Virus record (IMG/VR): IMGVR_UViG_3300005529_000002
Span: 35,933 to 99,932 of that record
Source of the DNA: a virus
Length of the DNA: 64,000 nucleotides
Direction: 5' to 3' (one strand)
The translations under genes were made by a program, and so were the position numbers. The notes under the pieces are model-generated. The model saw only the letters and a program-made list of their open reading frames with translations. It did no database searches and had not been told where the DNA came from. Numbering within the stretch: the stretch's first letter is position 1; each line of letters begins with the position of its first letter. This document shows positions 1-64,000 of the stretch, piece after piece.

Positions 1-112
1 GCGCCCCGGTGGATGACAGGGAACCGCCCGGTACCGGATCGGAGTGGTAGACGTCCTCCGGCATGCCGTCGTAGACCCCGGCCTCAGTGACCGTCGCGGT
101 GGCGGTGGTCAC
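1..112 (-). CDS. Probable PD-(D/E)XK exonuclease, N-terminus only
   Basis: This is a partial gene; only the first 37 codons lie in the window and the rest is beyond the left edge. It starts at a GTG overlapping the stop of the upstream gene (GTGA), as throughout this operon. The visible residues include VYDGMPEDVYHSDPVP followed by GGSLSSTGA. This resembles the N-terminus of RecB/YqaJ-like nucleases of actinobacterial phages, where such enzymes act in recombination or DNA processing. The catalytic core is not visible, so the function is inferred from the N-terminal motif and the early-operon position. Confidence 0.5.
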   Translation of the reverse strand, partial: MTTATATVTEAGVYDGMPEDVYHSDPVPGGSLSSTGA

Positions 113-1107
113 TGCGTACCGCCTTCCAGGCCGCGCACGAACTCCGCGGCCTCCTCGCCGCATTCGGCCAGTACCGTCCCGATCAGCCGCCCGGCCTCAC
201 CCGCTGCGCGCTCTGCTGCCAGCGCCTCCGCATCCCGGTGCGGGTGCTCGCATCCGGAGGCAAGCTCAGGGAAGGCCCTCTCGGGGGCGGTCAGCCCGTT
301 CACCAGCCGGCCGTAGAGCCCCAGTGCCTCCTCCAGTTCGAGCGCGCCCGCCTGGACTGCGGGGCTTTCAGACACGGAGAGAGCGCGGCTCCATATCCCC
401 CAGCAGTGCATGAGGACCGCGGTGTGCTCATCCGCCGGCGCGGCGGGCGCTGCCGCCGTGAACACCTGAGGCTCAGGTGCCGGCTGGCCGTGCAGCAGGG
501 CGTCCCTGGCCTCTGTCGCGGCCTCGATCAGGTCATCGAGCCATTCAGTGCTCATCACGTCGGCGACGAACCAGTCGCCATCCGCCTCGGCACCGAGACG
601 CAGCCCGGCCGCGGGGCATCCGCCGGCCCGCGTGATCCCCGCGAACGACGGCCGGCCGTGCAGCGCCTCGTGCCGGTAGAACAGGCTGGTCGCTCCCTCG
701 ACTGCGCGCAGGAACGCGCTCGGCTCGCTGCCCGGCTGCCCGTCCGGCGGACCGCTGTCCTGCGGCTCCTCGCTGATCACGGCGAACAGCTCGGTCTCCG
801 GCTGGTCCGCCGGCTCGGGCCTTCCCTCGGGGATGGGCCGGATGTTCCTGATGCCGTCGCGGACCCGCTCCAGCAGGTCCGCCGTGTCCCCGCCGGAGGT
901 GTCCGGCAGTCCTGCTTGCGATGCCCCGGTGAATGCAAGGACCGGCGCCGGCTGCGCCTGCTCGCCGGGGCTGGCCGGGACCTCGCCGAAGGCCGGGCAG
1001 GCATCCGGCGTGACCGGTGCCTGAGGGCGGCGGCGGGGGAGCCGCAGCCGGCGCCTCGGCTTCGGCTCAGGCAGGAGGGCGTGCCTGCCCGCTGTCGCGG
1101 CGCTCAT
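109..1107 (-). CDS. Hypothetical early protein, 332 aa
   Basis: No family is recognised. The ATG at 1107 is chosen because it overlaps the upstream stop as ATGA. Residues 10-110 are low-complexity, rich in Pro, Arg and Ala, and probably disordered. The second half is rich in Ala and Glu, looks helical, and contains a cluster of Cys and His near residues 300-310. It lies between a conserved phage protein and the probable nuclease, so a role in DNA metabolism is possible but unproven. Confidence 0.7.
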   Translation of the reverse strand: MSAATAGRHALLPEPKPRRRLRLPRRRPQAPVTPDACPAFGEVPASPGEQAQPAPVLAFTGASQAGLPDTSGGDTADLLERVRDGIRNIRPIPEGRPEPADQPETELFAVISEEPQDSGPPDGQPGSEPSAFLRAVEGATSLFYRHEALHGRPSFAGITRAGGCPAAGLRLGAEADGDWFVADVMSTEWLDDLIEAATEARDALLHGQPAPEPQVFTAAAPAAPADEHTAVLMHCWGIWSRALSVSESPAVQAGALELEEALGLYGRLVNGLTAPERAFPELASGCEHPHRDAEALAAERAAGEAGRLIGTVLAECGEEAAEFVRGLEGGTQ

Positions 1108-1631
1108 GCGGCCACGTCCGTACCGGCCGGAGCCGTGACCGGCTCGCACACCCACTCGATGATCTCCACCGGCTTGACGACCTTGCGCGTCACGGCAGGG
1201 GTGACGATCTCCTCGACCTCGCGGTCCTCGGTGCCGGCCACGACCCGCTTGCAGACCGCGTCACGGTGGGCGCTCAGCTTGACGTGCCAGCCTTCCCACG
1301 TCCCGGTCATCTCGAAGTAGGCATCTCCCTCGCGCTCCCAGGTCCGCTTGTCCCACTTGCAGCGGCGGAACGCCCGGATGGCCGCGGCGATCCCGGCGCG
1401 CTCGTCCGTCTCGCCGAAGAAGTAGATGCCGACGCTGCGGTCGCGGACGTGCGGCATCGGGATGTCCGGGTGCCCCGCGACGAAGGCGAACAGGTCCGCG
1501 ACATCGGCGGCGTACTGCTCGCGGGCAGCCCGGCGCGGGTCCGGCGGGGAGACTCTCCTCGCCGCGTCCTCTTCGAGCGCCAGCGCGTGCGCGATGTCTC
1601 TCTCGGCTGGCGTGATTGCTGTGCGGTCCAC
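1104..1631 (-). CDS. Conserved-looking early phage protein, 175 aa
   Basis: The GTG at 1631 is preceded by a GGGAAAGGG ribosome site, which excludes longer frames. The protein has a folded central part (DLFAFVAGHPDIPMP, YFFGETDERAGI, WHVKLSAHRDAVCKR) and a Val-rich end. No catalytic motif is recognised. It is the third gene from the left edge and overlaps its downstream neighbour by four bases, so it should be co-translated with the recombination-type genes. Confidence 0.75.
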   Translation of the reverse strand: MDRTAITPAERDIAHALALEEDAARRVSPPDPRRAAREQYAADVADLFAFVAGHPDIPMPHVRDRSVGIYFFGETDERAGIAAAIRAFRRCKWDKRTWEREGDAYFEMTGTWEGWHVKLSAHRDAVCKRVVAGTEDREVEEIVTPAVTRKVVKPVEIIEWVCEPVTAPAGTDVAA

Positions 1632-1720
1632 TGCGTATCCCTTTCCCTCGGTTACGATTGGCGGGTGGCGTATCCCGCCCGCCCCGCCCCGGCGATCTGA
1701 CCCGCCGGGGCGAATCCTTC

Positions 1721-1957
1721 TCAGGCGGCTTTCCGCCGCCCCTGCCCGCGTGCCTGCTCGATCCGCTGCTGGATCTCCTCCACGCTGAGCGGGTGACCGG
1801 GGTAGCACGCCCGTTCCGCTGCTGCCCTGGTGCCGTGGACGGAGGCGTACTCGTGCAGGTCATCCCACGCGGCCCGGTACGCCGCGCCTGCTGCTTTCAC
1901 TGCCAGGTCGTAACGGTCCCGGGCAGCGGGAGGGAGAGTGCCGCGGAAGGCGGTCAT
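1721..1957 (-). CDS. Small hypothetical protein, 78 aa
   Basis: It starts at the ATG that overlaps the preceding stop (ATGA at 1954-1957). It is an Arg- and Ala-rich, mostly helical protein ending in LSVEEIQQRIEQARGQGRRK, a basic helix. No family is recognised. About 90 bases separate it from the next gene, the only gap of note inside this operon. Confidence 0.65.
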   Translation of the reverse strand: MTAFRGTLPPAARDRYDLAVKAAGAAYRAAWDDLHEYASVHGTRAAAERACYPGHPLSVEEIQQRIEQARGQGRRKAA

Positions 1958-2595
1958 GCGGCACCGTCCAGGGCGGCCTGCGCTTCTTCCCACGTCTTGC
2001 TCAGGTCGCCGTGCACGGCGGCGATGAGGCTGTCGAGGTAGGCGGCGCGCTCCCGGTCCTTGCGCGCGTACCGCTCAGTAAGCTCCGCCATCTCGTGGGC
2101 GTACTTCATCAGCTCGCCGAGAGTGGATAGCTCGGTGAACTTGTCATCGGGGAAGAAATCGAAGAGGGTGAGCTGCTCGCTGCCGCTCCCGTTTGCGTGG
2201 CGGGTAAACTCGCGCGCCGCGTCCCTGGCTCGCTCGCCGCTGTCACGCGGGTCGAACGGCAGCGTGTCCGGGGGCGCCTCGACGGGCGGGAAACCGGCGC
2301 GGGCAAGTGCGTCCCAGTTGGCGAAATCCGTGAGCGCCTCACGGATTTGGGCTTCGCTCGGATAGGTCCGGGCGGCGCGCAGGCGACGCTGGATCTCCTG
2401 TTCGGTGAGCTTGTATCCGCCCGCCGCAGCCCGCCCGATCAGCTCTGCTAGTACGCCGTGCTTGAGGTTGCCGGCAGGAGTCGTCTTGGCGGGGTCGGTG
2501 AGAAGATCGCGGCCGAACGCCCACCGTTCCAGGACGCCACCGGTGTCGCTAGCGGCGATGTTCTTCTCGCGCCGCAGGAGGCGGGCGTACCTCAT
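1954..2595 (-). CDS. Hypothetical early protein, 213 aa
   Basis: The ATG at 2595 overlaps the stop of the XRE repressor gene (ATGA). The sequence is soluble and helical. An EQEIQRRLRAARTYPSEAQIREAL segment (split here as EQEIQRRLRAARTY and PSEAQIREAL) looks like a winged-helix-like fold, and the C-terminal half is a probable coiled coil. The tight coupling to the repressor suggests a partner or regulator of early functions. No enzymatic motif is seen. Confidence 0.7.
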   Translation of the reverse strand: MRYARLLRREKNIAASDTGGVLERWAFGRDLLTDPAKTTPAGNLKHGVLAELIGRAAAGGYKLTEQEIQRRLRAARTYPSEAQIREALTDFANWDALARAGFPPVEAPPDTLPFDPRDSGERARDAAREFTRHANGSGSEQLTLFDFFPDDKFTELSTLGELMKYAHEMAELTERYARKDRERAAYLDSLIAAVHGDLSKTWEEAQAALDGAA

Positions 2596-3044
2596 GCCGC
2601 CACGCTTTCCTTGGCGAGGCGGATGAGGGCGTCGGCGACAGTCTGCCCTTCGGTCATCAGAGGGCGCACCGCCCGGTAGAGGTCCATGAAGGTGCTGCGC
2701 TCCCGCTCGGCCGCCGCCCGCGCCGCCTCGATGTCGCTCTGGGTCCTGGCGAACAGCGTGACCTTCGCGCAATCCAGTTCCACGCCGTCCATCAGCGCGA
2801 CCTCGGACGTGCGCCAGCGGCCGCGCTCGAGCATCGCGGCCGGGCAGGCGAGGGCGGTGGCCATTTTCCCGAGCAACTCAGGACTGGCGTTTCGGGTGCC
2901 GCGTTCGATCTCGCTGATCAGGCTGACGGTCACGCCGACCCGCGCGGCCAGTTCCGTCTTCGTCAGTCCCGCCGTCTCGCGCGCCCGCGTGACCGCCTCA
3001 GGCTCGTGATCGAGGGGGAATTTTGCTTTAGATCGCTGGGCCAT
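2592..3044 (-). CDS. XRE-family repressor, 150 aa
   Basis: A Cro/C1-type helix-turn-helix spans about residues 17-70: TKTELAARVGVTVSLISEIERG is present in two adjoining pieces (TKTELAARVGV, TVSLISEIERG). The C-terminal half is helical and may mediate oligomerisation. It is the first gene of the leftward operon and faces a second HTH gene across a region with a 16-bp perfect inverted repeat. This is the usual layout of a lysogeny switch, so it is the best candidate for the phage immunity repressor. That role is inferred from position. Confidence 0.85.
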   Translation of the reverse strand: MAQRSKAKFPLDHEPEAVTRARETAGLTKTELAARVGVTVSLISEIERGTRNASPELLGKMATALACPAAMLERGRWRTSEVALMDGVELDCAKVTLFARTQSDIEAARAAAERERSTFMDLYRAVRPLMTEGQTVADALIRLAKESVAA

Positions 3045-3058
3045 GAGGCGAACCTAGT

Positions 3059-3100
3059 GCGTAGTGGTGCGAAGGTCAAGCGAACTTCGCACCACTACGC
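3059..3100. promoter_or_regulatory. Perfect 16-bp inverted repeat, likely operator
   Basis: GCGTAGTGGTGCGAAG at 3059-3074 is repeated in inverse at 3085-3100 around a 10-base spacer. It begins 15 bases from the repressor start and lies between two divergent HTH genes. The core TGCGAAG recurs at 3144-3150 and 3154-3160 in front of the rightward gene. An operator for one or both HTH proteins is the natural reading. Confidence 0.75.
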
Positions 3101-3143
3101 GGATGATGCATACTTGTGACCGGGAGTGGGTCCTAGACGCGAG

Positions 3144-3160
3144 TGCGAAGTTATGCGAAG
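3144..3160. promoter_or_regulatory. Two direct TGCGAAG half-sites
   Basis: TGCGAAG occurs at 3144-3150 and 3154-3160, ten bases apart, immediately upstream of the ATG at 3170. The second copy overlaps the GAAGG ribosome site. Binding here would block both transcription and translation initiation of the rightward HTH gene. The same heptamer forms the inner part of the 3059-3100 palindrome. Confidence 0.55.
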
Positions 3161-3169
3161 GTGTGGCCC

Positions 3170-3742
3170 ATGGACGCGCGCCCGGAACCGCCGCCAGAGG
3201 GCGTGCTGATCGCCGCAGCCCTGAAAGACGCCCGGATCTCGGTACGCGAGGCAGCCCGGCGGGCAGGCATCAGCGAAGGCTGGTGGCGGCAGGTCGTCAA
3301 CGGCTACCAGAGCCTCAGCGGCGGCGCTTACGGAACCGTGCGGGCACCCGCCGAGACGCTCGCGCGCATGGCGCAGGCCGCCGGGGTGACCGCTGATGAC
3401 CTGACCGCTGCCGGGCGAGCGGACGCAGCGGCCGAGCTGGACAGGCTGGGCAGCGGCGCGTCCGCAGGGCCGCCCGCCGCGCCGCCAGCCCCCTACCTGC
3501 CGCCTCACGAGGACATGACCCGCGATGACGTGGAGTTCTACGAGGACCAGGTGCGGCGGGACCTGGTACGGCACGGCACGGACGCCCCGCCGGAGGTGAT
3601 CTTTCCCGGCAGCGAGCTGGAGCAGCGGATCTGGCGGGAACCGGGGATGCACCGGGAGACGAAGGTGCGGCTCATCGCGATCCGCCGGTTCGACCGGGCG
3701 CAGGCGGCGGCACTGGACCAGAGGGGGCGCACCGGGTCATGA
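3170..3742 (+). CDS. HTH DNA-binding protein, possible Cro-like switch partner, 190 aa
   Basis: The ATG at 3170 follows a GAAGG ribosome site; a GTG at 3143 would give a longer form without one. A helix-turn-helix is visible near residues 17-45 (ISVREAARRAGISEGWW), followed by a variable Pro-rich linker and a basic C-terminal helix. It is divergent from the XRE repressor and shares its operator region. By position it could be the Cro counterpart or an activator; the sequence alone does not decide. Confidence 0.75.
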   Translation: MDARPEPPPEGVLIAAALKDARISVREAARRAGISEGWWRQVVNGYQSLSGGAYGTVRAPAETLARMAQAAGVTADDLTAAGRADAAAELDRLGSGASAGPPAAPPAPYLPPHEDMTRDDVEFYEDQVRRDLVRHGTDAPPEVIFPGSELEQRIWREPGMHRETKVRLIAIRRFDRAQAAALDQRGRTGS

Positions 3743-3912
3743 CCCGTTTCCGGCTATATCGCACCTAGTTCGCATCGTAACGGTTCAGTCACGAACTGTT
3801 GGCAGTATTGCCCGGTTCCCATCATATGAGAAGAATCACAGCGTGGCTGGGGGGGAACCAGCCCGCTAGCGAGGCTGGAGGCGCGTCAGGGAACGCGCAG
3901 AGGGGACGGGCC

Positions 3913-4821
3913 ATGCAAGGCGCGGCGAAGCAGGATGAAGCAGCAGCGGGCACAGGCCGGGACCAGGGCGTCCTCGCCGAACTGGGGCGCTGCCTCCGCG
4001 ACACCAGGACAGTCCTGGCAAGGATCGGCCGCGACCCCCGCAACAGCCTCGCCATCGCCGAGCTCATCCACTTCGGCCATCGCATCGCCGACCTCGACGG
4101 GCCGCTCCGGTCCGCGCCGCACCTGATCGCCATCGGCGAGGAACGCGAGCGGGACCGGGCCGCGGCGCAGGCCCGCCAGCGTGCCCGCCACGCGGCACCC
4201 GGCAAGCGCCTGCTCCGCGCCGTCCCGGTAGCGGCAGCGGCAGGCGCGGCACTCAAGACCGCGTTCACCGCGGTCACCGCGCACCGGGCCGCTACCGCGT
4301 CGCTGGCTCTCGCCGCTTCCGTGGTGACCGCTGGGGGCCTCACCCTCGCAGTCCAGCCGTACCAGACGCAGACGGTGCCGCCGCAGCCTGCGGTCACCCA
4401 GGCCGCGGCCCTGGCCCCCGCCGCCGCGTTCCCGTCGGCTGTGCCCGCCGTGGTCACTCACAAGCGCAGGCACCGGCCGCGCCGCGCCGTGACCTCGCCG
4501 GCCCCGCAGCCCTCCACCGCGCCGCCGCCGAGTTCCCCGCCGCCGTCCCCGTCCGCCTCCCCCTCTCCCGGCGTCCTGGCTGTCTCATCCCCGGTGCTCC
4601 AGCTCGAGGGCGGCACCGGGGAGGTGGCCCTCACCGCGCAGGGGGGCCAGGTGTCGTGGGAGGCGTCCGCCCCTGGGTGGGTGTTCCTGTCGCCGGCCTC
4701 GGGATCCCTGGCGGACGGGGAGACGGTCACGGTCACGGTGACGTGCCACCGTGAGGGTCCTGGCAGCGCCGTGGTCACGTTCGCGCCGGGGGTCGCCGTG
4801 CAGGTCACGTGGGGCGGCTGA
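3913..4821 (+). CDS. Membrane-anchored protein with BACON/Ig-like domain, 302 aa
   Basis: The ATG at 3913 follows an AGAGGGG ribosome site. The N-terminal about 120 residues are helical and charged. They are followed by a hydrophobic segment (ASLALAASVVTAGGLTLAV), a long Pro/Ser/Thr-rich linker, and a C-terminal all-beta domain with VSWEASAPGWVFLSP and GSLADGETVTVTVT, as in BACON-like or Ig-like repeats. Such a layout places the beta domain outside the cell. The gene is monocistronic between two HTH genes and the methyltransferase. A lysogeny-time surface function is possible but only inferred. Confidence 0.7.
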   Translation: MQGAAKQDEAAAGTGRDQGVLAELGRCLRDTRTVLARIGRDPRNSLAIAELIHFGHRIADLDGPLRSAPHLIAIGEERERDRAAAQARQRARHAAPGKRLLRAVPVAAAAGAALKTAFTAVTAHRAATASLALAASVVTAGGLTLAVQPYQTQTVPPQPAVTQAAALAPAAAFPSAVPAVVTHKRRHRPRRAVTSPAPQPSTAPPPSSPPPSPSASPSPGVLAVSSPVLQLEGGTGEVALTAQGGQVSWEASAPGWVFLSPASGSLADGETVTVTVTCHREGPGSAVVTFAPGVAVQVTWGG

Positions 4822-4836
4822 CGGAAGGCGAGGCGT

Positions 4837-5685
4837 TCAGTAAGGCTTGACCGCGACCCCGCATAGCGCGTAGCTCGGCGCGTCAGACGGCGCGGACTCT
4901 CTCCACCCGGGCCGCCATCCCCGCGCGGGCACCACGCCCGGCTTGAGCACGTCCAGGCCGGAGAACCACGTCTCCACCTCGCCGGCACTGTGGTTCCACA
5001 CGCTCCCGGCTGTGTAGACGCCCTGGATCGCCTCCCACAGCTCCGGGTCATCGCACCGGGCGACGGAGACGACCAGGACGCTGCCGGGCGCGAGCCGGGC
5101 CGTGATATCCCCGGTGATCCGCCGCGCCTCGGAAGCGCCGCAGAAGTGGAGCACCATGCCCAGCACCACGCAGCACGGCTCCTCGAGGCCGATGACGGCG
5201 CCTACGGCCGGGTCCGCGAGGATCGCGCCGGGATCGCGGATGTCGCCGGGTACCGCCGTCACCCCGGTGCCGGACAGCAGCGCCTGGGCGTGGGAGACCG
5301 CGACCCGGTCGATGTCGGCATAGACGACGCGGGCATCCCCGATGACGGCCCGTGCCGCCGTGTGCGTGTCGGTGACCTGAGTGACCGTCCCGTCCGGCAT
5401 GGGGACGGCGCCGCCTGCGGGGAGGCCGGAGCCGAGGTCGAGGTACTGGGCGATGCCCCGCTGGCGTGCGCACCAGGTGACGGCCCGTTCCAGGAACTGG
5501 CGGTTCCGCACGGCCATCTCGCGGGGCACCGGGAGATGGCCCGGCTGCGGCGGGCCGAACAGGGCTTCGACCTGCTGCGCCATTTCCCGGTCGGCGGCGA
5601 AGTTGTCTTTCCCGCCGAGCCAGTAGTCCCAGACCCTGGCGATGTTCGGCTTGCTGGTGTCGATGCCGGGTTCATGGGCGGGCAT
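4837..5685 (-). CDS. SAM-dependent methyltransferase, Methyltransf_19 (DUF574) type, 282 aa
   Basis: The ATG at 5685 has a strong GAGAGGAG ribosome site. The N-terminus SKPNIARVWDYWLGGKDNF is the signature of this actinobacterial family. Motif I, the SAM-binding loop, is YLDLGSGLPAG at residues 81-91, and an acidic residue follows in VVYADIDRVAVSHA. The length fits the family (about 270 aa). The substrate is unknown for most members. It is oriented opposite to its left neighbour and is probably an accessory lysogenic gene. Confidence 0.9.
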   Translation of the reverse strand: MPAHEPGIDTSKPNIARVWDYWLGGKDNFAADREMAQQVEALFGPPQPGHLPVPREMAVRNRQFLERAVTWCARQRGIAQYLDLGSGLPAGGAVPMPDGTVTQVTDTHTAARAVIGDARVVYADIDRVAVSHAQALLSGTGVTAVPGDIRDPGAILADPAVGAVIGLEEPCCVVLGMVLHFCGASEARRITGDITARLAPGSVLVVSVARCDDPELWEAIQGVYTAGSVWNHSAGEVETWFSGLDVLKPGVVPARGWRPGWRESAPSDAPSYALCGVAVKPY

Positions 5686-5828
5686 GATGCTCCTCTCGCT
5701 GGTGCCTGCGGCCCGTGCCGGGCGGAGGCTGGACCCGTGGCGGCCGGGGGGCATGCCGCCGTGTCCTTGCCGTCTCGCCCGGCACGGGGGGTCCCGCGCC
5801 GGGAGCGCTCCGGGACTAACGGCATCCC

Positions 5829-6050
5829 TCATGCAGCGCCCGGCGCGGGCTCAGCGCCGGCGCGGAACCAGGTGCGGCAGGAGCGGCCGAGCCACCACCG
5901 CACCAGTCGCGTGCCGCCGGCGCCGTCCGGTTCGTGCCGCGTTCGCTCCGGCGCGGGCCGGGTCAGCCCGCGCCGCGCTGCACGCCCCCGGACGTCTTCA
6001 CTTGTAGCCGGTCCCTCCGCAGTCCGGGCACGGGAGTGACACCGGCTCAT
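5829..6050 (-). CDS. Doubtful small basic ORF, 73 aa
   Basis: This Arg-rich frame fills most of the 312 bases between the methyltransferase start (5685) and the small zinc-finger gene. It overlaps the latter by 53 bases. It contains RLVRWWLGRSCRTWFR near its end and no known domain. The composition could be incidental in such GC-rich DNA, so it is listed mainly to describe the gap. Confidence 0.2.
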   Translation of the reverse strand: MSRCHSRARTAEGPATSEDVRGRAARRGLTRPAPERTRHEPDGAGGTRLVRWWLGRSCRTWFRAGAEPAPGAA

Positions 6051-6135
6051 CAGGCCTCTTCGACGACCAGTCCGGGTTCGCGATGATCCCGCCGCCGTGG
6101 CAGCGGGTGCAGTCGGGCTCACCGACCTTCGCCAT
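5998..6135 (-). CDS. DnaJ-like zinc-finger microprotein, 45 aa
   Basis: The ATG at 6135 follows GAAGAAGGGA. Two knuckles are visible, CTRCHGGG and CPDCGGTG. They match the CxxCxGxG pattern of the DnaJ central zinc finger but are reduced to one pair. Such mini zinc fingers are common in actinobacterial phages and plasmids; no specific function is known. The frame ends in the expected GTGYK. Confidence 0.75.
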   Translation of the reverse strand: MAKVGEPDCTRCHGGGIIANPDWSSKRPDEPVSLPCPDCGGTGYK

Positions 6136-6463
6136 GCTCCTGGTCCCTTCTTCTCGCTGCGGTCCTCTTGCGGCCGTGCCGGGCGGCCGGAGCCGCGCAC
6201 CCCGTCCAGGCGCCCGTCCTTCCCTCCGGTACCCGGCACGGCCTGAGGCGGTACCGCAGGGGGCCCCGCAAAACAGGCCCGGTACCGCCTTTCTCACCTC
6301 CCGAATGAGCGACGGGAGGAAGTTTTGATGTGGCCGCGCTGGCGGCTGGGGACCGGGCTGGGAGCTGGAGCGTCTCGCTCCCGCCCGGAACCGCCAGCGC
6401 GGCGGCACGGCAGCGGCCCGGCACGCCCGCCAGGACATCGGGCCAGCCGCCGTGGTCCTCCCG
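6136..6463. other. Non-coding stretch with a long hairpin
   Basis: No convincing gene is seen in these 328 bases between two minus-strand genes. Positions 6333-6403 form a long stem: a 13-bp perfect pair (6333-6345 with 6391-6403), then an inner 12-bp pair with one bulged base (6353-6358 and 6360-6365 with 6377-6388) around an 11-base loop. A second, smaller inverted repeat, CCTCCCG/CGGGAGG, lies near 6296-6318. The structure may be a terminator, a structured RNA or an origin element; nothing distinguishes these. Confidence 0.5.
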
Positions 6464-6781
6464 CTACCGGTACGGCGGGGCCGTGTACCTCCGGTCAGCC
6501 GCGATCCTCGTGGCGCACGGGTCCTGCCGGCACGCTGCGCCGAGCCGCCCGCACCCGGAGCATCCGGCGGTTACCCCGACGTAATGGTCGAGGAGCACGC
6601 CGTCAGCCCCGCCTGCGCACGTCATCACGGGCGGCGGGTCATCCATCCCGCACCCCAGGCACCTCGGCGCGCCGCTGACCGTCACGGCGCGGATATCGAG
6701 CCTGCCGGCCGTGATCCGGGCACCGCCGAGCCGCCACGTGCGCCGCCACGCCCTGACGGCGACCAGGACCCCGCCACTCAC
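6464..6781 (-). CDS. Cys-rich hypothetical protein, 105 aa
   Basis: It starts at an ATG overlapping the upstream stop (ATGA). The protein has paired cysteines (CLGC, then CSGC and a further Cys pair) and is rich in Arg, suggesting a small zinc-binding protein. It is the last gene of the leftward operon that begins at 8090. No family is recognised. Confidence 0.6.
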   Translation of the reverse strand: MSGGVLVAVRAWRRTWRLGGARITAGRLDIRAVTVSGAPRCLGCGMDDPPPVMTCAGGADGVLLDHYVGVTAGCSGCGRLGAACRQDPCATRIAADRRYTAPPYR

Positions 6782-7017
6782 TGCCCCGCCTCCGCTGCCT
6801 CGTACCCGGCCGTGACGCTCGTGGCGTACGCCTGCACTTCAGAGCGCAGGTAGCGGCGCTGGCCGCCCGGTGTGCGGTGCACGGTCAGGGGCAGGCCGCC
6901 GCGGAGCACACGGTGACCCAGCGTGTCCGTCTTGATGCCGAGCAGCCCTCCCGCATAGGCGGCGCATATCGCCGGCTCGACGGCGGCAATCTGGCTGCTG
7001 GTCATGCGGGGGCTCAC
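6778..7017 (-). CDS. MerR/excisionase-like HTH protein, 79 aa
   Basis: The GTG at 7017 overlaps the previous stop as GTGA. The sequence LGIKTDTLGHRVLRGGLPLTV followed by RTPGGQRRYLRSEVQAY (two adjoining pieces) is the winged helix of HTH_17/MerR-type DNA-binding proteins. In these, the RTPGGQRRY wing contacts DNA. Proteins of this size in mobile elements are often excisionases or small regulators. No integrase is nearby, so the excisionase role remains open. Confidence 0.75.
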   Translation of the reverse strand: MSPRMTSSQIAAVEPAICAAYAGGLLGIKTDTLGHRVLRGGLPLTVHRTPGGQRRYLRSEVQAYATSVTAGYEAAEAGQ

Positions 7018-7286
7018 GCGGGCACCGCCACCGGGCCAGGCACAGCCGCGTCCCGCAGCCGCCGGGCAAGCGCCTCGATCGCGGCCCGCGACTTCGCGCC
7101 GAGCGGACGGCATGCGCGCTTCTTCCGCCGCCGCATGAGAAGCCACAGCACGATGCAGATCACGGCGGCAGCCCCGTTCGGGACGCCTGCCACGCCCCAG
7201 GTGCGCACGCTGACTGCCGCCAGCAGCGCCGACACGACCGCGTTCGCCACCGCGACCAGCAGCAGGCCGGCTTCGCCGCCTCTCAC
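7014..7286 (-). CDS. Small membrane protein with two TM segments, 90 aa
   Basis: The GTG start at 7286 overlaps the upstream stop. Two hydrophobic segments (AGLLLVAVANAVVSALLAAV and AAAVICIVLWLLM) are followed by a basic cytoplasmic tail (RRRKKR). There is no recognised family. It sits in the middle of an operon of five other small proteins. Confidence 0.65.
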   Translation of the reverse strand: MRGGEAGLLLVAVANAVVSALLAAVSVRTWGVAGVPNGAAAVICIVLWLLMRRRKKRACRPLGAKSRAAIEALARRLRDAAVPGPVAVPA

Positions 7287-7498
7287 TGCGCAGCCTCCCC
7301 CGGGTACCGGGCGTCCAGCTCGCCGCGCAGCTCGTGCAGGTCCCTGGCCCGGACCGGTCTCCCGCCGCTCAGCGGGTAGGCGACCGGGCACTGGGCTTTG
7401 GCCAGCACCACGACATCATCGTGGGTCTCGCGGAACCTGGCCAGCCATTCCAGGTCGTCCGCCGCGGCCTCGCCGCGGCTCACGGCGCGCGCGGTCAC
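7283..7498 (-). CDS. Small hypothetical protein, 71 aa
   Basis: It is defined by GTGA overlaps at both ends. The sequence is soluble and charged, with ADDLEWLARFRETHDDVVV and a C-terminal ELRGELDARYPG helix. No domain is recognised. The strict overlaps argue that it is translated. Confidence 0.65.
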   Translation of the reverse strand: MTARAVSRGEAAADDLEWLARFRETHDDVVVLAKAQCPVAYPLSGGRPVRARDLHELRGELDARYPGEAAQ

Positions 7499-7890
7499 AG
7501 CCGCTCCCGGCGGTCGAGAGCTTCGCGGAACAGCGCGTTGAGGCCGTCCGCCGACCAGGCCGTGAACTCGCACCCGTCGCCGCCGCGTTCCCGGCCTTTC
7601 CACAGCACGCCGTCCGGGGACATCTCGGTGCGGATGTCCTCGAACCAGTCGCCCCACGCCAGCCTCAGCGCGGCCAGCGCGTCCAGGTCCGCCTCGCGGC
7701 GGGCCTCCTCGGCTTCGAGGACGCGGAGCTGGCGGCCGATCAGGTCCCGCTGCCCCTCCGGTGCCTCCGCCATCTCCCGCAGGACCATGACGCGCTCATC
7801 CGCGAGCTGGCCGGCGGTCATCGTCTTGTAGTCGGCCGCGAGGCCCGACAGGGCCTCTGCGACGCTGTGCAGCCGGGCCGGGGGCGTCAT
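7495..7890 (-). CDS. Hypothetical helical protein, 131 aa
   Basis: The ATG at 7890 overlaps the upstream stop (ATGA). A long coiled-coil region rich in Glu, Arg and Leu spans about residues 25-85, followed by a Trp-containing globular end (WGDWFEDIRTE, FTAWSADGLNALF). No family is recognised. It is the second gene of the operon read from 8090. Confidence 0.65.
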   Translation of the reverse strand: MTPPARLHSVAEALSGLAADYKTMTAGQLADERVMVLREMAEAPEGQRDLIGRQLRVLEAEEARREADLDALAALRLAWGDWFEDIRTEMSPDGVLWKGRERGGDGCEFTAWSADGLNALFREALDRRERL

Positions 7891-8090
7891 GATGCATCCC
7901 GCGGCGGCAGCCAGTCCAGCATCGCGTGCCTGCGTTCCGGCAGGCGCCCGCCGGGCCGGCCGACAGGTTCGCGGAGCGGCCCCGGCGGACTCTCTCCCAG
8001 CGCCTCCCGGACCCGGCGCAGAACCGCCAGGCCAGTTTCCCATCTGACTGCCTGCCCCCCGGCAGCATCTCCCCAGGCTGCCCCTGCCAT
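7887..8090 (-). CDS. First gene of a leftward operon, 67 aa hypothetical
   Basis: The ATG at 8090 has a GGGAG ribosome site seven bases upstream. The protein is Arg- and Gly-rich with no recognised domain. As the first gene of the operon it should be transcribed from the 8091-8209 region, which carries the repeats described at 8127-8167 and also serves the divergent GntR gene. Confidence 0.6.
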   Translation of the reverse strand: MAGAAWGDAAGGQAVRWETGLAVLRRVREALGESPPGPLREPVGRPGGRLPERRHAMLDWLPPRDAS

Positions 8091-8126
8091 CTGCGTCTCC
8101 CTTCTCAGCCAGCCGTGCCGGCGTGC

Positions 8127-8167
8127 TGTAGCCGTCTATAGCCTGCCCTGGCGATATGTAGCCTGCC
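8127..8167. promoter_or_regulatory. Helically phased TGTAGCC repeats, likely operator
   Basis: TGTAGCC (8127), TATAGCCTGCC (8137) and TGTAGCCTGCC (8157) start 10 and 20 bases apart, which puts them on the same face of the helix. They lie between the divergent leftward operon and the short GntR gene and are probably bound by the GntR protein or another local regulator. Confidence 0.6.
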
Positions 8168-8209
8168 CCGGGCGTCTGTGCTGGTCAGCGGCTCTCTATC
8201 GTCTAGGGC

Positions 8210-8455
8210 ATGACTGAGCGTGACGGCCCTCGCTACGATCCGCACGGCGCGCGGCTGGTCTATGCCCAGATCGCGGACGACATCGCGGGCAAGATCGCCC
8301 GCGGCGTCTACACCGAGCGGATCCCCTCCCTCGACGGCATCGTCCAGGAATACGGATGCGCCAGGATGACCGCCCGCCGCGCGGTGCGCGAGCTGCGGGA
8401 CCGGGGCCTGGTCGAGACCGTCCAGGGGAAAGGCTCGTTCGTCATCAGCCGTTAA
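8210..8455 (+). CDS. Short GntR-type winged-helix regulator, 81 aa
   Basis: The protein consists of only the GntR DNA-binding domain: QIADDIAGKIARGVYTERIPS, YGCARMTARRAVRELRDRGL and VETVQGKGSFV match its helices and wing. The usual effector domain is absent, as in many short GntR proteins of Streptomyces mobile elements. The ATG lacks a clear ribosome site and a TATCGT -10-like box lies about 12 bases upstream, so a leaderless or nearly leaderless mRNA is plausible. It faces the phased TGTAGCC repeats. Confidence 0.88.
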   Translation: MTERDGPRYDPHGARLVYAQIADDIAGKIARGVYTERIPSLDGIVQEYGCARMTARRAVRELRDRGLVETVQGKGSFVISR

Positions 8456-8608
8456 CACGATTCCCTCCCGCATCTGCTCGTGGTGATCCCGTCACGGAGA
8501 CAGTTCACATCATGAGATTCGCATGCGATAGTGATCGGCATGGAGTAGACGGGAGCACATCGGAGCACGGAATGCTCCGCCCCCTCTTGTGCTGCCGCTG
8601 GGACGCGA

Positions 8609-10048
8609 ATGGTGTGCGCGATGCCCGGGATAGACGGCGCTAGCCTGCGCGAATGGCGCAGGTCACGAGGCTGGGATGAGCCGAGGCTGGCGAGGGAGGT
8701 CCGCGAGGCTGCCCGCAGGCGCGGCGAGAGCTGCGCTGTCCAGCACGGCCTCGTCAAGATGATCAAGGCGTGGGAGCGGGGCGACCACCGCATCTCCGAG
8801 CGGTACGAGCTGCTGCTTCACGGGCTCGGGTACGGTAGCCCCCCGGAGGGCCCGGCCAGACGCGCCGTGCTCGCGGGAGGCGCGGGAGGCGCGATGCTGG
8901 CATTCGCTGACACGCTGCTGTTCGGCGGACCCGATGACAGCGGCGCGCGGGTGGCGCGTGCCGTCCGGCATCCGGCAGGGATCGACCAGGAATCGGTGGA
9001 CTCGCTCGCGGGCGTCCTGGCCGCCCAGCGGCGCACCGAGGACTCGATAGGTGCCAGGGCCGTCACTGCGCCCGTGCTCGCCCAGCTCGCCGCCATCGAG
9101 GATCTCGTCAAGGACGCGCGCGGCCCGATGCGCCGGCCGCTGATCGGGGTCGCCCAGCAGTGGGCCCAGTTCAGCGCCTACCTGAAACGGGACGCGGGCG
9201 ACCGGGCCGGGGACGCGGCCCTGCTGTCCCGTGCGCTGGAATGGGCAACCGAGGCGGGCGACGTGACGATGATCGCGACCGCGCTGACCCAGCGCGCCGC
9301 GTTCGCCCTGGAAAGCGGGGAGCTGGGGACGGCCATCGGGCTGGCGCAGGCAGCCCGGAGCGACCGGAGGGCGGCCAGCGGGCAGCGGGCCTACGCCTGG
9401 GCCACCGAAGCGCGCGCCCACGCCATGGCAGGCGACGCAGGCGCGGCGGAGCGGGCCATCGGGCAGTCGCTGGAATGCGCCGGAGACCTCACGCCGCCCG
9501 GCTCGCGCAAACCATGGCTGTACTGGATGAGCCCGGAATATTTCCAGTGCGCCAGCGGCATCGCCCTGGTGCCCCTGGCCAGCGACCCGCGTCACCGCCG
9601 CCGGGCCGTCGCCGCACTGGAGGAAGGGCACGGGGCCCTTCCGGCGGACTACCGCGCTTCGGCGTGGACGGCAGTGAACCTTGCTCACCTCGCTGCCGTG
9701 CACGTCCGCGGCGGGGACCTGGACGCGGCAGCGGACGCGGCGATGCGCGGGGCAGCGATAGCGCGCGCCACGGCATCAGCGCGGCTGGCAGTGATGCTGG
9801 AGTGCGTCAGGCGCAGGATGGAGGCGGCGGTACCGGGCCATCCCCTCGCGGACGAGCTGGGCCGTGCGCTGGAAGCCGTGCCCCTGTTACGATCCTGCTT
9901 ACGCACACCGCGTCAAGACGCCCCCGCCGGTCCGCGACTGGCGGGGGCGTCTGCTGCCTCAGCCGCCGGCGGCGGGCACCTTCAGGCCGGCGGTCATAGC
10001 CGCGAGGCCCCTGCCTGCCCGCCCCCGCCACATTCAGGTAACGGATAG
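8609..10048 (+). CDS. XRE-type regulator with TPR-like C-terminus, 479 aa
   Basis: The N-terminal about 70 residues resemble the actinobacterial XRE domain (LREWRRSRGWDEPRLAREV, IKAWERGDHRISERYELLL). A hydrophobic, Gly/Ala-rich linker (VLAGGAGGAMLAFADTLLF) is followed by about 300 residues of Ala-rich helical repeats like TPRs (MIATALTQRAAFALESGEL, AYAWATEARAHAMAGDAGAA). Such proteins regulate differentiation or secondary metabolism in hosts. The last about 50 residues are Pro/Ala-rich and include DNA for a 12-bp inverted repeat (9917-9951). ATG 8609 and ATG 8621 are both possible starts. Confidence 0.75.
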   Translation: MVCAMPGIDGASLREWRRSRGWDEPRLAREVREAARRRGESCAVQHGLVKMIKAWERGDHRISERYELLLHGLGYGSPPEGPARRAVLAGGAGGAMLAFADTLLFGGPDDSGARVARAVRHPAGIDQESVDSLAGVLAAQRRTEDSIGARAVTAPVLAQLAAIEDLVKDARGPMRRPLIGVAQQWAQFSAYLKRDAGDRAGDAALLSRALEWATEAGDVTMIATALTQRAAFALESGELGTAIGLAQAARSDRRAASGQRAYAWATEARAHAMAGDAGAAERAIGQSLECAGDLTPPGSRKPWLYWMSPEYFQCASGIALVPLASDPRHRRRAVAALEEGHGALPADYRASAWTAVNLAHLAAVHVRGGDLDAAADAAMRGAAIARATASARLAVMLECVRRRMEAAVPGHPLADELGRALEAVPLLRSCLRTPRQDAPAGPRLAGASAASAAGGGHLQAGGHSREAPACPPPPHSGNG

Positions 10049-10128
10049 TGCGCGCCGGTATCACCGCCGCGTCCCGCCGCGTCTGGTTATGCGTATCCGC
10101 GCATAACTACGCCAGAGGGAGAACGGGA

Positions 10129-10485
10129 ATGCCGACGTGGAAGGTACCGGCCGTGATCGCCGTATGCGCGGGACTGGCCGGGTGCGCCAGCCTCGCCGGC
10201 TCCAGCACGCCCGCGAGCCAGGTGAGCGCCAGCGCGAGCGCCCCGCCGTGCACCACGGCGGCCTGCGTGATCACCGAGATACAGGACACCCTGGTGGGCA
10301 CGGCAGCAAAGGACGGGGCGGCGTTCACCAAGTTCACCTGCTCTCCCTCCTCGCTCAAGGTTTCAGCCGGCCCCACCTACACGGTGAAGTGCACGGCCTA
10401 CTACTCGGACGGCATGACCGCGAGAGGCACCGGGAACTGGCTGCTGAAGACCGGCGACGTGACGTTCGTCCCGTCGGGCGCCTAG
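10129..10485 (+). CDS. Secreted lipoprotein, 118 aa
   Basis: The ATG at 10129 follows a GGGAGAACGGG ribosome site. A signal peptide ends in a lipobox, LAGC, near residue 20, followed by a Ser/Ala-rich spacer. The mature domain has four cysteines and beta-strand-like segments (YTVKCTAYYSDGMTARGTGNW). It would be anchored on the outer face of the membrane. It may act in superinfection exclusion or host-surface change, but that is inference. Confidence 0.75.
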   Translation: MPTWKVPAVIAVCAGLAGCASLAGSSTPASQVSASASAPPCTTAACVITEIQDTLVGTAAKDGAAFTKFTCSPSSLKVSAGPTYTVKCTAYYSDGMTARGTGNWLLKTGDVTFVPSGA

Positions 10486-10525
10486 CCGGCCCGGCACAGC
10501 CCGCCGTCCGGTATATGTACCTTCC

Positions 10526-10834
10526 GTGACCCGGCGTGCAATCGTCCTGCTGATCGCGGTGCTCGGCATCTGGCACCTGGCCTCCTCGCCGCGCCGCCCG
10601 CCGGAGCCTCCCGCCGCCGGGGTCACCGCAGAGGAGGACCCGCCGGCCGGGGCGGGCATCCTCAGGCTGGCTGCCGTGCCGGCCTGCTACATCGCGCTCC
10701 TCGCCGCAGCAGTCGCCGGCTGGAAACTGCTGCGCATCCCTGATCACGGGTCAGAGACACTCTGGTTCTGCGCCGGTTTCCTGGCACTGTCCGGGTACGC
10801 GACGGTGAAGGTCACGTCCTGGAGTGCCGGGTGA
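10526..10834 (+). CDS. Small membrane protein, 102 aa
   Basis: The GTG start at 10526 has no clear ribosome site; TATATG lies about 12 bases upstream, so a leaderless transcript is possible. Three hydrophobic segments are visible (AIVLLIAVLGIW, YIALLAAAVAGW, FCAGFLALSGYATV). There is no recognised family. It follows the lipoprotein gene by 41 bases and may be coexpressed with it. Confidence 0.6.
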   Translation: MTRRAIVLLIAVLGIWHLASSPRRPPEPPAAGVTAEEDPPAGAGILRLAAVPACYIALLAAAVAGWKLLRIPDHGSETLWFCAGFLALSGYATVKVTSWSAG

Positions 10835-10908
10835 GCCCCGGTTATGCGCTCCTGCCGCTCTCGCGCTCGCCGTCACCTGCGGGAGGTCCCAGGACCCGGG
10901 GGGTTCCG

Positions 10909-10923
10909 GAGTCCCGGGGACTC
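10909..10923. terminator. GC-rich palindrome between convergent genes
   Basis: GAGTCCC and GGGACTC are separated by one base and overlap the stop of the leftward gene at 10922. The convergent position fits a shared terminator, but there is no T-run, so it is only a weak candidate. Confidence 0.3.
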
Positions 10924-11176
10924 AGGGGCGCGGGGGTTCGGCTTGGCCTGCTACGACTTCGGCGAGGTAGTTCGGCGTGTACCGATCGGGCCGCGTCCAT
11001 CCGCTGACCTCGACGCCGAAGTCCTCGGCCATGGTGCCGGCTGCTGCCTTCTGCGCGCCGGCCACGTCGTCTGCGGCGACGGCCGGGTAGGAGCACACCA
11101 GGTCGGTCCCGGCGCGGAGGACCCACGCCTCAGCGTCCGCCGGGTCCTCCCAGCAGAGCCAGTATTCGGTGATCAT
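10922..11176 (-). CDS. Hypothetical protein, 84 aa
   Basis: The ATG at 11176 has an AGGAGA ribosome site. It is a compact soluble protein (MITEYWLCWEDPADAEAW, VSGWTRPDRYTPNYLAEV) of unknown function. The upstream frame ends in a four-base overlap with this start, showing that it once followed another gene that is now only a remnant. Confidence 0.7.
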   Translation of the reverse strand: MITEYWLCWEDPADAEAWVLRAGTDLVCSYPAVAADDVAGAQKAAAGTMAEDFGVEVSGWTRPDRYTPNYLAEVVAGQAEPPRP

Positions 11177-11256
11177 GACTTATCTCCTGTGCTCTGCACG
11201 GTCTGGATCCGGTCCGCCTGCTCGCGGTAGGCGGCGAGCGCCTCGTCGAGTAGTAA
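11173..11256 (-). pseudogene. 3' remnant of a lost gene
   Basis: Reading leftward from 11256, an open frame of 27 codons ends LAAYREQADRIQTVQ and then STGDKS, with a TGA overlapping the next gene's ATG in the style of this operon. There is no start codon, and a TAG precedes it at 11257-11259. It looks like the end of a truncated coding gene, with the break at about 11257. Confidence 0.5.
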
Positions 11257-11497
11257 CTACCGCAAGTCTCAGCCGCGAAGTAAGGCCACTGTCACCCCGG
11301 AGTAAGTGAGCTGTAGCCGAAATGGGCCAATCATCGCGGAACCGTGAATCCGTCACGCCAGCCCCGAGCCCCGCCAGCCACGCACCCCATCCGCGTCCCC
11401 AGCCTGCCGCCATGCCTGCCCAGGCCAGGACTGCCCCGGCCGGGACGCAGGCGGCCCCGCCGATGATGACCGCATTCAGGTGGAAGGTGATGCTCAC
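11180..11497 (-). pseudogene. Membrane-protein ORF fused out of frame to the remnant
   Basis: From the GTG at 11497 the first about 50 codons encode a believable membrane protein (NAVIIGGAACVPAGAVLAW, then a Gly/Trp-rich helix). Beyond about 11300 the frame is Arg-rich and reads the neighbouring remnant in another frame. A deletion that joined two genes would explain this. No ribosome site is seen at the start. Confidence 0.35.
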
Positions 11498-11507
11498 GAC
11501 GGGGAGC

Positions 11508-11783
11508 CTAGTTCGAGATCCTGCACCGGGGGCAGGAATCCCCGCCCGGCGTGGCGGTCCACCCTGGCGGGAGCTGCGGCTCGCCGAAGTCCACCTCGGC
11601 CGCGTCCCCGCAGCCGTCGCAGCGGACAGCCGCCGCCGTGACCGCGCCGGGCTCGATCTCCGGCAGGCTCGCCTTGAGCTGGCGGAAGCGTTCTGCGGTG
11701 TCTGCTTCCCCGTCCGCTATCTCAGTGGTCAGGGTCGCGTCGCCGGTCGCCTTGTCGATCGTGAGACGCTGGATCTCCCTCAC
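11508..11783 (-). CDS. Zinc-ribbon hypothetical protein, 91 aa
   Basis: The start is the GTG that overlaps the upstream stop (GTGA). The N-terminal half is helical (VREIQRLTIDKATGD, AERFRQLKASLPEI). The C-terminal half carries CDGC and CPRC, a four-cysteine zinc ribbon. No function can be assigned; similar small zinc proteins are scattered through this window. Confidence 0.7.
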   Translation of the reverse strand: MREIQRLTIDKATGDATLTTEIADGEADTAERFRQLKASLPEIEPGAVTAAAVRCDGCGDAAEVDFGEPQLPPGWTATPGGDSCPRCRISN

Positions 11784-12202
11784 GGTTTCGAGCCCGGCTC
11801 TCCGCACAGCCGGGAGTCGTGAGCGCGCATCTGGACCCACTCCCACGTCTTGAGCGCTTCCTGCCGTAGCGTCTGCCCTGTGTCGTGGTTGTGATGGCCT
11901 TCGAGGCAGGCTACCGAGCCGAGCACGTTCCGCATCAGGCATTCCTTGTGGGCGTGCCGGATCGAGGACCCTTCGAGGGTGTGGCACGGCGTCGCCTGCC
12001 CGCTGTCGCCTGCCGCCTCGTCGAACAGCTCGTCGCAAAGCAGGCAGGACTCACCGGACGGGAACGGCTTGCGCATCTCCTCGATCAGCCGGCCGGCCTC
12101 GTCGTAGCAGACGTAAGACCACCAGGGTTTGCCGAACCATCCCCAGTTGGCGCGGCGGACCTCAATCGGCATGTCGTCAACTGGCGTCTTAGGCTCACTC
12201 AT
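11780..12202 (-). CDS. Cys/His-rich hypothetical protein, 140 aa
   Basis: The ATG at 12202 overlaps the previous stop (ATGA). Aromatic-rich N-terminal residues (ANWGWFGKPWWSYVCYDE) are followed by CLLCDELFDEA and a run of Cys/His (HAHKECLMRNVLG, CLEGHHNH). These probably bind a metal. The pattern recalls HNH-like or treble-clef folds, but no catalytic signature is complete. Confidence 0.7.
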   Translation of the reverse strand: MSEPKTPVDDMPIEVRRANWGWFGKPWWSYVCYDEAGRLIEEMRKPFPSGESCLLCDELFDEAAGDSGQATPCHTLEGSSIRHAHKECLMRNVLGSVACLEGHHNHDTGQTLRQEALKTWEWVQMRAHDSRLCGEPGSKP

Positions 12203-12372
12203 GCCGGCCATTCTCCGCGTCCCTCCGCCCATCGCCGGAAATTCTCCTCGATCGTGCCTTCCGCCGGGTCCCTCATCGACGCGAGCGCCCTGACGGCCTT
12301 CTCCGGTGTGGGGTCATCCTCGGACCAGCCGGGACGGGGGTCCCACCCGCCGTGCTCGATCACGTACCTCAT
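12199..12372 (-). CDS. Small hypothetical protein, 57 aa
   Basis: This short gene was read directly between two ATGA overlaps (12369-12372 and 12199-12202). It encodes a Trp- and Glu-rich protein beginning MRYVIEHGGWDPRPGW and ending FRRWAEGRREWPA. The exact fit at both ends is the main support. Confidence 0.65.
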   Translation of the reverse strand: MRYVIEHGGWDPRPGWSEDDPTPEKAVRALASMRDPAEGTIEENFRRWAEGRGEWPA

Positions 12373-12916
12373 GATGCGCCCCCGTTCTCGCGGGTCATCC
12401 TGCGTACCGCCTCGATGGCGTCATGCGCGCGCTGCACCGGTTCCTCCAGTTCAGCAGCCAGTTCCTCGGCGGTGAGCGTACTGCTCGCCGCCTCGTCCAT
12501 CAGGTCCCCGAACGGCATCCTGGTCCGGATGGCCTCCGGCCGAAGCCACGTGCCGCGTGCCGCCGCGGTGAGCCTGGCGATCTCAGCCTCGTCGGCGACA
12601 CCGTAGAGCGCGAGCATGGCCTGGACGTCGGTCACGCTGACCGTGTTCGTCCCGTTCTCGACCCGGACGAACTTCGACGACGACCAGTCCAGGCCTGCGG
12701 CTGCCTGCTTCTGGGTCAGCCCGGGACACGCCGGAAACCCGGCCGCCCGTTCTCCTCCCGCTCGATCCGCCGCCCCATCTCGACGAGCTGGTCCTCGCAG
12801 AACGCCCGTGCCGCCTGTACCTCCACGGCCTCGCGGAGCCGGGCGAGTTCGGCGAGGATGCCGGCGAGCTGCCCGGCCAGATTGTCCTCGGGCGGGCGCG
12901 TACGATCGCTTACCAC
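12369..12916 (-). pseudogene. XRE-family HTH gene split by a frameshift
   Basis: From the GTG at 12916 a coiled-coil N-terminus (AGILAELARLREAVEVQ, LVEMGRRIEREENGR) runs to a TGA at 12716-12718. In the adjoining frame, without a usable start, the sequence continues GLTQKQAAAGLDWSSSKF, VRVENGTNTVSVTDVQ and AMLALYGVADEAEIARL. That is the HTH core and following helix of actinobacterial XRE (DUF5753-type) regulators. Joined near 12720-12760 they give one plausible protein of about 180 aa. A frameshift mutation or sequencing error is likelier than recoding, as no slippery site is evident. Confidence 0.6.
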
Positions 12917-12996
12917 GGTTCCGGGCCTCTCTCTGCGGGGTCGGGTTCCCAGGCCGGCCGGGGTGTTCTCAGCACCTCGGCCGGCTGCTTTTCACG

Positions 12997-13116
12997 TCAG
13001 GTCCAGCGCTCCTCGCGCGCCATCTGCTCGGCTTCGGGATCAAGCTGGCCGGGGGACTCAGCGGTCACGCCCATGGCGATCAGCGCCTCGCGGAGTTCTG
13101 CGAGCGTCATCGTCAC
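12997..13116 (-). CDS. Microprotein, 39 aa
   Basis: It is a short helical, acidic protein (LAELREALIAMGVTAES) starting at a GTG that overlaps the DUF6011-type gene's stop. There is no known function. It resembles the small partner proteins that accompany regulators in these elements. Confidence 0.55.
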   Translation of the reverse strand: MTMTLAELREALIAMGVTAESPGQLDPEAEQMAREERWT

Positions 13117-13481
13117 GCCGCCTTCCGCACCGCGTTGAGCACTCGCACGGCAGCCACGTGGTAGCACGGCCGCTCGTGCATCCCGGCGGGGCATGTGCAC
13201 ATGGCGCTGTGCACCAGGTAAGTCACGTCCCCGCTGCTGCTGCTCGCCCTGTAGACGCCGGGCCGGGAGGTGGGCACGAGGCCGCCGTCCGCGATCAGTT
13301 CCGCAGCCTTGCCGCGCTGAGCCAGGGTGAAGCCGGCGAACGCGGTCTCGATGGCGGCCTTGCGGATCCGCGCCAGGCAGCGCGGGCCGTAGCCTGCGGC
13401 TACCGAGGCCGGGGCGGTCAGCTTGCGCCCGCAGCCGGGCCGGAGGCACCTGGCGGTGCGGCATTCTGCGGTATTGCTCAT
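13113..13481 (-). CDS. DUF6011-like protein with SWIM-type zinc motif, 122 aa
   Basis: The ATG at 13481 is chosen over an upstream frame lacking support. The N-terminal zinc ribbon CLRPGCGRKLTAPAS and GYGPRCLARIRK matches the DUF6011 pattern. The C-terminal CTCPAGMHERPCYHVAAV has the CxC...CxH spacing of a SWIM zinc finger, used for DNA or protein binding. It is divergent from a ribbon-helix-helix gene across CACTGTAG repeats, so the two are probably co-regulated. Confidence 0.75.
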   Translation of the reverse strand: MSNTAECRTARCLRPGCGRKLTAPASVAAGYGPRCLARIRKAAIETAFAGFTLAQRGKAAELIADGGLVPTSRPGVYRASSSSGDVTYLVHSAMCTCPAGMHERPCYHVAAVRVLNAVRKAA

Positions 13482-13486
13482 GAGTC

Positions 13487-13513
13487 CACTGTAGGGCACA
13501 CTGTAGCCACAGT
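13487..13513. promoter_or_regulatory. CACTGTAG repeats, likely operator
   Basis: CACTGTAG occurs at 13487-13494 and 13499-13506, 12 bases apart. A partly inverted copy (CCACAGT) follows at 13507-13513. They fill the short region between the divergent DUF6011-like and ribbon-helix-helix genes. Ribbon-helix-helix proteins commonly bind such closely spaced repeats and autoregulate. Confidence 0.6.
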
Positions 13514-13536
13514 CAATCCACATGAGAGGATATGCC

Positions 13537-13767
13537 GTGAGCGACAGAAAGGCTTACGCCGTGCCCCAAGAAGGAACCCCGATCCGGCGCATCCGCATGG
13601 ATGACGACCTGTGGGAACGACTAGAGCAGGCAGCCAAGGCAGCCGACCCGGACTCGAACCGGACGGCCCTGCTGCGGAAGTTCGCGCGCTGGTACGTCGG
13701 CGACATCGACGACATGCCGCAGCGCCCAGCCGCCCCGAAGATCCGCGACGGCAAGACACGGGCATGA
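13537..13767 (+). CDS. Ribbon-helix-helix DNA-binding protein, 76 aa
   Basis: The GTG at 13537 follows AGAGGA by seven bases and is preferred to an ATG at 13522. The strand-helix-helix is visible: PIRRIRMDDDLWERLEQAA, then DSNRTALLRKFARWYVG. This is a CopG/Arc-like fold that binds DNA as a dimer. It lies just downstream of the CACTGTAG repeats and upstream of the toxin-antitoxin pair. Confidence 0.8.
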   Translation: MSDRKAYAVPQEGTPIRRIRMDDDLWERLEQAAKAADPDSNRTALLRKFARWYVGDIDDMPQRPAAPKIRDGKTRA

Positions 13768-13795
13768 CCCCGCTGGCCGGAGTTACGATGCCCTC

Positions 13796-14044
13796 ATGAC
13801 CGCCCAGCCCGAAGACGCCCACGAGATCATCCACCTAGGCGGCGAAGCAGCGGTGATCGTCCCGCTTGAGGAATACCGCACCCTGAAAGCACTCCGGGAC
13901 AACGCCACCCCGGACGCGATCGAGCTGGCCGAGATGGACGCCGCCATCGCAGAGCACCAGGCATGGGAGGCGGCCGGGGCACCTGGCGGCTACCTCACCC
14001 ACGAGGAAGTCATGGCCGAACTGCTGACTGAGCCTCAGCCGTGA
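13796..14044 (+). CDS. Phd/YefM-type antitoxin, 82 aa
   Basis: The N-terminal part (AHEIIHLGGEAAVIVPLEEYRTL) matches the Phd/YefM dimerisation and DNA-binding domain. The acidic C-terminal tail (EVMAELLTEPQP) would wrap the toxin. The gene overlaps the toxin start by four bases (GTGA). A TACGAT -10-like box lies about six bases upstream of the ATG, so the pair may have a leaderless autoregulated promoter. Confidence 0.8.
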   Translation: MTAQPEDAHEIIHLGGEAAVIVPLEEYRTLKALRDNATPDAIELAEMDAAIAEHQAWEAAGAPGGYLTHEEVMAELLTEPQP

Positions 14045-14271
14045 GAGTCCTGTGGCTCACCCGGGCAAAAGAGCAGGCCCGCGAGCACATGCACGACCAG
14101 GCCGCGCTCCGCGAGCTGAACGCCGCCGTCACCGCTTTAACACAGGACCCGGAACCGCCTGAGGCTTTCGTTCGCGGCGAGTACCGCAGGCTCCGCGCCG
14201 GAGACTGGCGCATCCTGTACGAGTTCCGGGGCGACCTGATTATCGTCGTCAGGGTAGACCGCGCCAGCTAA
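14041..14271 (+). CDS. RelE/YoeB-type toxin, 76 aa
   Basis: It starts with GTG overlapping the antitoxin stop. The end GEYRRLRAGDWRILYEFRGD and LIIVVRVDRAS is the RelE-superfamily core with its basic/aromatic residues, typical of ribosome-dependent mRNA interferases. The length is usual (about 80 aa). Together with the antitoxin it could stabilise the element or act in defence. A terminator follows at 14300. Confidence 0.82.
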   Translation: MRVLWLTRAKEQAREHMHDQAALRELNAAVTALTQDPEPPEAFVRGEYRRLRAGDWRILYEFRGDLIIVVRVDRAS

Positions 14272-14299
14272 GCGGCCGGGCGGTCGGTTCCCGACTTCC

Positions 14300-14345
14300 G
14301 GACATCCCGGGACACGACTGGTCCTGACCCGGGGGTGTCCGTTTT
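14300..14345 (+). terminator. Intrinsic terminator after the toxin-antitoxin operon
   Basis: GGACA-t-CCCGGG pairs with CCCGGG-gg-TGTCC around a 16-base loop and is followed by GTTTT. It lies 28 bases after the toxin stop and before a convergent gene. Confidence 0.75.
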
Positions 14346-14383
14346 GCCCGTTGGTCGGTTTCCGGCCTGCAATCGGTCCGCAG

Positions 14384-14581
14384 CTATTCGGGCCTGGGGT
14401 TCTCAGGCTCGCCGGGGCGGCGCGGAGGTTCGTTCGACTCTCCGGCCATCCACAGCAGCCATTGGGTGAATCGCTCCTCCATGGTGGAACCATCCCGGTG
14501 AACCGCTTCTTTGGCGCGCATGTAGAGGTCCCGGTCGGGCCGTAGCGGCGGCCGGAAAGTGCGCCTGTGTCGGTCTGCCAT
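14384..14581 (-). CDS. Ribbon-helix-helix-like small protein, 65 aa
   Basis: The sequence RPDRDLYMRAKEAVHRDGS followed by TMEERFTQWLLWMAGE resembles small ribbon-helix-helix proteins of Streptomyces plasmids. These often act as copy-number or partition regulators. ATG 14581 gives the compact form, with an alternative ATG at 14596. It is divergent from the WhiB operon, and the twin hairpins lie between them. Confidence 0.6.
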   Translation of the reverse strand: MADRHRRTFRPPLRPDRDLYMRAKEAVHRDGSTMEERFTQWLLWMAGESNEPPRRPGEPENPRPE

Positions 14582-14671
14582 GTTGCCGACAATCATCGCA
14601 TGATCCGCTTGCATGATGGCCCCGGCTGCCGTACCGTGAATGTGGGCATCCCACACGGAAGCCGCGACCGT

Positions 14672-14736
14672 CCTGGTAACTCGACTACCAGGAACAAGGC
14701 GGGGCATGGCCAGCGACTCGACCGCGGCCATGCCCC
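14672..14736 (+). promoter_or_regulatory. Twin hairpins with identical ACTCGAC loops
   Basis: Hairpin 1 is CCTGGTA (14672) - ACTCGAC - TACCAGG (to 14692). Hairpin 2 is GGGGCATGGCC (14701) - AGCG ACTCGAC CGC - GGCCATGCCCC (to 14736). The stems are unrelated and perfectly paired, while the seven-base loop core is the same. They end 15 bases before the AAGGAGG ribosome site of the gene at 14767, so they may be leader RNA structures of the WhiB operon. Confidence 0.65.
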
Positions 14737-14766
14737 TTGGCCCAGCCTGCTAAGGAGGCCGGACCC

Positions 14767-15066
14767 ATGGGTCATCATGCCATCACGCAGCTCTGGCTCA
14801 GCAGCCTCACCCGCCGCGCCGCTGCCTTCCTCGCCGCGGTCTTCAAAGGCCCGTGGTGCCTCGGATGCGACTGCTGCGGAACCACCCTGAAGAAGGGCCG
14901 CCGTACCCGCTGGTTCCTGACCCGTGAAGCAGCAGACCGCGCTGGTCTCGAAGCCGGCTGGCAGACCGCGGCGGGCAGGAGCGATTCCGAGATCTGCCCC
15001 GCCTGCCTGGAGCAGCGGGGCCAGGCGGTCACTTTCTCTCAGGACACCCCGGCCGGTGAGTCATGA
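14767..15066 (+). CDS. Zinc-ribbon protein leading the WhiB operon, 99 aa
   Basis: The ATG at 14767 follows AAGGAGG. A hydrophobic/basic N-terminus (ITQLWLSSLTRRAAAFLAAV) precedes CLGCDCCGTTLKKGRRTRW and a later CPACLEQ, which form a probable zinc ribbon. It overlaps the WhiB gene by four bases (ATGA). Function unknown; the 5' region carries the twin hairpins. Confidence 0.7.
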   Translation: MGHHAITQLWLSSLTRRAAAFLAAVFKGPWCLGCDCCGTTLKKGRRTRWFLTREAADRAGLEAGWQTAAGRSDSEICPACLEQRGQAVTFSQDTPAGES

Positions 15067-15350
15067 GCCTCCCCGCCTGGAGCTGGGCAGACCGCGCCGC
15101 GTGCAAGGGCACCGACCCGGACGCGGCATTGTTCTTCGGGCTGGACGGCGAGCGCGGCCCCGAGCGGGATAAGCGCGAAGCAGCGGCCCGGACAGTCTGC
15201 GCGCCGTGCCCGGTGCGCATCGCCTGCCTGGACTACGCCATCGCCAACGCCGAGCGGTACGGCACGTGGGGCGGATTCAGCGAGGACGAGCGTGCCGCTG
15301 AGCGCCGCCGCCAGATGCGCCGCGCCGCCAGGAAGCAGGCAGCGGCATGA
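15063..15350 (+). CDS. WhiB-like iron-sulfur transcription factor, 95 aa
   Basis: The four conserved cysteines are at 14, 46, 49 and 55 (CKG, CAPC, IAC), followed by GTWGG at 67-71 and a basic C-terminal tail (RRRQMRRAARK). This is the complete Wbl signature. Wbl proteins bind a 4Fe-4S cluster and act with the sigma factor; phage copies such as TM4 WhiB can block host division or cause exclusion. Here it is translationally coupled to the membrane protein and FtsK-like gene, implying joint control. Confidence 0.95.
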   Translation: MSLPAWSWADRAACKGTDPDAALFFGLDGERGPERDKREAAARTVCAPCPVRIACLDYAIANAERYGTWGGFSEDERAAERRRQMRRAARKQAAA

Positions 15351-15568
15351 TCCGCGTCCTGCTCGCCGCCATGCTGGCCGCAACCGGCCACGCAGGGGCA
15401 TCGGTACTCGTCGCCGTCCTCGTGATCGCGGCCCGGCTGGCCAGGGTCCTGCTGCCGGTGCTGCCCCAGCTGGCCGTCGCCGTTCCCGCAGTCGCGATCG
15501 TCCTGACCGGCCTCCTGGCGTTCCGGGCCGTCAAGGGATGGCCTCACCTCGCGGCGGTGGCCGGATGA
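15347..15568 (+). CDS. Small hydrophobic membrane protein, 73 aa
   Basis: The protein is almost entirely hydrophobic, with two TM segments (AAMLAATGHAGASVLVAVL and a second from LPVLPQLAV to LLAF). It has ATGA overlaps with both the WhiB gene and the FtsK-like gene. Small membrane proteins beside traB are typical of actinobacterial conjugative elements (Spd-type spread proteins). The assignment rests on position and hydrophobicity. Confidence 0.7.
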   Translation: MIRVLLAAMLAATGHAGASVLVAVLVIAARLARVLLPVLPQLAVAVPAVAIVLTGLLAFRAVKGWPHLAAVAG

Positions 15569-17736
15569 CCGCCAGCGGCCCGCAGAACCTGCCCGCCGTC
15601 CCTGGCGAGTCCGGCGCGGACGAGATCGTCGACGGGGTGATCGTCGACGAGCCGCCCGGCGTTGACGGGCCGGCGGCCGGCGTCGCCGCCGTCATCCGGG
15701 TTATCGTGCGGCCTGAGCACGCCAAGTCGGCCGGCCGTCACCTGGCCTACATCCCGCTCGGCTTCGCCGTCATGTGCCGTCGCCTGTGGGACAGCCGGAC
15801 GACAGCCCGCTACGAGCGGTTCATCCGGGCAGCCGAAGCGGCCGGGAACCACGAGGCCGCGCTGGAGTGGGACGACCAGACGCAGACGTTCCGCCGCGAC
15901 CGGCACCAGCGCCGCGTCGACATGATCGAAGTGCCCGTCCGGGTGCTGCTGATGCTCCCGAAGATCGGCATGGGCCTGCTCGGCGTTCTTCTCTGCCTCG
16001 GCATCATGCTGGCTGTCGCCACGGGGCACGTCTCCGAGGTCGCCGTCCCGGCCAGGGTGCTCGCACGGATCGTGTTCTGGACGGGACTCGTGCTGTCGGT
16101 GTCCTGGGGTCCGCTCCTGCTCTCGCTGCCCTGGATAGCCCTCGGCGCGCTGTGGTGGACCGGCCGGGCGCACGCCAACGCGAACCTGACCGGCTGGCTG
16201 GTGCCGGATAAGGACGAGGAGGACGCCGGCATCGTGGTGACGGCGGACACGATCGTGCTGGCCCTCCAGAACCTGGACAAGATCCCCGCGCTGAAGAAAG
16301 CGTTCAAGGACGGCTGGCGGCCAACATTCCACACGCTGCCGGTCAAGGACGGCCGAGGCTACTTCACGGTGTTCAGCGTCCCGCTCGGCGTCACCGCCGG
16401 GATGGTCGCCGACCAGCGGCCGGTGCTCGCCCGCAACGTGCACCGCGCCGAACCGGAGGTGTGGCCGACCGACGCCGAGAAATCCGGTCAGGGGCCGGCA
16501 GGCACCGTCGCCATGTGGATCGCCGACCCCGGCGTCCTGTCCAAGGCCGCGCCGGAGTACCCGCTCATGCACGAAGGCACCGCCGACGTGTTCACGGGCG
16601 TGCCGGGCGGGGTGGTGGCGCGCGGCGACGGCCTCCTCATCCCGGTCGTTGGCAACAACTTCGTGGCCGGCGGCCAGATGGGCCAAGGGAAGTCCAACGC
16701 CTGCCGCGTGCTCATGCTCGGCTGCGCCCTGGATCCGCTCGCCGTGCTGGACGTTTTCGTGTTCGCGAACAACGGCGACTTCGACGCGTACGCGCCCCGG
16801 CTGCACATCTACCGCAAAGGCGTCGAGGACGACGTGGTCCTGGCCGCCCTCGGCCGCCTGCACCAGCTGTATGGCGAAGTCGGCCGGCGCGAGCAGCGTC
16901 TCGCGGACCTCGGCGCGAAGAAGGTCACCCGCGGACTGGCGCAGGAGCACCCGGACCTGCGGCCGGTCATCGCCCTGTTCAGCGAGTGCCATGAGCTGTT
17001 CGGCCACCCCGAGTACGGCGAGGAAGCCGCCGACGTGGCCACCAAGACAATCAAGCGGGCGCGGAAGACCGCCGTCTCCCTGGGGTTCGACACCCAGAGC
17101 AGCCGCAAGGAAGCCATACCGCCGAAGCTGGTCGAGCTGGTCAGCGTCAACGCGTGCTTCTACGTCAAGACCTGGCGCTCCAATGACGGCTTCCTCGGCG
17201 ACGGGTCGTTCGCCGCGGGCATCCGCGCGACCGAGCTGCGGCCCGGCCGCGACCGGGGCACGTCGGTAATCACCGGCGTGTCCGAGGCGCAGTTCGAGCT
17301 GCTCCGCTGGTATTTCGTGGAGGTCAACGACGACACCGGCTATGACGCGGCGGCCGAGGTGATCGGCCGCGCCATGGCGAGCCTCGCGCCCGGCACGCGC
17401 CTGACATCAGGCGAGCCGCTGCCCGAGATCGAGCGCCGCGACCTCCTCGACGACCTGGACGAGGTGCTCGAATACGAGCGGGTCAAGCTGGCCGACTTGC
17501 CCGCGCTGCTCCGCGAGCTGGCCGGGGACTGGGGACCGTACCGGAACCTGACCGGCACCCAGCTCCGCGAGCTGCTTGATGACCTGGACGTGCGGACCAC
17601 GAACGTCGGGAACGTGCCGAGGCTCGACCCGGCCGACCTGCGCCGTGCGCTGGCCGGAAGGGGTGAGTTAGATCGCGCCCCTCTACCCGGAACAGGCCCT
17701 GCGGGCACCTGCGGACGGGGACCTAACCCCGCCTAA
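15565..17736 (+). CDS. FtsK/SpoIIIE-like DNA translocase (TraB-type), 723 aa
   Basis: The ATG at 15565 overlaps the preceding stop. Two TM segments lie at about residues 130-200 (LGVLLCLGIMLAVATG, WGPLLLSLPWIALGAL). A Walker A GQMGQGKS is at 370-377 with further FtsK-like blocks (VIALFSECHELFGHPEYG, SLGFDTQSSRKEA, FLGDGSFAAGIRATEL). This matches the membrane-anchored hexameric translocases that move double-stranded DNA during Streptomyces conjugation. The C-terminal about 60 residues may include the sequence-reading wing domain. A phased CTAAC repeat cluster overlaps and follows its 3' end, as a recognition site would. Confidence 0.88.
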   Translation: MTASGPQNLPAVPGESGADEIVDGVIVDEPPGVDGPAAGVAAVIRVIVRPEHAKSAGRHLAYIPLGFAVMCRRLWDSRTTARYERFIRAAEAAGNHEAALEWDDQTQTFRRDRHQRRVDMIEVPVRVLLMLPKIGMGLLGVLLCLGIMLAVATGHVSEVAVPARVLARIVFWTGLVLSVSWGPLLLSLPWIALGALWWTGRAHANANLTGWLVPDKDEEDAGIVVTADTIVLALQNLDKIPALKKAFKDGWRPTFHTLPVKDGRGYFTVFSVPLGVTAGMVADQRPVLARNVHRAEPEVWPTDAEKSGQGPAGTVAMWIADPGVLSKAAPEYPLMHEGTADVFTGVPGGVVARGDGLLIPVVGNNFVAGGQMGQGKSNACRVLMLGCALDPLAVLDVFVFANNGDFDAYAPRLHIYRKGVEDDVVLAALGRLHQLYGEVGRREQRLADLGAKKVTRGLAQEHPDLRPVIALFSECHELFGHPEYGEEAADVATKTIKRARKTAVSLGFDTQSSRKEAIPPKLVELVSVNACFYVKTWRSNDGFLGDGSFAAGIRATELRPGRDRGTSVITGVSEAQFELLRWYFVEVNDDTGYDAAAEVIGRAMASLAPGTRLTSGEPLPEIERRDLLDDLDEVLEYERVKLADLPALLRELAGDWGPYRNLTGTQLRELLDDLDVRTTNVGNVPRLDPADLRRALAGRGELDRAPLPGTGPAGTCGRGPNPA

Positions 17737-17841
17737 CCCGTCTAACGCGACCTAACTTCTGCAGGTCAGGGACCTGCGGGCAGCGATCGCCCCCACCTAA
17801 CGAGGGGGTTAGAAAACTAACCCCCGCACCCGTGAGCTAAC
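17667..17841. repeat. Phased CTAAC repeat cluster, candidate clt or origin-like site
   Basis: CTAAC starts at 17723, 17733, 17742, 17752, 17797, 17817 and 17837. GTTAG (inverse) starts at 17667 and 17808. Spacing is 10, 9, 10, 45, 20 and 20 bases, close to multiples of the helical turn. GGGGGTTAG-AAAA-CTAACCCCC (17804-17825) is a perfect 9-bp hairpin. The cluster spans the 3' end of the translocase gene and the 123-base gap after it. In Streptomyces plasmids TraB reads short repeats in clt near traB. Confidence 0.65.
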
Positions 17842-17859
17842 CCGGGAGGATCACATCCG

Positions 17860-18195
17860 GTGCTGTCGAGGACCGTCAGGCGGGAAGCCCGCAAGCGGAT
17901 CGGGAACCCTCTGCGCGAAGCGGTGCGCCGCGCCGCCGAGCAGTGGTGCCCTGAATGCCAGAAGCGCGTCCAGCCATTCCACCTGTGCATGGTCAGGACC
18001 GATTTCAGGCAGCGCAAGGCGGAAGCCGGACGGCAGGTCAGGCGCGGCGGAGGCCCGGAAACTGCCAGGGGCGGCCGGCGGGACGCGCGCACGGCGCACG
18101 ACTACCAGACCTGTCCTGACCGCGGCTGCCCGCGCCCGCTGTGCCGGGCGTTCCGCGAAGGCCAGCTCGCCTGCCCGCTACCTCACCAGGGGTGA
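17860..18195 (+). CDS. Zinc-ribbon protein in the transfer module, 111 aa
   Basis: The GTG at 17860 follows GGGAGG. A basic N-terminus (TVRREARKRIGNPLREAVRRA) precedes CPECQKRVQPFHLC. A second Cys set, CPDRGCPRPLCRAF, ends the protein. Two zinc-binding sites and many arginines suggest nucleic-acid binding. The family is not recognised. Confidence 0.7.
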   Translation: MLSRTVRREARKRIGNPLREAVRRAAEQWCPECQKRVQPFHLCMVRTDFRQRKAEAGRQVRRGGGPETARGGRRDARTAHDYQTCPDRGCPRPLCRAFREGQLACPLPHQG

Positions 18196-18228
18196 TGTCT
18201 TGAACCAGCACAGGAAGGAGCGCAGGTC

Positions 18229-18663
18229 ATGAGCTGTCCCGGCTTGCACTGCCCTGGCTGCTCAGAGGGCCAGTCGCTCGGCATCCTCGGCACAGTGGCG
18301 GTGGCCGTCATCATCGCCGATGAGACAGTCCGGTGGGCAGCCGACCGCATCTGGTGGATCGGCGGCACGGCGGCGGCATGTTTCGCCCTGTCGGTGGCCG
18401 TGACCATGTGGCTCGAAAGACGCGCCGATGCCCGCGGAGTCCGGTACGCCGAGCTGCACGGCATCGCGTCGCGCGCCGACGTCGAGGAGCTGACCCCGGC
18501 CGGGGTCGCGTGGCTGGCGAGCCGCGAGCAGCCGCGCGCCGCACTCGGCGTCCGCGAGGTGCACTTTCACTTCGGCGGCCTGAGCGCCGATGAGCAGGCC
18601 CACATCATCCGCACCACGCTCGCGGGGCACCCCGCTCCCGGCCCGGAGGAGATAACCAGATGA
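18229..18663 (+). CDS. Membrane protein, Spd-like by position, 144 aa
   Basis: The ATG at 18229 follows AGGAAGGAG. Two TM segments (LGTVAVAVIIADET, AAACFALSVAVTMWLE) precede a soluble C-terminal domain (HGIASRADVEELTPAGVAW). It overlaps the next gene by four bases. In conjugative actinobacterial elements such proteins beside traB assist mycelial spread; that role is inferred only from context. Confidence 0.7.
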   Translation: MSCPGLHCPGCSEGQSLGILGTVAVAVIIADETVRWAADRIWWIGGTAAACFALSVAVTMWLERRADARGVRYAELHGIASRADVEELTPAGVAWLASREQPRAALGVREVHFHFGGLSADEQAHIIRTTLAGHPAPGPEEITR

Positions 18664-18914
18664 AGCTGTTCCGCAGGCGCGGCGTGCCTGCCAGGCCCGA
18701 CTACATGACGCAGGCAGAGCACCTCCAGGAGGCCGGACGCCTGGCCTGGGTCATTGACGACGTGATGCAGTCCCGCGCGAAGCGCAGCCTCGGCGATGTG
18801 ATCGCGCTCGCCCGGCTGCACCTGGAGCTCGCCCAGGTCGCGCGGCACAACGAGGGCACCCGCCTGGATGCCCCGCTACCAGAAGGAGAAACCCCATGTC
18901 ACTGCCGGAAATGA
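18660..18914 (+). CDS. Small hypothetical protein, 84 aa
   Basis: A basic start (MKLFRRRGVPARPDYMTQ) leads into a helical protein. Its last 19 bases overlap the mIHF-like gene. No domain is recognised. Overlaps at both ends mark it as part of the same transcript. Confidence 0.65.
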   Translation: MKLFRRRGVPARPDYMTQAEHLQEAGRLAWVIDDVMQSRAKRSLGDVIALARLHLELAQVARHNEGTRLDAPLPEGETPCHCRK

Positions 18915-19216
18915 CCCCGGAGCAGCGTGCCGAGGCGCTGCGGAAGGCCGCCGAGACGCGCAGGCTCCGCGCGGCCGAACTGGAGAAGGTCCGCAAGGGC
19001 CAGATCACTGTCACCGACGTGCTCGACAGCGGCGACTCGCTGCTGCTGCCGGTGCCCGTGCGCCGGCTGCTCCTCGCGGTTCCCGGCATCGGCCCGGCCA
19101 AGGCGGACGCCCTGCTCGACGCGATCGGCGTCAGCGCAGAGTTCCGCAAGAAGCGCCGCGTTCAGGGCCTCGGCGAGGTCCAGCGCAAGGCGCTCCGCGA
19201 GCGTCTCGCAGCCTGA
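18896..19216 (+). CDS. mIHF-like DNA-bending protein, 106 aa
   Basis: The C-terminal VRRLLLAVPGIGPAKADALL, IGVSAEFRKKRRVQGLG and QRKALRERL match the actinobacterial integration host factor: a helix-two-turn-helix that contacts DNA, then a conserved RRVxGLG motif. The N-terminus (TPEQRAEALRKAAETRRLRA) also fits. Length is as expected (105-110 aa). Host mIHF supports site-specific recombination and nucleoid structure; an element-borne copy may aid its own integration, packaging or transfer. Confidence 0.88.
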   Translation: MSLPEMTPEQRAEALRKAAETRRLRAAELEKVRKGQITVTDVLDSGDSLLLPVPVRRLLLAVPGIGPAKADALLDAIGVSAEFRKKRRVQGLGEVQRKALRERLAA

Positions 19217-19226
19217 CCTGTCCCCC

Positions 19227-19268
19227 GTCCCGCATCCGCCCGGTCCCGCTTCCGGGCGGATGCGGGAC
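19227..19268 (+). terminator. 17-bp perfect hairpin after the mIHF-like gene
   Basis: The arms 19227-19243 and 19252-19268 are perfectly complementary around an 8-base loop. The structure begins 10 bases after the stop codon. There is no T-run, so it may be an attenuator or 3'-end stabiliser rather than a full terminator. Confidence 0.6.
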
Positions 19269-19295
19269 CATCGCACCGAGAGAGGTAAGCCCAGC

Positions 19296-20183
19296 ATGAC
19301 GCCCCCGGCCGCCGCCAACGGCACCCATGTCCTGACGCCGGAGTTCGTCGCGCTGCTGCGGCACCGGGAGCTTGCGGACGCCACTGCCGCAGCGACAGCG
19401 GACGCGCCGCAGCCGCGGCGGGAACCGCCATCGCTGTGGCGCCGGCAGCACCTTGACGGCGACACGGTGATCCGCATCGTGGCGGCTTCGGCAGTGCTCG
19501 GTGTCGCCGTCATCGCGGCAGTGGTCAGCTACTCGCATATCTACGACCTGGCCCGCCATCATGGCGAGTCGGGAACCGCCGCCAGGCTCCTGCCGGTGTC
19601 GGTTGACGGGCTGATCGCGTCCGCCAGCCTCGCGCTCTTGCATGCCGCCAGGAACCGCATCGACGCGCCGTGGATGGCGTACCTGATGCTGTGGCTCGGT
19701 GTCGGCGCCACGATCGCCGCCAATGTCGGGTTCGGGCTGCCTGCGGGCTGGCTGTCGGCCGTCATCGCCGCGTGGCCCGCCGCCGCGTTTGTCGGGTCGG
19801 TGGAGATGGCGCTGATGCTGGCCAGGAACAGGCGCCGGGCCGCCGCGGACTCTGGCGGGAACGGATGCCGCAAGCCGCGATGGCGGCGAAGATGGCGGGG
19901 ACAGTGCGCCTGCCGCGCCGTGCCGGATGCGGACCCTCCGGCCGCCGCCCCTCAGCCGCCATCGCAGCCAGCCGCCGCCGCCCCTCAGCCGCCAGTCCGC
20001 GCCCGCAAGCCGGCACGCAAACCCGCCATGTCGGCTGCCGCCAAATCCGCCAGGGCGGATGCGGAACTGGCCGCCAGGCCGCACCTGACCAACGCTGAGA
20101 TCGCCAAGCGCGCCGGAGTGTCGGAACGCACGGTGGAGCGCCGCCGCGAGGCGGCACGGAAAGCTGCGACAATCGGATCGTGA
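19296..20183 (+). CDS. DUF2637-like membrane protein with C-terminal HTH, 295 aa
   Basis: The ATG at 19296 follows GAGAGAGG. Four hydrophobic segments occupy about residues 55-185 (IVAASAVLGVAVIAAVVSY, PVSVDGLIASASLALLHAA, MLWLGVGATIAANVGFGL, AVIAAWPAAAFVGSVEMAL), the DUF2637 pattern found beside traB in Streptomyces elements. A Pro/Ala/Arg-rich linker leads to HLTNAEIAKRAGVSERTVERRR, a helix-turn-helix. The protein could tether a DNA site to the membrane. This is family knowledge plus inference. Confidence 0.82.
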   Translation: MTPPAAANGTHVLTPEFVALLRHRELADATAAATADAPQPRREPPSLWRRQHLDGDTVIRIVAASAVLGVAVIAAVVSYSHIYDLARHHGESGTAARLLPVSVDGLIASASLALLHAARNRIDAPWMAYLMLWLGVGATIAANVGFGLPAGWLSAVIAAWPAAAFVGSVEMALMLARNRRRAAADSGGNGCRKPRWRRRWRGQCACRAVPDADPPAAAPQPPSQPAAAAPQPPVRARKPARKPAMSAAAKSARADAELAARPHLTNAEIAKRAGVSERTVERRREAARKAATIGS

Positions 20184-20518
20184 ACCGGCACCATCAGACC
20201 GCGCTTGACTGGCACTGCCGCCTGTCGGTGGAGACGATGCACCCGAGGTTCTCGCGGCGGCTCTCCTCGGGCCTGTCTGTCGTGCTCACCGTGAACAGCG
20301 GCTACGAATGAATGCTCCTGGAGCTGGGCGGTCCTGTCTGGCATGCGAGCGTGGCGGGAAGCGTGATCCGGGCTGTCCTGGAACGGGAGGCTGAGCGCCA
20401 GCTCGCCGGCGTCGGCGACGCGTCCCTCGGCGAGTGGCGCGAGTGGACGGGCAAGGCGTTCCATATCCGCCGCAGGCTGACCGCGAGAGAGCAGCGGGCA
20501 GTCGGCACTGTCGTTTGA
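20180..20518 (+). pseudogene. ORF of 112 codons interrupted by one in-frame TGA
   Basis: A GTG at 20180 overlaps the previous stop (GTGA). The frame encodes 43 residues ending VVLTVNSGYE, meets TGA at 20309-20311, and resumes in the same frame at ATG 20312 for 68 residues (MLLELGGPVWHASVAGS ... KAFHIRRRLTAREQRA). Both halves look coding and no ribosome site precedes the second ATG. Either the gene is a recent nonsense mutant, the TGA is read through, or two proteins are made. Confidence 0.55.
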
Positions 20519-20862
20519 CATCCGGGGCAGCGGAGAGGCCCGGATGCGGGCGGCGAGGCTCGGCCCGCTCCTCGCGCTAGCTCCGCCCGAAGTGCTCAGC
20601 GCAGAGATCGGCCCGGCTCCCGCAGCGTGAGCATGTCCCGGTAACCTAGACGCAGGCCATTCGGCCGCCAACTTCTCCCGCTGGACCCCTCCCCGATCGG
20701 TGCCGTTCCTTGCTGTCCCACCACGCCCATGTTCTCTTCAGCCTGCTCGCCGTCGTCGCAACCCCCCTCGTCACCGGAGTGATCCTGTGGCGCTCGGACC
20801 ACCTCGACCACCCGCGCAGCCAGGATGATGAGCCGGGCACCGGAGAGGAGGAGGACCGGCCG
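20519..20862. other. Gap without a convincing gene
   Basis: A 28-codon frame with a GGAGAGG ribosome site (20544-20630) and a TTG-started frame with one hydrophobic segment (from 20710) are possible. The latter runs antisense into the gene at 20863-21162 and is doubtful. No repeat, hairpin or promoter stands out. Confidence 0.4.
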
Positions 20863-21162
20863 CTACCGGCCGCGCGGCTCCCCGAGGTCTGCCCCGTCGA
20901 TGACGAGCAGCCCGTCCGCGAGCCGTTCCGCTTCGGCGACTGCGGCGAGGATGCCCTCCGCGTCCAGGGTCACGGCTGCCTCCGGCTGGATCACCACGGT
21001 CCCGCCGCGGAGTCCGGCAGCGGACACGAGCCGGCGCACCGCCTCGGTGAAGTACTCGAGGTCATCTGACCTGACCCCGCCCGGGAGCCTGAGGCGGACC
21101 ACGACGGGGCGCGTGACCGCACCGGGGGCGGGGAACAGGGGCGCGGGCCCGTCAGTGCTCAT
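20863..21162 (-). CDS. Hypothetical protein, 99 aa
   Basis: The frame has good coding character: TRPVVVRLRLPGGVRSDDLEYF, FTEAVRRLVSAAGLRGG and VVIQPEAAVTLDAEGIL read as an alternating strand/helix fold. No ribosome site precedes the ATG, so a leaderless transcript is possible. It lies alone between plus-strand genes; no family is recognised. Confidence 0.6.
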   Translation of the reverse strand: MSTDGPAPLFPAPGAVTRPVVVRLRLPGGVRSDDLEYFTEAVRRLVSAAGLRGGTVVIQPEAAVTLDAEGILAAVAEAERLADGLLVIDGADLGEPRGR

Positions 21163-21241
21163 GGGTGCACGGTAACGCCGGGGTCTGACATTCCCGCGCG
21201 GCGTGTTGGCAGCATCCGTCCCGGTCGGTGATCATGTGCGC

Positions 21242-22453
21242 ATGGCGCGCGGCAACTACTGGGAATACTCGTTCCGGAGCAGCGAATCCCTCCGTGAGCA
21301 GGACCGGCGGCAGAATGGCGCGGCTCACGACCCGGCGCAGGCCGGCGCGGGTGACCACCGCTGCGAACGCGGCGACTGGTGCGTCGCGAGGACACGCGGT
21401 GAGGACGGGATCTGGCGTCCCGCGCTCACCTATCAGGTGTTCTGCCAGTCTGACGAGAAAGTGATCAGCGAGCAGGCCGCCCAGATGCCTGGCATGTGGC
21501 TGGAACTGGCGGCGAGGATCGGCGACCCGCTGCGCACAGGCCGGCCCTCCGGGCGCCGGCCGCCGGGCTCCCGGGTGCTGATCTCCGGCGTGGTCGACGC
21601 GCTCCAGCAGGAGATCGCCGCGGTCCTCGGCGCCTGGGCGGCCAGGACACGTGCGATCCCCGGCCTGGACCTGTCGGCCGCACGGCACGCGCCGGGGACG
21701 CTGCGGCGCATCGCGGAGGACTGCGCGGTACTGGCGAAGCACACCGGCCCCCTGCTGGCGCTCACCCCCGGCCCGGTAACCCGCATCTACGACCTGCCCG
21801 CGGCGGCGCGCGAAGACGGGCTGGACCGGGCGAAGGCTACATGCCGCCACTGCGGGCGCGTCATCACCCAGTCGCCGGTATCGAAATGGTGGTGGGCGCC
21901 TGCTGCCGGGATGCGGACTCACGCGACAGATTTCTGCGGCCACGACCCGCAGCCGGGAAGCCTCACCGCGCTCCCGCGGCACGGTCCTGTGCCCGATGAC
22001 CTCGCGGAGGAGATCGGCGGCCAGGAAATCGTCACCGCCGGCGACGGCTGGGTGAAGGTGGTCCGCGACCGCGCCGGCAAAGACGCAGGCGCGGAGATCC
22101 TGGACCTGCACTACCGGTCGCGCAGGCTCACCGGGCACACCCCGGCGCAGCGGGAAGCGTTCGACGGGGTGCCGTGCCGGCGCATCAGCTGCGAGGAGTT
22201 CGCCCTCGAACGGGCCGCGCCCCCGTCTGACCCGTCGGTCCCGGCGATGCATTCCCGCTGCTCGGCGTGCGGCGACGAGATGGACAAGCAGGAGTACGAC
22301 CAGCAGGCGAAACGGTGGGCGTCCAGCCCCGGGGTGCAGGTGTGCAGGCGCTGCTCGGCCGCCGCCCCGGCGCATGATGACTGCCGGTGGACGGCGTGCG
22401 CATGCAGCGAGGCTCCGCACCCGCGCCGCCCGGCCGCCCGCCCAGCCGCGTGA
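21242..22453 (+). CDS. Cys-rich phage hypothetical protein, 403 aa
   Basis: The ATG at 21242 begins MARGNYWEYSFRSSE. Zinc-binding-type clusters are spread along the chain (CERGDWC, CRHCGRVI, a Cys/His set near residue 230, CSACGDE, CRRCSA). Between them are helical regions (VDALQQEIAAVLGAWAARTR). It precedes a terminator and the packaging genes, a position often held by conserved hypothetical proteins in actinophages. Function unknown. Confidence 0.75.
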   Translation: MARGNYWEYSFRSSESLREQDRRQNGAAHDPAQAGAGDHRCERGDWCVARTRGEDGIWRPALTYQVFCQSDEKVISEQAAQMPGMWLELAARIGDPLRTGRPSGRRPPGSRVLISGVVDALQQEIAAVLGAWAARTRAIPGLDLSAARHAPGTLRRIAEDCAVLAKHTGPLLALTPGPVTRIYDLPAAAREDGLDRAKATCRHCGRVITQSPVSKWWWAPAAGMRTHATDFCGHDPQPGSLTALPRHGPVPDDLAEEIGGQEIVTAGDGWVKVVRDRAGKDAGAEILDLHYRSRRLTGHTPAQREAFDGVPCRRISCEEFALERAAPPSDPSVPAMHSRCSACGDEMDKQEYDQQAKRWASSPGVQVCRRCSAAAPAHDDCRWTACACSEAPHPRRPAARPAA

Positions 22454-22516
22454 CCCGAGGGGTATTTGATTTTCCGGTGATGGGGTGCAACACTGAACGC
22501 GTCCCTGGTGGAGTGT

Positions 22517-22545
22517 CCCCGGAGCGCGGTGCGCCCGGGGTTTTC
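22517..22545 (+). terminator. Intrinsic terminator
   Basis: CCCCGG (22517) pairs with CCGGGG (to 22540) around GC-rich sequence and is followed directly by TTTTC. It ends the transcript of the 403-aa protein gene and separates it from the HTH gene that follows. Confidence 0.7.
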
Positions 22546-22588
22546 TGCTGTTCCGGGGGTGGTCATGCGGCCAGCCCGGGGCGACGGG

Positions 22589-22828
22589 ATGCTCACCACC
22601 CCGCAAGCGGCCCGGCTCGTCGGCGTCTCCCCGGCCACGGTCCGCTCATGGCGTAACCGCGGGTATCTCGCCCCGCAGGGCCTTGACGAGCGCGGCAACC
22701 CGCTGCACACCCCCGAAGCGGTGCGCGCCGCCGAGCGGCTGGTCCGCGAGCACGGCATCAAGGCGTCGGGAATCGACCCGCGGCTGCTCCGCAAGTCCGC
22801 GCGGGGACCCCGCGACCTCGCCGCCTGA
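22589..22828 (+). CDS. HTH_17/MerR-like DNA-binding protein, 79 aa
   Basis: LTTPQAARLVGVSPATVRSW, RNRGYLAPQGLDERGNPLH and TPEAVRAAERL form a canonical helix-turn-helix with wing. ATG 22589 gives the domain alone; ATG 22565 would add eight residues and also has a G-rich upstream site. It is the first gene after the terminator and may regulate or initiate packaging-region functions. Confidence 0.75.
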   Translation: MLTTPQAARLVGVSPATVRSWRNRGYLAPQGLDERGNPLHTPEAVRAAERLVREHGIKASGIDPRLLRKSARGPRDLAA

Positions 22829-22854
22829 CCTGTGTTCCCGCCTGGAGGTGGCCG

Positions 22855-23367
22855 GTGACCGCCTCCGCTTCCCTTGAACCTGGCGACTACGTGGTGGTGC
22901 GGAGCAACGCTTTCGCCGGCCGGATCATCCGGGCATTTACCCGCAGCTGGGCGGACCACGCGTTCGTGTACGCGGGTGACGGCCAGATCCTGGAATCGAC
23001 GCCGCGCCGTGGCGTCCGCCAGTCCCCTCTGAGCAGCTACGCCGGGCTGAAAGCCGCCGCGAACCTCGGAGACGTGCTGACCGGCACCGAACGCGCCGCT
23101 GTCGTCCTCGCCGCCCGCTCATACGTGGGCGATGACTACGGCTGGCGCGAGATAGTGCTGATCACGCTGCGCCGCCTGGGGTTCCGCTGGTCCTGGCTGG
23201 TACGGCCGGACAAGACCGAGCTCATCTGTTCCGAGCTGGTTGCGCTGGCCTATGGGATGGCGGGGCTGGAACTGCTGTGCGGGGAGCCGTCAGCGGCGTA
23301 CGTGACCCCGGCGGACCTCGCTGACCGGGACGGCATGGAACCGGTGCAGATCGGAGAGACGGCATGA
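22855..23367 (+). CDS. NlpC/P60-like permuted papain-fold protein, 170 aa
   Basis: The GTG at 22855 follows GGAGG. An N-terminal GDYVVVRS with His35 in WADHAFVYAG and a later Cys125 in ELICSELVALAY give the His-before-Cys order of permuted NlpC/P60 (YiiX-like) hydrolases or amidases. These cleave peptides or amide bonds, sometimes of peptidoglycan. It lacks a signal peptide. In this upstream position it may be an early lytic or virion-associated enzyme. Confidence 0.7.
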   Translation: MTASASLEPGDYVVVRSNAFAGRIIRAFTRSWADHAFVYAGDGQILESTPRRGVRQSPLSSYAGLKAAANLGDVLTGTERAAVVLAARSYVGDDYGWREIVLITLRRLGFRWSWLVRPDKTELICSELVALAYGMAGLELLCGEPSAAYVTPADLADRDGMEPVQIGETA

Positions 23368-23612
23368 CAGCTGACGAGCTGCTGCGGCGGGCCGCGGCTT
23401 GCCAGGCGTGCGGCAAGGAGCACAGGTACCGCGCGATCTCGTCGAATCAGGCGACCTGGGCATCTCCGGAGGACGGCCACGCATACAGGCCGGTCCTCGA
23501 CGCTGACACTGTCGCGAAGCTCCGCTGCCTGGCGACGGGCGAGTATGTCAGCCCGTGGGCGAATCCGGTATCGCTCAAGAGGTCCCTCGCGGACCGGGTA
23601 CTAAGGGTCTGA
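23364..23612 (+). CDS. Small hypothetical protein, 82 aa
   Basis: The start overlaps the preceding stop (ATGA). It begins MTADELLRRAAACQACGKE, a single zinc-knuckle-like CQAC. The rest is a small globular sequence (DADTVAKLRCLATGEYVSP). No family is recognised. Confidence 0.6.
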   Translation: MTADELLRRAAACQACGKEHRYRAISSNQATWASPEDGHAYRPVLDADTVAKLRCLATGEYVSPWANPVSLKRSLADRVLRV

Positions 23613-23615
23613 CCG

Positions 23616-23729
23616 GTGGCCCGTATCTGCTCGCAATGCAGGCAGCCAGTCGCCCCGGTGAACGAGTGCATCTGCCCCGACGACGAGGACGACGCGCAGG
23701 GCAGCGGGGACGAGCGCGACTGCGCCTGA
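23616..23729 (+). CDS. Cys-rich microprotein, 37 aa
   Basis: Read directly from the sequence: GTG 23616 to TGA 23727-23729, whose A is the first base of the next ATG. It contains CSQCRQPV, CIC and an acidic tail (PDDEDDAQGSGDERD). A single zinc site is likely. Confidence 0.45.
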   Translation: MARICSQCRQPVAPVNECICPDDEDDAQGSGDERDCA

Positions 23730-24070
23730 TGGACTCCTCCGATCCGGCGCGTGACGCGATACATCAGGCTCTCCAGCAGCACATGCCGAAAGGCTCCGAG
23801 GCGGTCCTGACCGGCTGGGTAGTGATCGCCGAGTGGATGGACGCGGGTCACGTCCCGAGCCATGAGGGATCGCCGGCGTCGATCTCAAGCTGGCCGCCTC
23901 CGAACGGCGCGGTGATCTTGCGCCGGGGGCGGGGCTCGCGTTCAGCGGCGCGGCGCTCGAATGCCCGCCGCCGCTGTTCTTCGGCTTCAGCGAACGCCAG
24001 CCAGTCGTCGCAGTCAATGAGCCGCCCGTCCGGGAACTGGACGCCAGCCGGCGAAGCGGTTCCGTCATAG
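23729..24070 (+). CDS. Phage hypothetical protein with altered 3' end, 113 aa
   Basis: The first about 50 codons look conserved (MDSSDPARDAIHQALQQHM, AVLTGWVVIAEWMDAG). From about 23880 the frame becomes Arg/Ser-rich and runs antisense to the minus-strand gene at 23848-24168. The natural C-terminus may have been replaced when the minus-strand block was inserted. Confidence 0.5.
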   Translation: MDSSDPARDAIHQALQQHMPKGSEAVLTGWVVIAEWMDAGHVPSHEGSPASISSWPPPNGAVILRRGRGSRSAARRSNARRRCSSASANASQSSQSMSRPSGNWTPAGEAVPS

Positions 24071-24168
24071 GTCATGGCTACGGCGGTGCCGGCTGCTTCC
24101 TCCTCGCTGTCCCAGATGTCGTAGTGCATCTGGTGATGCCGCCAGAACCACAGCGCTACCTCGCTCAC
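23848..24168 (-). CDS. Hypothetical protein, 106 aa
   Basis: The GTG at 24168 overlaps the upstream stop (GTGA). The sequence is convincingly coding: VSEVALWFWRHHQMHYDIW, AMTYDGTASPAGVQFPDGR and a charged helix LAFAEAEEQRRRAFERRA. It is the last gene of a three-gene minus-strand island facing the terminase operon. No family is recognised. Confidence 0.65.
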   Translation of the reverse strand: MSEVALWFWRHHQMHYDIWDSEEEAAGTAVAMTYDGTASPAGVQFPDGRLIDCDDWLAFAEAEEQRRRAFERRAAEREPRPRRKITAPFGGGQLEIDAGDPSWLGT

Positions 24169-24341
24169 AGCCACCCCTTCGACGCCCGTCCGACCTTGCG
24201 CCTGACCTGACGCGGGGCGAGCCTCTTCACCAGCCCTGCGACGCCGCCCCGCTGGAAGGCCAGGAGATCACCCAGGGTCCTGTCTGTGAGGTAGAGGTTC
24301 CGTTCCGCCTTGCGGAGCCCGCCGGTCCTGCTGCGTGCCAT
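24165..24341 (-). CDS. Small basic protein, 58 aa
   Basis: The ATG at 24341 shares a base with the preceding stop (TGATG). It is rich in Arg and Lys (RSRTGGLRKAERNLYLTD, KRLAPRQVRRKVGRA), and similar basic proteins occur in actinophages beside zinc-finger genes. Function unknown. Confidence 0.6.
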   Translation of the reverse strand: MARSRTGGLRKAERNLYLTDRTLGDLLAFQRGGVAGLVKRLAPRQVRRKVGRASKGWL

Positions 24342-24532
24342 CACTGGCCTCCCGCTTTCGCTTGCCGGTCCCTGAGCGCCCGCTGCGCCATCACCTTCGC
24401 GCATGCCCTAGAGCAGTACACGGCGTCGGCGCGGCGGTTCCTGAACGGCTTGCTGCAGTCCTGGCGCGCGCATGTCCGCGCGACCGGTCTCGGGCGACCG
24501 CACTCCGGGCATGGCTCCGTGGCAACCTTCAC
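24341..24532 (-). CDS. Zinc-finger protein, 63 aa
   Basis: The GTG at 24532 lies six bases after a TACGAT -10-like box and has no ribosome site, suggesting a leaderless mRNA. Two Cys pairs are visible, CPECGRPRPVARTCA and CSRACAKVMAQ, with CSKPF between. The order resembles treble-clef zinc fingers found near phage terminases. A palindrome at 24541-24557 overlaps its promoter. Confidence 0.65.
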   Translation of the reverse strand: MKVATEPCPECGRPRPVARTCARQDCSKPFRNRRADAVYCSRACAKVMAQRALRDRQAKAGGQ

Positions 24533-24540
24533 AAAGTTAT

Positions 24541-24557
24541 CGTACCACGGTGATACG
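24541..24557. promoter_or_regulatory. Imperfect 17-bp palindrome over a promoter
   Basis: CGTAcCACgGTGaTACG is symmetric apart from the lower-case positions. It sits directly upstream of the leaderless-looking zinc-finger gene and about 115 bases before the terminase operon. A regulator binding here could control both directions. Confidence 0.45.
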
Positions 24558-24670
24558 GTTCTAGCGCGCTGAAATACCACGGACCTTTACCCGCCTGTCA
24601 AGCCCAGCCTGATACCCGGGCACGGCAGCCAGCGTGACCCCCATGCGATCAGCCCGGGGAGGCCAACCCG

Positions 24671-25258
24671 ATGCCAACCTCGGACGAGCCCGGACAGCGC
24701 GGCAAGTGGTGCGCCGAGCACCAGCGGTACGAGTGCGTCAGCCCCTGCAAGGACCGCACCCCCTGCCACAGCCCCCGCATGGTGACCGGCACCGAAAAAT
24801 GCCGGATGCACCTGGGGAAGAAAGCGCAGCCGGTCATCGCCGAAGCCAGGATCGAGCAGGCCGCACGGAAACTCCTCTACCAGCACGACGCCGCCCCCGT
24901 AGCTGACCCGCTCGAAGCACTCCAGCGGCTCGCCGGCCGTGCCCTCGCTCTCGAGGAGACCATCGGCACGCTCGTCAACGATCTCCGCTCGCTCCGGTAC
25001 GAGACCGAGGCGGGCGGGGAGCAGCTCCGCGGCGAAGTGGCCGTGCTCGAGCGGGCGATGGACCGTGCCGGGCGCCTGCTAGTGGATATCGCGAAGCTGA
25101 ACATCGAGGAACGGCTCGCGAAAGTCACGATGCGGCAGGCGCAGATGGCGATGGACGCGCTCGCGGCGGCGATGGCAGGCATGGGGATGAGCGCGGATCA
25201 GCAGCAGGAGGCGCGGAGGCGTGTCGCCCGTCACCTCCGTCTTGTCCCCGCCGCTTAG
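24671..25258 (+). CDS. Putative terminase small subunit, 195 aa
   Basis: The ATG follows GGGGAGG. An N-terminal Cys/His zinc site (CSPRMVTG is replaced here by CHSPRMVTGTEKCRMHLG) precedes long helices (ALALEETIGTLVNDLRSLR, VAVLERAMDRAGRLL). This layout is that of small proteins encoded just before the large terminase in actinophages. Small subunits recognise the packaging site and form rings. The assignment rests on position and layout, as no clear HTH is present. Confidence 0.65.
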   Translation: MPTSDEPGQRGKWCAEHQRYECVSPCKDRTPCHSPRMVTGTEKCRMHLGKKAQPVIAEARIEQAARKLLYQHDAAPVADPLEALQRLAGRALALEETIGTLVNDLRSLRYETEAGGEQLRGEVAVLERAMDRAGRLLVDIAKLNIEERLAKVTMRQAQMAMDALAAAMAGMGMSADQQQEARRRVARHLRLVPAA

Positions 25259-26921
25259 CACGGACCCGTTCGCGGCAGCGCTGGCCGGCCGGCTCGACCC
25301 GCCGCCGCCCCGGATCCCGGAACGCCAGTGGGGGACGCCCGGCGAGCTTGCGCGGGCCGTGGATCCGTCCACGGTGCAGACACCGGCGCTGGACCTGATC
25401 GATGAGGCGCTCGTCTGGGCGTACTCCACGCCCGGTGCCAGGCTGATCGTGTCGATCGGGCCTCAGGAAGGCAAGTCGACCAGGATCTCCAAGGTCGGGG
25501 TGCTGTGGGCGCTGATCCGCAACCCCGAGACGCGGATCGGGATCGTCTCCTACGCGCAGCCTCTCGCGGAGTCTTTCGGCCGGGAGATCCGGAACTGGAT
25601 CACCACGTTCAACGGCGATGACGGTGCGCTGGACCTGGGCTTGCGCATCGCCCCGGATTACGGGTCGGCGAAGCGCTGGCAGCTCGCGGGGCACCGGGGC
25701 GGCGTGCTGTGCGCGGGTCTCCAGGGCGGGATATCGGGGCGCCCGCTCGACACGCTCCTGATCGACGACCCGTTCGCCGACCGCAAGCAGGCCGACTCGG
25801 CCTACTACCGCGAGCTTGTCTGGGAATGGTGGCGTTCGGTCGGTTCCCGGCGCCTGTCACCTGACGGCCCGGTGATCCAGGTGGCTACCCGCTGGCACGA
25901 GGATGACCTTGCCGGGCGGATGCTCGCGGCCGAGGACGGCCACCGCTGGCGGCTGGTCAACATCCCGGCGCTGGCTGACCATGACCCGGCGAAAGGGCAG
26001 TCTGACCCGCTCGGCCGGGAACCGGGGCAGTGGCTCAGGTCCGCCCGCGGGCGGACTGATGCGCAGTGGGAGCAGATCCGGATCGAATCCGGGTCGCGGA
26101 ACTTCGCCGCCCTGTACCAGGGGCGCCCGTCTCCCGATGCGGGGAACGTGTGGAAGCGCCCGTGGTGGCGCAGGTACCGCGAGCCGCTGTGGTCCCAGCA
26201 TCCCCAGGTCCCCGGCGCGTACCTGGTCCGCGACGTGGATGAGCTCGTCATGTCGTGGGACATGACGTTCAAGGACACTAAAGGCTCCGACTTTGTCGCC
26301 GGCGGCCTGCTGGCGCGCCGCGGCGCGGACGTGTTCCTGCTCGACGTGATCCGCAAGCGGCTGTCGTTCCCTGACACCCTGACCGCCTTCGCCGCGTTCT
26401 GTGCCCGGTGGCCCGGCGCTACCGCGAAATACGTCGAGGACAAGGCCAACGGGCCGGCGGTCATCTCGACGCTGCGGTCGAAAATCCCCGGCATTGTCGC
26501 GGTCAACCCGAAGGACTCCAAGTACGGGCGGGCGACCGCGGTCGCGCCGTTCGTGGAAGCCGGGAACGTCCTGGTGCCGGACGCGGAGATCGCGCTTTTC
26601 GACCCTGAGGAACTGATCTCCGAAGCGGCGGCATTCCCTAACGGCTCGCATGACGACCTCGTGGACATGATGAGCCAGGGACTCGCGGAGCTGCTGTTGG
26701 ACGGGACCGGCGCTCAGGCGTGGATCGAGTGGGCGCGGAAGAAGGCCCTCGCCGCGCAGGGGACAGCGCCGGAGGCCGGCGCGCCGGAACCGGAACCGGA
26801 ACCGGAACCGGAACCGGACCCTGAACCCGGTGTGCCGCTCACCCCGGAGCAGGCGAGGAAACAGGCACGGGACGAGATGTACCGGCAGCAGCGGGAAAGG
26901 GCAGCTTCTTGGCAGAGGTAG
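25221..26921 (+). CDS. Terminase large subunit, 566 aa
   Basis: The GTG at 25221 follows AGGAGG and overlaps the small subunit. The ATPase has a Walker A-like GPQEGKST at 80-87 and a Walker B TLLIDDP around 178-184. The RNase-H-like nuclease has Asp347 in SWDMTF, EDKANGPAVI, and Asp478/479 in SHDDLVDMM. These are the expected acidic residues. It packages DNA into the prohead and cuts it. A Pro-Glu repeat tail encoded by CCGGAA repeats lies near the C-terminus. Confidence 0.95.
   Translation: MSPVTSVLSPPLSTDPFAAALAGRLDPPPPRIPERQWGTPGELARAVDPSTVQTPALDLIDEALVWAYSTPGARLIVSIGPQEGKSTRISKVGVLWALIRNPETRIGIVSYAQPLAESFGREIRNWITTFNGDDGALDLGLRIAPDYGSAKRWQLAGHRGGVLCAGLQGGISGRPLDTLLIDDPFADRKQADSAYYRELVWEWWRSVGSRRLSPDGPVIQVATRWHEDDLAGRMLAAEDGHRWRLVNIPALADHDPAKGQSDPLGREPGQWLRSARGRTDAQWEQIRIESGSRNFAALYQGRPSPDAGNVWKRPWWRRYREPLWSQHPQVPGAYLVRDVDELVMSWDMTFKDTKGSDFVAGGLLARRGADVFLLDVIRKRLSFPDTLTAFAAFCARWPGATAKYVEDKANGPAVISTLRSKIPGIVAVNPKDSKYGRATAVAPFVEAGNVLVPDAEIALFDPEELISEAAAFPNGSHDDLVDMMSQGLAELLLDGTGAQAWIEWARKKALAAQGTAPEAGAPEPEPEPEPEPDPEPGVPLTPEQARKQARDEMYRQQRERAASWQR
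26784..26818. repeat. CCGGAA hexanucleotide repeat
   Basis: Five perfect CCGGAA copies and a partial sixth encode an alternating Glu-Pro stretch near the end of the large terminase. Such a tract can change length by slippage without breaking the frame. Confidence 0.9.
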
Positions 26922-27451
26922 CGCGGCAGCAGGCGACGTTCGAGTTCGAGACGGACGGGCCGCCATGGAAGGGCACTGTGGCCGTCAACGGGCACAGGGT
27001 CATGAACGCCGCGTCTTTCGACGTTCACCTGGACTGCGAGTCGGTCCCCGTCGTGACCTTGAACCTGCTCTGCGCTGATGCGCTGCGGCTCGCGTTCAAG
27101 GACGCGGCACTGGTCCGGCTCGGAGACGAGACGCGGGATGGGCTTGTTTCCCTGGGCTGGACGCCGCCACCAGGAGAGGGTGGCCAGCGCCAGCGTATCG
27201 CCCTCCGTATCGCCTGGAGCGAGGACGGCACGGAACGCGCGGAGCTGTTCGGCCCGTGGGTATCCGGCGAGGACCAGGAAGACCTGTCGCACGTGCGGGC
27301 AGCGCTTGCTTTCGCCGCCAGATGGCGGGACGCTACCGGCCTGGAGCCTGCCGACGTGACTGCGATCGTGCTGAACGACCCGGACGGCTGGCTCGCGGAA
27401 CAGGCCCCGGCCGCAGCGGCGCGCCCCTGCGGCACCGAGTGCGACTGCTGA
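26909..27451 (+). CDS. Hypothetical protein, larger member of a tandem pair, 180 aa
   Basis: A TTG at 26909 overlaps the terminase end by 13 bases and follows GGGAAAGGG. The core VVTLNLLCADALRLAFKDA followed by LGDETRDGLVSLGWTPPPG is repeated in diverged form in the next gene. The C-terminal half is unique. A structural or assembly role between terminase and portal is possible; no family is recognised. Confidence 0.65.
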   Translation: MAEVARQQATFEFETDGPPWKGTVAVNGHRVMNAASFDVHLDCESVPVVTLNLLCADALRLAFKDAALVRLGDETRDGLVSLGWTPPPGEGGQRQRIALRIAWSEDGTERAELFGPWVSGEDQEDLSHVRAALAFAARWRDATGLEPADVTAIVLNDPDGWLAEQAPAAAARPCGTECDC

Positions 27452-27720
27452 TGGCGGACACGGACCCACCCCCGGCATTCAGCTTCGACGGCTCGTGGCC
27501 GTTCACCGGGACCCCGGAGGTCTCAGGCCACCCGGTAGCTACCGTCACCGCGTTCACCGTCCAGGCCGCCCCCGACGGCATACCTGCGGTCACCCTGACT
27601 CTCGTCGGCCCGGACGCGCTGCGCCTGGCGCTGGCTCCCGGCGCGGCACGGGTGCAGGTCTCGGACCAGACCCGTGAGGCGCTGATCTCGCTCGGCTGGA
27701 CGCCGCCGTCAGAACGGTGA
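27451..27720 (+). CDS. Hypothetical protein, smaller member of a tandem pair, 89 aa
   Basis: The start shares one base with the preceding stop (TGATG). The core AVTLTLVGPDALRLALAPG and VSDQTREALISLGWTPP matches the previous protein, so the two arose by duplication. It lacks the C-terminal extension. Function unknown. Confidence 0.7.
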   Translation: MADTDPPPAFSFDGSWPFTGTPEVSGHPVATVTAFTVQAAPDGIPAVTLTLVGPDALRLALAPGAARVQVSDQTREALISLGWTPPSER

Positions 27721-27733
27721 AGCGGGGGGATGG

Positions 27734-30700
27734 ATGAGCCTCCGGTCCCGCGCGGCACTCCTTGACCGGCCCGGCAGCACCGTGGCCGTCGCCAAGACGT
27801 TCGGTCCCGGTGTCCCGGAGTCGTTCCGGCAGGGCGAGCAGCAGTCCCAGATGACCCCGTCGTCCCCGTTCTCGCCGGGGACCCCGATCGGGCCGTACGA
27901 CGGATACGACCGGGTACCGCGATCCCGCGATTTCGTCACCGGGTACAACATCGCGGCCCGGCCCCGGCTGCACGAACGGGTGTCGTTCGGCACGCTGAAG
28001 GGCCTCATCGAGGCGTACGACGTCGCTTCCTTGTGTATCTGGCACAGGATCGACTCCATCCGGTCCCTGGACTGGAAGCTCGTCTCCGCTGACCATTTCG
28101 ACGGCGACGTCACCGACATGGTGCCGCTCGGCCTCGCCGCCCTGTACAAGCCCGACCGGGAGAACTACTTCGACACGTGGCTGGCCCGGTGGCTGTACGA
28201 CGTGCTGGCCTACGACGCCGCGCCGCTGTACCGGCTGCGGACCCGCGGCGGCCGGGCCGTGGGACTGATGCCGTTTGACGGGACCAGCCTCGCCCCGCTA
28301 CTCGACTACTGGGGCCGCTCCCCGGCCGCGCCGGCACCCGGCGAACCCGAGCCGGAAGCTTACGTCCAGTACGCGAACGGGCTGCCGTGGGGGTGGCTGA
28401 CCCGCAGCGACGTGATCTACCAGCCATTCCGGCCGCACAACGACTCGATCTACGGGCAGGCCCCGATCGAGACGATCATCCTGAACGCCAACACCGACCT
28501 GAGGTTCCAGGTCTACTTCCTCCAGCGCTTCACTGCAGGGAACCTGCCCGCCGCGTTCGCCTCCGCCCCTGAGTCCTGGGGCCCGGACCAGATCGAGCAG
28601 TTCCAGGTGCTGTGGGACAGCTTCATGTTCGAGGATCAGTCCCGCAAGCACCAGGTGCGGTGGATGCCGCCCGGCAGCAAGTTCGTCTGGTCGAATGAGA
28701 AGGACTTCTCCGACCAGTTCTCCCTGTTCCTGATGCGGAAGACTGCCGCCGCGTTCCATGTCGTGCCCGCCGACCTCGGGTTCACCGAGAACGTGAACAG
28801 GTCGTCGGGCGAGTCGCAGGCCGACGTGCAGCACCGGGTCGGGGACCTGCCGCTGATCCGGTACATACAGCGGGTCATCTCCAGTTTCCTGCAAGACGAC
28901 CTCGGTCTGCCGCTCAAGTTCGCGTTCGACATCGGCGAGGAGCAGGACGACCGGCTCGCCCAGGCCCAGGCCGACGACATCTACATCAAGAACGGCACGG
29001 TGTCGCCGAGTTACATCGCGGAGATGCGGTTCGGCCGCACTGACGCACGGCCGGTCCCGAGGTTCATCTTCACCGAGCGCTCCGGGCCGATCCCGCTGAA
29101 CTCGCTGGAAGCGGTGGCGGGGGAAATCGACCCGGCGACCGCCGCACCCGCGCTGGAGGCGGCGCTCCCGCACCAGGTGTTCGAGGAGGCCCCCGGCGTC
29201 GAGCCGAACCCGCCGCTGTACGGGCAGCCGCTCGCGGAGGAGATCTACGGGCCGTCCGCGATCCCGGCGCACACCGAGACGCAGTCCGCGCAGCCGGTGC
29301 GCGAGCCGGACGAGGCCGGGCAGGTCCGCAAGGAGATGGCGGCGTTCCGGAATTACAGCAGGAAGCGGCGGCAGCGCGGGGTGTGGCAGGACTTCGGGTT
29401 CCGTCACGTCCCGGCAGCCGAGGCGGCGCTGCTGAACGCCGAAGGCAAGCGCACGGTCGTCAAGGCCGCCTCCGGCCCGGACCTCAGCCCCGGTTCCGGC
29501 ATGATCTCCCTCGACCTGCCAGACGGCCTGATCGACCCGGTGCAGGGCGGCGTCACCGATCACCATGTCACGATCGTCTATCTCGGCCGGGACGTGGACG
29601 ACGAGGCGTTCGAGGCAGCATGCCTGCGCGCAGCGTCGGCCGCGGCGGGGATGCCGGGGCCGCTGGAGGCACAGGTGGGCGGCATCGGATCGTTCCCGCC
29701 CTCGGATGGCAGCGACGGGAAGATGCCCGTGTGGGCTGGGGTCACAATGCCGGGCGGGGAGCAGCTCCGCAGCGCACTGGCTGACCTGTCGGCCAGCGAG
29801 CACCCGGAGTGGAAACCGCACGTCACCCTCGCCTACGCCGAGCCGGGCGACCCGCTGCCCAGCCCGGTTCCAGCTGTCCCGGTGACGTTCACGCACCTGT
29901 CCGTGCACCGCGGCGGCGACGTGGCCAGGTTCCGTCTCGGCGGGGAGCCCGGCCCGGCCGGCTGCTGCGGCGCGGAGTGCTGCACGAGTGAAGGCGGATG
30001 CTGCGGCGGCTCCGCAGGTTGCCAGTGCGCCGCCAGCAGCGACATAGCCAAGGCGGTGGTGACCGGCCCAAAAGCGTGGCCCGGCTGGGAGCTTGACCTC
30101 CCCGCAGCCGGGTACTGGGCTCCTCTCCTCGCCGCCGCTCTTTCCGGGGCGCTGAGCAGGACCCGTGCTGAGCAGATAGCCCGCGCCTGGCTCGCGGAGC
30201 ACCCGCAGGACCAGCCGGAGCAGGGCAGGCGGGAGACCGTCGAAGCCGCCGCCGCATGGCTGTACGCGCAGGGCCTGGACCTCGTCTCGCCTATCACGCC
30301 GCTCATGCCGGGGATGATCGCGGACGCCGCCCTCATCGGCGGAGTGAGCGCGGCAGCGGCAGCGGACGGCACCCCGGCGGACACCGGGGACTGGCAGCCG
30401 GGGAACCAGGGCGCGGCACGGGACCGGGCGGAAGCACTCGGGCTCGGCGCTGTCCTCGGTGCCGCGCAGGACCGCAGCGACCAGGACGCGCAGCAGGCGG
30501 CCGGCGGGTACATGACCTCCCTGGCCCGCGTGCTGGCTGACAGCGCGTCGTCAGGACTGGGTGCGGCTGCTGCCGGGGCGGCGCTCCTCTCGGCGCTCAG
30601 CGACCCTGAGGCGGCCGGGCGGACGGTGCTGGGCGTGCTCGTCACCGGCATCGGGGCGGCGGCGCTCGCGCTGTACCTGGCACGGAAGGTGCAGCGGGTC

Positions 30701-30835
30701 GCGTTCACCACGGCGCTGGACGCCAGGGTATGCGTGACCTGCTCGCAGTACGCGGCCGGCAGTCCCTACCCGATCGCGAGCGCACCTCAGGTGCCAGTCC
30801 ATCCGGCGTGCCGCTGCGCGATCCAGCCGGCGTAG
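27734..30835 (+). CDS. Portal protein fused to a 2H phosphoesterase domain and MuF-like tail, 1033 aa
   Basis: Residues about 60-480 are a portal protein (SLCIWHRIDSIRSLDWKLV, SFMFEDQSRKHQVRWMPPG, VVPADLGFTENVNRSSGES). Residues about 590-740 form a 2H-type fold with HVTIVYLG (His611, Thr613) and HVTLAYAE (His696, Thr698), the paired HxT motifs of 2'-5' RNA ligase-like phosphoesterases. A Cys-rich linker (CCGAECCTSEGGCCGG) is followed by an Ala-rich region. The end CVTCSQYAAGSPYP ... VHPACRC is typical of MuF-type minor head proteins. The usual two to three genes are thus one polypeptide. Phosphoesterase activity would be virion-borne if it is real. Confidence 0.85.
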   Translation: MSLRSRAALLDRPGSTVAVAKTFGPGVPESFRQGEQQSQMTPSSPFSPGTPIGPYDGYDRVPRSRDFVTGYNIAARPRLHERVSFGTLKGLIEAYDVASLCIWHRIDSIRSLDWKLVSADHFDGDVTDMVPLGLAALYKPDRENYFDTWLARWLYDVLAYDAAPLYRLRTRGGRAVGLMPFDGTSLAPLLDYWGRSPAAPAPGEPEPEAYVQYANGLPWGWLTRSDVIYQPFRPHNDSIYGQAPIETIILNANTDLRFQVYFLQRFTAGNLPAAFASAPESWGPDQIEQFQVLWDSFMFEDQSRKHQVRWMPPGSKFVWSNEKDFSDQFSLFLMRKTAAAFHVVPADLGFTENVNRSSGESQADVQHRVGDLPLIRYIQRVISSFLQDDLGLPLKFAFDIGEEQDDRLAQAQADDIYIKNGTVSPSYIAEMRFGRTDARPVPRFIFTERSGPIPLNSLEAVAGEIDPATAAPALEAALPHQVFEEAPGVEPNPPLYGQPLAEEIYGPSAIPAHTETQSAQPVREPDEAGQVRKEMAAFRNYSRKRRQRGVWQDFGFRHVPAAEAALLNAEGKRTVVKAASGPDLSPGSGMISLDLPDGLIDPVQGGVTDHHVTIVYLGRDVDDEAFEAACLRAASAAAGMPGPLEAQVGGIGSFPPSDGSDGKMPVWAGVTMPGGEQLRSALADLSASEHPEWKPHVTLAYAEPGDPLPSPVPAVPVTFTHLSVHRGGDVARFRLGGEPGPAGCCGAECCTSEGGCCGGSAGCQCAASSDIAKAVVTGPKAWPGWELDLPAAGYWAPLLAAALSGALSRTRAEQIARAWLAEHPQDQPEQGRRETVEAAAAWLYAQGLDLVSPITPLMPGMIADAALIGGVSAAAAADGTPADTGDWQPGNQGAARDRAEALGLGAVLGAAQDRSDQDAQQAAGGYMTSLARVLADSASSGLGAAAAGAALLSALSDPEAAGRTVLGVLVTGIGAAALALYLARKVQRVAFTTALDARVCVTCSQYAAGSPYPIASAPQVPVHPACRCAIQPA

Positions 30836-30857
30836 ACCACCCGCCAGAGGAGCACTG

Positions 30858-31313
30858 ATGACCGTGACGGATGAGCGCACCGTCGAGGAGCGCCTCGCCG
30901 CGCTGGAGACGATGCTCGGACTGCGGGTTCCGGCATGGACGGACGAGCAGGCGGCCGAGTTCAAGGCCGAGTTCGACCGCCGCATGGGCGATGGCAAATT
31001 CGAGCACCACGAGGTCAGGCTGCTGCCGCCCGGTCCCGCGATCGAGCCCCTGCTCACCCCGGAGACGGCCCGCGCCCTGCTCCGCGAGTGCGTCACCGTC
31101 GTCAAGCCAGGCGAGACACTGGTGATCCGGTGCCCGGACTGGTGGGGACCCCAGCAGGTATATGAGTACCAGCGGTACCTGAACGAGATGACTGAAGGGT
31201 TCCGCGCCCTGGCCGTCGTCGGCGAGGAACTGGCCGTGGCCGCGAGTCAGGTTACGGCCGAGGGCTGCGGGTGCAGCGGCCAGGACTCCGGCCGGGCCGG
31301 CGACATCACGTAG
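30858..31313 (+). CDS. Hypothetical head-region protein, 151 aa
   Basis: The ATG follows GGAGCACTG. It is a soluble acidic protein with VEERLAALETMLGLRVPAW (helical), GPAIEPLLTPETARALLRE and VIRCPDWWGPQQVYEYQ. Its last 67 bases overlap the convergent minus-strand gene. Position suggests a minor structural or assembly role. Confidence 0.7.
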   Translation: MTVTDERTVEERLAALETMLGLRVPAWTDEQAAEFKAEFDRRMGDGKFEHHEVRLLPPGPAIEPLLTPETARALLRECVTVVKPGETLVIRCPDWWGPQQVYEYQRYLNEMTEGFRALAVVGEELAVAASQVTAEGCGCSGQDSGRAGDIT

Positions 31314-31591
31314 GTGCGGCTCATCTCATAGTCGACATAGACAGCGACGGACTCCGGGTATCTCCACGGTGCCGACCTGACCGCATTCTCGAAATCGCCG
31401 AGTGGCAGGAAGTTGAAGCACGCAGCGTAGACGGTGGCGCTGGTGACCTTGGTCCCCCCGCCTTCCCTGAGGCCGATCTCTTTCAGCTCCTGCTTGTGCG
31501 GGTCGTTCTCCTCAAGCCACCGGTTGAGCCAGGCGAGCGCGCTGGCCTCACTGTCGTCGCAGACGATCACGACATCGGTAAGCACGCTCAC
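31247..31591 (-). CDS. Hypothetical protein in a minus-strand island, 114 aa
   Basis: The GTG at 31591 overlaps the upstream stop. A beta-alpha start (VLTDVVIVCDDSEASALAW) and a middle part (TKVTSATVYAACFNFLPLG) look well folded. It is the third gene of a leftward island inside the head operon, convergent with the preceding gene. No family is recognised. Confidence 0.7.
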   Translation of the reverse strand: MSVLTDVVIVCDDSEASALAWLNRWLEENDPHKQELKEIGLREGGGTKVTSATVYAACFNFLPLGDFENAVRSAPWRYPESVAVYVDYEMSRTYVMSPARPESWPLHPQPSAVT

Positions 31592-32145
31592 GGCCTCCAC
31601 TCCTCCCGGTAGCCGGGACGATGCCGGTAGCCCCAGCCGAGCAGCCGGACGGCACGCTCAAGTCCCTCGATCAGCTTCACGTCAGGCCCGCTGAAGGCCG
31701 GGCGCACCGCAGGAGCATCACCTGCCGCCCAGGCGCCGTAGTCGGCCGCCTCAGCTTTCCGCCGTGCCGTCGCAGCGGCCAGCTCGTCCAGGATCGCCAG
31801 TTCCGCATCGCACCGCGCGATCGTGTCACGCGGGTCGTTCGCCTCCATGAGCCGGGTAACCGACGAGTCGCCCATCGCCCAGGTGCCGTGCCATGTGTCA
31901 GTCTCGGTCGGCTCGGCGAAGACGAGGACGCCGCTTGACTGCTCGGTCCACTCGAAAGCGTTGCCCAGCCTGATCGCGTGCTGCGCGAGGTAAAGACGTT
32001 CGGCTACCCGCTGCCGCAGCCATGCCGGAAGTTCCGGCTCGCCGGGCCGGGGGAGCAGGTTCCTGAACTTCCAGCCTGGCGGCATCCTCACCTGAATACC
32101 CGGCTTCGCCGTCAGGTCGTACGGGACCAGTCCGTCTTCGCTCAC
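31588..32145 (-). CDS. DUF6221-like protein, 185 aa
   Basis: The GTG start overlaps the upstream stop (GTGA). The C-terminal DTIARCDAELAILDEL and WGYRHRPGYREEWRP match the DUF6221 pattern common in actinobacterial genomes and prophages. The N-terminal part is distinct. The function of the family is unknown. Its place on the opposite strand within the head genes marks it as a cargo gene. Confidence 0.75.
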   Translation of the reverse strand: MSEDGLVPYDLTAKPGIQVRMPPGWKFRNLLPRPGEPELPAWLRQRVAERLYLAQHAIRLGNAFEWTEQSSGVLVFAEPTETDTWHGTWAMGDSSVTRLMEANDPRDTIARCDAELAILDELAAATARRKAEAADYGAWAAGDAPAVRPAFSGPDVKLIEGLERAVRLLGWGYRHRPGYREEWRP

Positions 32146-32231
32146 TCTGGATCACGCTCCCGGCCGTCAACGATGACGTGCCCGTTCACGTCAAGGCTCA
32201 TGCCCTCCATCGTGCCAGGGAGGTGGGGCAT
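32142..32231 (-). CDS. Leader microprotein of the minus-strand island, 29 aa
   Basis: The ATG at 32231 follows AAGGAAA, and its complement overlaps the start codon of the plus-strand protease gene. The frame (MEGMSLDVNGHVIVDGRER within it) ends in GTGA with the DUF6221-like gene. Overlapping divergent starts imply competition between the two directions. Confidence 0.45.
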   Translation of the reverse strand: MPHLPGTMEGMSLDVNGHVIVDGRERDPE

Positions 32232-32748
32232 GGACGGTTTCCTTGTCGTCATCGACCGCGCCGAACTGCGGGCCGCGATACGGCGCAACCTCGCCGAGCA
32301 GGCCGCCCGCCAGCTTCCGGCACCGCTGCAGCGCGGCGTCGTCCGGCAGATGACCCCCGTCACCAAAGGCGAGGGAGAGAAGCGGTTCCTGCTCGGCCTG
32401 GCCTATCAGGCCGGGTTCGACCCGCGTATCCGCAAGGGGCAGGACGGCGGCCGGGACGCGTTCAGTCCCGAAGAGCTCGAAAAAGCCTGCTGGAGCTTCC
32501 TTCCCGGCGGCGGCCAGATCGGGATAGCCCACCTGGACGGCACTCTCGGCCACATGACCGTTACCGAGAACTACATATACCGGGGGCCGGACTGGGAGCA
32601 GCCGAGCGGCCTGGTGATCAAGTCCGGGATGGCGTGGCTGATCGGCGGGATCTGCGACGAGTACGCGTGGTCGCTGGCCAAATCCGGCAGGGTCAAGGGT
32701 TTCTCGCCGCAGGGCGGGGCGCGCCGCCGCCGTCTCGGGTACGCATGA
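32230..32748 (+). CDS. XkdF-like prohead serine protease, 172 aa
   Basis: The ATG at 32230 follows GGGAGGTGGGG. The sequence IGIAHLDGTLGHMTVTENYI, RGPDWEQPSGLVIKSGMAW and SGRVKGFSPQGGARRR matches XkdF-type phage proteases. In these a His near the HLDG motif and the Ser in GFSxQG are the likely catalytic residues. The enzyme should process scaffold or capsid during maturation. It directly precedes the scaffold gene. Confidence 0.8.
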   Translation: MDGFLVVIDRAELRAAIRRNLAEQAARQLPAPLQRGVVRQMTPVTKGEGEKRFLLGLAYQAGFDPRIRKGQDGGRDAFSPEELEKACWSFLPGGGQIGIAHLDGTLGHMTVTENYIYRGPDWEQPSGLVIKSGMAWLIGGICDEYAWSLAKSGRVKGFSPQGGARRRRLGYA

Positions 32749-32767
32749 GCAGGCGAGGTGATCGCTT

Positions 32768-34780
32768 ATGGATGTCCTGTCCGGCGACGACGAGTTCACC
32801 GGCCTTTACGACGCGGACCTGCCGAGGGCTGACCTGGTGCAGGCTCCGGCGAACGGCGTGGATGAGTGGATCGTCATGAAGGACGCGGACGGTGAAGCCG
32901 GCCTGCTCGACCCGGAGTTCGTCCGTGACCTGATCGGCAAGCAGGCAGAGCCGGAGCCGTCCGGCAGGGAGCGGGTGCAGATGCCGAACGGGGTCACTCT
33001 CACCGGCTCCCCGGCAGCGATGGCGGCATTCATCCACAAGGCGTCGGTACGGGCCGAAGGCGACGGCAACGACGTGGCCAAGGCCGAGATGAGCGGCAAG
33101 AGCCAGAACGACCTGCCAGATTCCGCATTCGCGTACATCGAGCCGGGCGGCAAGAAGGACGAGGACGGCAAGACCACGCCCCGCTCGCTGCGGCACTTCC
33201 CTATCCATGACGCCGCCCACGTCCGCAACGCGCTATCCCGCGCCCCGCAGTCCCCGTTCGGCGACAAGGCCATGCCGAAGATCCGGGCCGCCGCCAGGAA
33301 ATTCGGCATCGAGGTATCGAAAGAGGAGGCGGCCGTGGCCGAGACGGTGACCAAGGACATGTCAGGCGCGATGGCCCCGGAACTGGACGACGGCATCGAC
33401 GGGCTCGACCCCACCGTCCCGCTCGCCGCCCCCGATGAGGACGCGCCCGGCAATCCCGCCGAACCCGGCAGCCCCGCGTGGGAGGCGATCGACGCGGCGA
33501 CCGCGCAGAAGTGGGTCGCCATCGCCGCGCGCCTGAAGAACGCGCTGTGCATCCTGTCCGAGCGGGAACTCCTCGAGGCCGCCTCCGCCGACCCGGACGA
33601 CGCGGAGCACGCCTGGAATCTCGAGGACGCCATGTGCGCCGTCGACTACGTGATCTCCACCCTGGCCGTGTTCGCTGCGGGCGAGCAGGCCGAGGCGGAC
33701 CTGGGCGGCGAGGCGATGGACGCGATCGGCAAGGCGATGACCGCCGAGGGCCTGCCCGCCTCGCTGGACACCGTGGAGGGCCTGTCCGCGGTCGCCAAGG
33801 CCGGCCGGGTGCTCAGTGCCGCGAACGAGGCGCACATCCGCGACGCGGCGCAGGCCCTGAACACCGTCCTGTCCTCGCTGCCGAAAGCCCCGCTCACCGA
33901 TGACGGCCAGCCGGTCGCCAAGGAGGGAACGCCCGTGGAAGGCACCCAGACCGCACCCGAGTCCGGGCCGGACACCGCGCAGGTGGCCAAGGACACGGCC
34001 CCGGCGGGCACGCAGGCCGCCCCGGGCGACACCGCCGCAGCGCCCGCAGGCGAAACCCGGGCTGTCGCCAAGGCATCGGACGGGCTCCGGGTCGCCGTGT
34101 ACGACCGCGCCGGGGCGCTGTGCCTGGTCCCCCCGGACGCCATCACCACGGCCATCGCCAAGGCGGACGGGGACGAGAAGGCACCGATGCAGGCCGTGTT
34201 CGACCAGGACGGCGACCTGATCGGCGTCGTGGACCCGGCCGCGATCCAGCCTGTCGCTGGCACCGGGAAGAAAGCGGACACCGAACCCGAGGCCGAGCCC
34301 GCGCCGGACGGCGATGACATGACCCCGGCTCCGGCAGCGGAGACCGGCACCCCGGCGGACGCCGTCGCAGATGACGGCACCGTCGCCAAGCAGGACCAGG
34401 ACGCTGACGTGTACGCGGTGCTCAAGAGCGCCATCGCGGAAGCAGTGGCAGGAGCGATCGGCAGCGTTCAGCCGGCAGAGGACGTCGCCAAGCAGGCCGA
34501 CGTCGCCGCGCTGCTCGGAGAGGTCGAGACGCTCAAGGCCAGGCTCGCGACGGTGGAAGAGTCCCCGGCGGCACCGAAGGTGTTCACCAACGGCCAGACC
34601 CCGCCCGCGCACCAGATGCGCGGCCAGGACCACGGCGCGGCGGCTCAGGTCGACGTCGCCAAGGCGCGGGCACGCAAGGCGGAACTGTACTCAGCCGATG
34701 CGCCCGAGCAGGCGCGCATCGCCGAGGAGATGCGGGCAGAAGCAGCCGGCGTCTACGCCGCCATGCGCGCAGGCCGCTGA
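32768..34780 (+). CDS. Scaffold-like head protein with DUF6582-like domain, 670 aa
   Basis: The N-terminus (LPRADLVQAPANGVDEWIV) resembles a segment that continues XkdF proteins elsewhere. Residues about 115-190 (LPDSAFAYIEPGG, HFPIHDAAHVRNALSRA, KIRAAARKFGIEVSKE) match DUF6582. The rest is acidic, Ala/Pro-rich and ends in a coiled coil (ALLGEVETLKARLATVEES), as expected of a scaffold cleaved by the upstream protease. The repeated Val-Ala-Lys triplets within it could be cleavage sites, which is speculation. Confidence 0.75.
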   Translation: MDVLSGDDEFTGLYDADLPRADLVQAPANGVDEWIVMKDADGEAGLLDPEFVRDLIGKQAEPEPSGRERVQMPNGVTLTGSPAAMAAFIHKASVRAEGDGNDVAKAEMSGKSQNDLPDSAFAYIEPGGKKDEDGKTTPRSLRHFPIHDAAHVRNALSRAPQSPFGDKAMPKIRAAARKFGIEVSKEEAAVAETVTKDMSGAMAPELDDGIDGLDPTVPLAAPDEDAPGNPAEPGSPAWEAIDAATAQKWVAIAARLKNALCILSERELLEAASADPDDAEHAWNLEDAMCAVDYVISTLAVFAAGEQAEADLGGEAMDAIGKAMTAEGLPASLDTVEGLSAVAKAGRVLSAANEAHIRDAAQALNTVLSSLPKAPLTDDGQPVAKEGTPVEGTQTAPESGPDTAQVAKDTAPAGTQAAPGDTAAAPAGETRAVAKASDGLRVAVYDRAGALCLVPPDAITTAIAKADGDEKAPMQAVFDQDGDLIGVVDPAAIQPVAGTGKKADTEPEAEPAPDGDDMTPAPAAETGTPADAVADDGTVAKQDQDADVYAVLKSAIAEAVAGAIGSVQPAEDVAKQADVAALLGEVETLKARLATVEESPAAPKVFTNGQTPPAHQMRGQDHGAAAQVDVAKARARKAELYSADAPEQARIAEEMRAEAAGVYAAMRAGR

Positions 34781-34824
34781 CAAGCCCCTCACCACCAGAC
34801 ATACCGGCCCCTCGTGAGCACCGC

Positions 34825-34852
34825 TCCGGGGGGCTCAGCCATGCCCCCCGGA
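34825..34852 (+). other. 10-bp perfect hairpin just before the capsid ribosome site
   Basis: TCCGGGGGGC (34825-34834) pairs with GCCCCCCGGA (34843-34852) around an 8-base loop. Its end touches the GGAAGGAGG ribosome site. It could protect the 5' end of capsid mRNA or tune translation. Confidence 0.55.
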
Positions 34853-34865
34853 AGGAGGCATCGCG

Positions 34866-36377
34866 ATGACCGCAGCAGCAGAAGACATCACAGAGGAAAC
34901 CCTCGCCGCGATCAAGAAGGCCCAGACCACGGGCATCACCGAGGCGACCGGCGGATACTCCTACGACCTGTCGGGCCTCATCAACCTGATCCCGGTCGTC
35001 ACCCCGTTCCGCGACCACGTCCCCCGCACGTCAAGCCCGGACGGCAACCCGTTCGCGGTCTGGCGGGCGTTCATGGACGCCACCAACAGCCAGCCCGACC
35101 CCAGCATGGGCTTCGACTTCGCGGCCCCGGAGATGGTGTTCAACGAGCAGGACTTCCAGGCCCGGTACAAGCCGACCGGCATGGCAGTCAACGTCACCCA
35201 GGACTCGTTTGACCTGGCCAAGGGGTACTACGACCCGTACGCCAACGCCACGTTCCAGACCCTGAACCAGGTGCTGATCGGCGACGACCGCAAGCAGCTG
35301 TGCGCCCAGTCGTTCGCGTTGAAGGCGGCGACCGCGCCGACCCTCACCCAGCACGCCTCAGGCGGCACCATCGGCGCCGTCCAGGTGTACGTCGGCGTCG
35401 CCGGCCGCACCGGCTCCGGGTACTTCTGGGGTTCCGGGAACAGCCAGGGCGCGAGCAGCAACACCACGTTCGGGTCAGGGTCAGCCAACTCGGTGTCGGC
35501 TACCACCGCGGCGCTGCGCGGCGCCGTCGCCTACGACTGGTTCCAGAGCAGCAACGGCACCACCTGGTACTACTACGGGACCACCACGGTCAACGCGATC
35601 ACGATGACCTCCGTCATCACGTCGAACAACGCCGTCTCGTCAGGAGTCACGGTCCCGGACCTGACCGCCAACTGGAACGGCATCGCACCCGGCAAGCCCG
35701 GCTACACCGGCCCGACCTACAACGGGTCGGCCGACAACGGGTCCGCGAACGCCAACGACTATGACGGGTTCCTCGCCTCCCTTTCCGGCGACTACGACGG
35801 CAATGGCAAGTGGACCCAGCCCGGCCTCGGCACCGTGAACCCGTCCGTGTGGAACAGCCTCAACGGCGCGGCGCTGACCCTGACCGGCGGCACCGTCACC
35901 GAGATCGAGCAGTACCTGTTCCTGCCGCTGTGGCAGCAGGTCAAGTGCAGTCCCACCGCGATCATGTGCAACGGCATCCAGGCCCAGGAGATCGCCAACC
36001 TGATCCTCGGCGCCAACAGCGCGACCACGTTCCTCAACACCGATTCCAGCGGCCGCATCAACGTGTCCGCAGGCGGCCGGGTCGGGCACGTCATCAACGC
36101 CTACACGGGCGGCACCGAGGTCCCGATCGAGGTCCACGTCTCGCTGCCCCCGGGCACGATCATCGCCCGCACCGACCGGGTTCCCTTCCCCCAGGCGAAC
36201 ATCTCCAGCGTGCTGGAGCAGCGGTGCCTGCGCGACACCGCCCAGTACGAGTACGGCGTCTCCCGCGTACCCGGGGTGCAGGGCGGAGGCCCGCGGAAGG
36301 AAAGCGAAATCCGCACAGTCAGCGCGTTCATCAACCGCGCGCCGGTCGCGATGGCCGCCCTGTCGAACGTCGCCTGA
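34866..36377 (+). CDS. Major capsid protein, HK97-like, 503 aa
   Basis: The ATG follows an ideal GGAAGGAGG. The protein follows scaffold and protease genes and has the expected N-arm (TGGYSYDLSGLINLIPVVTPF) and C-terminal part (VEVPIEVHV-like strands, VLEQRCLRDTAQYEYGVSRV, SEIRTVSAFINRAPVAM). A Gly/Ser/Asn-rich region at about 160-310 (GSGYFWGSGNSQGASSNTTF, SSNGTTWYYYGTTTVNA) looks like an inserted beta domain exposed on the shell. Function is assigned from order and fold-like features. Confidence 0.85.
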   Translation: MTAAAEDITEETLAAIKKAQTTGITEATGGYSYDLSGLINLIPVVTPFRDHVPRTSSPDGNPFAVWRAFMDATNSQPDPSMGFDFAAPEMVFNEQDFQARYKPTGMAVNVTQDSFDLAKGYYDPYANATFQTLNQVLIGDDRKQLCAQSFALKAATAPTLTQHASGGTIGAVQVYVGVAGRTGSGYFWGSGNSQGASSNTTFGSGSANSVSATTAALRGAVAYDWFQSSNGTTWYYYGTTTVNAITMTSVITSNNAVSSGVTVPDLTANWNGIAPGKPGYTGPTYNGSADNGSANANDYDGFLASLSGDYDGNGKWTQPGLGTVNPSVWNSLNGAALTLTGGTVTEIEQYLFLPLWQQVKCSPTAIMCNGIQAQEIANLILGANSATTFLNTDSSGRINVSAGGRVGHVINAYTGGTEVPIEVHVSLPPGTIIARTDRVPFPQANISSVLEQRCLRDTAQYEYGVSRVPGVQGGGPRKESEIRTVSAFINRAPVAMAALSNVA

Positions 36378-36395
36378 GCCGCCGCGAGATCCACG

Positions 36396-36432
36396 CTGCC
36401 GCAAGGCCGGCCCCGTCCCGGCCTTGCGGCAG
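36396..36432 (+). terminator. 15-bp perfect hairpin after the capsid gene
   Basis: The arms 36396-36410 and 36418-36432 pair perfectly around a 7-base loop, 18 bases after the capsid stop. No T-run follows, so partial termination or 3'-end protection is likely, giving excess capsid mRNA. Confidence 0.65.
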
Positions 36433-36460
36433 GCATCCGCAGACCAGCAAAGGAAACATC

Positions 36461-36901
36461 GTGCGCCTGTACTCGCTCACAAACGCGACCGCGATCGATG
36501 ACCCGGAACACGGCCGTTTCGTGCCGGACCCGGACCATGGCGGCTTCGACCTCCCCGACGAGCTGGCCGAGCGCCTCCACTCTTTCCACCAGCGGAAGCG
36601 GCCTGCCTGGGAGACGGAACTGGAGCGCGATGAGCGCCTCCACGGCGAGGAGTCGGCCCGCCGGCGCGACCCGGAGACGCTGTACAACGCGGTTGCCGGG
36701 ATAGCCGACATGGCCCGGCACCTGGCGGCCCTCCGCGATGTGCCGGATGCCGCGAAGGATGATGTCGCCAAGCTCACTGCGGAGGTAGAGGCGCTGAAGG
36801 CCCAGCTCGCCGCCGCGCAAGGCGCCGCTCTCCCTGGCGATGACGCCGGGGAGAAGCCCTCCCGGACCCGTAAGCCTCCTGCCGCTAAGCCCGCAGCGTA
36901 A
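36461..36901 (+). CDS. Coiled-coil head protein, 146 aa
   Basis: The GTG at 36461 follows AAAGGAAA. A short N-terminal domain (FVPDPDHGGFDLPDELAERL) is followed by charged helices (VAKLTAEVEALKAQLAAAQ) and a Lys/Pro/Ala tail. It lies between the capsid and decoration-like genes. Its role in head completion is inferred only from position. Confidence 0.7.
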   Translation: MRLYSLTNATAIDDPEHGRFVPDPDHGGFDLPDELAERLHSFHQRKRPAWETELERDERLHGEESARRRDPETLYNAVAGIADMARHLAALRDVPDAAKDDVAKLTAEVEALKAQLAAAQGAALPGDDAGEKPSRTRKPPAAKPAA

Positions 36902-36950
36902 CCGCCGCCCAGTCCCCCCGCCCCCGCAGTCTCCCTGGAGGTAACCCCTC

Positions 36951-37313
36951 GTGTCCACAGCTCTCGCCGCCACCGCTGGCAGCCCGGTAGGCGTCCCCAC
37001 CGACCCGGTCTCGTTCCCGGGCGGCACGAACCTTGCCGCCTCGGTCCCGTCCCTCACCCCGACATTCACCTCCGGTACCGCCGCGCAGCTCAGCGACCTC
37101 ACCCGCGACTACGAGTGCTATATCCAGATCGGTACCGGCGGCGGCACCGTCACCGTGGCGATGGGCCCGACCGCCACCCCGACGATCACGCTCGCGAACG
37201 CGGCGGCCGGCGTCAACGGCGAGGTGATCCGGGTGCGCCTGCCCGCGGGCTGGTTCCTGAAGATCACCGTGGCGACCTCGACCATCGCGGGCGTGACCTG
37301 CGTCGGCTGCTAG
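36951..37313 (+). CDS. Small beta-rich head protein, decoration-like, 120 aa
   Basis: The GTG at 36951 follows GGAGG. It is rich in Thr, Ala, Gly and Val (TPTFTSGTAAQLSDLTRDYE, GGTVTVAMGPTATPTITL, GEVIRVRLPAGWFLKITVA), suggesting a compact beta fold. Proteins of this size after the capsid gene often decorate the shell. The assignment is by position. Confidence 0.6.
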   Translation: MSTALAATAGSPVGVPTDPVSFPGGTNLAASVPSLTPTFTSGTAAQLSDLTRDYECYIQIGTGGGTVTVAMGPTATPTITLANAAAGVNGEVIRVRLPAGWFLKITVATSTIAGVTCVGC

Positions 37314-37375
37314 GAGAGGCGCCCGGTCGCGCGTCCGCCAAGGGCATCACCTGCACGGAATCGAGGTGATGCCCT

Positions 37376-38359
37376 ATGACGACGCCCCTGCCCGTAGGTC
37401 CCCTCACGCCCTACATCAGCCCGGAACTGCTGATCCAGGCACCGACGGGCGTGGACTTCTTCAGCATCCCGCCCGCCAGTCCCGCGATGGGCGTCCTGCC
37501 GTCAGCGAACATGGCGGAGATCAGCAACATCTGCGCGCGGGCCACCGACCTGGTCGACCTGTGCGTGCGGCAGCCGCTGCGCGCCACCACCGACACCCTC
37601 CAGCTGTACGGGCCCGGCGCGCCCCGCGTCTACGTGCCGCGCGGCGGCCGGATCGCGCAGCCGGCGAAACTCGTCATGACCCGCTGGCCGGTGCTGGAGG
37701 TCGTCTCCGTCCAGTACTCGCCGAACAGCCTGCCCTACACCTGGTCGGCGGTCCCGGCCGGGCTCGCGGTCCCCGCCAGCCCCGTAACCGGAATGTACGG
37801 GTCGTCGGCGCCCGCATCGGCTGGCGAAGGCGGGCAGGGGATCAACGTGGCCGCCGGGTACATCGACTGGCGGTACGGGCAGGAAGGATTCGCCATCCTC
37901 AGCCGGTACGTCAACGGCTGGCCGCACGCCGGGCTCACCTCCGCCGCTACTGCGGGCGCCCAGTCCGTAGACGTGGACGACTGCACCGGCTGGGTGATCA
38001 CCGCACCGTACCCGGGCGCGGCGACCGGGGCGACCGGGATCGTGTACGACGCCGCCGCGCAGGAAGTCGTGCAGGTCACGGCAGCGTCCGCGCAGTCCGG
38101 GCCCGGCACCCTCACCTTGTCGGCGCCGCTGAGATACCAGCATGACGCCGGGGTGATCGTCTCCTCCCTGCCGCAGGCCGCCGGGTGGGCAGCCATCCTG
38201 TTCGCCTGCGAGATCGCGCTCGAACGCGGCGCGACGGCGATGACCATGATGGAGATCCCCGGCCGCGAAGTCGCCGCCAGAGCGGGTGTGGACACCAGCT
38301 ACGGGTCGCCCGCCTGCTGGGCCGAGAAAATCCTCGAGCCATTCACCAGGATCATCTAG
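37376..38359 (+). CDS. Head-tail connector (adaptor) candidate, 327 aa
   Basis: The ATG follows GAGGTGATG. The N-terminal and C-terminal helices (EISNICARATDLVDLCVRQ, ILFACEIALERGATAM) resemble gp6/gp15-type adaptors. They are separated by beta inserts, including AGAQSVDVDDCTGWV and AQEVVQVTAAS. The same AGAxSLTV-type module occurs in the tail-tube protein. It lies in the expected place after capsid genes. Confidence 0.65.
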   Translation: MTTPLPVGPLTPYISPELLIQAPTGVDFFSIPPASPAMGVLPSANMAEISNICARATDLVDLCVRQPLRATTDTLQLYGPGAPRVYVPRGGRIAQPAKLVMTRWPVLEVVSVQYSPNSLPYTWSAVPAGLAVPASPVTGMYGSSAPASAGEGGQGINVAAGYIDWRYGQEGFAILSRYVNGWPHAGLTSAATAGAQSVDVDDCTGWVITAPYPGAATGATGIVYDAAAQEVVQVTAASAQSGPGTLTLSAPLRYQHDAGVIVSSLPQAAGWAAILFACEIALERGATAMTMMEIPGREVAARAGVDTSYGSPACWAEKILEPFTRII

Positions 38360-38372
38360 GCAGGAGTGACCT

Positions 38373-38894
38373 GTGGGCCTGCCGTCGGTCATCGCTTACG
38401 TCCGGGACCAACTCAACGGGATAGCCCTCCCGTTCCCCTCAGTGGAGCTCGCAGCGTACATCACTCCGCCGGACCCGAATGTTGAGACCGTCGTCATGCC
38501 GACGCTGTACGTGCTGACCGCGGACGGCCCGGAGAAGCGCCTCACGATGCCCCGCAACACAGGCCCAGGAACCTCGGCGGGGAACAAGACGATCGACCAC
38601 GACCTGAAACTGCACGTCATATGGATGATCGCGAACACCGCGCCGGGCCAGCCGGGCGCACCTGACGGCGACCTGCTGTTCGGCGGCGTCATCGAGACGG
38701 TCATGGCGGCACTGCGGACCGGGCAGGCGCCGGCCCCTGTCACCGACCCGTTCACGGGAACAGTGACAACGCTCGTGGATACAGGCGAGAAGATGACCTA
38801 CCACTACCTGCCGCGGCATTCCATCAAGAACCAGCGGATGCTCCGCTACGACGGGCTCATCGACTTGCCGGTGCAAGAACTGCTTGAGGCCTAG
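38373..38894 (+). CDS. Head-tail joining or tail-terminator protein, 173 aa
   Basis: The GTG at 38373 follows CAGGAGTGACCT. It has an N-terminal helix (PSVIAYVRDQLNGIALPFP) and beta-rich body (TIDHDLKLHVIWMIAN, MTYHYLPRHSIKNQRMLRYDG), like phage neck proteins of this length. Position before the tail tube supports this; the exact type is not resolved. Confidence 0.6.
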   Translation: MGLPSVIAYVRDQLNGIALPFPSVELAAYITPPDPNVETVVMPTLYVLTADGPEKRLTMPRNTGPGTSAGNKTIDHDLKLHVIWMIANTAPGQPGAPDGDLLFGGVIETVMAALRTGQAPAPVTDPFTGTVTTLVDTGEKMTYHYLPRHSIKNQRMLRYDGLIDLPVQELLEA

Positions 38895-38988
38895 TCCTCC
38901 CTGGAACGCCGGCCAGCTACCCGGCCCCCGGCTTCTCCGCCGCTGCTCACTGCCCCATACCCCCCGCTTCCTGCCGCCTGGAGGTCGC

Positions 38989-39273
38989 ATGCCCCCGTAC
39001 CGGTTCACCGGCCTCACCCCGATGACTTACCCGGAGTCCCGGGACGAGCACGGCATCCCCGTCGGCACTGCCGAGCCGGGTGATGTCCGGGACACGGACG
39101 GTCCTCTCGACTGGCTGTGGGTGCCCGCAGAGGAAAACCGGGACGGGCCCGCGGCGGCAAGCAGGCCCGTGAAGCGGCGCAGCACGGCGGCGGATACCGC
39201 GCCGGGAGACCAGGAAACCGGCGCGCAGGCCGGATCCAGCGACGCCGGGCAGCCCGGCAGCAAGGAGAGCTGA
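38989..39273 (+). CDS. Hypothetical neck-region protein, 94 aa
   Basis: The ATG follows GGAGGTCGC. The N-terminal half is a small fold (PPYRFTGLTPMTYPESRDE, GPLDWLWVPAEEN). The C-terminal half is disordered and rich in Ser, Ala and Gly. It ends four bases before the tail-tube gene. Function unknown. Confidence 0.65.
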   Translation: MPPYRFTGLTPMTYPESRDEHGIPVGTAEPGDVRDTDGPLDWLWVPAEENRDGPAAASRPVKRRSTAADTAPGDQETGAQAGSSDAGQPGSKES

Positions 39274-39276
39274 GCC

Positions 39277-40539
39277 ATGCCGCCCAGCATCCCGACCAGT
39301 TTCTTCCCGGTCTTCTCATCCGCGATGCTGCTCGGCCGGGAAGGCATCACCACCCCCGGCCAGGCGCCGACCGCGTTCACGTCGATCCCGGTCAAGGCAC
39401 TGACGACGAGCCCCAAGATCACCTGGCTGAAAGACCAGAACCTCCGCGGCTCGAATGTGGAGACATTCGGGCAGGCGCAGGGCGGGCGGTACGCGGAGAT
39501 CACCACCCCGCAGTCGCTGGCCTACGCGGACACTATCGGCCACCCGCTGTTCGCGATGTGCGGCGACTACACGGTCACAGGGGCCGCTGCATCGCCGAAC
39601 TCGACGCTGAACGGCGGGGTCGCCGCTGGCGCCACGTCGCTCACCGTCGCGTCCGGGACCGGGTTCGCCGCGAGCCAGTGGATCCAGATCGACACCCTCG
39701 CGAACGCCGAGATCGTCCAGGTACTGTCCGTCGCCTCCAACGTGATCACGCTGGCGACGAACACCCCCACCCGGTTCTCCCACCTGACCGCCGCCCCGGT
39801 CACGAACACCCAGGCCCCGTACGTCCACCTGTTCAGCGGCATCAACCCGGGTTCCTCAACGGGTAACGCGTCCGCCCAGCCGCCCACGTACACGGTGCTC
39901 CACCGCACCGGCCTGCCCGGGGCCGGCAGCCCCGGATTCTCCGCAGACCAGTACCTGTACGGCCACATGACGGACCTGAAGCTGTCCGCCAAGGCCACCG
40001 ACTGGCTGCTGTGGGATTCGAAGATCACCGCGCTGTCCCGCTCGAACCCCGCCGCGAACTACGCCCCTGCTTTCAGCACCGTGACGGGCTGGCCGGCGTG
40101 GCGGGGGTCGATCACCCTCAACGCCGGTGCCGTCTACAACGTGAGCGACATGACGATCGCGATGTCGCGCAAGCCCGACATCATCTGGACTTCCGACGGG
40201 CAGCAGGACCCGTACGCCATCGGCGCCGGCCCGTTCTCGGCCATGTTCACCATCGACTACGACGCCGTCAGCGACGAATCCGCTCTGAACTACGCCCTGA
40301 ACAACACCCAGCCCGCGCTCGTCTACACGATCTCCAACGGCCTGTCGGGCGCCAGCCAGCTGTCGCTGTCCATCGCGGCCGCGCTGGCCGCGCACGAGAC
40401 CGCCGACCTGGCCGCCCAGCGCACCCTGTGGGGTTACAAGACCACAGGCGAGCTGGTGTCCAGCACGAGCGATGCCGGGAACTCGGGCGGGTACAGCCCG
40501 TTCCAGGCCACCCTCACCAACGCCGTGCCGTCCTACTAG
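39277..40539 (+). CDS. Major tail (tube) protein candidate, 420 aa
   Basis: The ATG follows AAGGAGAGC. The protein is beta-rich and begins SFFPVFSSAMLLGREGITTP, with tube-like segments (ITWLKDQNLRGSNVETFGQ, YLYGHMTDLKLSAKATDWL, FTIDYDAVSDESALNYAL). An insert AGATSLTVASGTGF ... IQIDTLANAEIVQVLSV resembles an extra beta module. The place before the tail chaperones is decisive. Confidence 0.75.
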   Translation: MPPSIPTSFFPVFSSAMLLGREGITTPGQAPTAFTSIPVKALTTSPKITWLKDQNLRGSNVETFGQAQGGRYAEITTPQSLAYADTIGHPLFAMCGDYTVTGAAASPNSTLNGGVAAGATSLTVASGTGFAASQWIQIDTLANAEIVQVLSVASNVITLATNTPTRFSHLTAAPVTNTQAPYVHLFSGINPGSSTGNASAQPPTYTVLHRTGLPGAGSPGFSADQYLYGHMTDLKLSAKATDWLLWDSKITALSRSNPAANYAPAFSTVTGWPAWRGSITLNAGAVYNVSDMTIAMSRKPDIIWTSDGQQDPYAIGAGPFSAMFTIDYDAVSDESALNYALNNTQPALVYTISNGLSGASQLSLSIAAALAAHETADLAAQRTLWGYKTTGELVSSTSDAGNSGGYSPFQATLTNAVPSY

Positions 40540-40588
40540 GACGCCGCGGCCATCCCCCAGCTATCAGCGGACACTCATGCGAGGTTCA

Positions 40589-41083
40589 ATGCACGATGTA
40601 GTTGTGCCAGGCGACGGCGGCTGGTTCGACCTGATCCCCGTACGGGAACTCACGGTGGGCCAGCAGGACGAGTACCTGGACCTGCGGGACCAGCTGTTCG
40701 AGGAGGCGCGCGCCAAGCTGCCGCCGCCCGGCCCCGACCCGGCGAACCCGGCGATGATGGCACCCGCGCCGGAGGTCCGGTTCTCCCGCCAGCAGCTGAC
40801 CCGCCTCCACAACCTGGCGGCCTCCTACGCGGTGACGGGCACGTCGTACGACGGGGTGCTGCCCTGGCATGACGGATCACGGGCGGCGGCGGGCCTTCCC
40901 GCGTGGAACGCGCTGCGGCAGGCTCTCGCCAGGGACGGCGGCGTGTTCGACACGCTACTCGGTGAGGTCCCAAAAGAGGAGAGCCCGACTACTTCCGGCA
41001 TCTCCGGGACTTCATCGTCAGGCGATGCGGATGCCCCCCTCCCGGGCTCCGCGGAGGAGACATCCGCCACGCCCACGGAGTAG
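40589..41083 (+). CDS. Tail assembly chaperone, upstream (G-like) product, 164 aa
   Basis: ATG 40589 follows CGAGG; ATG 40577 is an alternative. The protein has helical regions (ELTVGQQDEYLDLRDQLFEE, RQQLTRLHNLAASYAVTG). Its last 35 codons after the slippery site are Ser/Thr-rich and atypical, as expected for the short zero-frame tail. It binds tape measure and tube protein during assembly in well-studied phages. Confidence 0.8.
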   Translation: MHDVVVPGDGGWFDLIPVRELTVGQQDEYLDLRDQLFEEARAKLPPPGPDPANPAMMAPAPEVRFSRQQLTRLHNLAASYAVTGTSYDGVLPWHDGSRAAAGLPAWNALRQALARDGGVFDTLLGEVPKEESPTTSGISGTSSSGDADAPLPGSAEETSATPTE

Positions 41084-41199
41084 TCCGCGGCTGGTATCAC
41101 CCGGAGGGGCCGGAGAACCTCCCGGCTGCCGTGCGGGCCCTGCTCGATGACGTGTCGGCAGTGCTGGACCAGATGAGGACTGACACGGGCGGATGGTGA
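40589..41199 (+). CDS. Tail assembly chaperone, -1 frameshift (GT-like) product, 203 aa
   Basis: After codon 129 at the CCCAAAA site the ribosome would move back one base and continue from 40975 for 74 codons to TGA 41197-41199. The extension is clearly coding (PDYFRHLRDFIVRRCGC, GWYHPEGPENLPAAVRALL, DDVSAVLDQMRTDTGGW) yet has no start of its own. This two-product arrangement is conserved among long-tailed phages. Confidence 0.88.
40969..40975 (+). promoter_or_regulatory. CCCAAAA -1 ribosomal slippery site
   Basis: The heptamer lies in the zero frame as C-CCA-AAA (GTC CCA AAA GAG), the X-XXY-YYZ pattern that allows -1 slippage. A run of four A is unusual in this GC-rich operon. The -1 frame stays open for 74 codons afterwards. 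Confidence 0.88.
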
Positions 41200-41253
41200 G
41201 CCGGCGGGCATGCCTCACGGCGATCCGCAACGGCCAGTGAGCAGGTGACCTGA

Positions 41254-41667
41254 GTGAATCTCGGTGAGGCCGCCGCCGCGTTCCGGGCCATCGCGGAACG
41301 GGCTGAATCGGGCCTGGCGCGGGAGGCATGCGAGGAAGCCGCACGCGACTACCTGGCGGTCCTGCGGATGGTCACGCCGAAGCGCTCCGGGCGGCTGGCG
41401 GAGTCGGAGCGGATCGACTCGGTTACGGGCGGCGGGACGTTCGCCGTCGCCGTCGTGGCCCCGCACACCAGGTACGCGGCGTTCCGGAACTACGGCGGGA
41501 CGATTACCAGGCACAAGCCGGGGTCGCTCGGGACGCCGGCAGTGGGGTTCTTCGGCCATTCAGTGACGCAGGCCGGCTCGCACTACATGGAACGCGCCGA
41601 AGGGGCAGCGGCGGGACCGGTCTCGGCGGCGTGCCGCGCGGTCGCCGGCCGCTACTTCACGCTCTGA
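41254..41667 (+). CDS. HK97-gp10-like tail completion protein, 137 aa
   Basis: A GTG start at 41254 follows CAGGTGACC. The pattern EACEEAARDYLAVLRMVTPK followed by RSGRLAESERID and a beta part (FAVAVVAPHTRYAAFRNYGG), then HSVTQAGSHYMERA, is typical of HK97 gp10-like proteins at the tail's head-proximal end. It is placed after rather than before the tube gene, a reordering from the usual scheme. Confidence 0.75.
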   Translation: MNLGEAAAAFRAIAERAESGLAREACEEAARDYLAVLRMVTPKRSGRLAESERIDSVTGGGTFAVAVVAPHTRYAAFRNYGGTITRHKPGSLGTPAVGFFGHSVTQAGSHYMERAEGAAAGPVSAACRAVAGRYFTL

Positions 41668-41704
41668 CCGGGCTCGTTCTCTCTGCCGCCCCGGGGGGTG
41701 ACCT

Positions 41705-44700
41705 GTGGCGATCGAGGAGACCATTGCCGTAGGCGTCTCCGGGCTCGGTGATGTCACCGCCCTGGCCGATGCGCTGGACAAGGCGGCAGCGTCCGCGGCG
41801 CGGCTTGACGAGGCGGCCGGGAAAGGGTTCAGCTTCTCCGGTGCCGCATCGGGAGCGGGGAAGCTCGCGGACTCCTACGAGGCGGCGTTCGCCCGTATCC
41901 AGGCGCAGTTCGACGCCATGGAAAAGCGGATGGCGTCGATGGGGAAGGCCGCAGGCGGAGACTCCGCGGCGGCCAGCCTCGGCGCGGTCGGGGAGGCGGG
42001 AAAGGCCGCAGCGGCAGGGCTGGATTCGGCTGCCGCGTCCGGGGCGGCGGCCGGGGACGCCCTGAAGTCCGCCGCGGGCGGCGCAGATTCCGCCGCGGCC
42101 TCGTTCGGCGCTGCCGGGGACGCCGCTAAATCGGCGGCTGCGGGGGCGGACGCGGTCGCCGGGTCAGGTGCCGCTGCCGCTGACGGGCTCAAGTCCGCCG
42201 GGGCAGGGGCGGACGCGGCCGCGGGACAGCTCGCGGCGCTGCGTGCCGAGATGACGGCTACGGCGGCGTCGGCGGACGCGACAGCAGCGGCGACAGCGGA
42301 CGCGAACGCGAAGATCGCTCGCGGGCAGCGGCTGAACACGATGGCCGCGCGGGACGCCTCAGCGGAGGCGGTCGCGGCGCAGCGGGCCCAGTCCGCGGCG
42401 TCAAGGCAGGCCGCCGAAGACGCTGCGGCCTCGTCATCGAAACACTCGGCCGTCGTGCTCGGGCTCGCTGCGGCGCTCGGCTACGGCACCGAGAAAGCCG
42501 CTCAGCTCCAGACCTCCGTCACCAAGCTGTACACGTCAGCCGGGGAGTCGCGGGCGAACCTGCCGATGATCTCCCAGGGCATCCTCGCCATGTCCGGGGC
42601 CACTGACACGTCGCAGGCGGACCTGGCAGCCGGGGCGTATTTCGCGGAGTCGGCCGGGTTCCACGGCCGGAACGCGCTCGCCGTGACCAGGGCAGCAGCG
42701 CAAGGCGCGAAAGCTGAGGGCGCGAACGTCCCCGATGTCGCGAACGCGCTGACGACGGTGCTGAACGACTACTTCGGCGGGCCGGCGAAAACCCCGCAGC
42801 TTCAGCAGAAGCAGGCCACTCAGGCGATGAATGAGATCATCGCGAGCGTCGGCCAGGGCAAGATGACCTTGCAGGGGCTGTCCACGGCGCTGCCGGTGCT
42901 GCTGCCGACCGCGAAGACCGCCGGGCTGAAACTGCCGCAGGTGCTCGGCGCCGAGGCGACTATGACCGCCGGGGGCACCACTCCCGAGAACGCGGCGCAG
43001 GAAATCCGGTACACGGTACAGCACCTCCAGAAGCTGTCGAACCCGCAGGCCGCCGAGATGCAGATGCTCGGCATCAACCCTGTCCAGCTCCAGCATGACC
43101 TGGGCAGGCAGGGTCTGACGGGGACGATCGGCGAAGTAGACAACGCGATCCAGAAGCACATGGGGCCGGGCGGCATGGTGCTGCTCGACACCATGAACCA
43201 GGCGAAACTGGCGACCCAGTCCGCGCGCGAGGAGATCGCGGCGATGCCGCCGTCGATCCGGAAGACCGCCGAGGCGTACCTGTCCGGCAGCATCAACGCG
43301 AAGGCGTTCAACCAGGCTGTCCGGCAAGGCCCGGAGTCGGCCAGGGACGCGAACCTGCTCAAGCAGTTCGAATCCACGGCGTCATCGGCGCTCGGGTTCT
43401 CCCAGCTCGTCAAGTCGGGGCAGGGCAACCAGCAGACTGTCGCCGCCGCCCTGGCCACCTTGATGGGCGGCCAGCCCGGCATGCAGGTCGCCGAGCAGGT
43501 CGGCGGCGCGGACCACCTGAAGACGTTCGGCGACAACGTCAGGACGATCGGCGACACAGCCGCGCACACCGGGGACAACATACGGGGCTGGAACGACATC
43601 CAGGGCCAGCTGAATTTCAAGCTCGGGTCGTTCGTCCACACCGCTGAGGCGGTCGCGACCGAGGCCGGGCAGATGGTGCTCCCGGACCTGACGAAAGTGC
43701 TCGGCGTGGCGTCCGGCGCCGGCCAGTTCCTGGCGTCCCACCCTGCGGTGACGCAGCCGCTGATGGCCGGCGGCGGGATCCTGGCGGCAGGGTACGCGCT
43801 CCAGAAAGTCCGGCAGCCGGTCACGGCAGCACTCCAGGGTGCCGGGAAGATCGGCGAGGCGCTGCACATCCCTGGCCTGGACAAGCTGGCGAATATCGGG
43901 AAAGACACGGGACTGGCGGGCGCCGCCACCGGGCTCACCGGGGCGGCCACGTCACTGGACGGGGCGGCGGCCAGCCTGGAAGGCGCGGCGGCCAGCCTGA
44001 AGGGCGGCAGCCTGGCGGGTGCCGCGGAAGGCGGCGGCCTTCCCGGGGCTGCCGCGACGGGGGAACGCGCAGCCGGGTCGGCGGCGGAGAAAGACGCTGC
44101 CCTCGCGGGTGAGGAGGCGGCCGGCGGGTCTTTCCTGAGCAAGTTCCTGGGCGGGGCGAAATCCGCTGCGGGAGGTCTCGGTGAGGTCGCCAGCCGCATG
44201 GTGATGCCGCTCGCGGTCGCGGCGACCGTGAAGCAGGTCGGTGACCAGCTCGCCCCGGCGGGCAGCAACGCCGGCAAGATCACGAGCATCACTCAGCATT
44301 CCAGCCTCGCCGGGCCGTCCGGGTCGCTCGACATCGGCGGATGGTTCGGGCTGCTCGCCCAGCACATGCCGGACCTGTTCGGCAGCGGCGGCAGGCCGCA
44401 GACGGCGTCGCTGGCCGGAGGCGGCCGGTACGCTGCCCTGTCCGGCGACTACCGGCAGTCGGTCCCGGCCCCCTACGCCGCCCCCCGGGCGGCACCAGCG
44501 CCGCTGCCGGCCGAGTCGCAGATGCCGCACCTGTACGCCGCCGCGGGCCACCCCGGCACGATGACCGGCGGCCCCCCGGTCAAGATCCCCGCCCCGGACC
44601 TCAGCGCGGTCGAAGGTGCCACCGCCAAGGCCAAGAACGCCTTGAACACGCTGGGAAACATCCAGGTCAAGCCCGTCAAGGTGCCTGCCCCGGACACTTC

Positions 44701-46375
44701 GGCCGTCGATTCGGCGTCCGCTAAGGTCAAGGGCGCGATGACGGCGCTGTCTTCCATGCACATCAACCCGCTGCGGATGCCGGCCGCCGACCTGTCCGCC
44801 CTGGACCAGGCGAAAGCGAAAACCGCGTCGGACATGAACGGGATCACCGGCACCATGGCGGCAGCAGCCGGCCCGGCCCGCGCCGCGGGTGCAGCGGTGG
44901 CGGCGGGGATGGCCGGCGGGATCAGCGCCGGGACAGGAGCGGCGGTAGCGGCAGCGCACCAGCTCGCCGCCGAGGTCGAGAGCGCCCTCAACGTCTCCCT
45001 CCAGGTGCACAGCCCGTCGAAAGTGTCCGAGCACAGCGGCGAGGAGTTCAGCGCCGGCCTGGCTTCCGGCATAGACAAGGGAAAAACCAAGGCGAAGAAG
45101 TCCGCCGCCGGCCTGTCCGCTTCCACCGTGAACTCGCTGGTCACCGGGCTCCAGGGCGGCCAGTCCGCGGTCGATGCCGCGATGGCGGCGCTCGGCTCCC
45201 CCGCCAAGCCCCAGGACATCACCACCATCGAGGCGACCGTCGCGAAACTGAAATCCGATCTGGCGGCGGGACTGAAGAAGGGCGATGTCTCCAAATCCGA
45301 GGACAGCGCCCTGACGACGATGCTGGACCGGGACAACCAGAAGCTCCAGCGGCTCGCGGCGCAGCGCACGAAACTGGAAACCGAGATCGCCTCCGCCCAG
45401 CAGCTCGGCCAGTCCGCGATCAGCGAGGCGTCCATCCTGAACGCCGGGCAGGCCGCCCCCGCTGAGTCGATCACCGCGCAGGCCAGCAGCCAGACGGTGC
45501 AGGGCATGCAGTACCAGGCGCAGCAGCAGCAGCAGTTCGCGAGCCAGCTGGCCCAGCTGCAGAAGCAGGGCCTCAACGCCCAGTCCATCTCGCAACTCGC
45601 GCAGGGCGGCGCGGCGGCCGGCCTGCCGGTCACCGAGGGCCTCGTCGGGGACAAGTCCGCGATCTCCCAGATCAACCAGTCCGAGAAGCAGATCATGGCG
45701 GCTGCCGGGAGCATCGGGAACACGGGTGCCCCGGCCATGTACCAGGCAGGGCAGCAAGTCGCCTCCCAGCTCGGCAAGGGCCTCCAAGGCCAGCTCAAGG
45801 CGGTTGACAACCAGATGAAGTCCGTCGCCCACGGCATGGTGAGCGCCGTCGAGGCGGGACTGAACGGCAAGGGCCTCAAGGCGGCGATGGCGGCGGACGG
45901 GGCCTCGGCCGGGCAGGGGTTCGCCAGCGGGCTCCAGTCGGAGATCCCCGCCGCGTCGGCGGCCGGGGCGGCGCTCGCGCAGGCTGCGGAAGCAGCGGCG
46001 AAAGCGCAGCTCCAGTCCCATTCCCCGTCGCTGGTGTTCCGGCGCGTCGGGTTCACCGTGCCGGAGGGGTTCGCGCAGGGCATAGGCGACGGTGCCGGGC
46101 CGGTGTCGGCCGCCGCCGGGCGGATGGCGTCCGGTGCGGCAGCGCATGCGGGGATGATGCACCCGTACGGCGGCGGCGGCGGCGGAACACCCAGCGTGGG
46201 CGGGTTCTCCGGTGGGGGCGGCGGTACCCAGGTGGTCCACCACCACTACAACATAACGGTACAGGGCAGTGTCACCACTGAGCGTGACCTGTTCAACGCC
46301 ATGCAGGACAGGCAGCTGGAACGGTCCGCGAATAACTACCGGGGCGGCTGGAACCTGCCGTACAAGGGGGCGTGA
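41705..46375 (+). CDS. Tape measure protein, 1556 aa
   Basis: The GTG at 41705 follows GGGGGTGACCT. It is the longest gene in the window and lies after the chaperones. The protein is Ala/Gly-rich and mainly helical, with coiled coils at both ends, Ala-rich repeats in the first 200 residues and hydrophobic stretches near residues 680-700. By the usual 1.5 angstrom per residue rule the tail would be roughly 230 nm. Segments such as LNVSLQVHSPSKVSEHSGEEF and QLQSHSPSLVFRRVG are common near tape-measure C-termini. Confidence 0.93.
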   Translation: MAIEETIAVGVSGLGDVTALADALDKAAASAARLDEAAGKGFSFSGAASGAGKLADSYEAAFARIQAQFDAMEKRMASMGKAAGGDSAAASLGAVGEAGKAAAAGLDSAAASGAAAGDALKSAAGGADSAAASFGAAGDAAKSAAAGADAVAGSGAAAADGLKSAGAGADAAAGQLAALRAEMTATAASADATAAATADANAKIARGQRLNTMAARDASAEAVAAQRAQSAASRQAAEDAAASSSKHSAVVLGLAAALGYGTEKAAQLQTSVTKLYTSAGESRANLPMISQGILAMSGATDTSQADLAAGAYFAESAGFHGRNALAVTRAAAQGAKAEGANVPDVANALTTVLNDYFGGPAKTPQLQQKQATQAMNEIIASVGQGKMTLQGLSTALPVLLPTAKTAGLKLPQVLGAEATMTAGGTTPENAAQEIRYTVQHLQKLSNPQAAEMQMLGINPVQLQHDLGRQGLTGTIGEVDNAIQKHMGPGGMVLLDTMNQAKLATQSAREEIAAMPPSIRKTAEAYLSGSINAKAFNQAVRQGPESARDANLLKQFESTASSALGFSQLVKSGQGNQQTVAAALATLMGGQPGMQVAEQVGGADHLKTFGDNVRTIGDTAAHTGDNIRGWNDIQGQLNFKLGSFVHTAEAVATEAGQMVLPDLTKVLGVASGAGQFLASHPAVTQPLMAGGGILAAGYALQKVRQPVTAALQGAGKIGEALHIPGLDKLANIGKDTGLAGAATGLTGAATSLDGAAASLEGAAASLKGGSLAGAAEGGGLPGAAATGERAAGSAAEKDAALAGEEAAGGSFLSKFLGGAKSAAGGLGEVASRMVMPLAVAATVKQVGDQLAPAGSNAGKITSITQHSSLAGPSGSLDIGGWFGLLAQHMPDLFGSGGRPQTASLAGGGRYAALSGDYRQSVPAPYAAPRAAPAPLPAESQMPHLYAAAGHPGTMTGGPPVKIPAPDLSAVEGATAKAKNALNTLGNIQVKPVKVPAPDTSAVDSASAKVKGAMTALSSMHINPLRMPAADLSALDQAKAKTASDMNGITGTMAAAAGPARAAGAAVAAGMAGGISAGTGAAVAAAHQLAAEVESALNVSLQVHSPSKVSEHSGEEFSAGLASGIDKGKTKAKKSAAGLSASTVNSLVTGLQGGQSAVDAAMAALGSPAKPQDITTIEATVAKLKSDLAAGLKKGDVSKSEDSALTTMLDRDNQKLQRLAAQRTKLETEIASAQQLGQSAISEASILNAGQAAPAESITAQASSQTVQGMQYQAQQQQQFASQLAQLQKQGLNAQSISQLAQGGAAAGLPVTEGLVGDKSAISQINQSEKQIMAAAGSIGNTGAPAMYQAGQQVASQLGKGLQGQLKAVDNQMKSVAHGMVSAVEAGLNGKGLKAAMAADGASAGQGFASGLQSEIPAASAAGAALAQAAEAAAKAQLQSHSPSLVFRRVGFTVPEGFAQGIGDGAGPVSAAAGRMASGAAAHAGMMHPYGGGGGGTPSVGGFSGGGGGTQVVHHHYNITVQGSVTTERDLFNAMQDRQLERSANNYRGGWNLPYKGA

Positions 46376-46379
46376 CCAG

Positions 46380-49229
46380 GTGTCCTTGTCATACACGCAG
46401 ATCACCGGCACGTTCGAGGACGGTTCCGGGAACCCGCTCAGCGGCACGGCCGAGTTCAGCATCAACACCACCCTGTACGCGTCGGGCGTCCCGCTGCTCC
46501 AGCCCAGCGTGCCCGTCCAGGCGCAGATCATCGCCGGCAGCCTGAAGAACGCCGAGGGCGGCACCCTCCAGCTCCTCGACCTGGCCAGCACCGGCATCGC
46601 CTTCGCCGGCCAGACCGGCTTCTGGTTCTGGACAGTCTCAGTGACGATCGGCGGCGAGGTGCTGCCGCCGTGGAGCTTCTTCCTGGAACACTCCGGGACC
46701 GCCGTGGACCTGTACTCGCTCGCCAACACGTCAGCGGGAGGCGGTGGCGGGATCACGCCGCCAGCGGGGGACATCGGCGGCAGCACGTCAGCTCCCACGG
46801 TGGTGTCCACGCACCTTTCCGCGCCGCTGCCGACGGCGCAGGGCGGCACCGGGCAGAACGCCGCGAACAGCGCCGCGCTGCTGGCCGCGCTCGGCGCGCT
46901 CCAGGCCGCCGGCAACCTGTCAGATGTCGCTAACGCGGCTACAGCCAGGACGAACCTCGGGCTGGGCTCCGCGGCCACGCAGCCGTCCTCGGCGTTCGAC
47001 GCGTCAGGTGCCGCGGTCACGGCGCAAGGCAATGCCGAGGCGTACGCGGACACGAGCAAGCTGGCCAAAGCCGCGAACCTGTCCGACCTGGCGAACGCGG
47101 CGACCGCGCGTACTAACCTGGGGCTCGGTTCCGCCGCCACGCAGGATACGTCCGCGTTCGACGCGGCTGGTTCGGCAGTCACGGCGCAAGGGAACGCGGA
47201 AGCATACTCGTCTCCCACCACGACCCTGGGCGACACCATCTACGGCGGGCCGTCCGGCGTGCCGGCCCGGCTCCCGGGGAACACGGCCGCGACCAGGAAG
47301 TTCTGGCGCCAGCAGGGCACCGGGACGGCGTCGGCCGCCCCCGCGTGGGACACCCTCACCCAGGCCGATATCACCGCGGCTTACCCGTGGCAGTTCCTGC
47401 CGGAGAGCTACGGCGCGAAACGGGACGGCGCGTTCCTGTACGACGCCGCGATGACGAACGGGTCGGCGGTGCTGACCGCGGCGGGGCTTCCCGCTCCGTC
47501 CGCGCCGTCCGTGTCGAACTCCGGCACCGGGGGTACCGTCCTGGCGGGCACGTACCAGGTCATCGTCACCTACGTGAACCAGTACGGGGAGACGCTGGGC
47601 AGCACGGCGAGCAGCACGGCAACCAGCGGCACCACGTCATCGATCACGGTCACGTCGCCGCTGCCGTGGACGAACGCCACCGGCTATTACGTGTACTGCA
47701 CCCAGGCCGGCGGTTCCTCCTTCACCCGGCAGCAGGTCCTGGGCAACCCGACGCCGCTGCGCAGCAGTTTCGCGATCACCGCGCCGCCGGCGAGCAGCGG
47801 TGCCGCGCCGCCCGGCTCAAACACTTCGGGTTCGGCGCCGTTCACCAGCGGCGATGTCGGCAAGCACATCATCGTCCCCTCGGCGGGCGGGTTCCTCAAC
47901 GTGCCGCTCGTCACCACCATCGCCAGCTTCCAGTCAGCCAGCCAGGTCACCCTCGCGGCGAACGCTACCCGCACGGTCAACGGGCAGGGCGCGGTATACG
48001 GCACCGATGACACCAGCGCGGTCCAGCAGGCCGTCAATGCCGCCGTCTCCTACGCACGGCTGAGCGAGCAGGCCGCCGCGGAGGTGCTGTTCTCCGCCGG
48101 GATCTACGTAATCGCCGGGGCGCCGGGCGGCACCTACCAGTCCGCGCAGATCCAGATCCCATACGTCAACCCGTACACCGGTCCGAAAGTTGACCTGAAG
48201 CTCACGGGCCCGCAGCAGGCCGGCGGCCCTGTGCACTGGTCCCAGCCCAATCCGCCCGCGGCGGGGGCCACGCTGGCGAGCGTCTATTACAACGACTCCT
48301 CCAGCGGCGGCGGGCCGCCGCCGAACGTGGTGATCGGCGGCCCGGTGCAGGGCGGCGGCCTGTTCTTCGGCGGCAACAACGGCCTGTTCAGCAACATGCG
48401 GGTGATCGCGGACGGAATCAACGTGCTCGTGGCTTACCGGCCATGTGTCGCCGGCCTGGACCTGTACGGCTGCGCCCAAGCCGACATACGGTCATTCGCC
48501 TACTACTGCATGGCCGCCACGGGCACCGCAGCCGGCGGCTGGCCGCCTTACGAGTCTGACGGCGGCAACCCGTCCGCGTGGGGAACTTTCGGCTACCGCA
48601 GCCCCGCGACCGGCAACAACGACCAGAACGACCTTGACCGGGGAACCTTTATCGGCCCCTACCACGGCATTATCATCTCCGACCACTTCTCCGGCGGCTC
48701 TGTCAAGAGCATCTTCTGCAACGACGGGGTCCTCGTGTCGGCTGTGAGCCAAGCACACCACTGCCAGATTGCGTCACTGTCTTTCGAGACCGGGCAGGAC
48801 GCGGTGCGGGTCGACTCCAGCGGGCAGACGTGCGCACTGTTCATCGGTTCGCTGCATGTCGAGTCGCTGTTCGGGTTCTTCATCAACGATTCCGGGAACC
48901 TGCTGTTCGGCGAGATCCGCGCCGAGGACCAGGGCACTACCGGGGTCATCGCCAACGGCAAGAACGGCGCGGCGAACGTGTGCCTGGTCTGGGATTTCCA
49001 GCCGCTCGGCGCGGTCGCTTCCCCGCCTGCGGTCCCCGCCTCCGGCACCCCCTACGTCAACCAGTTCTGGCGGGACGCGACCGTCATCGTGACCGGCGGG
49101 ACCGTCTCGGCCATTTCCGTGGACGGCAGGACGACCGGGCTCACGTCAGGCCCTGTGCCTGTCCGCAACGGCGGGACGATCACCCTCACCTACTCGGTGG
49201 CGCCTACCTGGGCCTGGGACCTGAGCTAG
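46380..49229 (+). CDS. Tail fibre/tailspike with beta-helix domain, 949 aa
   Basis: The GTG at 46380 follows AAGGGGGCG. The N-terminal about 120 residues are virion-attachment-like. Two 54-residue repeats (ATARTNLGLGSAATQ in each) form a fibre stalk from residue 180. After FLPESYGAKRDGAFLYDA and DDTSAVQQAVNAA, the start of a pectate-lyase-like beta-helix, comes a long Gly/Asn-rich beta region. Such proteins bind and may degrade host surface sugars. The catalytic residues are not identifiable by eye. Confidence 0.8.
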   Translation: MSLSYTQITGTFEDGSGNPLSGTAEFSINTTLYASGVPLLQPSVPVQAQIIAGSLKNAEGGTLQLLDLASTGIAFAGQTGFWFWTVSVTIGGEVLPPWSFFLEHSGTAVDLYSLANTSAGGGGGITPPAGDIGGSTSAPTVVSTHLSAPLPTAQGGTGQNAANSAALLAALGALQAAGNLSDVANAATARTNLGLGSAATQPSSAFDASGAAVTAQGNAEAYADTSKLAKAANLSDLANAATARTNLGLGSAATQDTSAFDAAGSAVTAQGNAEAYSSPTTTLGDTIYGGPSGVPARLPGNTAATRKFWRQQGTGTASAAPAWDTLTQADITAAYPWQFLPESYGAKRDGAFLYDAAMTNGSAVLTAAGLPAPSAPSVSNSGTGGTVLAGTYQVIVTYVNQYGETLGSTASSTATSGTTSSITVTSPLPWTNATGYYVYCTQAGGSSFTRQQVLGNPTPLRSSFAITAPPASSGAAPPGSNTSGSAPFTSGDVGKHIIVPSAGGFLNVPLVTTIASFQSASQVTLAANATRTVNGQGAVYGTDDTSAVQQAVNAAVSYARLSEQAAAEVLFSAGIYVIAGAPGGTYQSAQIQIPYVNPYTGPKVDLKLTGPQQAGGPVHWSQPNPPAAGATLASVYYNDSSSGGGPPPNVVIGGPVQGGGLFFGGNNGLFSNMRVIADGINVLVAYRPCVAGLDLYGCAQADIRSFAYYCMAATGTAAGGWPPYESDGGNPSAWGTFGYRSPATGNNDQNDLDRGTFIGPYHGIIISDHFSGGSVKSIFCNDGVLVSAVSQAHHCQIASLSFETGQDAVRVDSSGQTCALFIGSLHVESLFGFFINDSGNLLFGEIRAEDQGTTGVIANGKNGAANVCLVWDFQPLGAVASPPAVPASGTPYVNQFWRDATVIVTGGTVSAISVDGRTTGLTSGPVPVRNGGTITLTYSVAPTWAWDLS
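46917..47220 (+). repeat. Two 54-codon tail-fibre repeats
   Basis: Copy 1 starts at codon 180 (46917) and copy 2 at codon 234 (47079), exactly 162 bases later. Both contain NAATARTNLGLGSAATQ and AVTAQGNAEAY. Copy 2 diverges after about 47 codons. Tail-fibre repeats of this kind vary by recombination. Confidence 0.8.
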
Positions 49230-49284
49230 CGGGCGGACTGAGCGCCCTCCTCGTATCTCGCTGCCACGCTAGGAGGGCTGCCCC

Positions 49285-49890
49285 GTGCCGTTCAGCACCG
49301 CCGCCGCGGACTACGAGCTTGACCAGGAAGGCGCGAACCATTCCCTGTTCGCCAGCCTGCACAGCGCCTACTCGGCCACCGGGGCGAACGAGCTGTCCGG
49401 CGGGTCGCCGGCCTACGCCCGGCAGGCAGTCACCTGGTCGGCCGCGGCGAGCAACAGCAAGGCGCTGAGCAACTCCCCGACGCTGAACGTGCCCGCGGGC
49501 TCGTCGGTGGCGTTCATCGGCCTGTGGGACGCGGTCAGCGGAGGCTCGTTCCGGGGCATGTACCCGAACAGTGCCGGGGCGATCGCGTACGGGTTCAGCG
49601 CGCCCTCCTCGACCAGCATCCTGCTCGCCCCCGGCTCGGCTTACGCGGCGAACCAGACGGTGGTCGTGTTCCCTGTCGCCGGGTCCGCGCTCCCGAGCGG
49701 CCTCACAGCCGGCACCATCTATTACGTCAAATCCCCGTCCGGGGACTCGTTCCAGCTCTCGGCCACCTCTGGTGGCAGCGCGATCACTTTGTCGGCGGAC
49801 GGTGCCGGCGTGATTCAAGCAGTGTCTGTCGAAGCGTTCGTGTCTCAAGGGACGTTCCAGGTGAGCAGCGGCTCGCTGGCGATCATCTAG
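49285..49890 (+). CDS. Minor tail/fibre protein, 201 aa
   Basis: The GTG follows AGGAGGG. The N-terminal helix (YELDQEGANHSLFASLHSAYS) and beta-rich body (VPAGSSVAFIGLWDAVSGG, GLTAGTIYYVKSPSGDSFQL) match the small tail proteins found beside fibre genes in Streptomyces phages. It probably forms part of the tip or fibre complex. Confidence 0.7.
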   Translation: MPFSTAAADYELDQEGANHSLFASLHSAYSATGANELSGGSPAYARQAVTWSAAASNSKALSNSPTLNVPAGSSVAFIGLWDAVSGGSFRGMYPNSAGAIAYGFSAPSSTSILLAPGSAYAANQTVVVFPVAGSALPSGLTAGTIYYVKSPSGDSFQLSATSGGSAITLSADGAGVIQAVSVEAFVSQGTFQVSSGSLAII

Positions 49891-50065
49891 CGCGCCGGTC
49901 ACGCGGCCAGCTCGCGCAGGTGAGCCAGCCTGAGCCGAAGCACAGGAATTCCTCCGCCGCGACCTCATGCCGGGCGAGCCCCGGCCAGAGCGATGGCACC
50001 GCGATGAGCCCGCCGACGGCGAGGGCGGCCAGGGCCACCAGGGCAGCCGAGCGCCAGATGTTCAC
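49883..50065 (-). CDS. Minus-strand single-TM peptide, 60 aa
   Basis: A GTG at 50065 starts a peptide with one strong hydrophobic segment (SAALVALAALAVGGLIAV) and a Cys-containing tail (FLCFGSGWLTCASW). It fills the gap between two tail genes on the opposite strand. No ribosome site is seen, so expression is uncertain; it could be a lysogenic membrane peptide. Confidence 0.45.
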   Translation of the reverse strand: MNIWRSAALVALAALAVGGLIAVPSLWPGLARHEVAAEEFLCFGSGWLTCASWPRDRRAR

Positions 50066-50106
50066 GCCAGCGACAGTACCGCTCCCTGGCCGGAGGGGGG
50101 CACCCG

Positions 50107-53100
50107 GTGCCTTCGCAGACCTTCACCGCCTCCGGATCATGGACGGTCCCGGCGAACGCGGTGCCCGGTTCGGTCCAGGTGTACGCCATCGGCGAAAGCG
50201 GCAACGCCGGGACATCGGTGCACGGCTCCACGCCGGGTGCGGGTTCCGGAGGCGGGGCGTGCGGCGGTGAGCCCAGTCTCGGCGGCCTGACTCCCGGCAC
50301 GACCGTCCTGACGCTCACGATCCCGCAGGGCGGCACCGGAAACCCCACCACGGTGACGGGCGGCTCGGTCACCGTCCAGGGAAACGCGGGCGGTTCGGCC
50401 ACCGGGACGAGCCCCGGCAGCGGCGGCGCGGCCGGCACCAACACGGTCGCGTTCCGCGGCGGGAACGGGGCATCGAACTCGGGTTCCGCGTCGCCGGGCG
50501 GCGGCGGTGGCGGGTCGGCCGGGTCCACAGGGCCGGGCGGCGACGCCTCGGGAGCTACCGGCGGTGCGGCCGGGACCGGCGCGGCCGGGCCGCCGTCCCT
50601 GGCGGGTGCGGCGGGGGCGAGCGGGCCGGGGAGCCTGTCCGCCGGCACGAACGGCACCGCCCCGGGAGGCGGAGCGTCCGGCGGCGGGTCCGGCGGGTCC
50701 GTCAACCACACCGGCGGCACCGGGGCGCCGGGCCAGGTCATCATCATCTGGCAGGTTTTCACTTTCGGGTTCGCCGGCACCGGCAAGGGCACCGGGACGT
50801 TCACCGGGACGATCCACAAGACCGGGTCGTTCAAGGGCTACACGAGCGGATGGATGGCCCCCCCGGTCAGGGTCGTCAACGCCTGGTCAGGGACGTTCGC
50901 GCAGCCCGCAGTGTTCGGCAACATGCCGCCGGCGCTCCAGTCCGTCGTGGTGCCGCTCACCCCGGCGGGGAGCCTCGGCCTCGGCACCGGGACACCGTCG
51001 GCGGGCAACTGGCTGTTCTGCGTATCCGGGCTCAACGAGCAGTCCGCCACGTCAGAGGCGACAGTCGCCGTCTCGGATGACGTGCACGACTTCTGGCGGC
51101 CAGGCGACGAGACGACCTCGACGTGGGCCGTGTCGCAGGCGGCTGCCCTGACGCGGACCTCGGGCTGGTACACGCCGAACCTGAAGCGGATCCCGTCCGC
51201 CGTATACGCCGCACCGAACGGCTGCCTTGACGCGCAGTCGGTCATGGTCATCGAGGTGACCGGGCTCGGGCCGTGGGACACCGTCACCGGGATCTACACC
51301 AGCTACGCAGCAGCCGTGACGTCGCTGACCCTGGCGCTTCCCGCGCCCTCCGCCCCGGTGTTCCTGCTCGCCGCCGCGTGCGGGGACTCGGCAGCGGCCG
51401 GGCAGCAGCTCACCCCCGCCGGATGGAACACGCTGCCGCCGGTTTCAGCGTCGAACGGCGTGGATCACGCCTGCGACGCTGTCCTGACCACGGCATGGAC
51501 CACCGGCTCCTCGGCAGTGTCCGTCAACGCCACGGCGGCATCCGCGACGGACCTGTCCGGGGTCGTCATCGGGGTCCTCCAGAACGCCCCGTCACCGATC
51601 CCGGCCGGCGCGAACCCGGCGTGGGCAGGCCGGTTCATCGTGGAGATCGGCCTGGGCTCGGGGTTCCAGACACCGCCGGACCAGGTCACCTGGACCAAGG
51701 TGACCGACAATGAGTGGCCGGGCACGTACGTGCCGGGCTCCGGCACCGTCAAGCGTGCCTGGACCTGGTCCGACAGCGGCGGGATCCAGTACGGCCTCGG
51801 CGGCCTCCAGTCCGGTGAGGGCACCAGCCAGTGGGACAACGCGGACGGCTACCTGACCCCGTCCAACTCGTCCTCGCCGCTGTACCCGGATGTCACCACC
51901 GGCACTCCCGTGCGGATCCGCGCAGCTCTCGGCACCATCGGCGGGAAAACCGTCAACTCGTGGTACGTGGTGCAGCGCAATGCGCTCAAGTTCACCGAGA
52001 AGCGCACCAAGGGCCTGAGGTCGTTCATCGAGGCGGGGCTCACCGACATCTACAGCGTGTTCTCCGCCCCCTGCCCGTCCCCGTACCGGGGCGAGGTCTA
52101 CCAGGACAACCCGCACATGTGGATCCCGTGCGATGACCAGCCGGTATCGGGCGGCGTGCTGCCCACCCAGCTCCGCAACGCGGCCGAGGGAACCGGGCTG
52201 CCGCTCCAGATCGTCCCCTCGCCGAACGGGGTCTCCGGGCAGGACGGCTACTCCTCCTCCGGCGCGTGGACGAGCATCTCCGGGTCCAACCCCGGCGCGG
52301 ACGGCACCGACCTGACGGCCCTGCTGAACGTGGTCGGCACATCGGTTCCGCCGCCTAGCGTCGCGGTCTACTCGGTGGCGGCCGACAGCGGCTGGATGTA
52401 CGGGGACCCGCAGTCCTCCCCCGGTATCCAGGCCGGCGGCGGCCCGGTGACGGCGCAGCCTGGCGCGGCAGCGTGGCAGCAGAGCGGAGCATCGGGGAAT
52501 ACCGGGTCGAACGGCTGGTTCCTGGCCTGCCATGACCCGTCGTTCCCGCCTCTGAGCGGCGGGATCACCGTCGAATCCTGGTTCAACTACGCGTATTTCC
52601 GCACGGCTGCCGGCGTGAACAACGCCGGCACCTTTTACGGGGAAACCGGGCAGCCGTACTGCCCGCTGACGCTGTGGGAGCTGGCGACCGACACCGGCCC
52701 GGTGTGCCTGCTCCAGCTCGACTTGTCCGGGCACCTGGTCTTCACGACGTACAACGGGACGACCCCCACCTCAACGACGGTGTACAACTCGTCTGACCTG
52801 CGGTGCAACGCGTGGGTGAACTACACCGTCGTCATGAACCAGGGCTCGTGGACGGTGTACGTCAACGCCGGCCTCACCGCCAAGGCGACCGGCTCGGGCG
52901 CGGGGATGACATCGGCCTGGACCTGGTTCATAGGGAACGGCGACCTCGGCACCAGCGGCGGGACGAACCTGGCCGCGATCCAGCACGGCGGCAACTGCGA
53001 GGCGTCCCACATCGCGATATACCCGCAGATGCTGCCTGCCTACCGGATCCTGGCCCACTACAACGCGGCCCTGACCGGGTTCGGGCTCATCCCGGCGCCC

Positions 53101-54285
53101 ACCTCGCCGCAGATCGCGGCCACCCAGAACATCTCCGCAACAGGGTTCACCCCGGACGGCTCCGAGTACAAGGGGCAGTACGGGTTCCAGAGCGGGGCAC
53201 ATCCGGCCACCACGTACACGATGAGCGCGGTCGCCGCCGCCGTGGCCGGGGCCTACACCTCCGGCCCGTCAGCCCGCGCGGTATCGGCAGGGTTCGGGAA
53301 TCCGGGCGGGTACGCGAACGCCCTGTACACCTCGTGGACCTCCGCCGCCCCGCTGGTCCAGGTGTTCACCGCCGCCTCGGCCGACGCTGAGACCGAAGCC
53401 GCCGCTGTCCTCGGCGCGGGCGACACGTTCACCGGAGGGTTCGGCAGCGGCGCGACAGGGACCGGACCCGCGCAGGTCAGCGCCGGGACCGGGGCATCGC
53501 CCCCCGCCGCGCCGACTCCGCTCGGGGACCTCGCAGGGGAGCGGATCGAGCGGATCCTCGCCTACGGCAACGTCCCGTACCCGGGCCGGAGCATCGACCA
53601 GGACCCCGCCATGGTCCAGGCCGCGATCGACATCCAGGGCCAGGCGGCGGCCCAGAACCTGGACAACATCCGCCAGTCCGTCACCGGCCTGCTCAGCGTG
53701 GACGGCAACGGCAACCTGTGCTTCCGCGACCGTGCCCGCCTCGCCGCCGACACCCCGGCGTGGGCGCTCGGGCCGGATGTCGGAGCCGGGCAGATCCCCT
53801 ACGACGCCTCCCAGAGCTTCTCGAACGACCCGCAGCGGATCTGGAACCTGATCAGGATCACGCCGTACGCCCCGGACGGCGCGACCCTGGCCACCATCAC
53901 CCCGTCGTCGTTCTCCGCGGCCCTGGCCAGCCAGGAGCAGTTCGGCGCCAGGCCGCTGCCGTTCACCTCCTACCTGCAATCCACTGCCGAAATGCAGGTG
54001 CAGGCCGACTGGCTGCTGTCCCAGTACGGCGGCCCGCTCCGGCGCCGGGTGAGCGGCTTGAAAATCGACGCCGCCCGGCACCCCGCGGCGTGGCCGGCCG
54101 TGCTCGGGATGAACGTGGGAGACCTCGCCACCGTCACCGACATGCCGTTCGGCCCCCCGGTCACGACAGGCACGTACAGGGTCACCAGCATCAGCCGGAG
54201 CATCGCGTTCGGGGGCAACGACTCGGCGGCCGAGGCGAGTCTCACCATTGCCCTGGATTTCGAGCCGAGCACGTATTACTCCTGA
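50107..54285 (+). CDS. Large minor tail protein with glycine-rich and LamG-like domains, 1392 aa
   Basis: The GTG at 50107 follows CGGAGGGGGGG. Residues 1-215 are a glycine-rich domain. A middle part (about 560-700) resembles minor tail proteins. Residues about 818-990 have a concanavalin/LamG pattern (ITVESWFNYAYF, WVNYTVVMNQGSWTVYVN, CEASHIAIYPQMLPAYRI). The C-terminal about 250 residues (RIERILAYGNVPYPGRSID, VTGLLSVDGNGNLCFRDRA, VGDLATVTDMPFGP) are typical of actinophage tail-tip proteins. It probably connects the tip to host-recognition elements. Confidence 0.85.
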   Translation: MPSQTFTASGSWTVPANAVPGSVQVYAIGESGNAGTSVHGSTPGAGSGGGACGGEPSLGGLTPGTTVLTLTIPQGGTGNPTTVTGGSVTVQGNAGGSATGTSPGSGGAAGTNTVAFRGGNGASNSGSASPGGGGGGSAGSTGPGGDASGATGGAAGTGAAGPPSLAGAAGASGPGSLSAGTNGTAPGGGASGGGSGGSVNHTGGTGAPGQVIIIWQVFTFGFAGTGKGTGTFTGTIHKTGSFKGYTSGWMAPPVRVVNAWSGTFAQPAVFGNMPPALQSVVVPLTPAGSLGLGTGTPSAGNWLFCVSGLNEQSATSEATVAVSDDVHDFWRPGDETTSTWAVSQAAALTRTSGWYTPNLKRIPSAVYAAPNGCLDAQSVMVIEVTGLGPWDTVTGIYTSYAAAVTSLTLALPAPSAPVFLLAAACGDSAAAGQQLTPAGWNTLPPVSASNGVDHACDAVLTTAWTTGSSAVSVNATAASATDLSGVVIGVLQNAPSPIPAGANPAWAGRFIVEIGLGSGFQTPPDQVTWTKVTDNEWPGTYVPGSGTVKRAWTWSDSGGIQYGLGGLQSGEGTSQWDNADGYLTPSNSSSPLYPDVTTGTPVRIRAALGTIGGKTVNSWYVVQRNALKFTEKRTKGLRSFIEAGLTDIYSVFSAPCPSPYRGEVYQDNPHMWIPCDDQPVSGGVLPTQLRNAAEGTGLPLQIVPSPNGVSGQDGYSSSGAWTSISGSNPGADGTDLTALLNVVGTSVPPPSVAVYSVAADSGWMYGDPQSSPGIQAGGGPVTAQPGAAAWQQSGASGNTGSNGWFLACHDPSFPPLSGGITVESWFNYAYFRTAAGVNNAGTFYGETGQPYCPLTLWELATDTGPVCLLQLDLSGHLVFTTYNGTTPTSTTVYNSSDLRCNAWVNYTVVMNQGSWTVYVNAGLTAKATGSGAGMTSAWTWFIGNGDLGTSGGTNLAAIQHGGNCEASHIAIYPQMLPAYRILAHYNAALTGFGLIPAPTSPQIAATQNISATGFTPDGSEYKGQYGFQSGAHPATTYTMSAVAAAVAGAYTSGPSARAVSAGFGNPGGYANALYTSWTSAAPLVQVFTAASADAETEAAAVLGAGDTFTGGFGSGATGTGPAQVSAGTGASPPAAPTPLGDLAGERIERILAYGNVPYPGRSIDQDPAMVQAAIDIQGQAAAQNLDNIRQSVTGLLSVDGNGNLCFRDRARLAADTPAWALGPDVGAGQIPYDASQSFSNDPQRIWNLIRITPYAPDGATLATITPSSFSAALASQEQFGARPLPFTSYLQSTAEMQVQADWLLSQYGGPLRRRVSGLKIDAARHPAAWPAVLGMNVGDLATVTDMPFGPPVTTGTYRVTSISRSIAFGGNDSAAEASLTIALDFEPSTYYS

Positions 54286-54299
54286 CCCGGGGGTGGCTG

Positions 54300-54455
54300 G
54301 TGAAGGTCGGCACGCTGGTCCGGATGATCGCCCCGCCGCACCGGCAGGGCCGCGTCGTCAGGATCTCCAGATCCGGGCCGTACGCCACTATCTGGGTCAA
54401 CTTCCCCGGCTGGCACATCGCGAGCTTCTCGCCGGGAGGGCTGGAGATCCTGTGA
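54300..54455 (+). CDS. Small beta-barrel-like protein, 51 aa
   Basis: Read directly: a GTG at 54300 follows GGGGGTGG. The sequence (VKVGTLVRMIAPPHRQGRV, GPYATIWVNFPGWHIASF) looks like an SH3-type barrel. It lies between the large tail gene and the membrane-protein cluster. No function is known. Confidence 0.6.
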   Translation: MKVGTLVRMIAPPHRQGRVVRISRSGPYATIWVNFPGWHIASFSPGGLEIL

Positions 54456-54473
54456 CGAGGGAGGGCTGCCCCG

Positions 54474-54728
54474 GTGCCCGACAGCGCCCTCGTGACCCTC
54501 CTCACCGGCACCGGGGTGTGCGGCGTGTTCTGCGTGCTGTTCATCATCGGCGCGATCTTCCCCCGCTCGGTCGTCACCGACAAGAACGCGGAGATCGCCG
54601 AGCTGAAGGAAGCGCTCACGGCCGAGCGGAGCCGGGCAGACACCGCCGTTGCCGCCACGTCAGCGACCAGGGACATCCTCGCCGCCCTCCAGATCGGGCG
54701 GGACATGAAGGCGGGCCATGACGCATGA
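54474..54728 (+). CDS. Single-TM coiled-coil protein, 84 aa
   Basis: The GTG follows GAGGGAGGG. A TM segment (VCGVFCVLFIIGAIFP) precedes a coiled coil (KNAEIAELKEALTAERSRA), a layout shared with phage holin-associated or spanin-like small proteins. It overlaps the next gene by four bases. Lysis involvement is inferred. Confidence 0.65.
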   Translation: MPDSALVTLLTGTGVCGVFCVLFIIGAIFPRSVVTDKNAEIAELKEALTAERSRADTAVAATSATRDILAALQIGRDMKAGHDA

Positions 54729-54946
54729 GGCTGCTCGGGAGGCTGACGTCGATGATCCTTCCGTGGCCGGGCAAAGGGGAACGCCAGGCCGCGATCGTCC
54801 GCGCCCGGCAGGAGAAAGAGCGGTCGCAGGCCAGCGCCGCCCACGCGGAACGGCTGGAAGGCCAGGTGCGGCGGATGGCCGCCCAGAACCATTTCGCGGC
54901 ATCGATCGCCGAGCAGATCATCCGGCATCACCGGGGGGCGTCATGA
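54725..54946 (+). CDS. Small coiled-coil protein, DUF7620-like by position, 73 aa
   Basis: The start overlaps the preceding stop (ATGA). A short hydrophobic N-terminus (LLGRLTSMILPW) is followed by charged helices (QEKERSQASAAHAERLEGQ, AAQNHFAASIAEQIIRHH). It sits in the usual actinophage spot for such proteins, next to a three-TM protein. Confidence 0.6.
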   Translation: MRLLGRLTSMILPWPGKGERQAAIVRARQEKERSQASAAHAERLEGQVRRMAAQNHFAASIAEQIIRHHRGAS

Positions 54947-55323
54947 CGCAGGCGCAGTGGCTCGTGCTGCTACTCAAGGTCTTCCTTATCAGCGGGTTCG
55001 TGACTCTCGCCGGGTGGATCGCCCTGTACAGCGTCCTGGCGCCATGGTGGCGGAACCCGGTCGGCCGGACCCTGGTCGCCAAGACGGCCTTGATCGCAGC
55101 CTTGTTCATCCCGACCGGCCTCAGCTTGTTCTTCGGCTTCTCCCGGCTCGACTCCTATGTGGCGGCGTGGATCCAGGTGTCGCTGATCGGGCTGGTGACC
55201 CCGGTCATGATCTGGCGCTCGGCCGTGTGGCTGAAACTGCACCGGGCCGGGCGGCTGCCGAGCAACGGGAAGGACGGGTTAGCCGATGACCGATCCCGGC
55301 ACCCATGTGGAACGCGAAGATGA
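54943..55323 (+). CDS. Multi-TM holin-like membrane protein, 126 aa
   Basis: The ATG at 54943 overlaps the stop before it. Three TM segments are visible (LVLLLKVFLISGFVTLAGW, VAKTALIAALFIPTGLSLF, WIQVSLIGLVTPVMIW), then a basic tail. Similar three-TM proteins follow the minor tail genes in many Streptomyces phages and are considered holin candidates. Another holin-like gene lies at 60985. Confidence 0.7.
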   Translation: MTQAQWLVLLLKVFLISGFVTLAGWIALYSVLAPWWRNPVGRTLVAKTALIAALFIPTGLSLFFGFSRLDSYVAAWIQVSLIGLVTPVMIWRSAVWLKLHRAGRLPSNGKDGLADDRSRHPCGTRR

Positions 55324-56089
55324 CAGATGGGCCGTGGAGATAGCAGATCATCCTGGCCGCACCGAATCGCCAGAGTTCCGCAAGGCCAAGGAGACCGCGC
55401 ACCGGATCCTCGCCGCTGTCCGCGAGCAGGACCCGGGCGGGATGCTGGCGTTCCTCGCCGGGCCCGCCGCGGGCCGTCCGCAAGCCCATCACGCTGGCTC
55501 GCTGTGGCTGCACGACGGCCACGGCTGGTTCCTGGTCCTGTCGGTGTGCGGCGTGGAATGGTCCGCCCAGTTCAGCGCATCGTCCGCCCGCGTCGACGAA
55601 CTGCGGGCAACCGCGCGGCGGCTTTACCTGCGGTTCCCCGAGACACTGGATGAGCTCCAGAAGCTCGGGTACCCGGAAGCCGCCCGGATCCTGTCCGAGC
55701 CCATCACCGATGCGGATGGCGTGGCACGGTGGACGGACTCCCTGTTCAACGCATGCGTCATGCTGTCTGCCCCGCTGCATTCGGGTACGGTGCACGGCGG
55801 CCAGACCGGAGGGTGGCACCACTACCCGAAATCCGTCTGGGACCAGCAGGTCACCAAAACGGACGGGTTCACGCTGTGGGTGACAGGCGGCGACGGGCTG
55901 GAGGCCGCGGTGACCCCGGTCGCGCCGCCCGGCTCGGGTGACGGCCGGGTGGAGGTCGTCTACGCGCATCCTGCGTCGGAGCTTCACCGGCAGATGACCG
56001 AAGCTCATGCAGCAGGCCAGCGGCACATCCTCGAGGCGGACCACCCGCTGGCGGAGCAGGCTTTCGCAGGGCAGGAGGGTACCGGATGA
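55286..56089 (+). CDS. DUF6424-like phage protein, 267 aa
   Basis: The ATG at 55286 overlaps the previous gene by 38 bases. The start (DHPGRTESPEFRKAKETAH) and middle (AGSLWLHDGHGWFLVLSVCG, VEWSAQFSASSARVDELRA) match the DUF6424 pattern of Streptomyces phages. The function is unknown. The C-terminal quarter is helical. Confidence 0.72.
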   Translation: MTDPGTHVEREDDRWAVEIADHPGRTESPEFRKAKETAHRILAAVREQDPGGMLAFLAGPAAGRPQAHHAGSLWLHDGHGWFLVLSVCGVEWSAQFSASSARVDELRATARRLYLRFPETLDELQKLGYPEAARILSEPITDADGVARWTDSLFNACVMLSAPLHSGTVHGGQTGGWHHYPKSVWDQQVTKTDGFTLWVTGGDGLEAAVTPVAPPGSGDGRVEVVYAHPASELHRQMTEAHAAGQRHILEADHPLAEQAFAGQEGTG

Positions 56090-56226
56090 CCGTGCTCGCG
56101 CACCTCGCACTGCAAGGACCGCAGCCGGGCCGGCAGGGCTGGGAATGCCCGCGATGCCAGACGGTGTATGCGCCGGACATCAAGGCGTGTCACTGCGCCG
56201 CCTCGCGCGGGACAGGCCGACACTGA
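56086..56226 (+). CDS. Zinc-ribbon microprotein, 46 aa
   Basis: Read directly: the ATG at 56086 overlaps the previous stop (ATGA). It contains CPRCQTVYAPDIKACHC, a short zinc site. Its 3' end overlaps the next small frame by 40 bases. Confidence 0.6.
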   Translation: MTVLAHLALQGPQPGRQGWECPRCQTVYAPDIKACHCAASRGTGRH

Positions 56227-56315
56227 CGCCGTCGCTGGGCTGTCCCGGCTGGAAGAACGGGACGTGCCCGAGCGGGCATTTCTGGCTGAGGAACGGCGAG
56301 CTGGTGCAGTGCTAG
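56187..56315 (+). CDS. Possible Cys-rich microprotein, 42 aa
   Basis: A GTG just after AAGG starts a frame ending LGCPGWKNGTCPSGHFW and LRNGELVQC. The Cys spacing and the Trp residues look selected, but the overlap with the previous frame lowers confidence. Confidence 0.4.
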   Translation: MSLRRLARDRPTLTPSLGCPGWKNGTCPSGHFWLRNGELVQC

Positions 56316-56362
56316 GCCGTCGCGGGCACCCCCCGGCGCCGCCGCCCGATCACAGGCCGGTC

Positions 56363-56569
56363 GTGACCCGCGTCACTGGAACGGTTGAGGTCAAGTGCGC
56401 CGCGACAGGACCCGAGCAGCCCGGCCTCGGCGATGACCGGACCCCGTGGCGGCAGTACACACTTGCTGACATCGAGGCATGGTGCGCCGAACTGCGCAGG
56501 CTAGGGGCAGGTGACGGCCTGGTGCTGGATCAGGCGGACGGGCTGGTGGTCACCCTGGACGCATCGTGA
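56363..56569 (+). CDS. Small hypothetical protein, 68 aa
   Basis: The GTG at 56363 gives VTRVTGTVEVKCAATGPEQ, WRQYTLADIEAWCAELRRL and DGLVLDQADGLVVTLDAS, a plausible alpha/beta fold. GTG 56309 would extend it by 18 residues. It overlaps the next start by four bases (GTGA), which supports translation. Confidence 0.65.
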   Translation: MTRVTGTVEVKCAATGPEQPGLGDDRTPWRQYTLADIEAWCAELRRLGAGDGLVLDQADGLVVTLDAS

Positions 56570-56850
56570 TCTGGCACTCGCTTCTCCACTGGCTGGGGCT
56601 CGACTCCGCCGGCGGCCCCGCCTACCTGGCCTGGTCCGGTTTCGGCAGCGACATCAGCGAGATCGGCATCCTCGGCGCGCTGGCGATGATGATCCGGCGG
56701 CACAACTGCCATGTCCGGCGGTGCCTGCGGATAGGCCGCCACCATGTGGAGGGGACACCGTACGTGGTGTGCCAGCGTCATTCCCCGCACGGCGCGCCGA
56801 CACATCAGGATGTCCTGGACGCGCACGAGGCAGCGACGGGTGACCGGTGA
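56566..56850 (+). CDS. Actinophage membrane-associated protein, 94 aa
   Basis: The sequence PAYLAWSGFGSDISEIGILG is followed by HNCHVRRCLRIGRHHVEG and YVVCQRH. This combination of hydrophobic N-terminus and Cys/His motif is common in the lysis region of actinophages. The function is unproven; holin-like or capsid-associated roles have both been suggested for such proteins. Confidence 0.65.
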   Translation: MIWHSLLHWLGLDSAGGPAYLAWSGFGSDISEIGILGALAMMIRRHNCHVRRCLRIGRHHVEGTPYVVCQRHSPHGAPTHQDVLDAHEAATGDR

Positions 56851-56954
56851 ACAGTGCCGCCGTCTACTGGCTCGCAGTCGCTGCGGCAGTCCTGGCCGTG
56901 CTGGGGCTGCACGTGCCGTTCATCAGGTGGGTCAAGCGGATGAGCGGACGCTAG
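56847..56954 (+). CDS. Single-TM microprotein, 35 aa
   Basis: Read directly: the GTG overlaps the preceding stop (GTGA). One TM segment (YWLAVAAAVLAVLGLHV) ends in a basic tail (RWVKRMSGR). It is convergent with the ATPase gene and overlaps it by four bases. Confidence 0.55.
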   Translation: MNSAAVYWLAVAAAVLAVLGLHVPFIRWVKRMSGR

Positions 56955-58234
56955 GCGGCGTGCGCCGGAAGTGCGAGCAGTTCCGCTATCGCGTCGGCTG
57001 GGTCATCGTGGCGCTTGCATGCCTCAATCACCTCGGCAGGCGCTATCCCGGATATCTCCGGCACGCCGCCCGGCCCGATCGCCGCCCGCTCGTACCAGTG
57101 CCGGATCAGCCGCTCGGCCTGCCCAGCGTCAGCAAGGCCGAAATGCTCGACCAGGTCCACCCGGCCGGGCCGGATCACGGCAGGGTCCAGCACGTCAGGG
57201 CTGTTGGTGGTCAGGACGGTCAGCAGGCCGTGCGGCGTCGCGATCCCGTCCAGCGTGTTAAGGAGACCGGATAGGGTCACCTGATCGGGGTTGTCGTCCC
57301 GCCGGGTTGCGGCGTGGAACACGTCGGCGTCTTCGAGCAGCAGCATCGACCTGGGACCGACCCGGCTGGCCACGCGGAGCAGGGTTCCGTCGTTCTTCAC
57401 GTCGGCCAGCGGCAGGTACCAGACGTCCATGCCGAAGTGGGAGGCGAGCGCCCGCGCGACGCTGGTCTTCCCGGTCCCGGGCGGTCCCTCGTACAGGTGG
57501 CCCCGGTGCCACGGCATCGACCGGCGGGCATAGTCGCGTTCGGCGTCGAGGAACCTCGTGACATCGGCAGTCAGCCGCTCGAGCTGGCCGGCCGGGAGGA
57601 TGACGCTGTCCAGTTCGCGCGGCGGCAGGTCGTCCAGGGTTTCCCAGTCGCCCCATTTGCTGAGCATCCGGAACTGCGGCTTGCGCTTGCGGTCGAAGCT
57701 GCGCCGCATGATCGCCGCGATCTGGTCGAGCAGGGCCTTCTGGCCGACGGCGGACGCGGCGGTGAAGATGATCTCCGGCGGCTTCCACGGCCGGCTGTCA
57801 TCGCCCGACTGCGCGAACTCGGCGACGCCTACCCGGATCTTGTGACCGGCGACGGTGATGACCTGCTCGCGGGTCCCGTCGTAGCGGAGCCGCAGCGCGG
57901 GCGGTTCGGGTCGCTCACCTGATGCGGACAGCATGACCGCCCCGTAGGCGTTGTGCCGCGACGTGTAGGCGACGAGCGCCCGCTGGTCGCGGCGCGGCAG
58001 CATCCCGAGCACCCACTCGTGCAGTTCGCCGTACACGTCGTCGGTGCCGGGGACCTTGACGGTGTAGGTGGCCCGTTCGCGGAGCCTTGACCGCATCGTG
58101 CGGGCGGCGGGGAGTGCCATCTGCCCGGCCGCCATCGCCATCGCCAGCTTCGGCGCTTTCTCGCGGAGCACGGCGATCAGGTCCGAAGCAGGGGCGTTGT
58201 CCGGGGATTTAACCGGCGCAGGCTGCGAAGTCAC
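56951..58234 (-). CDS. BCS1-like AAA ATPase, 427 aa
   Basis: The C-terminal half is an AAA module: Walker A GPPGTGKT at 250-257, Walker B LLLEDADVF, sensor region LTVLTTNSPDVLDPAVIRPG, and RVDLVEHFG. This resembles BCS1-type and related bacterial ATPases. The N-terminal half (about 200 residues) is soluble, unlike mitochondrial Bcs1, and has a beta-rich adaptor-like region (YTVKVPGTDDVYGELHEWV, LRLRYDGTREQVITVAG). It is the only large minus-strand gene in the late region and is probably expressed separately, for example in lysogeny. Remodelling or defence roles are possible. Confidence 0.85.
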   Translation of the reverse strand: MTSQPAPVKSPDNAPASDLIAVLREKAPKLAMAMAAGQMALPAARTMRSRLRERATYTVKVPGTDDVYGELHEWVLGMLPRRDQRALVAYTSRHNAYGAVMLSASGERPEPPALRLRYDGTREQVITVAGHKIRVGVAEFAQSGDDSRPWKPPEIIFTAASAVGQKALLDQIAAIMRRSFDRKRKPQFRMLSKWGDWETLDDLPPRELDSVILPAGQLERLTADVTRFLDAERDYARRSMPWHRGHLYEGPPGTGKTSVARALASHFGMDVWYLPLADVKNDGTLLRVASRVGPRSMLLLEDADVFHAATRRDDNPDQVTLSGLLNTLDGIATPHGLLTVLTTNSPDVLDPAVIRPGRVDLVEHFGLADAGQAERLIRHWYERAAIGPGGVPEISGIAPAEVIEACKRHDDPADAIAELLALPAHAA

Positions 58235-58302
58235 GGGCCAATTGTGCCATCCGGGACAAGTGGATGGTCCTGACCGTACCGCTTCAGCCAGGAGGTGCCG
58301 CG

Positions 58303-59133
58303 TTGAGCAACCTGATCATGTTCGATTCCATCACCCCGGACCTCCTGCCCACGGGTGCCGGCTACTGCTACGCGGGATACGTGTCCGGCAGGTGGCCTGA
58401 CATCGGCACCATCCGGCAGCGATTCCCGCACGCTCGCACCTTGTCGATCGCCATCGATGCCGCCCATGACGCCGATGCGCTCGACATCGAGACAGGCGAC
58501 GCGACCCCCGCCGACGCGGCGGCCTGGTACGAACGGCAGCGGGCAAGAGGGGTCACCCGGCCCTGCCTGTACGCCAGCGCGGACCTGATGCAGCGGAACG
58601 TGGTGCCCCTCATCGAGGCGTCCGGCATCGCGAGATCCGCGGTGCGGCTCTGGTCGGCGCACTACTCGTATAAGGCGCACATCTGCGGGCCAGCGTCTTG
58701 CCGCCTGATGAGCATCGAGGCGGACGGCACCCAGTGGACGGACACGGCGCTCGGCCGAGACCTGGACGAGTCTCTCCTCGCCGCTGATTTCTTCGGGACC
58801 GCACCGCACCCCAAGCCCGCCCCAGTACCACCGGAGGTCGAAGTGCAGTCAGGCCAGCTCAGTCAGGGTCCCGGCGCGGTCACCGTGATCAGCGTCCCGT
58901 GGGGATCGGCGTCGACCATCGCGTTCGGGTGCGACAACAGCCTCCAGGGGCTGCCCCCGGTCAAGCTCCGTGTCGCTATCTACGACACGGGGTGGCGTGT
59001 CAGCGACAACGTCGTCGTGGACAGCACTAAGGGGCAGACGGTCCTCAAGTTCACGGACAAGGCGCGCACCGGGGTCATCTCGGTGCGGCGGGAAGACCCG
59101 GGGGATGCCGTGGTGGGGTGGCAGGTGTCCTAG
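58303..59133 (+). CDS. Glycosidase-like (TIM-barrel) endolysin candidate, 276 aa
   Basis: TTG 58303 is preferred because AGGAGGTG precedes it. The N-terminal domain (GYCYAGYVSGRWPDIGTIRQ, LSIAIDAAHDADALDIETG, TPADAAAWYERQRARGVTR, VRLWSAHYSY) resembles Streptomyces proteins related to GH25/DUF1906 glycosidases. A Pro-rich linker leads to a beta C-terminal domain (VTVISVPWGSASTIAFGCD) that may bind the wall. Location in the lysis region supports endolysin. Confidence 0.65.
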   Translation: MSNLIMFDSITPDLLPTGAGYCYAGYVSGRWPDIGTIRQRFPHARTLSIAIDAAHDADALDIETGDATPADAAAWYERQRARGVTRPCLYASADLMQRNVVPLIEASGIARSAVRLWSAHYSYKAHICGPASCRLMSIEADGTQWTDTALGRDLDESLLAADFFGTAPHPKPAPVPPEVEVQSGQLSQGPGAVTVISVPWGSASTIAFGCDNSLQGLPPVKLRVAIYDTGWRVSDNVVVDSTKGQTVLKFTDKARTGVISVRREDPGDAVVGWQVS

Positions 59134-59266
59134 GTTCGGCAGCATCAGGCGTTTCCTCAGCTAGCCGCATGATCCCCTCGGCCAGACCGGGAAGCTCGGA
59201 GGCGTGGACGCCCGGCGCACTCTCAAGTTCCAGCATCGCATCGAGCCACGCGCTCCGGTTCTCCAA
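59075..59266 (-). CDS. Doubtful small protein, 63 aa
   Basis: A TTG at 59266, two bases after the upstream stop, starts ENRSAWLDAMLELESAPG and HASELPGLAEGIMRLAEE, a good helical segment. The Pro-rich end overlaps the endolysin-candidate gene by 59 bases. It fits as the third gene of the minus-strand group 60083-59075. Confidence 0.4.
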   Translation of the reverse strand: MENRSAWLDAMLELESAPGVHASELPGLAEGIMRLAEETPDAAEPRTPATPPRHPPGLPAAPR

Positions 59267-59268
59267 TC

Positions 59269-59619
59269 TCAGTACCGTTTGCCTCGCCGCTGCACCACTT
59301 CCTCGACCTGCTGGTACCTGAGCTTCTCGGTCAGGCTCATCCGGTCGTGATCGGTGAACGAGTCCAGGTAGATGGTCGCGACGGCGAGCAGGCATTCCAG
59401 GTCATCGCGGAGCCTGCTGTTCTCCTGCGACAGGGCATACTCGGCCGTGAGCTGCTTCGCGCCTTCCGGCGTGGTGACGGCGGCTGGCCAGTGCACGGGC
59501 AGGTCCGGCTTGTCCACCGCTTGCGGGCCGCGCACCTCGGACTCGTGATGGCACCCGTCGGAGTAGTCGGTGTGCACCGATATCCGGATCGGATAGCCGT
59601 GCGAGGCGTGCGGGCTCAC
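59269..59619 (-). CDS. Hypothetical protein, 116 aa
   Basis: The GTG at 59619 overlaps the upstream stop (GTGA). The protein has an extended start (PIRISVHTDYSDGCHHESE) and a helical second half (YALSQENSRLRDDLECLLA, MSLTEKLRYQQVEEVVQ). No family is recognised. Confidence 0.65.
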   Translation of the reverse strand: MSPHASHGYPIRISVHTDYSDGCHHESEVRGPQAVDKPDLPVHWPAAVTTPEGAKQLTAEYALSQENSRLRDDLECLLAVATIYLDSFTDHDRMSLTEKLRYQQVEEVVQRRGKRY

Positions 59620-60083
59620 CGCAGCCGCTCCAGGCATTCGGCCCGCGCGGCGGCCACAGGGCTCCCCGGCGCAGCGGCCGAGCGGATGAACGCGCCTATC
59701 TGCCCGCTGTCGCTGAGGCTGATCGCGGTGAGGTCGATGACTCCGCGCAGCCGCTGCACCTCAGTCACCCATTCCAGCAGCGAGTGCGTCTCCAGGTGGG
59801 CGCGCACCGTGTCGTTGAGAGCGGCGTAGTGATCCTTGAGCAACGCGATCGTGTCGTCTTTCGAGCTGATTACCCGGCCCGAGGTGTCGGCCCACGCGTT
59901 GTCGTGGACCCATGTGCATTTGTGCAGCGGGCAGCAGTAGCGGACCCTCGGCGGCTCCCAGCCGTAGCCAGCAACGGCCGCTGCCGCCTCACCCGCTAGC
60001 TCCCGTGCCTTCCGGATCGCCTCAGGTGATGCTGCCGCGATTCCCGCTGCGAGCCCCTCGCTGACTGCTTCCTGGTCCGCCAT
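59616..60083 (-). CDS. Hypothetical protein, 155 aa
   Basis: ATG 60083 (or 60092) begins MADQEAVSEGLAAGIAAAS. Cys/His residues in VRYCCPLHKCTWVHDNAW could bind zinc. The second half is helical (IALLKDHYAALNDTVRAHL, LLEWVTEVQRLRGVIDL). It heads a minus-strand group divergent from the papain-like gene; only 31 bases separate the starts. Confidence 0.65.
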   Translation of the reverse strand: MADQEAVSEGLAAGIAAASPEAIRKARELAGEAAAAVAGYGWEPPRVRYCCPLHKCTWVHDNAWADTSGRVISSKDDTIALLKDHYAALNDTVRAHLETHSLLEWVTEVQRLRGVIDLTAISLSDSGQIGAFIRSAAAPGSPVAAARAECLERLR

Positions 60084-60114
60084 GCGGCCCATTCCACCAC
60101 ACCACGGAGGTCAA

Positions 60115-60975
60115 ATGACCGCACCCGTACGCATCCCCGGCAAGCTCGGCCGTCTCCACGCCCGGTTCCCCGCCGGGCTCCGCGAACTCGGCTCCTACGC
60201 CGCAGGCCGGCTCCCCGCGCCGCCCCCGTCCGTCCCGGTGCCGCAGATCGCGGACTGGGACTGCCTCGGCAACGACACTTACGGCGACTGCGGGGTCGCC
60301 GGTCTCGCGCACGGTTTCGAGTCCGCCGCCGCGGACGCCGGCGAACAGGAAACGTTCCCCGGCGCGGACCAGGTCGTCAGCTACTACCTGGCCTACACGG
60401 GCGGCCAGGACTCCGGGGTCGTCCTGTCCGACTTCCTCGCCTACGTCCGGCAGCACGGCTTCTACGGGCACGCGGTGACAGCGTTCGCCCCCGTCGCCGT
60501 CCACGACATCCCCTCACTCCAGTTCGCGACCTGGGCCTACGACTTCGCCTACACCGGGATCGACGTGACGCAGGCGATGATGGACGCCTTCAGCGCCGGG
60601 CAGCCGTGGACCGCCGCGATGGCGCACGGCGATCCCCTCGGCGGGCACTGCATCCCGGTTGTCGCATACGACGGCACGTATCTCTACGTCGTCACGTGGG
60701 GGAAGGTCCAGGCCGTCGAGTACCCCGCCTGGCATGCGATGAGCAGCGAGGCGTGGGCCGTCATCACCGGGGAGGTAGCCGGCGGCGACGGGCACGGGAT
60801 CAGCCTCGCCGCGCTCCAGGCCGACCTTGACCGGCTCGGCGTCCCCGCACCTCCGGCATCCGCCGGCCAGCCCGGCCTGCTCGCCGACGTCGCGTCGCTC
60901 GTCCGCGAGGTAGCCGCCGACGCCAGCCGCGACATCTCCGACGTCATCTCATTCCTGCACGCGCACGGCCTTTAG
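60115..60975 (+). CDS. Papain-like (C39-type fold) phage protein, 286 aa
   Basis: The ATG at 60115 follows CGGAGG. Cys59 in NDTYGDCGVAGLAHGFES and His178 in GGHCIPVVAYDGTYLYVV, with VVTWGKVQAVEYPAW after it, form the Cys/His pair and core strands of a cysteine-peptidase fold. Similar proteins occur near actinophage lysis or tail genes. The substrate is unknown. The C-terminal 60 residues are helical. Confidence 0.75.
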   Translation: MTAPVRIPGKLGRLHARFPAGLRELGSYAAGRLPAPPPSVPVPQIADWDCLGNDTYGDCGVAGLAHGFESAAADAGEQETFPGADQVVSYYLAYTGGQDSGVVLSDFLAYVRQHGFYGHAVTAFAPVAVHDIPSLQFATWAYDFAYTGIDVTQAMMDAFSAGQPWTAAMAHGDPLGGHCIPVVAYDGTYLYVVTWGKVQAVEYPAWHAMSSEAWAVITGEVAGGDGHGISLAALQADLDRLGVPAPPASAGQPGLLADVASLVREVAADASRDISDVISFLHAHGL

Positions 60976-60984
60976 GAGGCTCCC

Positions 60985-61347
60985 GTGCTGAACCGCCTGC
61001 TCGCCCTCCTCCACGCCGAGCCCGCCGCCGTGTCCGTCGCCGCCTCCGGCATCGTCGTGGCCCTCATCGTCGCGTTCAGCCACCTGTCCGGCACCCGGGC
61101 AGGCTACCTGTCCGCAGGGGTCACCGCCGCCGGGACGATCGTGACAGCACTGCTGGCCCGGCCCGTGAACGTCGCCGTGATCGGCGGGGCGGCGGGGACC
61201 GTCCTGGAGTCGCTGGCGCTGTTCGGGGTGCACATGACCTCCGGCCAGATCGCCGCCGTGGTAGCCGCGGTGAACCTGGTACTCGGGTACCTCGTGATGC
61301 GGCCCGCGCTCACCCCCGTAACCAGGCCGCGGCCGGGGGCATCATAG
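60985..61347 (+). CDS. Holin-like membrane protein, 120 aa
   Basis: The GTG at 60985 follows GGAGGCTCCC. Three or four hydrophobic segments (VSVAASGIVVALIVAFSHL, YLSAGVTAAGTIVTALLA, VAVIGGAAGTVLESLALFG, AAVVAAVNLVLGYLVM) and a basic end match holin-type proteins. It directly follows the papain-like gene, near the end of the late operon. Confidence 0.72.
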   Translation: MLNRLLALLHAEPAAVSVAASGIVVALIVAFSHLSGTRAGYLSAGVTAAGTIVTALLARPVNVAVIGGAAGTVLESLALFGVHMTSGQIAAVVAAVNLVLGYLVMRPALTPVTRPRPGAS

Positions 61348-61896
61348 ATGTCCGCCGACAACCGGATCCTCGCGCTCCAGTACGCAATCGAGACCGTCGT
61401 CCCCGACGGCGGGGGCTTCCCGCCCGAGAAAGGCGGCGACGTCACAGCCGTCGCGGACATCTACTACAGGTGGCTTGAAGGCCCGGCCGTCCTGTTCCTC
61501 ACCGCCGATCCCGTTACTTTTGACCAGGCTGCACCGGAGGGTCCGGGCACGCCTACTATCCGGAAAGGAACCGCCGCCGTGCAGCTCACCGATCTTCAGC
61601 AGGTCACCCTGTCCATCGCCGAGGAGGACAGCAAAGGCCAGCCGGTCGCCGACTCTCTCGTGTGGTCTGTCGATGACCCTGGCGTGATCTCCCTCGTGCC
61701 GTCCGCCGACACCCAGTCGTGCCTGTGCGTCGCCGGGACCGACGGCACCGCCACCGTCACGGTCACCGACAACTCGGTGACTCCGCCGCTCACCGGCACA
61801 GAGACGATCACCGTCGTCTCCTCGGCGGCCACCTCCCTGGTCATCAATGAGGGCACCCCGGAGGACCAGCCGCCCGCGCCTGCCCCCGGCAGCTGA
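61348..61896 (+). CDS. Ig-like (BIG2-type) domain protein, 182 aa
   Basis: The ATG at 61348 follows the preceding TAG directly. After an N-terminal about 75 residues comes a bacterial Ig-like domain (LQQVTLSIAEEDSKGQPVA, DSLVWSVDDPGVISLVPS, VAGTDGTATVTVTDN). Such domains mediate binding on virions or the cell surface. It is the last gene before the terminator. Confidence 0.75.
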   Translation: MSADNRILALQYAIETVVPDGGGFPPEKGGDVTAVADIYYRWLEGPAVLFLTADPVTFDQAAPEGPGTPTIRKGTAAVQLTDLQQVTLSIAEEDSKGQPVADSLVWSVDDPGVISLVPSADTQSCLCVAGTDGTATVTVTDNSVTPPLTGTETITVVSSAATSLVINEGTPEDQPPAPAPGS

Positions 61897-61913
61897 GGCC
61901 GCGAGCAAGCAGA

Positions 61914-61961
61914 ACGGCCGCCCCGGCTCGTCCTTCGGGACAGAGCCGGGGCGGCCGTTTT
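61914..61961 (+). terminator. Strong intrinsic terminator of the late operon
   Basis: The 16-base arms 61914-61929 and 61943-61958 pair perfectly around a 13-base loop containing TTCGGG, followed by TTTT. It lies 18 bases after the last late gene and before convergent minus-strand genes. Confidence 0.92.
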
Positions 61962-62082
61962 CGTCATGCCCGGATAACGGCAAGGGCCGGGCTATCACCC
62001 TTCGGGCCGTATGCAAGAGCCCTGGTCAGGATGCTGTTGTAACCGGCGAGGCAAGGGAAGCCAGCGCCCGGCCCTGCCGTGC

Positions 62083-62694
62083 CTAGTAACCGAGGATGTT
62101 CCCCGAGCCGGGATCCTGCCCGCCGCCGTTGCCTAGCGCGTCGGTCCACGTCTGGGCCAGCGAATGCGGGGGGCGCAGCGAATGAGCTGTCGAATAGGCC
62201 CACGACCAGTCCGTGATCCCGGGACCCCCGAACACGGTCCCTGCCGGGAACGCCTGCTCGAACCACAGCGACGTGGTCTGCTCAGGCGCCGCCGGGGCTC
62301 CGTCCTCCGAAGCCGGGACCAGTGACATGTCCGGTGCGGCGCTCGCGGTGAACGAGTACGACGCGCCGCCTACCGCGGAGCCGGTCACGCCCGACAGGAT
62401 CACCTCCCCGGCGTCGGCGCCGCCCTGGTCGGGGGTCAGCGCCCCCGCGATCGCCGTGAACGTGCCGTTGTCGGAGACGGTCGCGGTGTAGGTGCCGGGG
62501 GCGGTCTGGGTGATGATCAGGGTCCGGGTCAGGTTGTCGCCGGCCCATGTGCCGCCGCCGCCCGAGTCGGGACGGCCGGTGAGGGTGGTGACGGCCTGGA
62601 GGGTCGTGGAGGCGTGCGCGGCCGGGGAAACCGCCAGCGTGCCGGTGAGTGCCGCCGCTGCGATAGCGGCGAGGAGGAGGTGCCTGGTTCTCAT
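62083..62694 (-). CDS. Secreted protein, 203 aa
   Basis: A clear Sec signal peptide (HLLLAAIAAAALTGTLAV, cleavage near AHAS) precedes a beta-rich Gly/Thr/Ser domain (LTRTLIITQTAPGTYTATV, AVGGASYSFTASAAPDM). It ends TDALGNGGGQDPGSGNILG. No family is recognised. It is likely expressed from the prophage, independent of the late operon. Confidence 0.8.
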   Translation of the reverse strand: MRTRHLLLAAIAAAALTGTLAVSPAAHASTTLQAVTTLTGRPDSGGGGTWAGDNLTRTLIITQTAPGTYTATVSDNGTFTAIAGALTPDQGGADAGEVILSGVTGSAVGGASYSFTASAAPDMSLVPASEDGAPAAPEQTTSLWFEQAFPAGTVFGGPGITDWSWAYSTAHSLRPPHSLAQTWTDALGNGGGQDPGSGNILGY

Positions 62695-62992
62695 TGCGAG
62701 TGCCTTCCTGGTGGCTGCGGGAAAGGAGGGGGTTGCGGGCCGGGCGGGCGGCCTTCAGGCACCCCGGCCATCACACCGGAGCCGGGGCGCCGTGAGCAGG
62801 TACCGCTGGCAGCCGCCGCGAAAGGTCGGATCGGCGGTGCCCGGCCCGCAAGCCGGTTCCGGGGACGGGCTTCGTCCTTCAGCGGCGAGCCGGGCAGAGC
62901 AAACCGACGGACCCGGCTGCCGCCTGAGCAGGAGCGCGTTGACTGGAAGCGGATACAGGGAATCCAGCGCCCGCCCCCGGAAGATCAGAGAG

Positions 62993-63724
62993 TCAGAACG
63001 CCTTGCCGAAGTCGGCGCCCCACAGCTGGTTCGATTCGATCGTCTCCGGCGCCCCGGTCAGGAACCCGGTCAGGTTGTCGACGTACAGCTGCGGGCGCGG
63101 CTTGTCGGCCGGGAACGAGCCGGCCGGGTAGGTCAGCACGAACGGGTGCGAGAAGTTCGTGTCCGAGCCGTTGATCGCCGGGAGGTAGAACTTCGCGAAC
63201 CCTGTCGGGTCCTCCGTGTCGACCGCCCACACTGTCTTCCCGGACACGCCGCACGGCTGGAGCGACACCTTCTCGCCGCTGAACGCGGTAGCCGCGACCC
63301 CGGCGCACAGGCCCGTGTCCGCGCCGTACGGGGCGTACTCGACCTCGAACGCTTCCAGGTCCGACTGTCCCGCGCACGTGGGGAACGCCGGCAGGGTGCA
63401 GCCGTAGCGGAGCGCGAACGAGGACGACACCAGGCCCGCCGCGTAGAAGTCCGCCACGGTGCCCTGCGCCGCGACCGTGAAGTCCTCGGCCGGGTCGGCG
63501 TTGGACTGGCCGAACAGGATGACCGGGGTGCCGGCCGCCTGGCCCCGCTTGTAGACGTCCATCAGGAACATCGGGCTGGCGTGGGTGCCGAAATCACGGG
63601 AGAACACGTCGATGCAGCTTCCGCCGCATGACGGGGTGGCCGCGTCCGCGGTCCCGGCGGCTGCGATCCCGCCGATGGTGACAGCGCACGCTGCGATAGC
63701 GAGCGCCTTGGTGGTGAACCTCAT
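62993..63724 (-). CDS. Secreted protein, 243 aa
   Basis: A Sec signal peptide (ALAIAACAVTIGGIAAAG, cleavage near ADA) leads to a domain with five or six cysteines and beta-rich segments (GGSCIDVFSRDFGTHASPM, VILFGQSNADPAEDFTVAA, GVSGKTVWAVDTEDP). The pattern recalls ricin-like or other beta-trefoil secreted proteins, but the match is weak. It and the previous gene form a minus-strand pair separated by about 300 bases without a gene. Confidence 0.8.
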   Translation of the reverse strand: MRFTTKALAIAACAVTIGGIAAAGTADAATPSCGGSCIDVFSRDFGTHASPMFLMDVYKRGQAAGTPVILFGQSNADPAEDFTVAAQGTVADFYAAGLVSSSFALRYGCTLPAFPTCAGQSDLEAFEVEYAPYGADTGLCAGVAATAFSGEKVSLQPCGVSGKTVWAVDTEDPTGFAKFYLPAINGSDTNFSHPFVLTYPAGSFPADKPRPQLYVDNLTGFLTGAPETIESNQLWGADFGKAF

Positions 63725-63901
63725 GGGGTTCCTTTCAGTTTGCCGGCATCCCCCTGCGGGACGCCGTCTGATGCTGCCTCCCTCACGGGAGGCCCGTACC
63801 CCGCCGTGCTGCGGTGGCGGGGAGAAGGTCTAGGTGTATCGGCCCAGGTCAGGCACTAGCTTGTTTACGAACCTATGACGAACGATGAAGGTCCCAAAAG
63901 A

Positions 63902-64000
63902 CTATTCCTCCCCTGGTTCTTCCCAGACCGGTATCACCGCGATATCCGCGGGCTGCCTCGGCCCGGTGCGGGTCACCATGACAGCCCTGACGAGCGGTCT
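63902..64000 (-). CDS. C-terminal end of a gene cut by the window edge
   Basis: Reading leftward from the right edge, an open frame ends VMVTRTGPRQPADIAVIP and VWEEPGEE at a TAG. The comparatively AT-rich DNA to its left (about 63840-63900) fits an intergenic region before the secreted-protein gene. An opposing frame from ATG 63875 is also open, so this call is tentative. Confidence 0.35.
   Translation of the reverse strand, partial: RPLVRAVMVTRTGPRQPADIAVIPVWEEPGEE

Follow-up and report, generated by a model that had tools for sequence, protein, structure and literature searches.

Why should two neighbouring hairpins at the head of a phage operon share one loop while their stems differ? The question was raised by a stretch of 64,000 nt (positions 35933-99932 of the 99,932-bp IMG/VR virus record IMGVR_UViG_3300005529_000002), the whole of which was analysed and is called the window here. 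The first hairpin, H1, reads TCCTGGTA[ACTCGAC]TACCAGGA, with a loop closed by GTA/TAC, and the second, H2, reads GGGGCATGGCC-A-GCG[ACTCGAC]CGC-GGCCATGCCCC, so that exactly the seven nucleotides ACTCGAC close both of these different stems (Table 1). The first-pass annotation had reported the identical loops, which can be read directly from the sequence, on stems of 7 and 11 pairs, and the loop coordinates that it gave are correct. The second figure holds for H2, where a bulged A and three more pairs follow, but H1 begins one base earlier and has eight pairs. The CAA of the linker is able to pair with TTG at 14737-14739, giving H2 a short outer stem. The minimum free energy structure predicted by RNAfold for 111 nt contains both H1 and H2, and is markedly more stable than those of shuffled sequences (-57.3 kcal/mol versus -41.9 +/- 3.8, z = -4.1).

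The genes downstream are, in their content, those of the transfer type of actinomycete AICEs, and we therefore call the operon transfer-type. It had been annotated as a WhiB operon; the WhiB gene is indeed present, but it comes second, and the operon appears to be primarily of the AICE-transfer type, with its TraB-like FtsK and its DUF2637 protein. In the three annotated phage records examined WhiB lies mid-operon, which makes a "WhiB leader" the wrong class for comparison. The TraB-like protein of the window shares 40% identity over 398 aa with that of the L440 AICE, which itself clears the PF01580 cut-off, and GntR-type and HTH-type regulators are common to the window and this AICE (record 44193-44375 and 44679-45617; window 8210-10048). 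The phage operon may serve DNA transfer, and we assume that a single transcript spans the whole of it. The first gene, orf1, matched nothing in Pfam, NCBIfam or PHROG; one relative, at 84% identity, was found in locus L023, where the upstream DNA differs from that of the window. On the other side of the hairpins lies a toxin-antitoxin-like pair (13796-14271), made of an 82-aa ORF (13796-14044) and a ParE-type toxin (14041-14271; PF05016, E 9e-9). A possible small gene of 65 aa (MADRHRRTF...; 14384-14581, minus strand) is divergent from orf1; it had no relatives in viral contigs or plasmids, and no TANNNT -10-like site was found nearby on the minus strand (14580-14780), so that it may not be a gene. 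Elsewhere in the window, two long perfect inverted repeats resemble terminators (19227-19268, 17-bp stem and 8-nt loop; 36396-36432, 15 bp and 7 nt).

Table 1. Features of the phage record and of the hairpin locus. Positions refer to the window except where the record is named.
Feature	Position	Strand	Description
Terminase large subunit	25221-26921		phage record
Portal protein	27734-30835		phage record
Tyrosine integrase	record 2665-3210		near the record's far end
Predicted promoter	14609-14637	+	TTGCAT-N17-TACCGT; start expected near 14644
Hairpin H1	14671-14693	+	8 perfect pairs; loop ACTCGAC at 14679-14685
Linker	14694-14700	+	ACAAGGC, 7 nt, between H1 and H2
Hairpin H2	14701-14736	+	11 bp, bulged A, 3 bp; loop ACTCGAC at 14716-14722
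Possible third hairpin	14737-14762	+	holds part of the Shine-Dalgarno; RNAfold prediction
Shine-Dalgarno	14752-14758	+	AAGGAGG, strong; from the sequence
orf1, 99 aa	14767-15066	+	CxxC-type cysteine pairs; start codon ATG
WhiB-family protein	15063-15350	+	Pfam PF02467, E 2.1e-21
Small hydrophobic (membrane-type) protein	15347-15568	+	from translation; without family match
TraB-like FtsK/SpoIIIE-type translocase	15565-17736	+	weak PF01580 match, E 0.0033, below cut-off
Actinobacterial IHF-type protein	18896-19216		downstream of the TraB-like gene
DUF2637 membrane protein (AICE-type)	19296-20183	+	PF10935, E 2.3e-13

The hairpins seem to be placed in the leader of this operon. A scan of the plus strand of the 64-kb window for TTGNNN-N16-18-TANNNT returned a sole match, the predicted promoter, 34 nt upstream of H1. 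With transcription starting where predicted, both hairpins would fall within a leader roughly 120 nt long, and would presumably be transcribed. H2 ends 30 nt before the start codon of orf1, with the Shine-Dalgarno 15 bases past it. The leader location proposed in the annotation is thus supported, and the ribosome site lies where it was stated.

Could such a pair of loops arise by chance? ACTCGAC occurs nine times in the 99.9-kb record, and the two occurrences that fall within hairpins are those of H1 and H2. We took the frequency of hairpins of at least eight pairs with equal loop length and no more than 80 nt apart, multiplied by the probability of loop identity. This gave 0.022 identical-loop pairs expected in 2.17 Mb of GC-rich sequence and 0.00064 per 64 kb, for one observed, H1/H2; the figure is post hoc, concerning one feature type among many, and is by itself suggestive rather than decisive. 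That ordinary GC-rich leader hairpins came to share a loop, with look-alikes in two genomes, has in its favour this choice of the feature after the fact, the 0.0006 pairs per window, which are not negligible over many windows, and the large number of genomes, about 1,000, on which the model described next was run. We nevertheless hold it to be very improbable, given what was found at two further loci.

These loci were found with R1, a covariance model for which the window was the sole source and which was searched against actinobacterial genomes (396 of the phylum, 299 of another order and 300 of the Actinomadura formosensis family). The best two matches of R1 in the 300 genomes of that family, L367 (37.8 bits) and L368 (36.2 bits), come from two unrelated bacterial genomes. 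L367 reads GGGCGGAGGTCGGCG[ACTCGAC]CGCCGACCTCCGCCC, with 15 perfect pairs, and L368 reads GGGGCCCGGGC-C-GGCG[ACTCGAC]CGCC-GCCCGGGTCCC, also with 15 pairs. Both have a loop identical to that of the window and the GCG/CGC closure, on a stem that is otherwise different, and both are in sense orientation; their outer flanks are CAA/TTG, as in the window, for L367 and GGTTA/TAACC for L368. L367 is a single hairpin and belongs to a pSAM2-type AICE, where the DUF2637 gene starts 42 nt further on; this AICE carries RepSA (PF20199, E 5e-167), GntR genes, an integrase and a TraB-like protein with 40% identity over 398 aa to that of the window. In L368 the distance is 36 nt, to the first ORF of an operon containing a DUF2637 gene, and the layout is that of the window, namely a promoter-like TTGCCT-16-TATAAT, twin hairpins and then AGGAGGAG; its strong front hairpin, CCCCCGCTC-TCTGA-GAGCGGGGG, has a loop other than ACTCGAC. 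With about 0.02 such matches expected for each across those 300 genomes, L367 and L368 appear convincing through their joint genomic context and not through the E-value of each alone. That identical loops on 15-bp stems, with unchanged closing pairs and orientation, were found twice before DUF2637/TraB-type genes is difficult to reconcile with coincidence.

The window, L367 and L368 thus have in common ACTCGAC, the GCG/CGC closure (of H2 in the window), a covarying stem, the sense orientation, a distance of 30-42 nt to the start codon and transfer-type genes downstream. In A6, an alignment of the three H2-type hairpins, all 14 H2 pairs form in every sequence and five of them change on both sides (nine double-changed cells); none of 500 shuffles reached any of these measures, and versions slid out of register paired at 37-51%. 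This covariation is supporting and not independent evidence, the hits having been found by a structural model and the alignment fitted to it. As a control, 30 other GGCGACTCGANCGCC sites in 120 genomes of the class have stems of at most 9 bp, versus 15 in L367 and L368, and a stricter DNA pattern, which combined the closed loop with an AAG..GG flank, retrieved true hairpins only at L367 and L368 among 343 genomes of the A. formosensis family. Over these three loci and four hairpins, which form the evidence base for a shared element, structure, loop identity, covariation, orientation and genomic position are established at the level of sequence. The annotation had taken the constant loop on differing stems as a sign of selection on structure, and this gains support from the intact pairing at two further loci before transfer-type genes. 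We conclude that the hairpins are probably an undescribed small RNA control element and not a coincidence.

Hairpins of this kind could also be U-less (I-shaped or tandem) terminators, or structures protecting the mRNA, which insulate the operon and whose common loop is inherited or favoured for its stability, without being read. The stems are GC-rich, very stable and lack a U tract, as in actinobacteria, where U-lacking structured 3' ends are widespread (PMC8269248). In L367 and in two TraB-related loci, L012 and L013, the stop codon of a gene read in the same direction directly precedes the hairpin, and related elements carry hairpins with other loops at that place. In the window and in L368, however, the hairpins come after a predicted promoter and before the Shine-Dalgarno and ORF, where constitutive termination would shut off the very operon that follows, and inheritance does not explain a loop that stays constant beside wholly replaced stems. 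No intrinsic terminator with a U tract (GC stem plus T run) was found at 14250-15100. We regard termination or protection of the mRNA as the main rival explanation, possible but less likely.

A site acting at the level of DNA seems quite unlikely, be it a single-strand origin (sso), another single-stranded or cruciform hairpin, or the cis locus of TraB transfer (clt). The hairpins adjoin TraB operons, as do the clt loci of Streptomyces conjugative plasmids, which lie near TraB-type genes and hold inverted as well as direct repeats (PMC3583192); clt has not been described for pSAM2 (PMC9513070). The L440 AICE encodes a RepSA rolling-circle initiator, and paired stems would be needed in single-stranded DNA too. 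Yet clt consists of sets of multiple short direct repeats that are bound as duplex DNA (PMC3583192) and do not demand complementary arms, whereas the 7-bp ACTCGAC is present in hairpins twice in the window and only once each in L367 and in L368. A comparison of the RepSA region of L440 with the phage record gave no match at E 1e-4, and the constant orientation and distance to the start codon suit a leader better. We agree with the annotation that a plain double-stranded operator is less natural, as the stems differ. A core site of a tyrosine recombinase, with arms around a shared spacer, was rejected, since such a site calls for similar arms and these differ.

A fixed loop and closure on a replaced stem, with the orientation kept and the distance nearly so, point to a reader that recognizes the loop within a folded single strand, RNA being the simplest candidate. 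We therefore propose, with moderate confidence, that the hairpins form a structured 5'-leader RNA element of AICE-transfer-type operons, the loop of which would be read by a putative trans-acting factor that tunes expression. The working unit would be a stable hairpin with a stem free to vary and a constant 7-nt ACUCGAC, plus the GCG/CGC closure in H2-type copies. The reader might be a protein or an antisense RNA, from the mobile element or from the host, and would act at a site some 30-45 nt ahead of the first start codon. Via translation, read-through of the leader or mRNA decay, it would then tune how strongly the transfer-type genes are expressed; loop recognition, regulation and the direction of regulation are what we infer from the arrangement. 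The two copies in the phage would offer two binding sites. The loops had also been suggested to kiss, through the self-complementary UCGA. This we consider unlikely as a conserved function, because only these 4 bp could pair and both relatives lack a second copy of the loop, the AICE carrying one hairpin and L368 a twin whose loop differs. Counting against a loop-read element are the small number of loci, the lack of an ACTCGAC loop in most TraB relatives, and the presence of other loops in comparable places. What is known of how AICE/TraB transfer genes are controlled mainly concerns repressors of transcription, for instance KorSA of pSAM2, which is of the GntR type. A leader RNA with fixed loop and free stem, if confirmed, would add a control point for transfer genes after initiation, and the element would be a marker for related transfer operons in phages and chromosomes.

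The closest designs among described elements are the ANTAR-target RNAs and the guanidine-II riboswitch, and membership in any named family is not supported. When the window and the leader were scanned with Rfam, nothing reached gathering level, and the other matches were at chance level, among them one to an R1162-like antisense RNA (13.5 bits versus a cut-off of 55). ANTAR-target RNAs (EutV, NasR, AmiR, actinobacterial) resemble the phage element in that an mRNA leader holds two neighbouring hairpins whose loops are alike and whose stems vary, often near the ribosome-binding site. They have two stem-loops joined by a linker of 2-25 nt, and hexanucleotide loops with A1 and G4 (PMC3369931, PMC8164766). 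H1 and H2 show the two stem-loops and the short linker (7 nt), but their stems are much longer, and their loops are heptaloops with A1, C4 and G5 on perfect stems that leave no hexaloop register; the assignment was rejected. The ANTAR domain (PF03861) had no match in the record, control genomes being equally silent; a protein of the host might take this part. The guanidine-II riboswitch (mini-ykkC) also consists of two hairpins, with like and partly self-complementary loops, upstream of the Shine-Dalgarno, joined by a linker of 7-40 nt (PMC7544219). It was discarded, as its loops are tetraloops versus 7 nt here, there is no Rfam match, and the single hairpin of L367 means that a kiss of two loops is not conserved. 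The U-lacking (I-shaped) or tandem terminators of actinobacteria are alike in their GC-rich, U-less stem-loops, and differ from the hairpins of the window and L368, which stand after a promoter and before the Shine-Dalgarno and keep their loop while stems change.

How widespread is the loop? Searches based on proteins (TraB, orf1, the possible minus-strand ORF, WhiB, terminase) and on loop pairs did not find the twin hairpin elsewhere. No ACTCGAC hairpin was present in L009-L022, the TraB relatives from genomes and viral contigs, or in the 80 loci related through the phage's terminase, and two loop-pair scans of viral contigs contained no second twin hairpin among the 363 ACTCGAC pairs listed. 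Searching plasmids by blastn with the leaders of L367 and L368 yielded no credible match, and R1 gave weak, chance-level matches in the known loci, the 396 phylum genomes and the 299 genomes of another order. The covariance search thus recovered fixed-loop hairpins in L367 and L368, before transfer-type genes, but most TraB or WhiB relatives lack the ACTCGAC loop. The best of those weak matches, in L239 (1501-1566, minus strand; R1 38 bits), with the loop ACTCGAT (GGCG/CGCC closure) in the H2 position, has a different first loop and adjoins a cysteine desulfurase gene; it is likely due to chance or a terminator. Separately, a nearly identical 69-nt match to R1 recurs in at least four genomes (L370-L373, 1501-1569, minus strand), with an H2-like stem GGCCAGCG/CGCGGCC and the loop ACATGAT, and could be coding.

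Several related loci carry strong hairpins with other 7-nt loops, which were spotted by eye or with a permissive folding scan. L010 and L011 have CTTCGCA, after a promoter-like TGGACA-17-TACCGT (L010 5189-5235), L012 has CCTCGAA (5716-5756) and L013 has ATGAAAG (5198-5233). The hairpins of L010, L012 and L013 lie in leaders or between genes, immediately ahead of DUF2637 or TraB genes, and are possible loop-variant relatives. Plasmid III of Nonomuraea gerenzanensis (L463, NZ_LT559120.1), a phage-plasmid reached via a DUF2637 protein of 64% identity, has an intergenic hairpin (4522-4560) with the loop AGGTGAT before its DUF2637 gene. A wider, and in our view unlikely, reading is that a leader hairpin of actinobacterial conjugation operons (AICE/TraB), sometimes doubled, represents a new class of cis-regulatory RNA, in which the loop would be the address for an element-specific factor; ACUCGAC, CUUCGCA, CCUCGAA, AUGAAAG and AGGUGAU would then be specificity groups, and the phage would have acquired one with its transfer operon. 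The loop region of the Nonomuraea plasmid hairpin, GGAGGTGATCC, matches the anti-Shine-Dalgarno end of 16S rRNA over 11 nt.

Follow-up and report, generated by a model that had tools for sequence, protein, structure and literature searches.

A CTAAC array at the 3' end of a translocase gene in a temperate actinophage: a putative clt/TRS-type loading site

The translocase locus and its phage setting

The DNA analysed here, referred to as the window, is a 64,000-nucleotide stretch (positions 35,933 to 99,932) of the 99,932-bp virus record IMGVR_UViG_3300005529_000002, a temperate actinobacterial phage. To the left of the translocase module lie genes for a serine integrase and a DnaB-like helicase together with other early-type genes, and to its right are the terminase (25221), portal (27734), tape-measure (41705) and minor tail genes. 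Between the early and the structural genes are found a WhiB gene, the translocase gene, the repeat array, several small genes, a gene for integration host factor and a DUF2637 gene. The phage-encoded WhiB-type regulator (15063-15350) is immediately 5' of the translocase. The features of the module are as follows.

15565-17736, + strand: TraB/FtsK-like DNA translocase gene (open reading frame; the ATG start at 15565 is inferred, the frame being open from 15292)
17443-17667, + strand: C-terminal winged-helix domain of the translocase (AlphaFold2 model; divergence there tracks the repeat word)
17599-17625, + strand: wing hairpin TNVGNVPRL, whose asparagine (model residue 65) accompanies CTAAC words
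17666-17677, - strand: box A, inverted copy GTTAG (17667-17671), from word count and extended complementarity
17723-17727, + strand: extra direct CTAAC copy, matching in position the extra copy of a relative (L001)
17733-17737, + strand: box B, direct CTAAC copy overlapping the translocase stop codon
17742-17746, + strand: box C, direct CTAAC copy
17752-17756, + strand: box D, direct CTAAC copy
17761-17768, + strand: GCAGGTCA, 3' of box D, fitting the motif GC[AT]GNTCA that recurs here in layout I loci
17797-17801, + strand: additional direct CTAAC copy 5' of the hairpin
17808-17812, - strand: box E1, inverted copy in the 5' arm of the hairpin (17804-17812)
17817-17821, + strand: box E2, direct copy in the 3' arm of the hairpin (17817-17825)
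17837-17841, + strand: box F, direct copy 20 bp beyond E2 (19-20 bp in relatives)
18896-19216, + strand: actinobacterial integration host factor encoded in the phage (NCBIfam NF041260 at 89.4 bits, cut-off 60)
19296-20183, + strand: DUF2637 membrane protein (Pfam PF10935)

The window translocase is 46-62% identical to chromosomally encoded translocases of Actinomadura, Amycolatopsis, Pseudonocardia and Lentzea. A Walker A motif (GGQMGQGKSN) is present and the RecA-like motor is homologous to that of characterised TraB; in a tblastn comparison with TraB of pSVH1, identity over the aligned motor part was 26.6% (E 9e-14). The match to Pfam FtsK_SpoIIIE was sub-threshold (E 0.004, 17.1 bits against a cut-off of 24). 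AlphaFold2 modelled the C-terminal 85 residues (17419-17673) as a winged helix with a pLDDT of 86, and its elements (helices 9-17, 24-34, 39-42 and 46-55, strands 61-63 and 66-69, and helix 71-83) follow the order of a winged helix-turn-helix with a two-strand wing. The full-length model was poor (pLDDT 57) and served solely to delimit this domain. A fold search of the domain model against the PDB gave no match below E 0.001, the best matches including several winged-helix proteins, none of them significant, and sequence searches of the PDB with profiles of the domain and of the full-length protein returned nothing useful.

Nine CTAAC words, seven direct and two inverted, are packed into the 175 bp of 17667-17841, an array that overlaps the translocase gene at its 3' end. 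They represent 9 of the 14 copies on both strands of the window, over which the word is under-represented (23.8 expected), and 9 of the 18 in the whole record. Such clustering exceeds what chance allows: in 300 shuffled windows (approximately dinucleotide-preserving), the maximum number of CTAAC words per 175 bp was usually 2 and never more than 4. Successive direct copies are spaced by 10, 9, 10, 45, 20 and 20 bp, and the extended complement of box A is box D in the window and box B in relatives.

Conservation of the array among relatives

The comparison set comprised 124 distinct translocase loci from actinobacterial genomes and IMG/VR phage contigs. Six of the loci were obtained by genome scan, others came from Pseudonocardiaceae, from the order of L001 and from viral contigs, and further regions were taken directly. 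In most of the 124 the translocase gene has a repeated-word array at its 3' end, similarly placed and of fixed geometry, and at least 88 scored above every shuffled control, 51 of them in one layout (layout I) and 37 in a second (layout II). Layout I is that of the window: box A is inverted, the direct boxes B, C and D follow one another at intervals of 8-9 bp, E1 is inverted and E2 direct, box F lies 19-20 bp past E2 and, often, a box G 12-13 bp beyond F; the distance from E1 to E2 was 9 in all 25 loci where it was measured. A template for this layout that was blind to the word gave scores of 21 or more in 51 of the 124 loci, compared to maxima of 19 in 992 shuffles and 18 in 123 coding control regions. 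Layout II has four direct, three inverted, two direct and one inverted copies in that order, and its template scored 27-37 in 37 loci, with a shuffle maximum of 24. About 36 loci fit neither template above these thresholds. The genes 3' of the array, named by inspecting their translations, differ, being ParA-like in L002, a serine recombinase in L003 and small genes in the window.

These data bear on several claims of an initial annotation of the window. Its seven direct CTAAC copies (starting at 17723, 17733, 17742, 17752, 17797, 17817 and 17837) held with exact positions. Its two inverse copies, located at 17667 and 17808, were confirmed, as was the existence, if not a functional role, of a 9-bp hairpin with an AAAA loop (17804-17812 / 17817-17825). 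Its proposal that the spacings keep the sites on one face of the helix failed as a general property, because the corresponding direct copies in relatives are 8-9 bp apart and 10.5-bp phasing is therefore not conserved; with spacings of 8-9, 19-20 and 12-13 bp in relatives, helical phasing was rejected as a conserved feature. Relatives having the same translocase without the repeats were to have refuted its reading, and the opposite was found, the array being kept in many of them.

Some further observations were made on individual loci. The motif GC[AT]GNTCA follows box D in 31 of 64 layout I loci and does not follow changes of the word; it was rejected as a universal motif on that count, and may perhaps be a site for another protein. 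Separate dense repeat arrays are present at L001:13082-13284 (TGACGCA), L004:1368-1531 (CCGTAAC) and L005:10937-11157 (GTGACA), and are likely the replication iterons of those elements. The translocase frame of L006 is broken into two open frames, and in L014 the C-terminal domain is apparently read out of frame next to an intact array.

Concerted word switches and covariation with the wing

The word itself differs from clade to clade. In layout I it is CTAAC in most loci and CTCAC, TTCCCT, CGCACT, TCCACT, CCAAC or TCACAT in others, and in layout II it is AGGGAG, GGGGAG, CGGGGA or CAGGGA. Most copies in a locus switch jointly, even where pairing between them is impossible, and this suggests that the word is read by a protein. 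A candidate for the responsible part of the translocase was obtained by partial Mantel tests, in which distances between words were tested against distances between the proteins in each 25-column segment while controlling for the rest of the protein (beforehand, the words of L018, L049, L057 and of the trimmed TTCCC set had been framed manually on the alignment). Word distance tracked the wing segment with a partial r of 0.55 (p 0.0005, n=71), and this remained at 0.55 after dereplication (n=43) and at 0.53 without the TTCCC clade, compared to a mean of about 0 and maxima of 0.33-0.40 for the other segments. Helix 3 alone gave an r of 0.29 (p 0.001), which fell to 0.11-0.18 after dereplication or the removal of one clade. 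The published determinant of specificity is helix alpha3 (PMC3583192, citing Vogelmann 2011), whereas in these tests most of the signal came from the wing and less of it from helix 3.

The asparagine at the tip of the wing is kept in every CTAAC locus with an intact C-terminal domain, and it is lost where the word is CCAAC, CGCAC, TCCAC, TTCCC or, in three phage loci, CTCAC(A). The presence of the asparagine and that of three or more CTAAC copies agreed in 108 of 116 loci. Relatedness was taken into account with a tree built without the C-terminal domain: among nine phylogenetically independent pairs differing in the asparagine, the word differed in the same way in 8.0 and in the opposite way in 0.2 (median p 0.008). 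Exceptions are the mixed CTAAC/CTCAC arrays that accompany the asparagine, L132 and L134 (in which the word frame differs), L058 and L014. As the arrays of L023, L024, L070, L072 and L077 mix CTAAC and CTCAC and their wings retain the asparagine, reading at that base must be loose and the asparagine rule is not absolute. That the word is specific to its own translocase rests on comparison only, namely its covariation with the wing of the C-terminal winged helix. K-x-G type wings were seen both in layout I loci with AGGGAA words (L030-L034, L039) and in layout II loci with AGGGAG; convergence towards reading AGGGA is one possibility.

Pairing within the array

The arms of the E1-E2 hairpin share their core word in 57% of loci, compared to 73% for D and E2 and 77% for A and B, and as the core words of the arms agree less often than those of unpaired copies, the hairpin was rejected as a functional structure. 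The A-B segment behaved differently in loci from bacterial genomes, where its mean folding z was -4.2 versus -0.2 and -0.5 in control segments, and the flanks of the A-B stem are complementary beyond the repeat word. In loci such as L065, L078, L061 and L014, this segment is about 77 nt long, lies at the translocase stop codon and folds into a stem, up to 18 bp in length, that has the repeat word as its base; the sequence varies while the pairing is kept. Most phage loci have only a weak stem, as does the window (z 0.1). No wobble bias of the sort expected of a sense RNA was found in the A-B stem, + strand G-T pairs (9) being no commoner than A-C (18), and the stem therefore looks like an inverted repeat at the level of DNA, as has been reported at other clt loci. 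An Rfam search gave no match for the A-B segment. A resemblance to spliceosomal introns (GTGAG...CTAAC...CAG) was also considered and dropped, since GTGAG is usually the stop-codon region of the translocase and the word varies by clade.

Comparison with known clt/TRS loci

The same enrichment scan was applied as a positive control to the 3' end of traB of pSVH1 (Streptomyces venezuelae), and it returned GACCCGGA at +15, +37, +69 and +90 and inverted at +106, with no copy in the preceding gene, which is the published 8-bp TRS. Like the window array, the pSVH1 site is directly 3' of the translocase gene and repeats a short word, of which pSVH1 has one inverted copy; its repeats are recognised by TraB through the C-terminal winged helix (Vogelmann 2011, cited in PMC3583192). 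The site differs in its word, GACCCGGA, in having four direct copies at spacings of 22, 32 and 21 bp, and in its TraB, which is only 26.6% identical to the window translocase over the aligned part. The clt of the Streptomyces plasmid pWTY27, which contains direct and inverted repeats, has 16 bp within traA and its other 159 bp beyond the gene, and gel shift and footprint assays showed that TraA binds it (PMC3583192). Like the window array, this clt measures 175 bp and begins inside the translocase gene, but its words are TGACACC and CCCGCCC, and pWTY27 is a theta plasmid and not a phage. In pJV1 and pIJ101, clt consists of multiple short direct repeats with inverted repeats and is required in cis for transfer (PMC3583192); unlike the window, their words are CCGCACA[CG][CG] and GC/AAAC, and the clt of pIJ101 is near korB. 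A parallel in word and layout is pCM32, a Saccharopolyspora endophytica plasmid rather than a phage. Its translocase has an STGN wing, and the 3' end of the gene carries six CTAAC copies arranged as layout I; an experimental clt for pCM32 was not found in the literature searched.

A probable loading site read by the phage's own translocase

We consider it very likely (probability about 0.8) that the array is a loading site of the clt/TRS kind read by the phage's own translocase. Its place and geometry, the concerted switches of its word and the covariation of word and wing are shown by comparison, and every feature of the clt/TRS kind that can be tested in sequence is met. Physical binding, the seeding of a hexamer and transfer of the phage DNA are inferred, there being no binding or transfer data. 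By this inference, the C-terminal winged helix, through its wing and recognition helix, would read the CTAAC words. With copies in both orientations at fixed distances, several subunits would be able to dock next to each other and so seed a hexamer. The hexamer would then pump the double-stranded DNA of the element, in all likelihood from one hyphal compartment or cell to another, as happens in conjugation of Streptomyces and of AICEs.

The initial annotation had arrived at a candidate clt or loading site from sequence alone, and that reading is supported by the kept geometry, the clade-wise switching of the word, the wing covariation and the placement of the pSVH1 and pWTY27 sites. Its suggestion that the motif departs from published TRS and may define a new specificity is likewise supported, the word being unlike GACCCGGA, TGACACC and CCGCACA[CG][CG], and compared to the known loci its word, its layout and its presence in a phage appear to be new. 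The origin or regulator site that it left as an alternative became very unlikely after the comparison. The integration host factor, an unusual phage cargo about 1 kb from the array, could conceivably be an architectural partner of the loading site, which is inference only.

Alternative explanations

The alternative that survives best, and which we still regard as unlikely, is that translocase and array serve prophage segregation, or the clearing of phage DNA from septa, and not conjugation. FtsK and SpoIIIE steer DNA at septa by short words, and orderly segregation might benefit a temperate phage. The KOPS of FtsK are G-rich, and the AGGGAG of layout II resembles them. Against this, close homologues belong to integrative elements and plasmids, where they have DUF2637 genes as neighbours, and the array is compact beside the gene instead of spread over the element, half of all CTAAC copies in 99.9 kb being within it.

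The remaining alternatives are very unlikely. If the repeats were operators through which the translocase or another regulator controls transfer or downstream genes, reading by the protein's own winged helix would permit such autoregulation equally well, and covariation cannot separate loading from regulation. However, the array is 3' of the translocase and ahead of unrelated genes, up to nine copies over 175 bp far exceed what an operator needs, and the pSVH1 and pWTY27 sites at the same place act in transfer. The short direct repeats, the inverted pair and the G+C-rich surroundings resemble iterons and would suit a replication origin to which a Rep protein binds, and rep genes can adjoin tra genes, a primase/polymerase gene being 3' of the array in pCM32. 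An origin of this type is countered by the word following the translocase wing, by the differing downstream genes of L002, L003 and the window, by the other repeat arrays elsewhere in L001, L004 and L005, and by the lack of any Rep found beside the window array, the phage DnaB being more than 20 kb away. Weakest is the idea that the translocase mRNA ends in a structured RNA or a transcription terminator, for which the perfect 9-bp hairpin of the window and the folding and flank complementarity of the bacterial A-B segment can be cited, and which is contradicted by the poor agreement of the E1/E2 arms, the absence of wobble bias, of an Rfam match and of a T run 3' of the window hairpin, and the weak A-B stem of the window and most phage loci.

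Translocase modules in other phages

The window phage is not alone in having such a module. In at least five other IMG/VR contigs (G741, G745, G746, G747 and G749; loci L148-L161) a translocase accompanies genes for portal, tape measure and/or terminase, the structural genes having been identified by reading the contigs. Searches of the phage contigs with the terminase and tape-measure of the window gave almost no matches. The terminase and portal families of these contigs differ from each other and from those of the window, and the module has therefore been taken up by several phage lineages. Its location in G741 and G747 is between the lysis/tail genes and the terminase. A DUF2637 gene is directly 5' of the translocase in G741, G743 and G745 (the match in G745 being just under the Pfam cut-off), and likewise in the Pseudonocardia alni plasmid pPaSha2.

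A bolder reading is that unrelated temperate actinophage lineages acquired a working AICE-type transfer module, i.e., a DUF2637 protein, a TraB-like translocase and a self-specific clt array, and that their prophages move from hypha to hypha as double-stranded DNA in addition to travelling in virions, which would make them conjugative phages. We put this forward tentatively, as the odds seem to us to be slightly against it. No description of phages with a conjugation module was found in the literature searched, which is weak evidence, most subscription papers having been outside the search. Were there conjugating phages in several lineages, models of gene flow in filamentous actinobacteria would change.

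Few clt loci have been mapped so far, all of them on Streptomyces plasmids in the literature searched, and even for pSAM2, the archetypal AICE, clt is stated to be undescribed (PMC9513070). The rule that a one-word array of fixed geometry is to be sought at the 3' end of the translocase gene provides candidate loading sites for dozens of elements, plasmids and phages. The wing covariation makes the recognition by TraB of its own element a question for swap experiments and, if it is borne out, the table of words and wings would be a readable code for translocase specificity.

Plasmid pPaSha2 itself (L147, CP052773.1) deserves a mention. No CTAAC copy was present in the stretch examined around its translocase. 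A circle of 41,938 bp, it has genes for terminase, portal, HK97 protease and capsid in addition to its FtsK-like translocase and DUF2637 protein, and is a candidate phage-plasmid with a transfer module.
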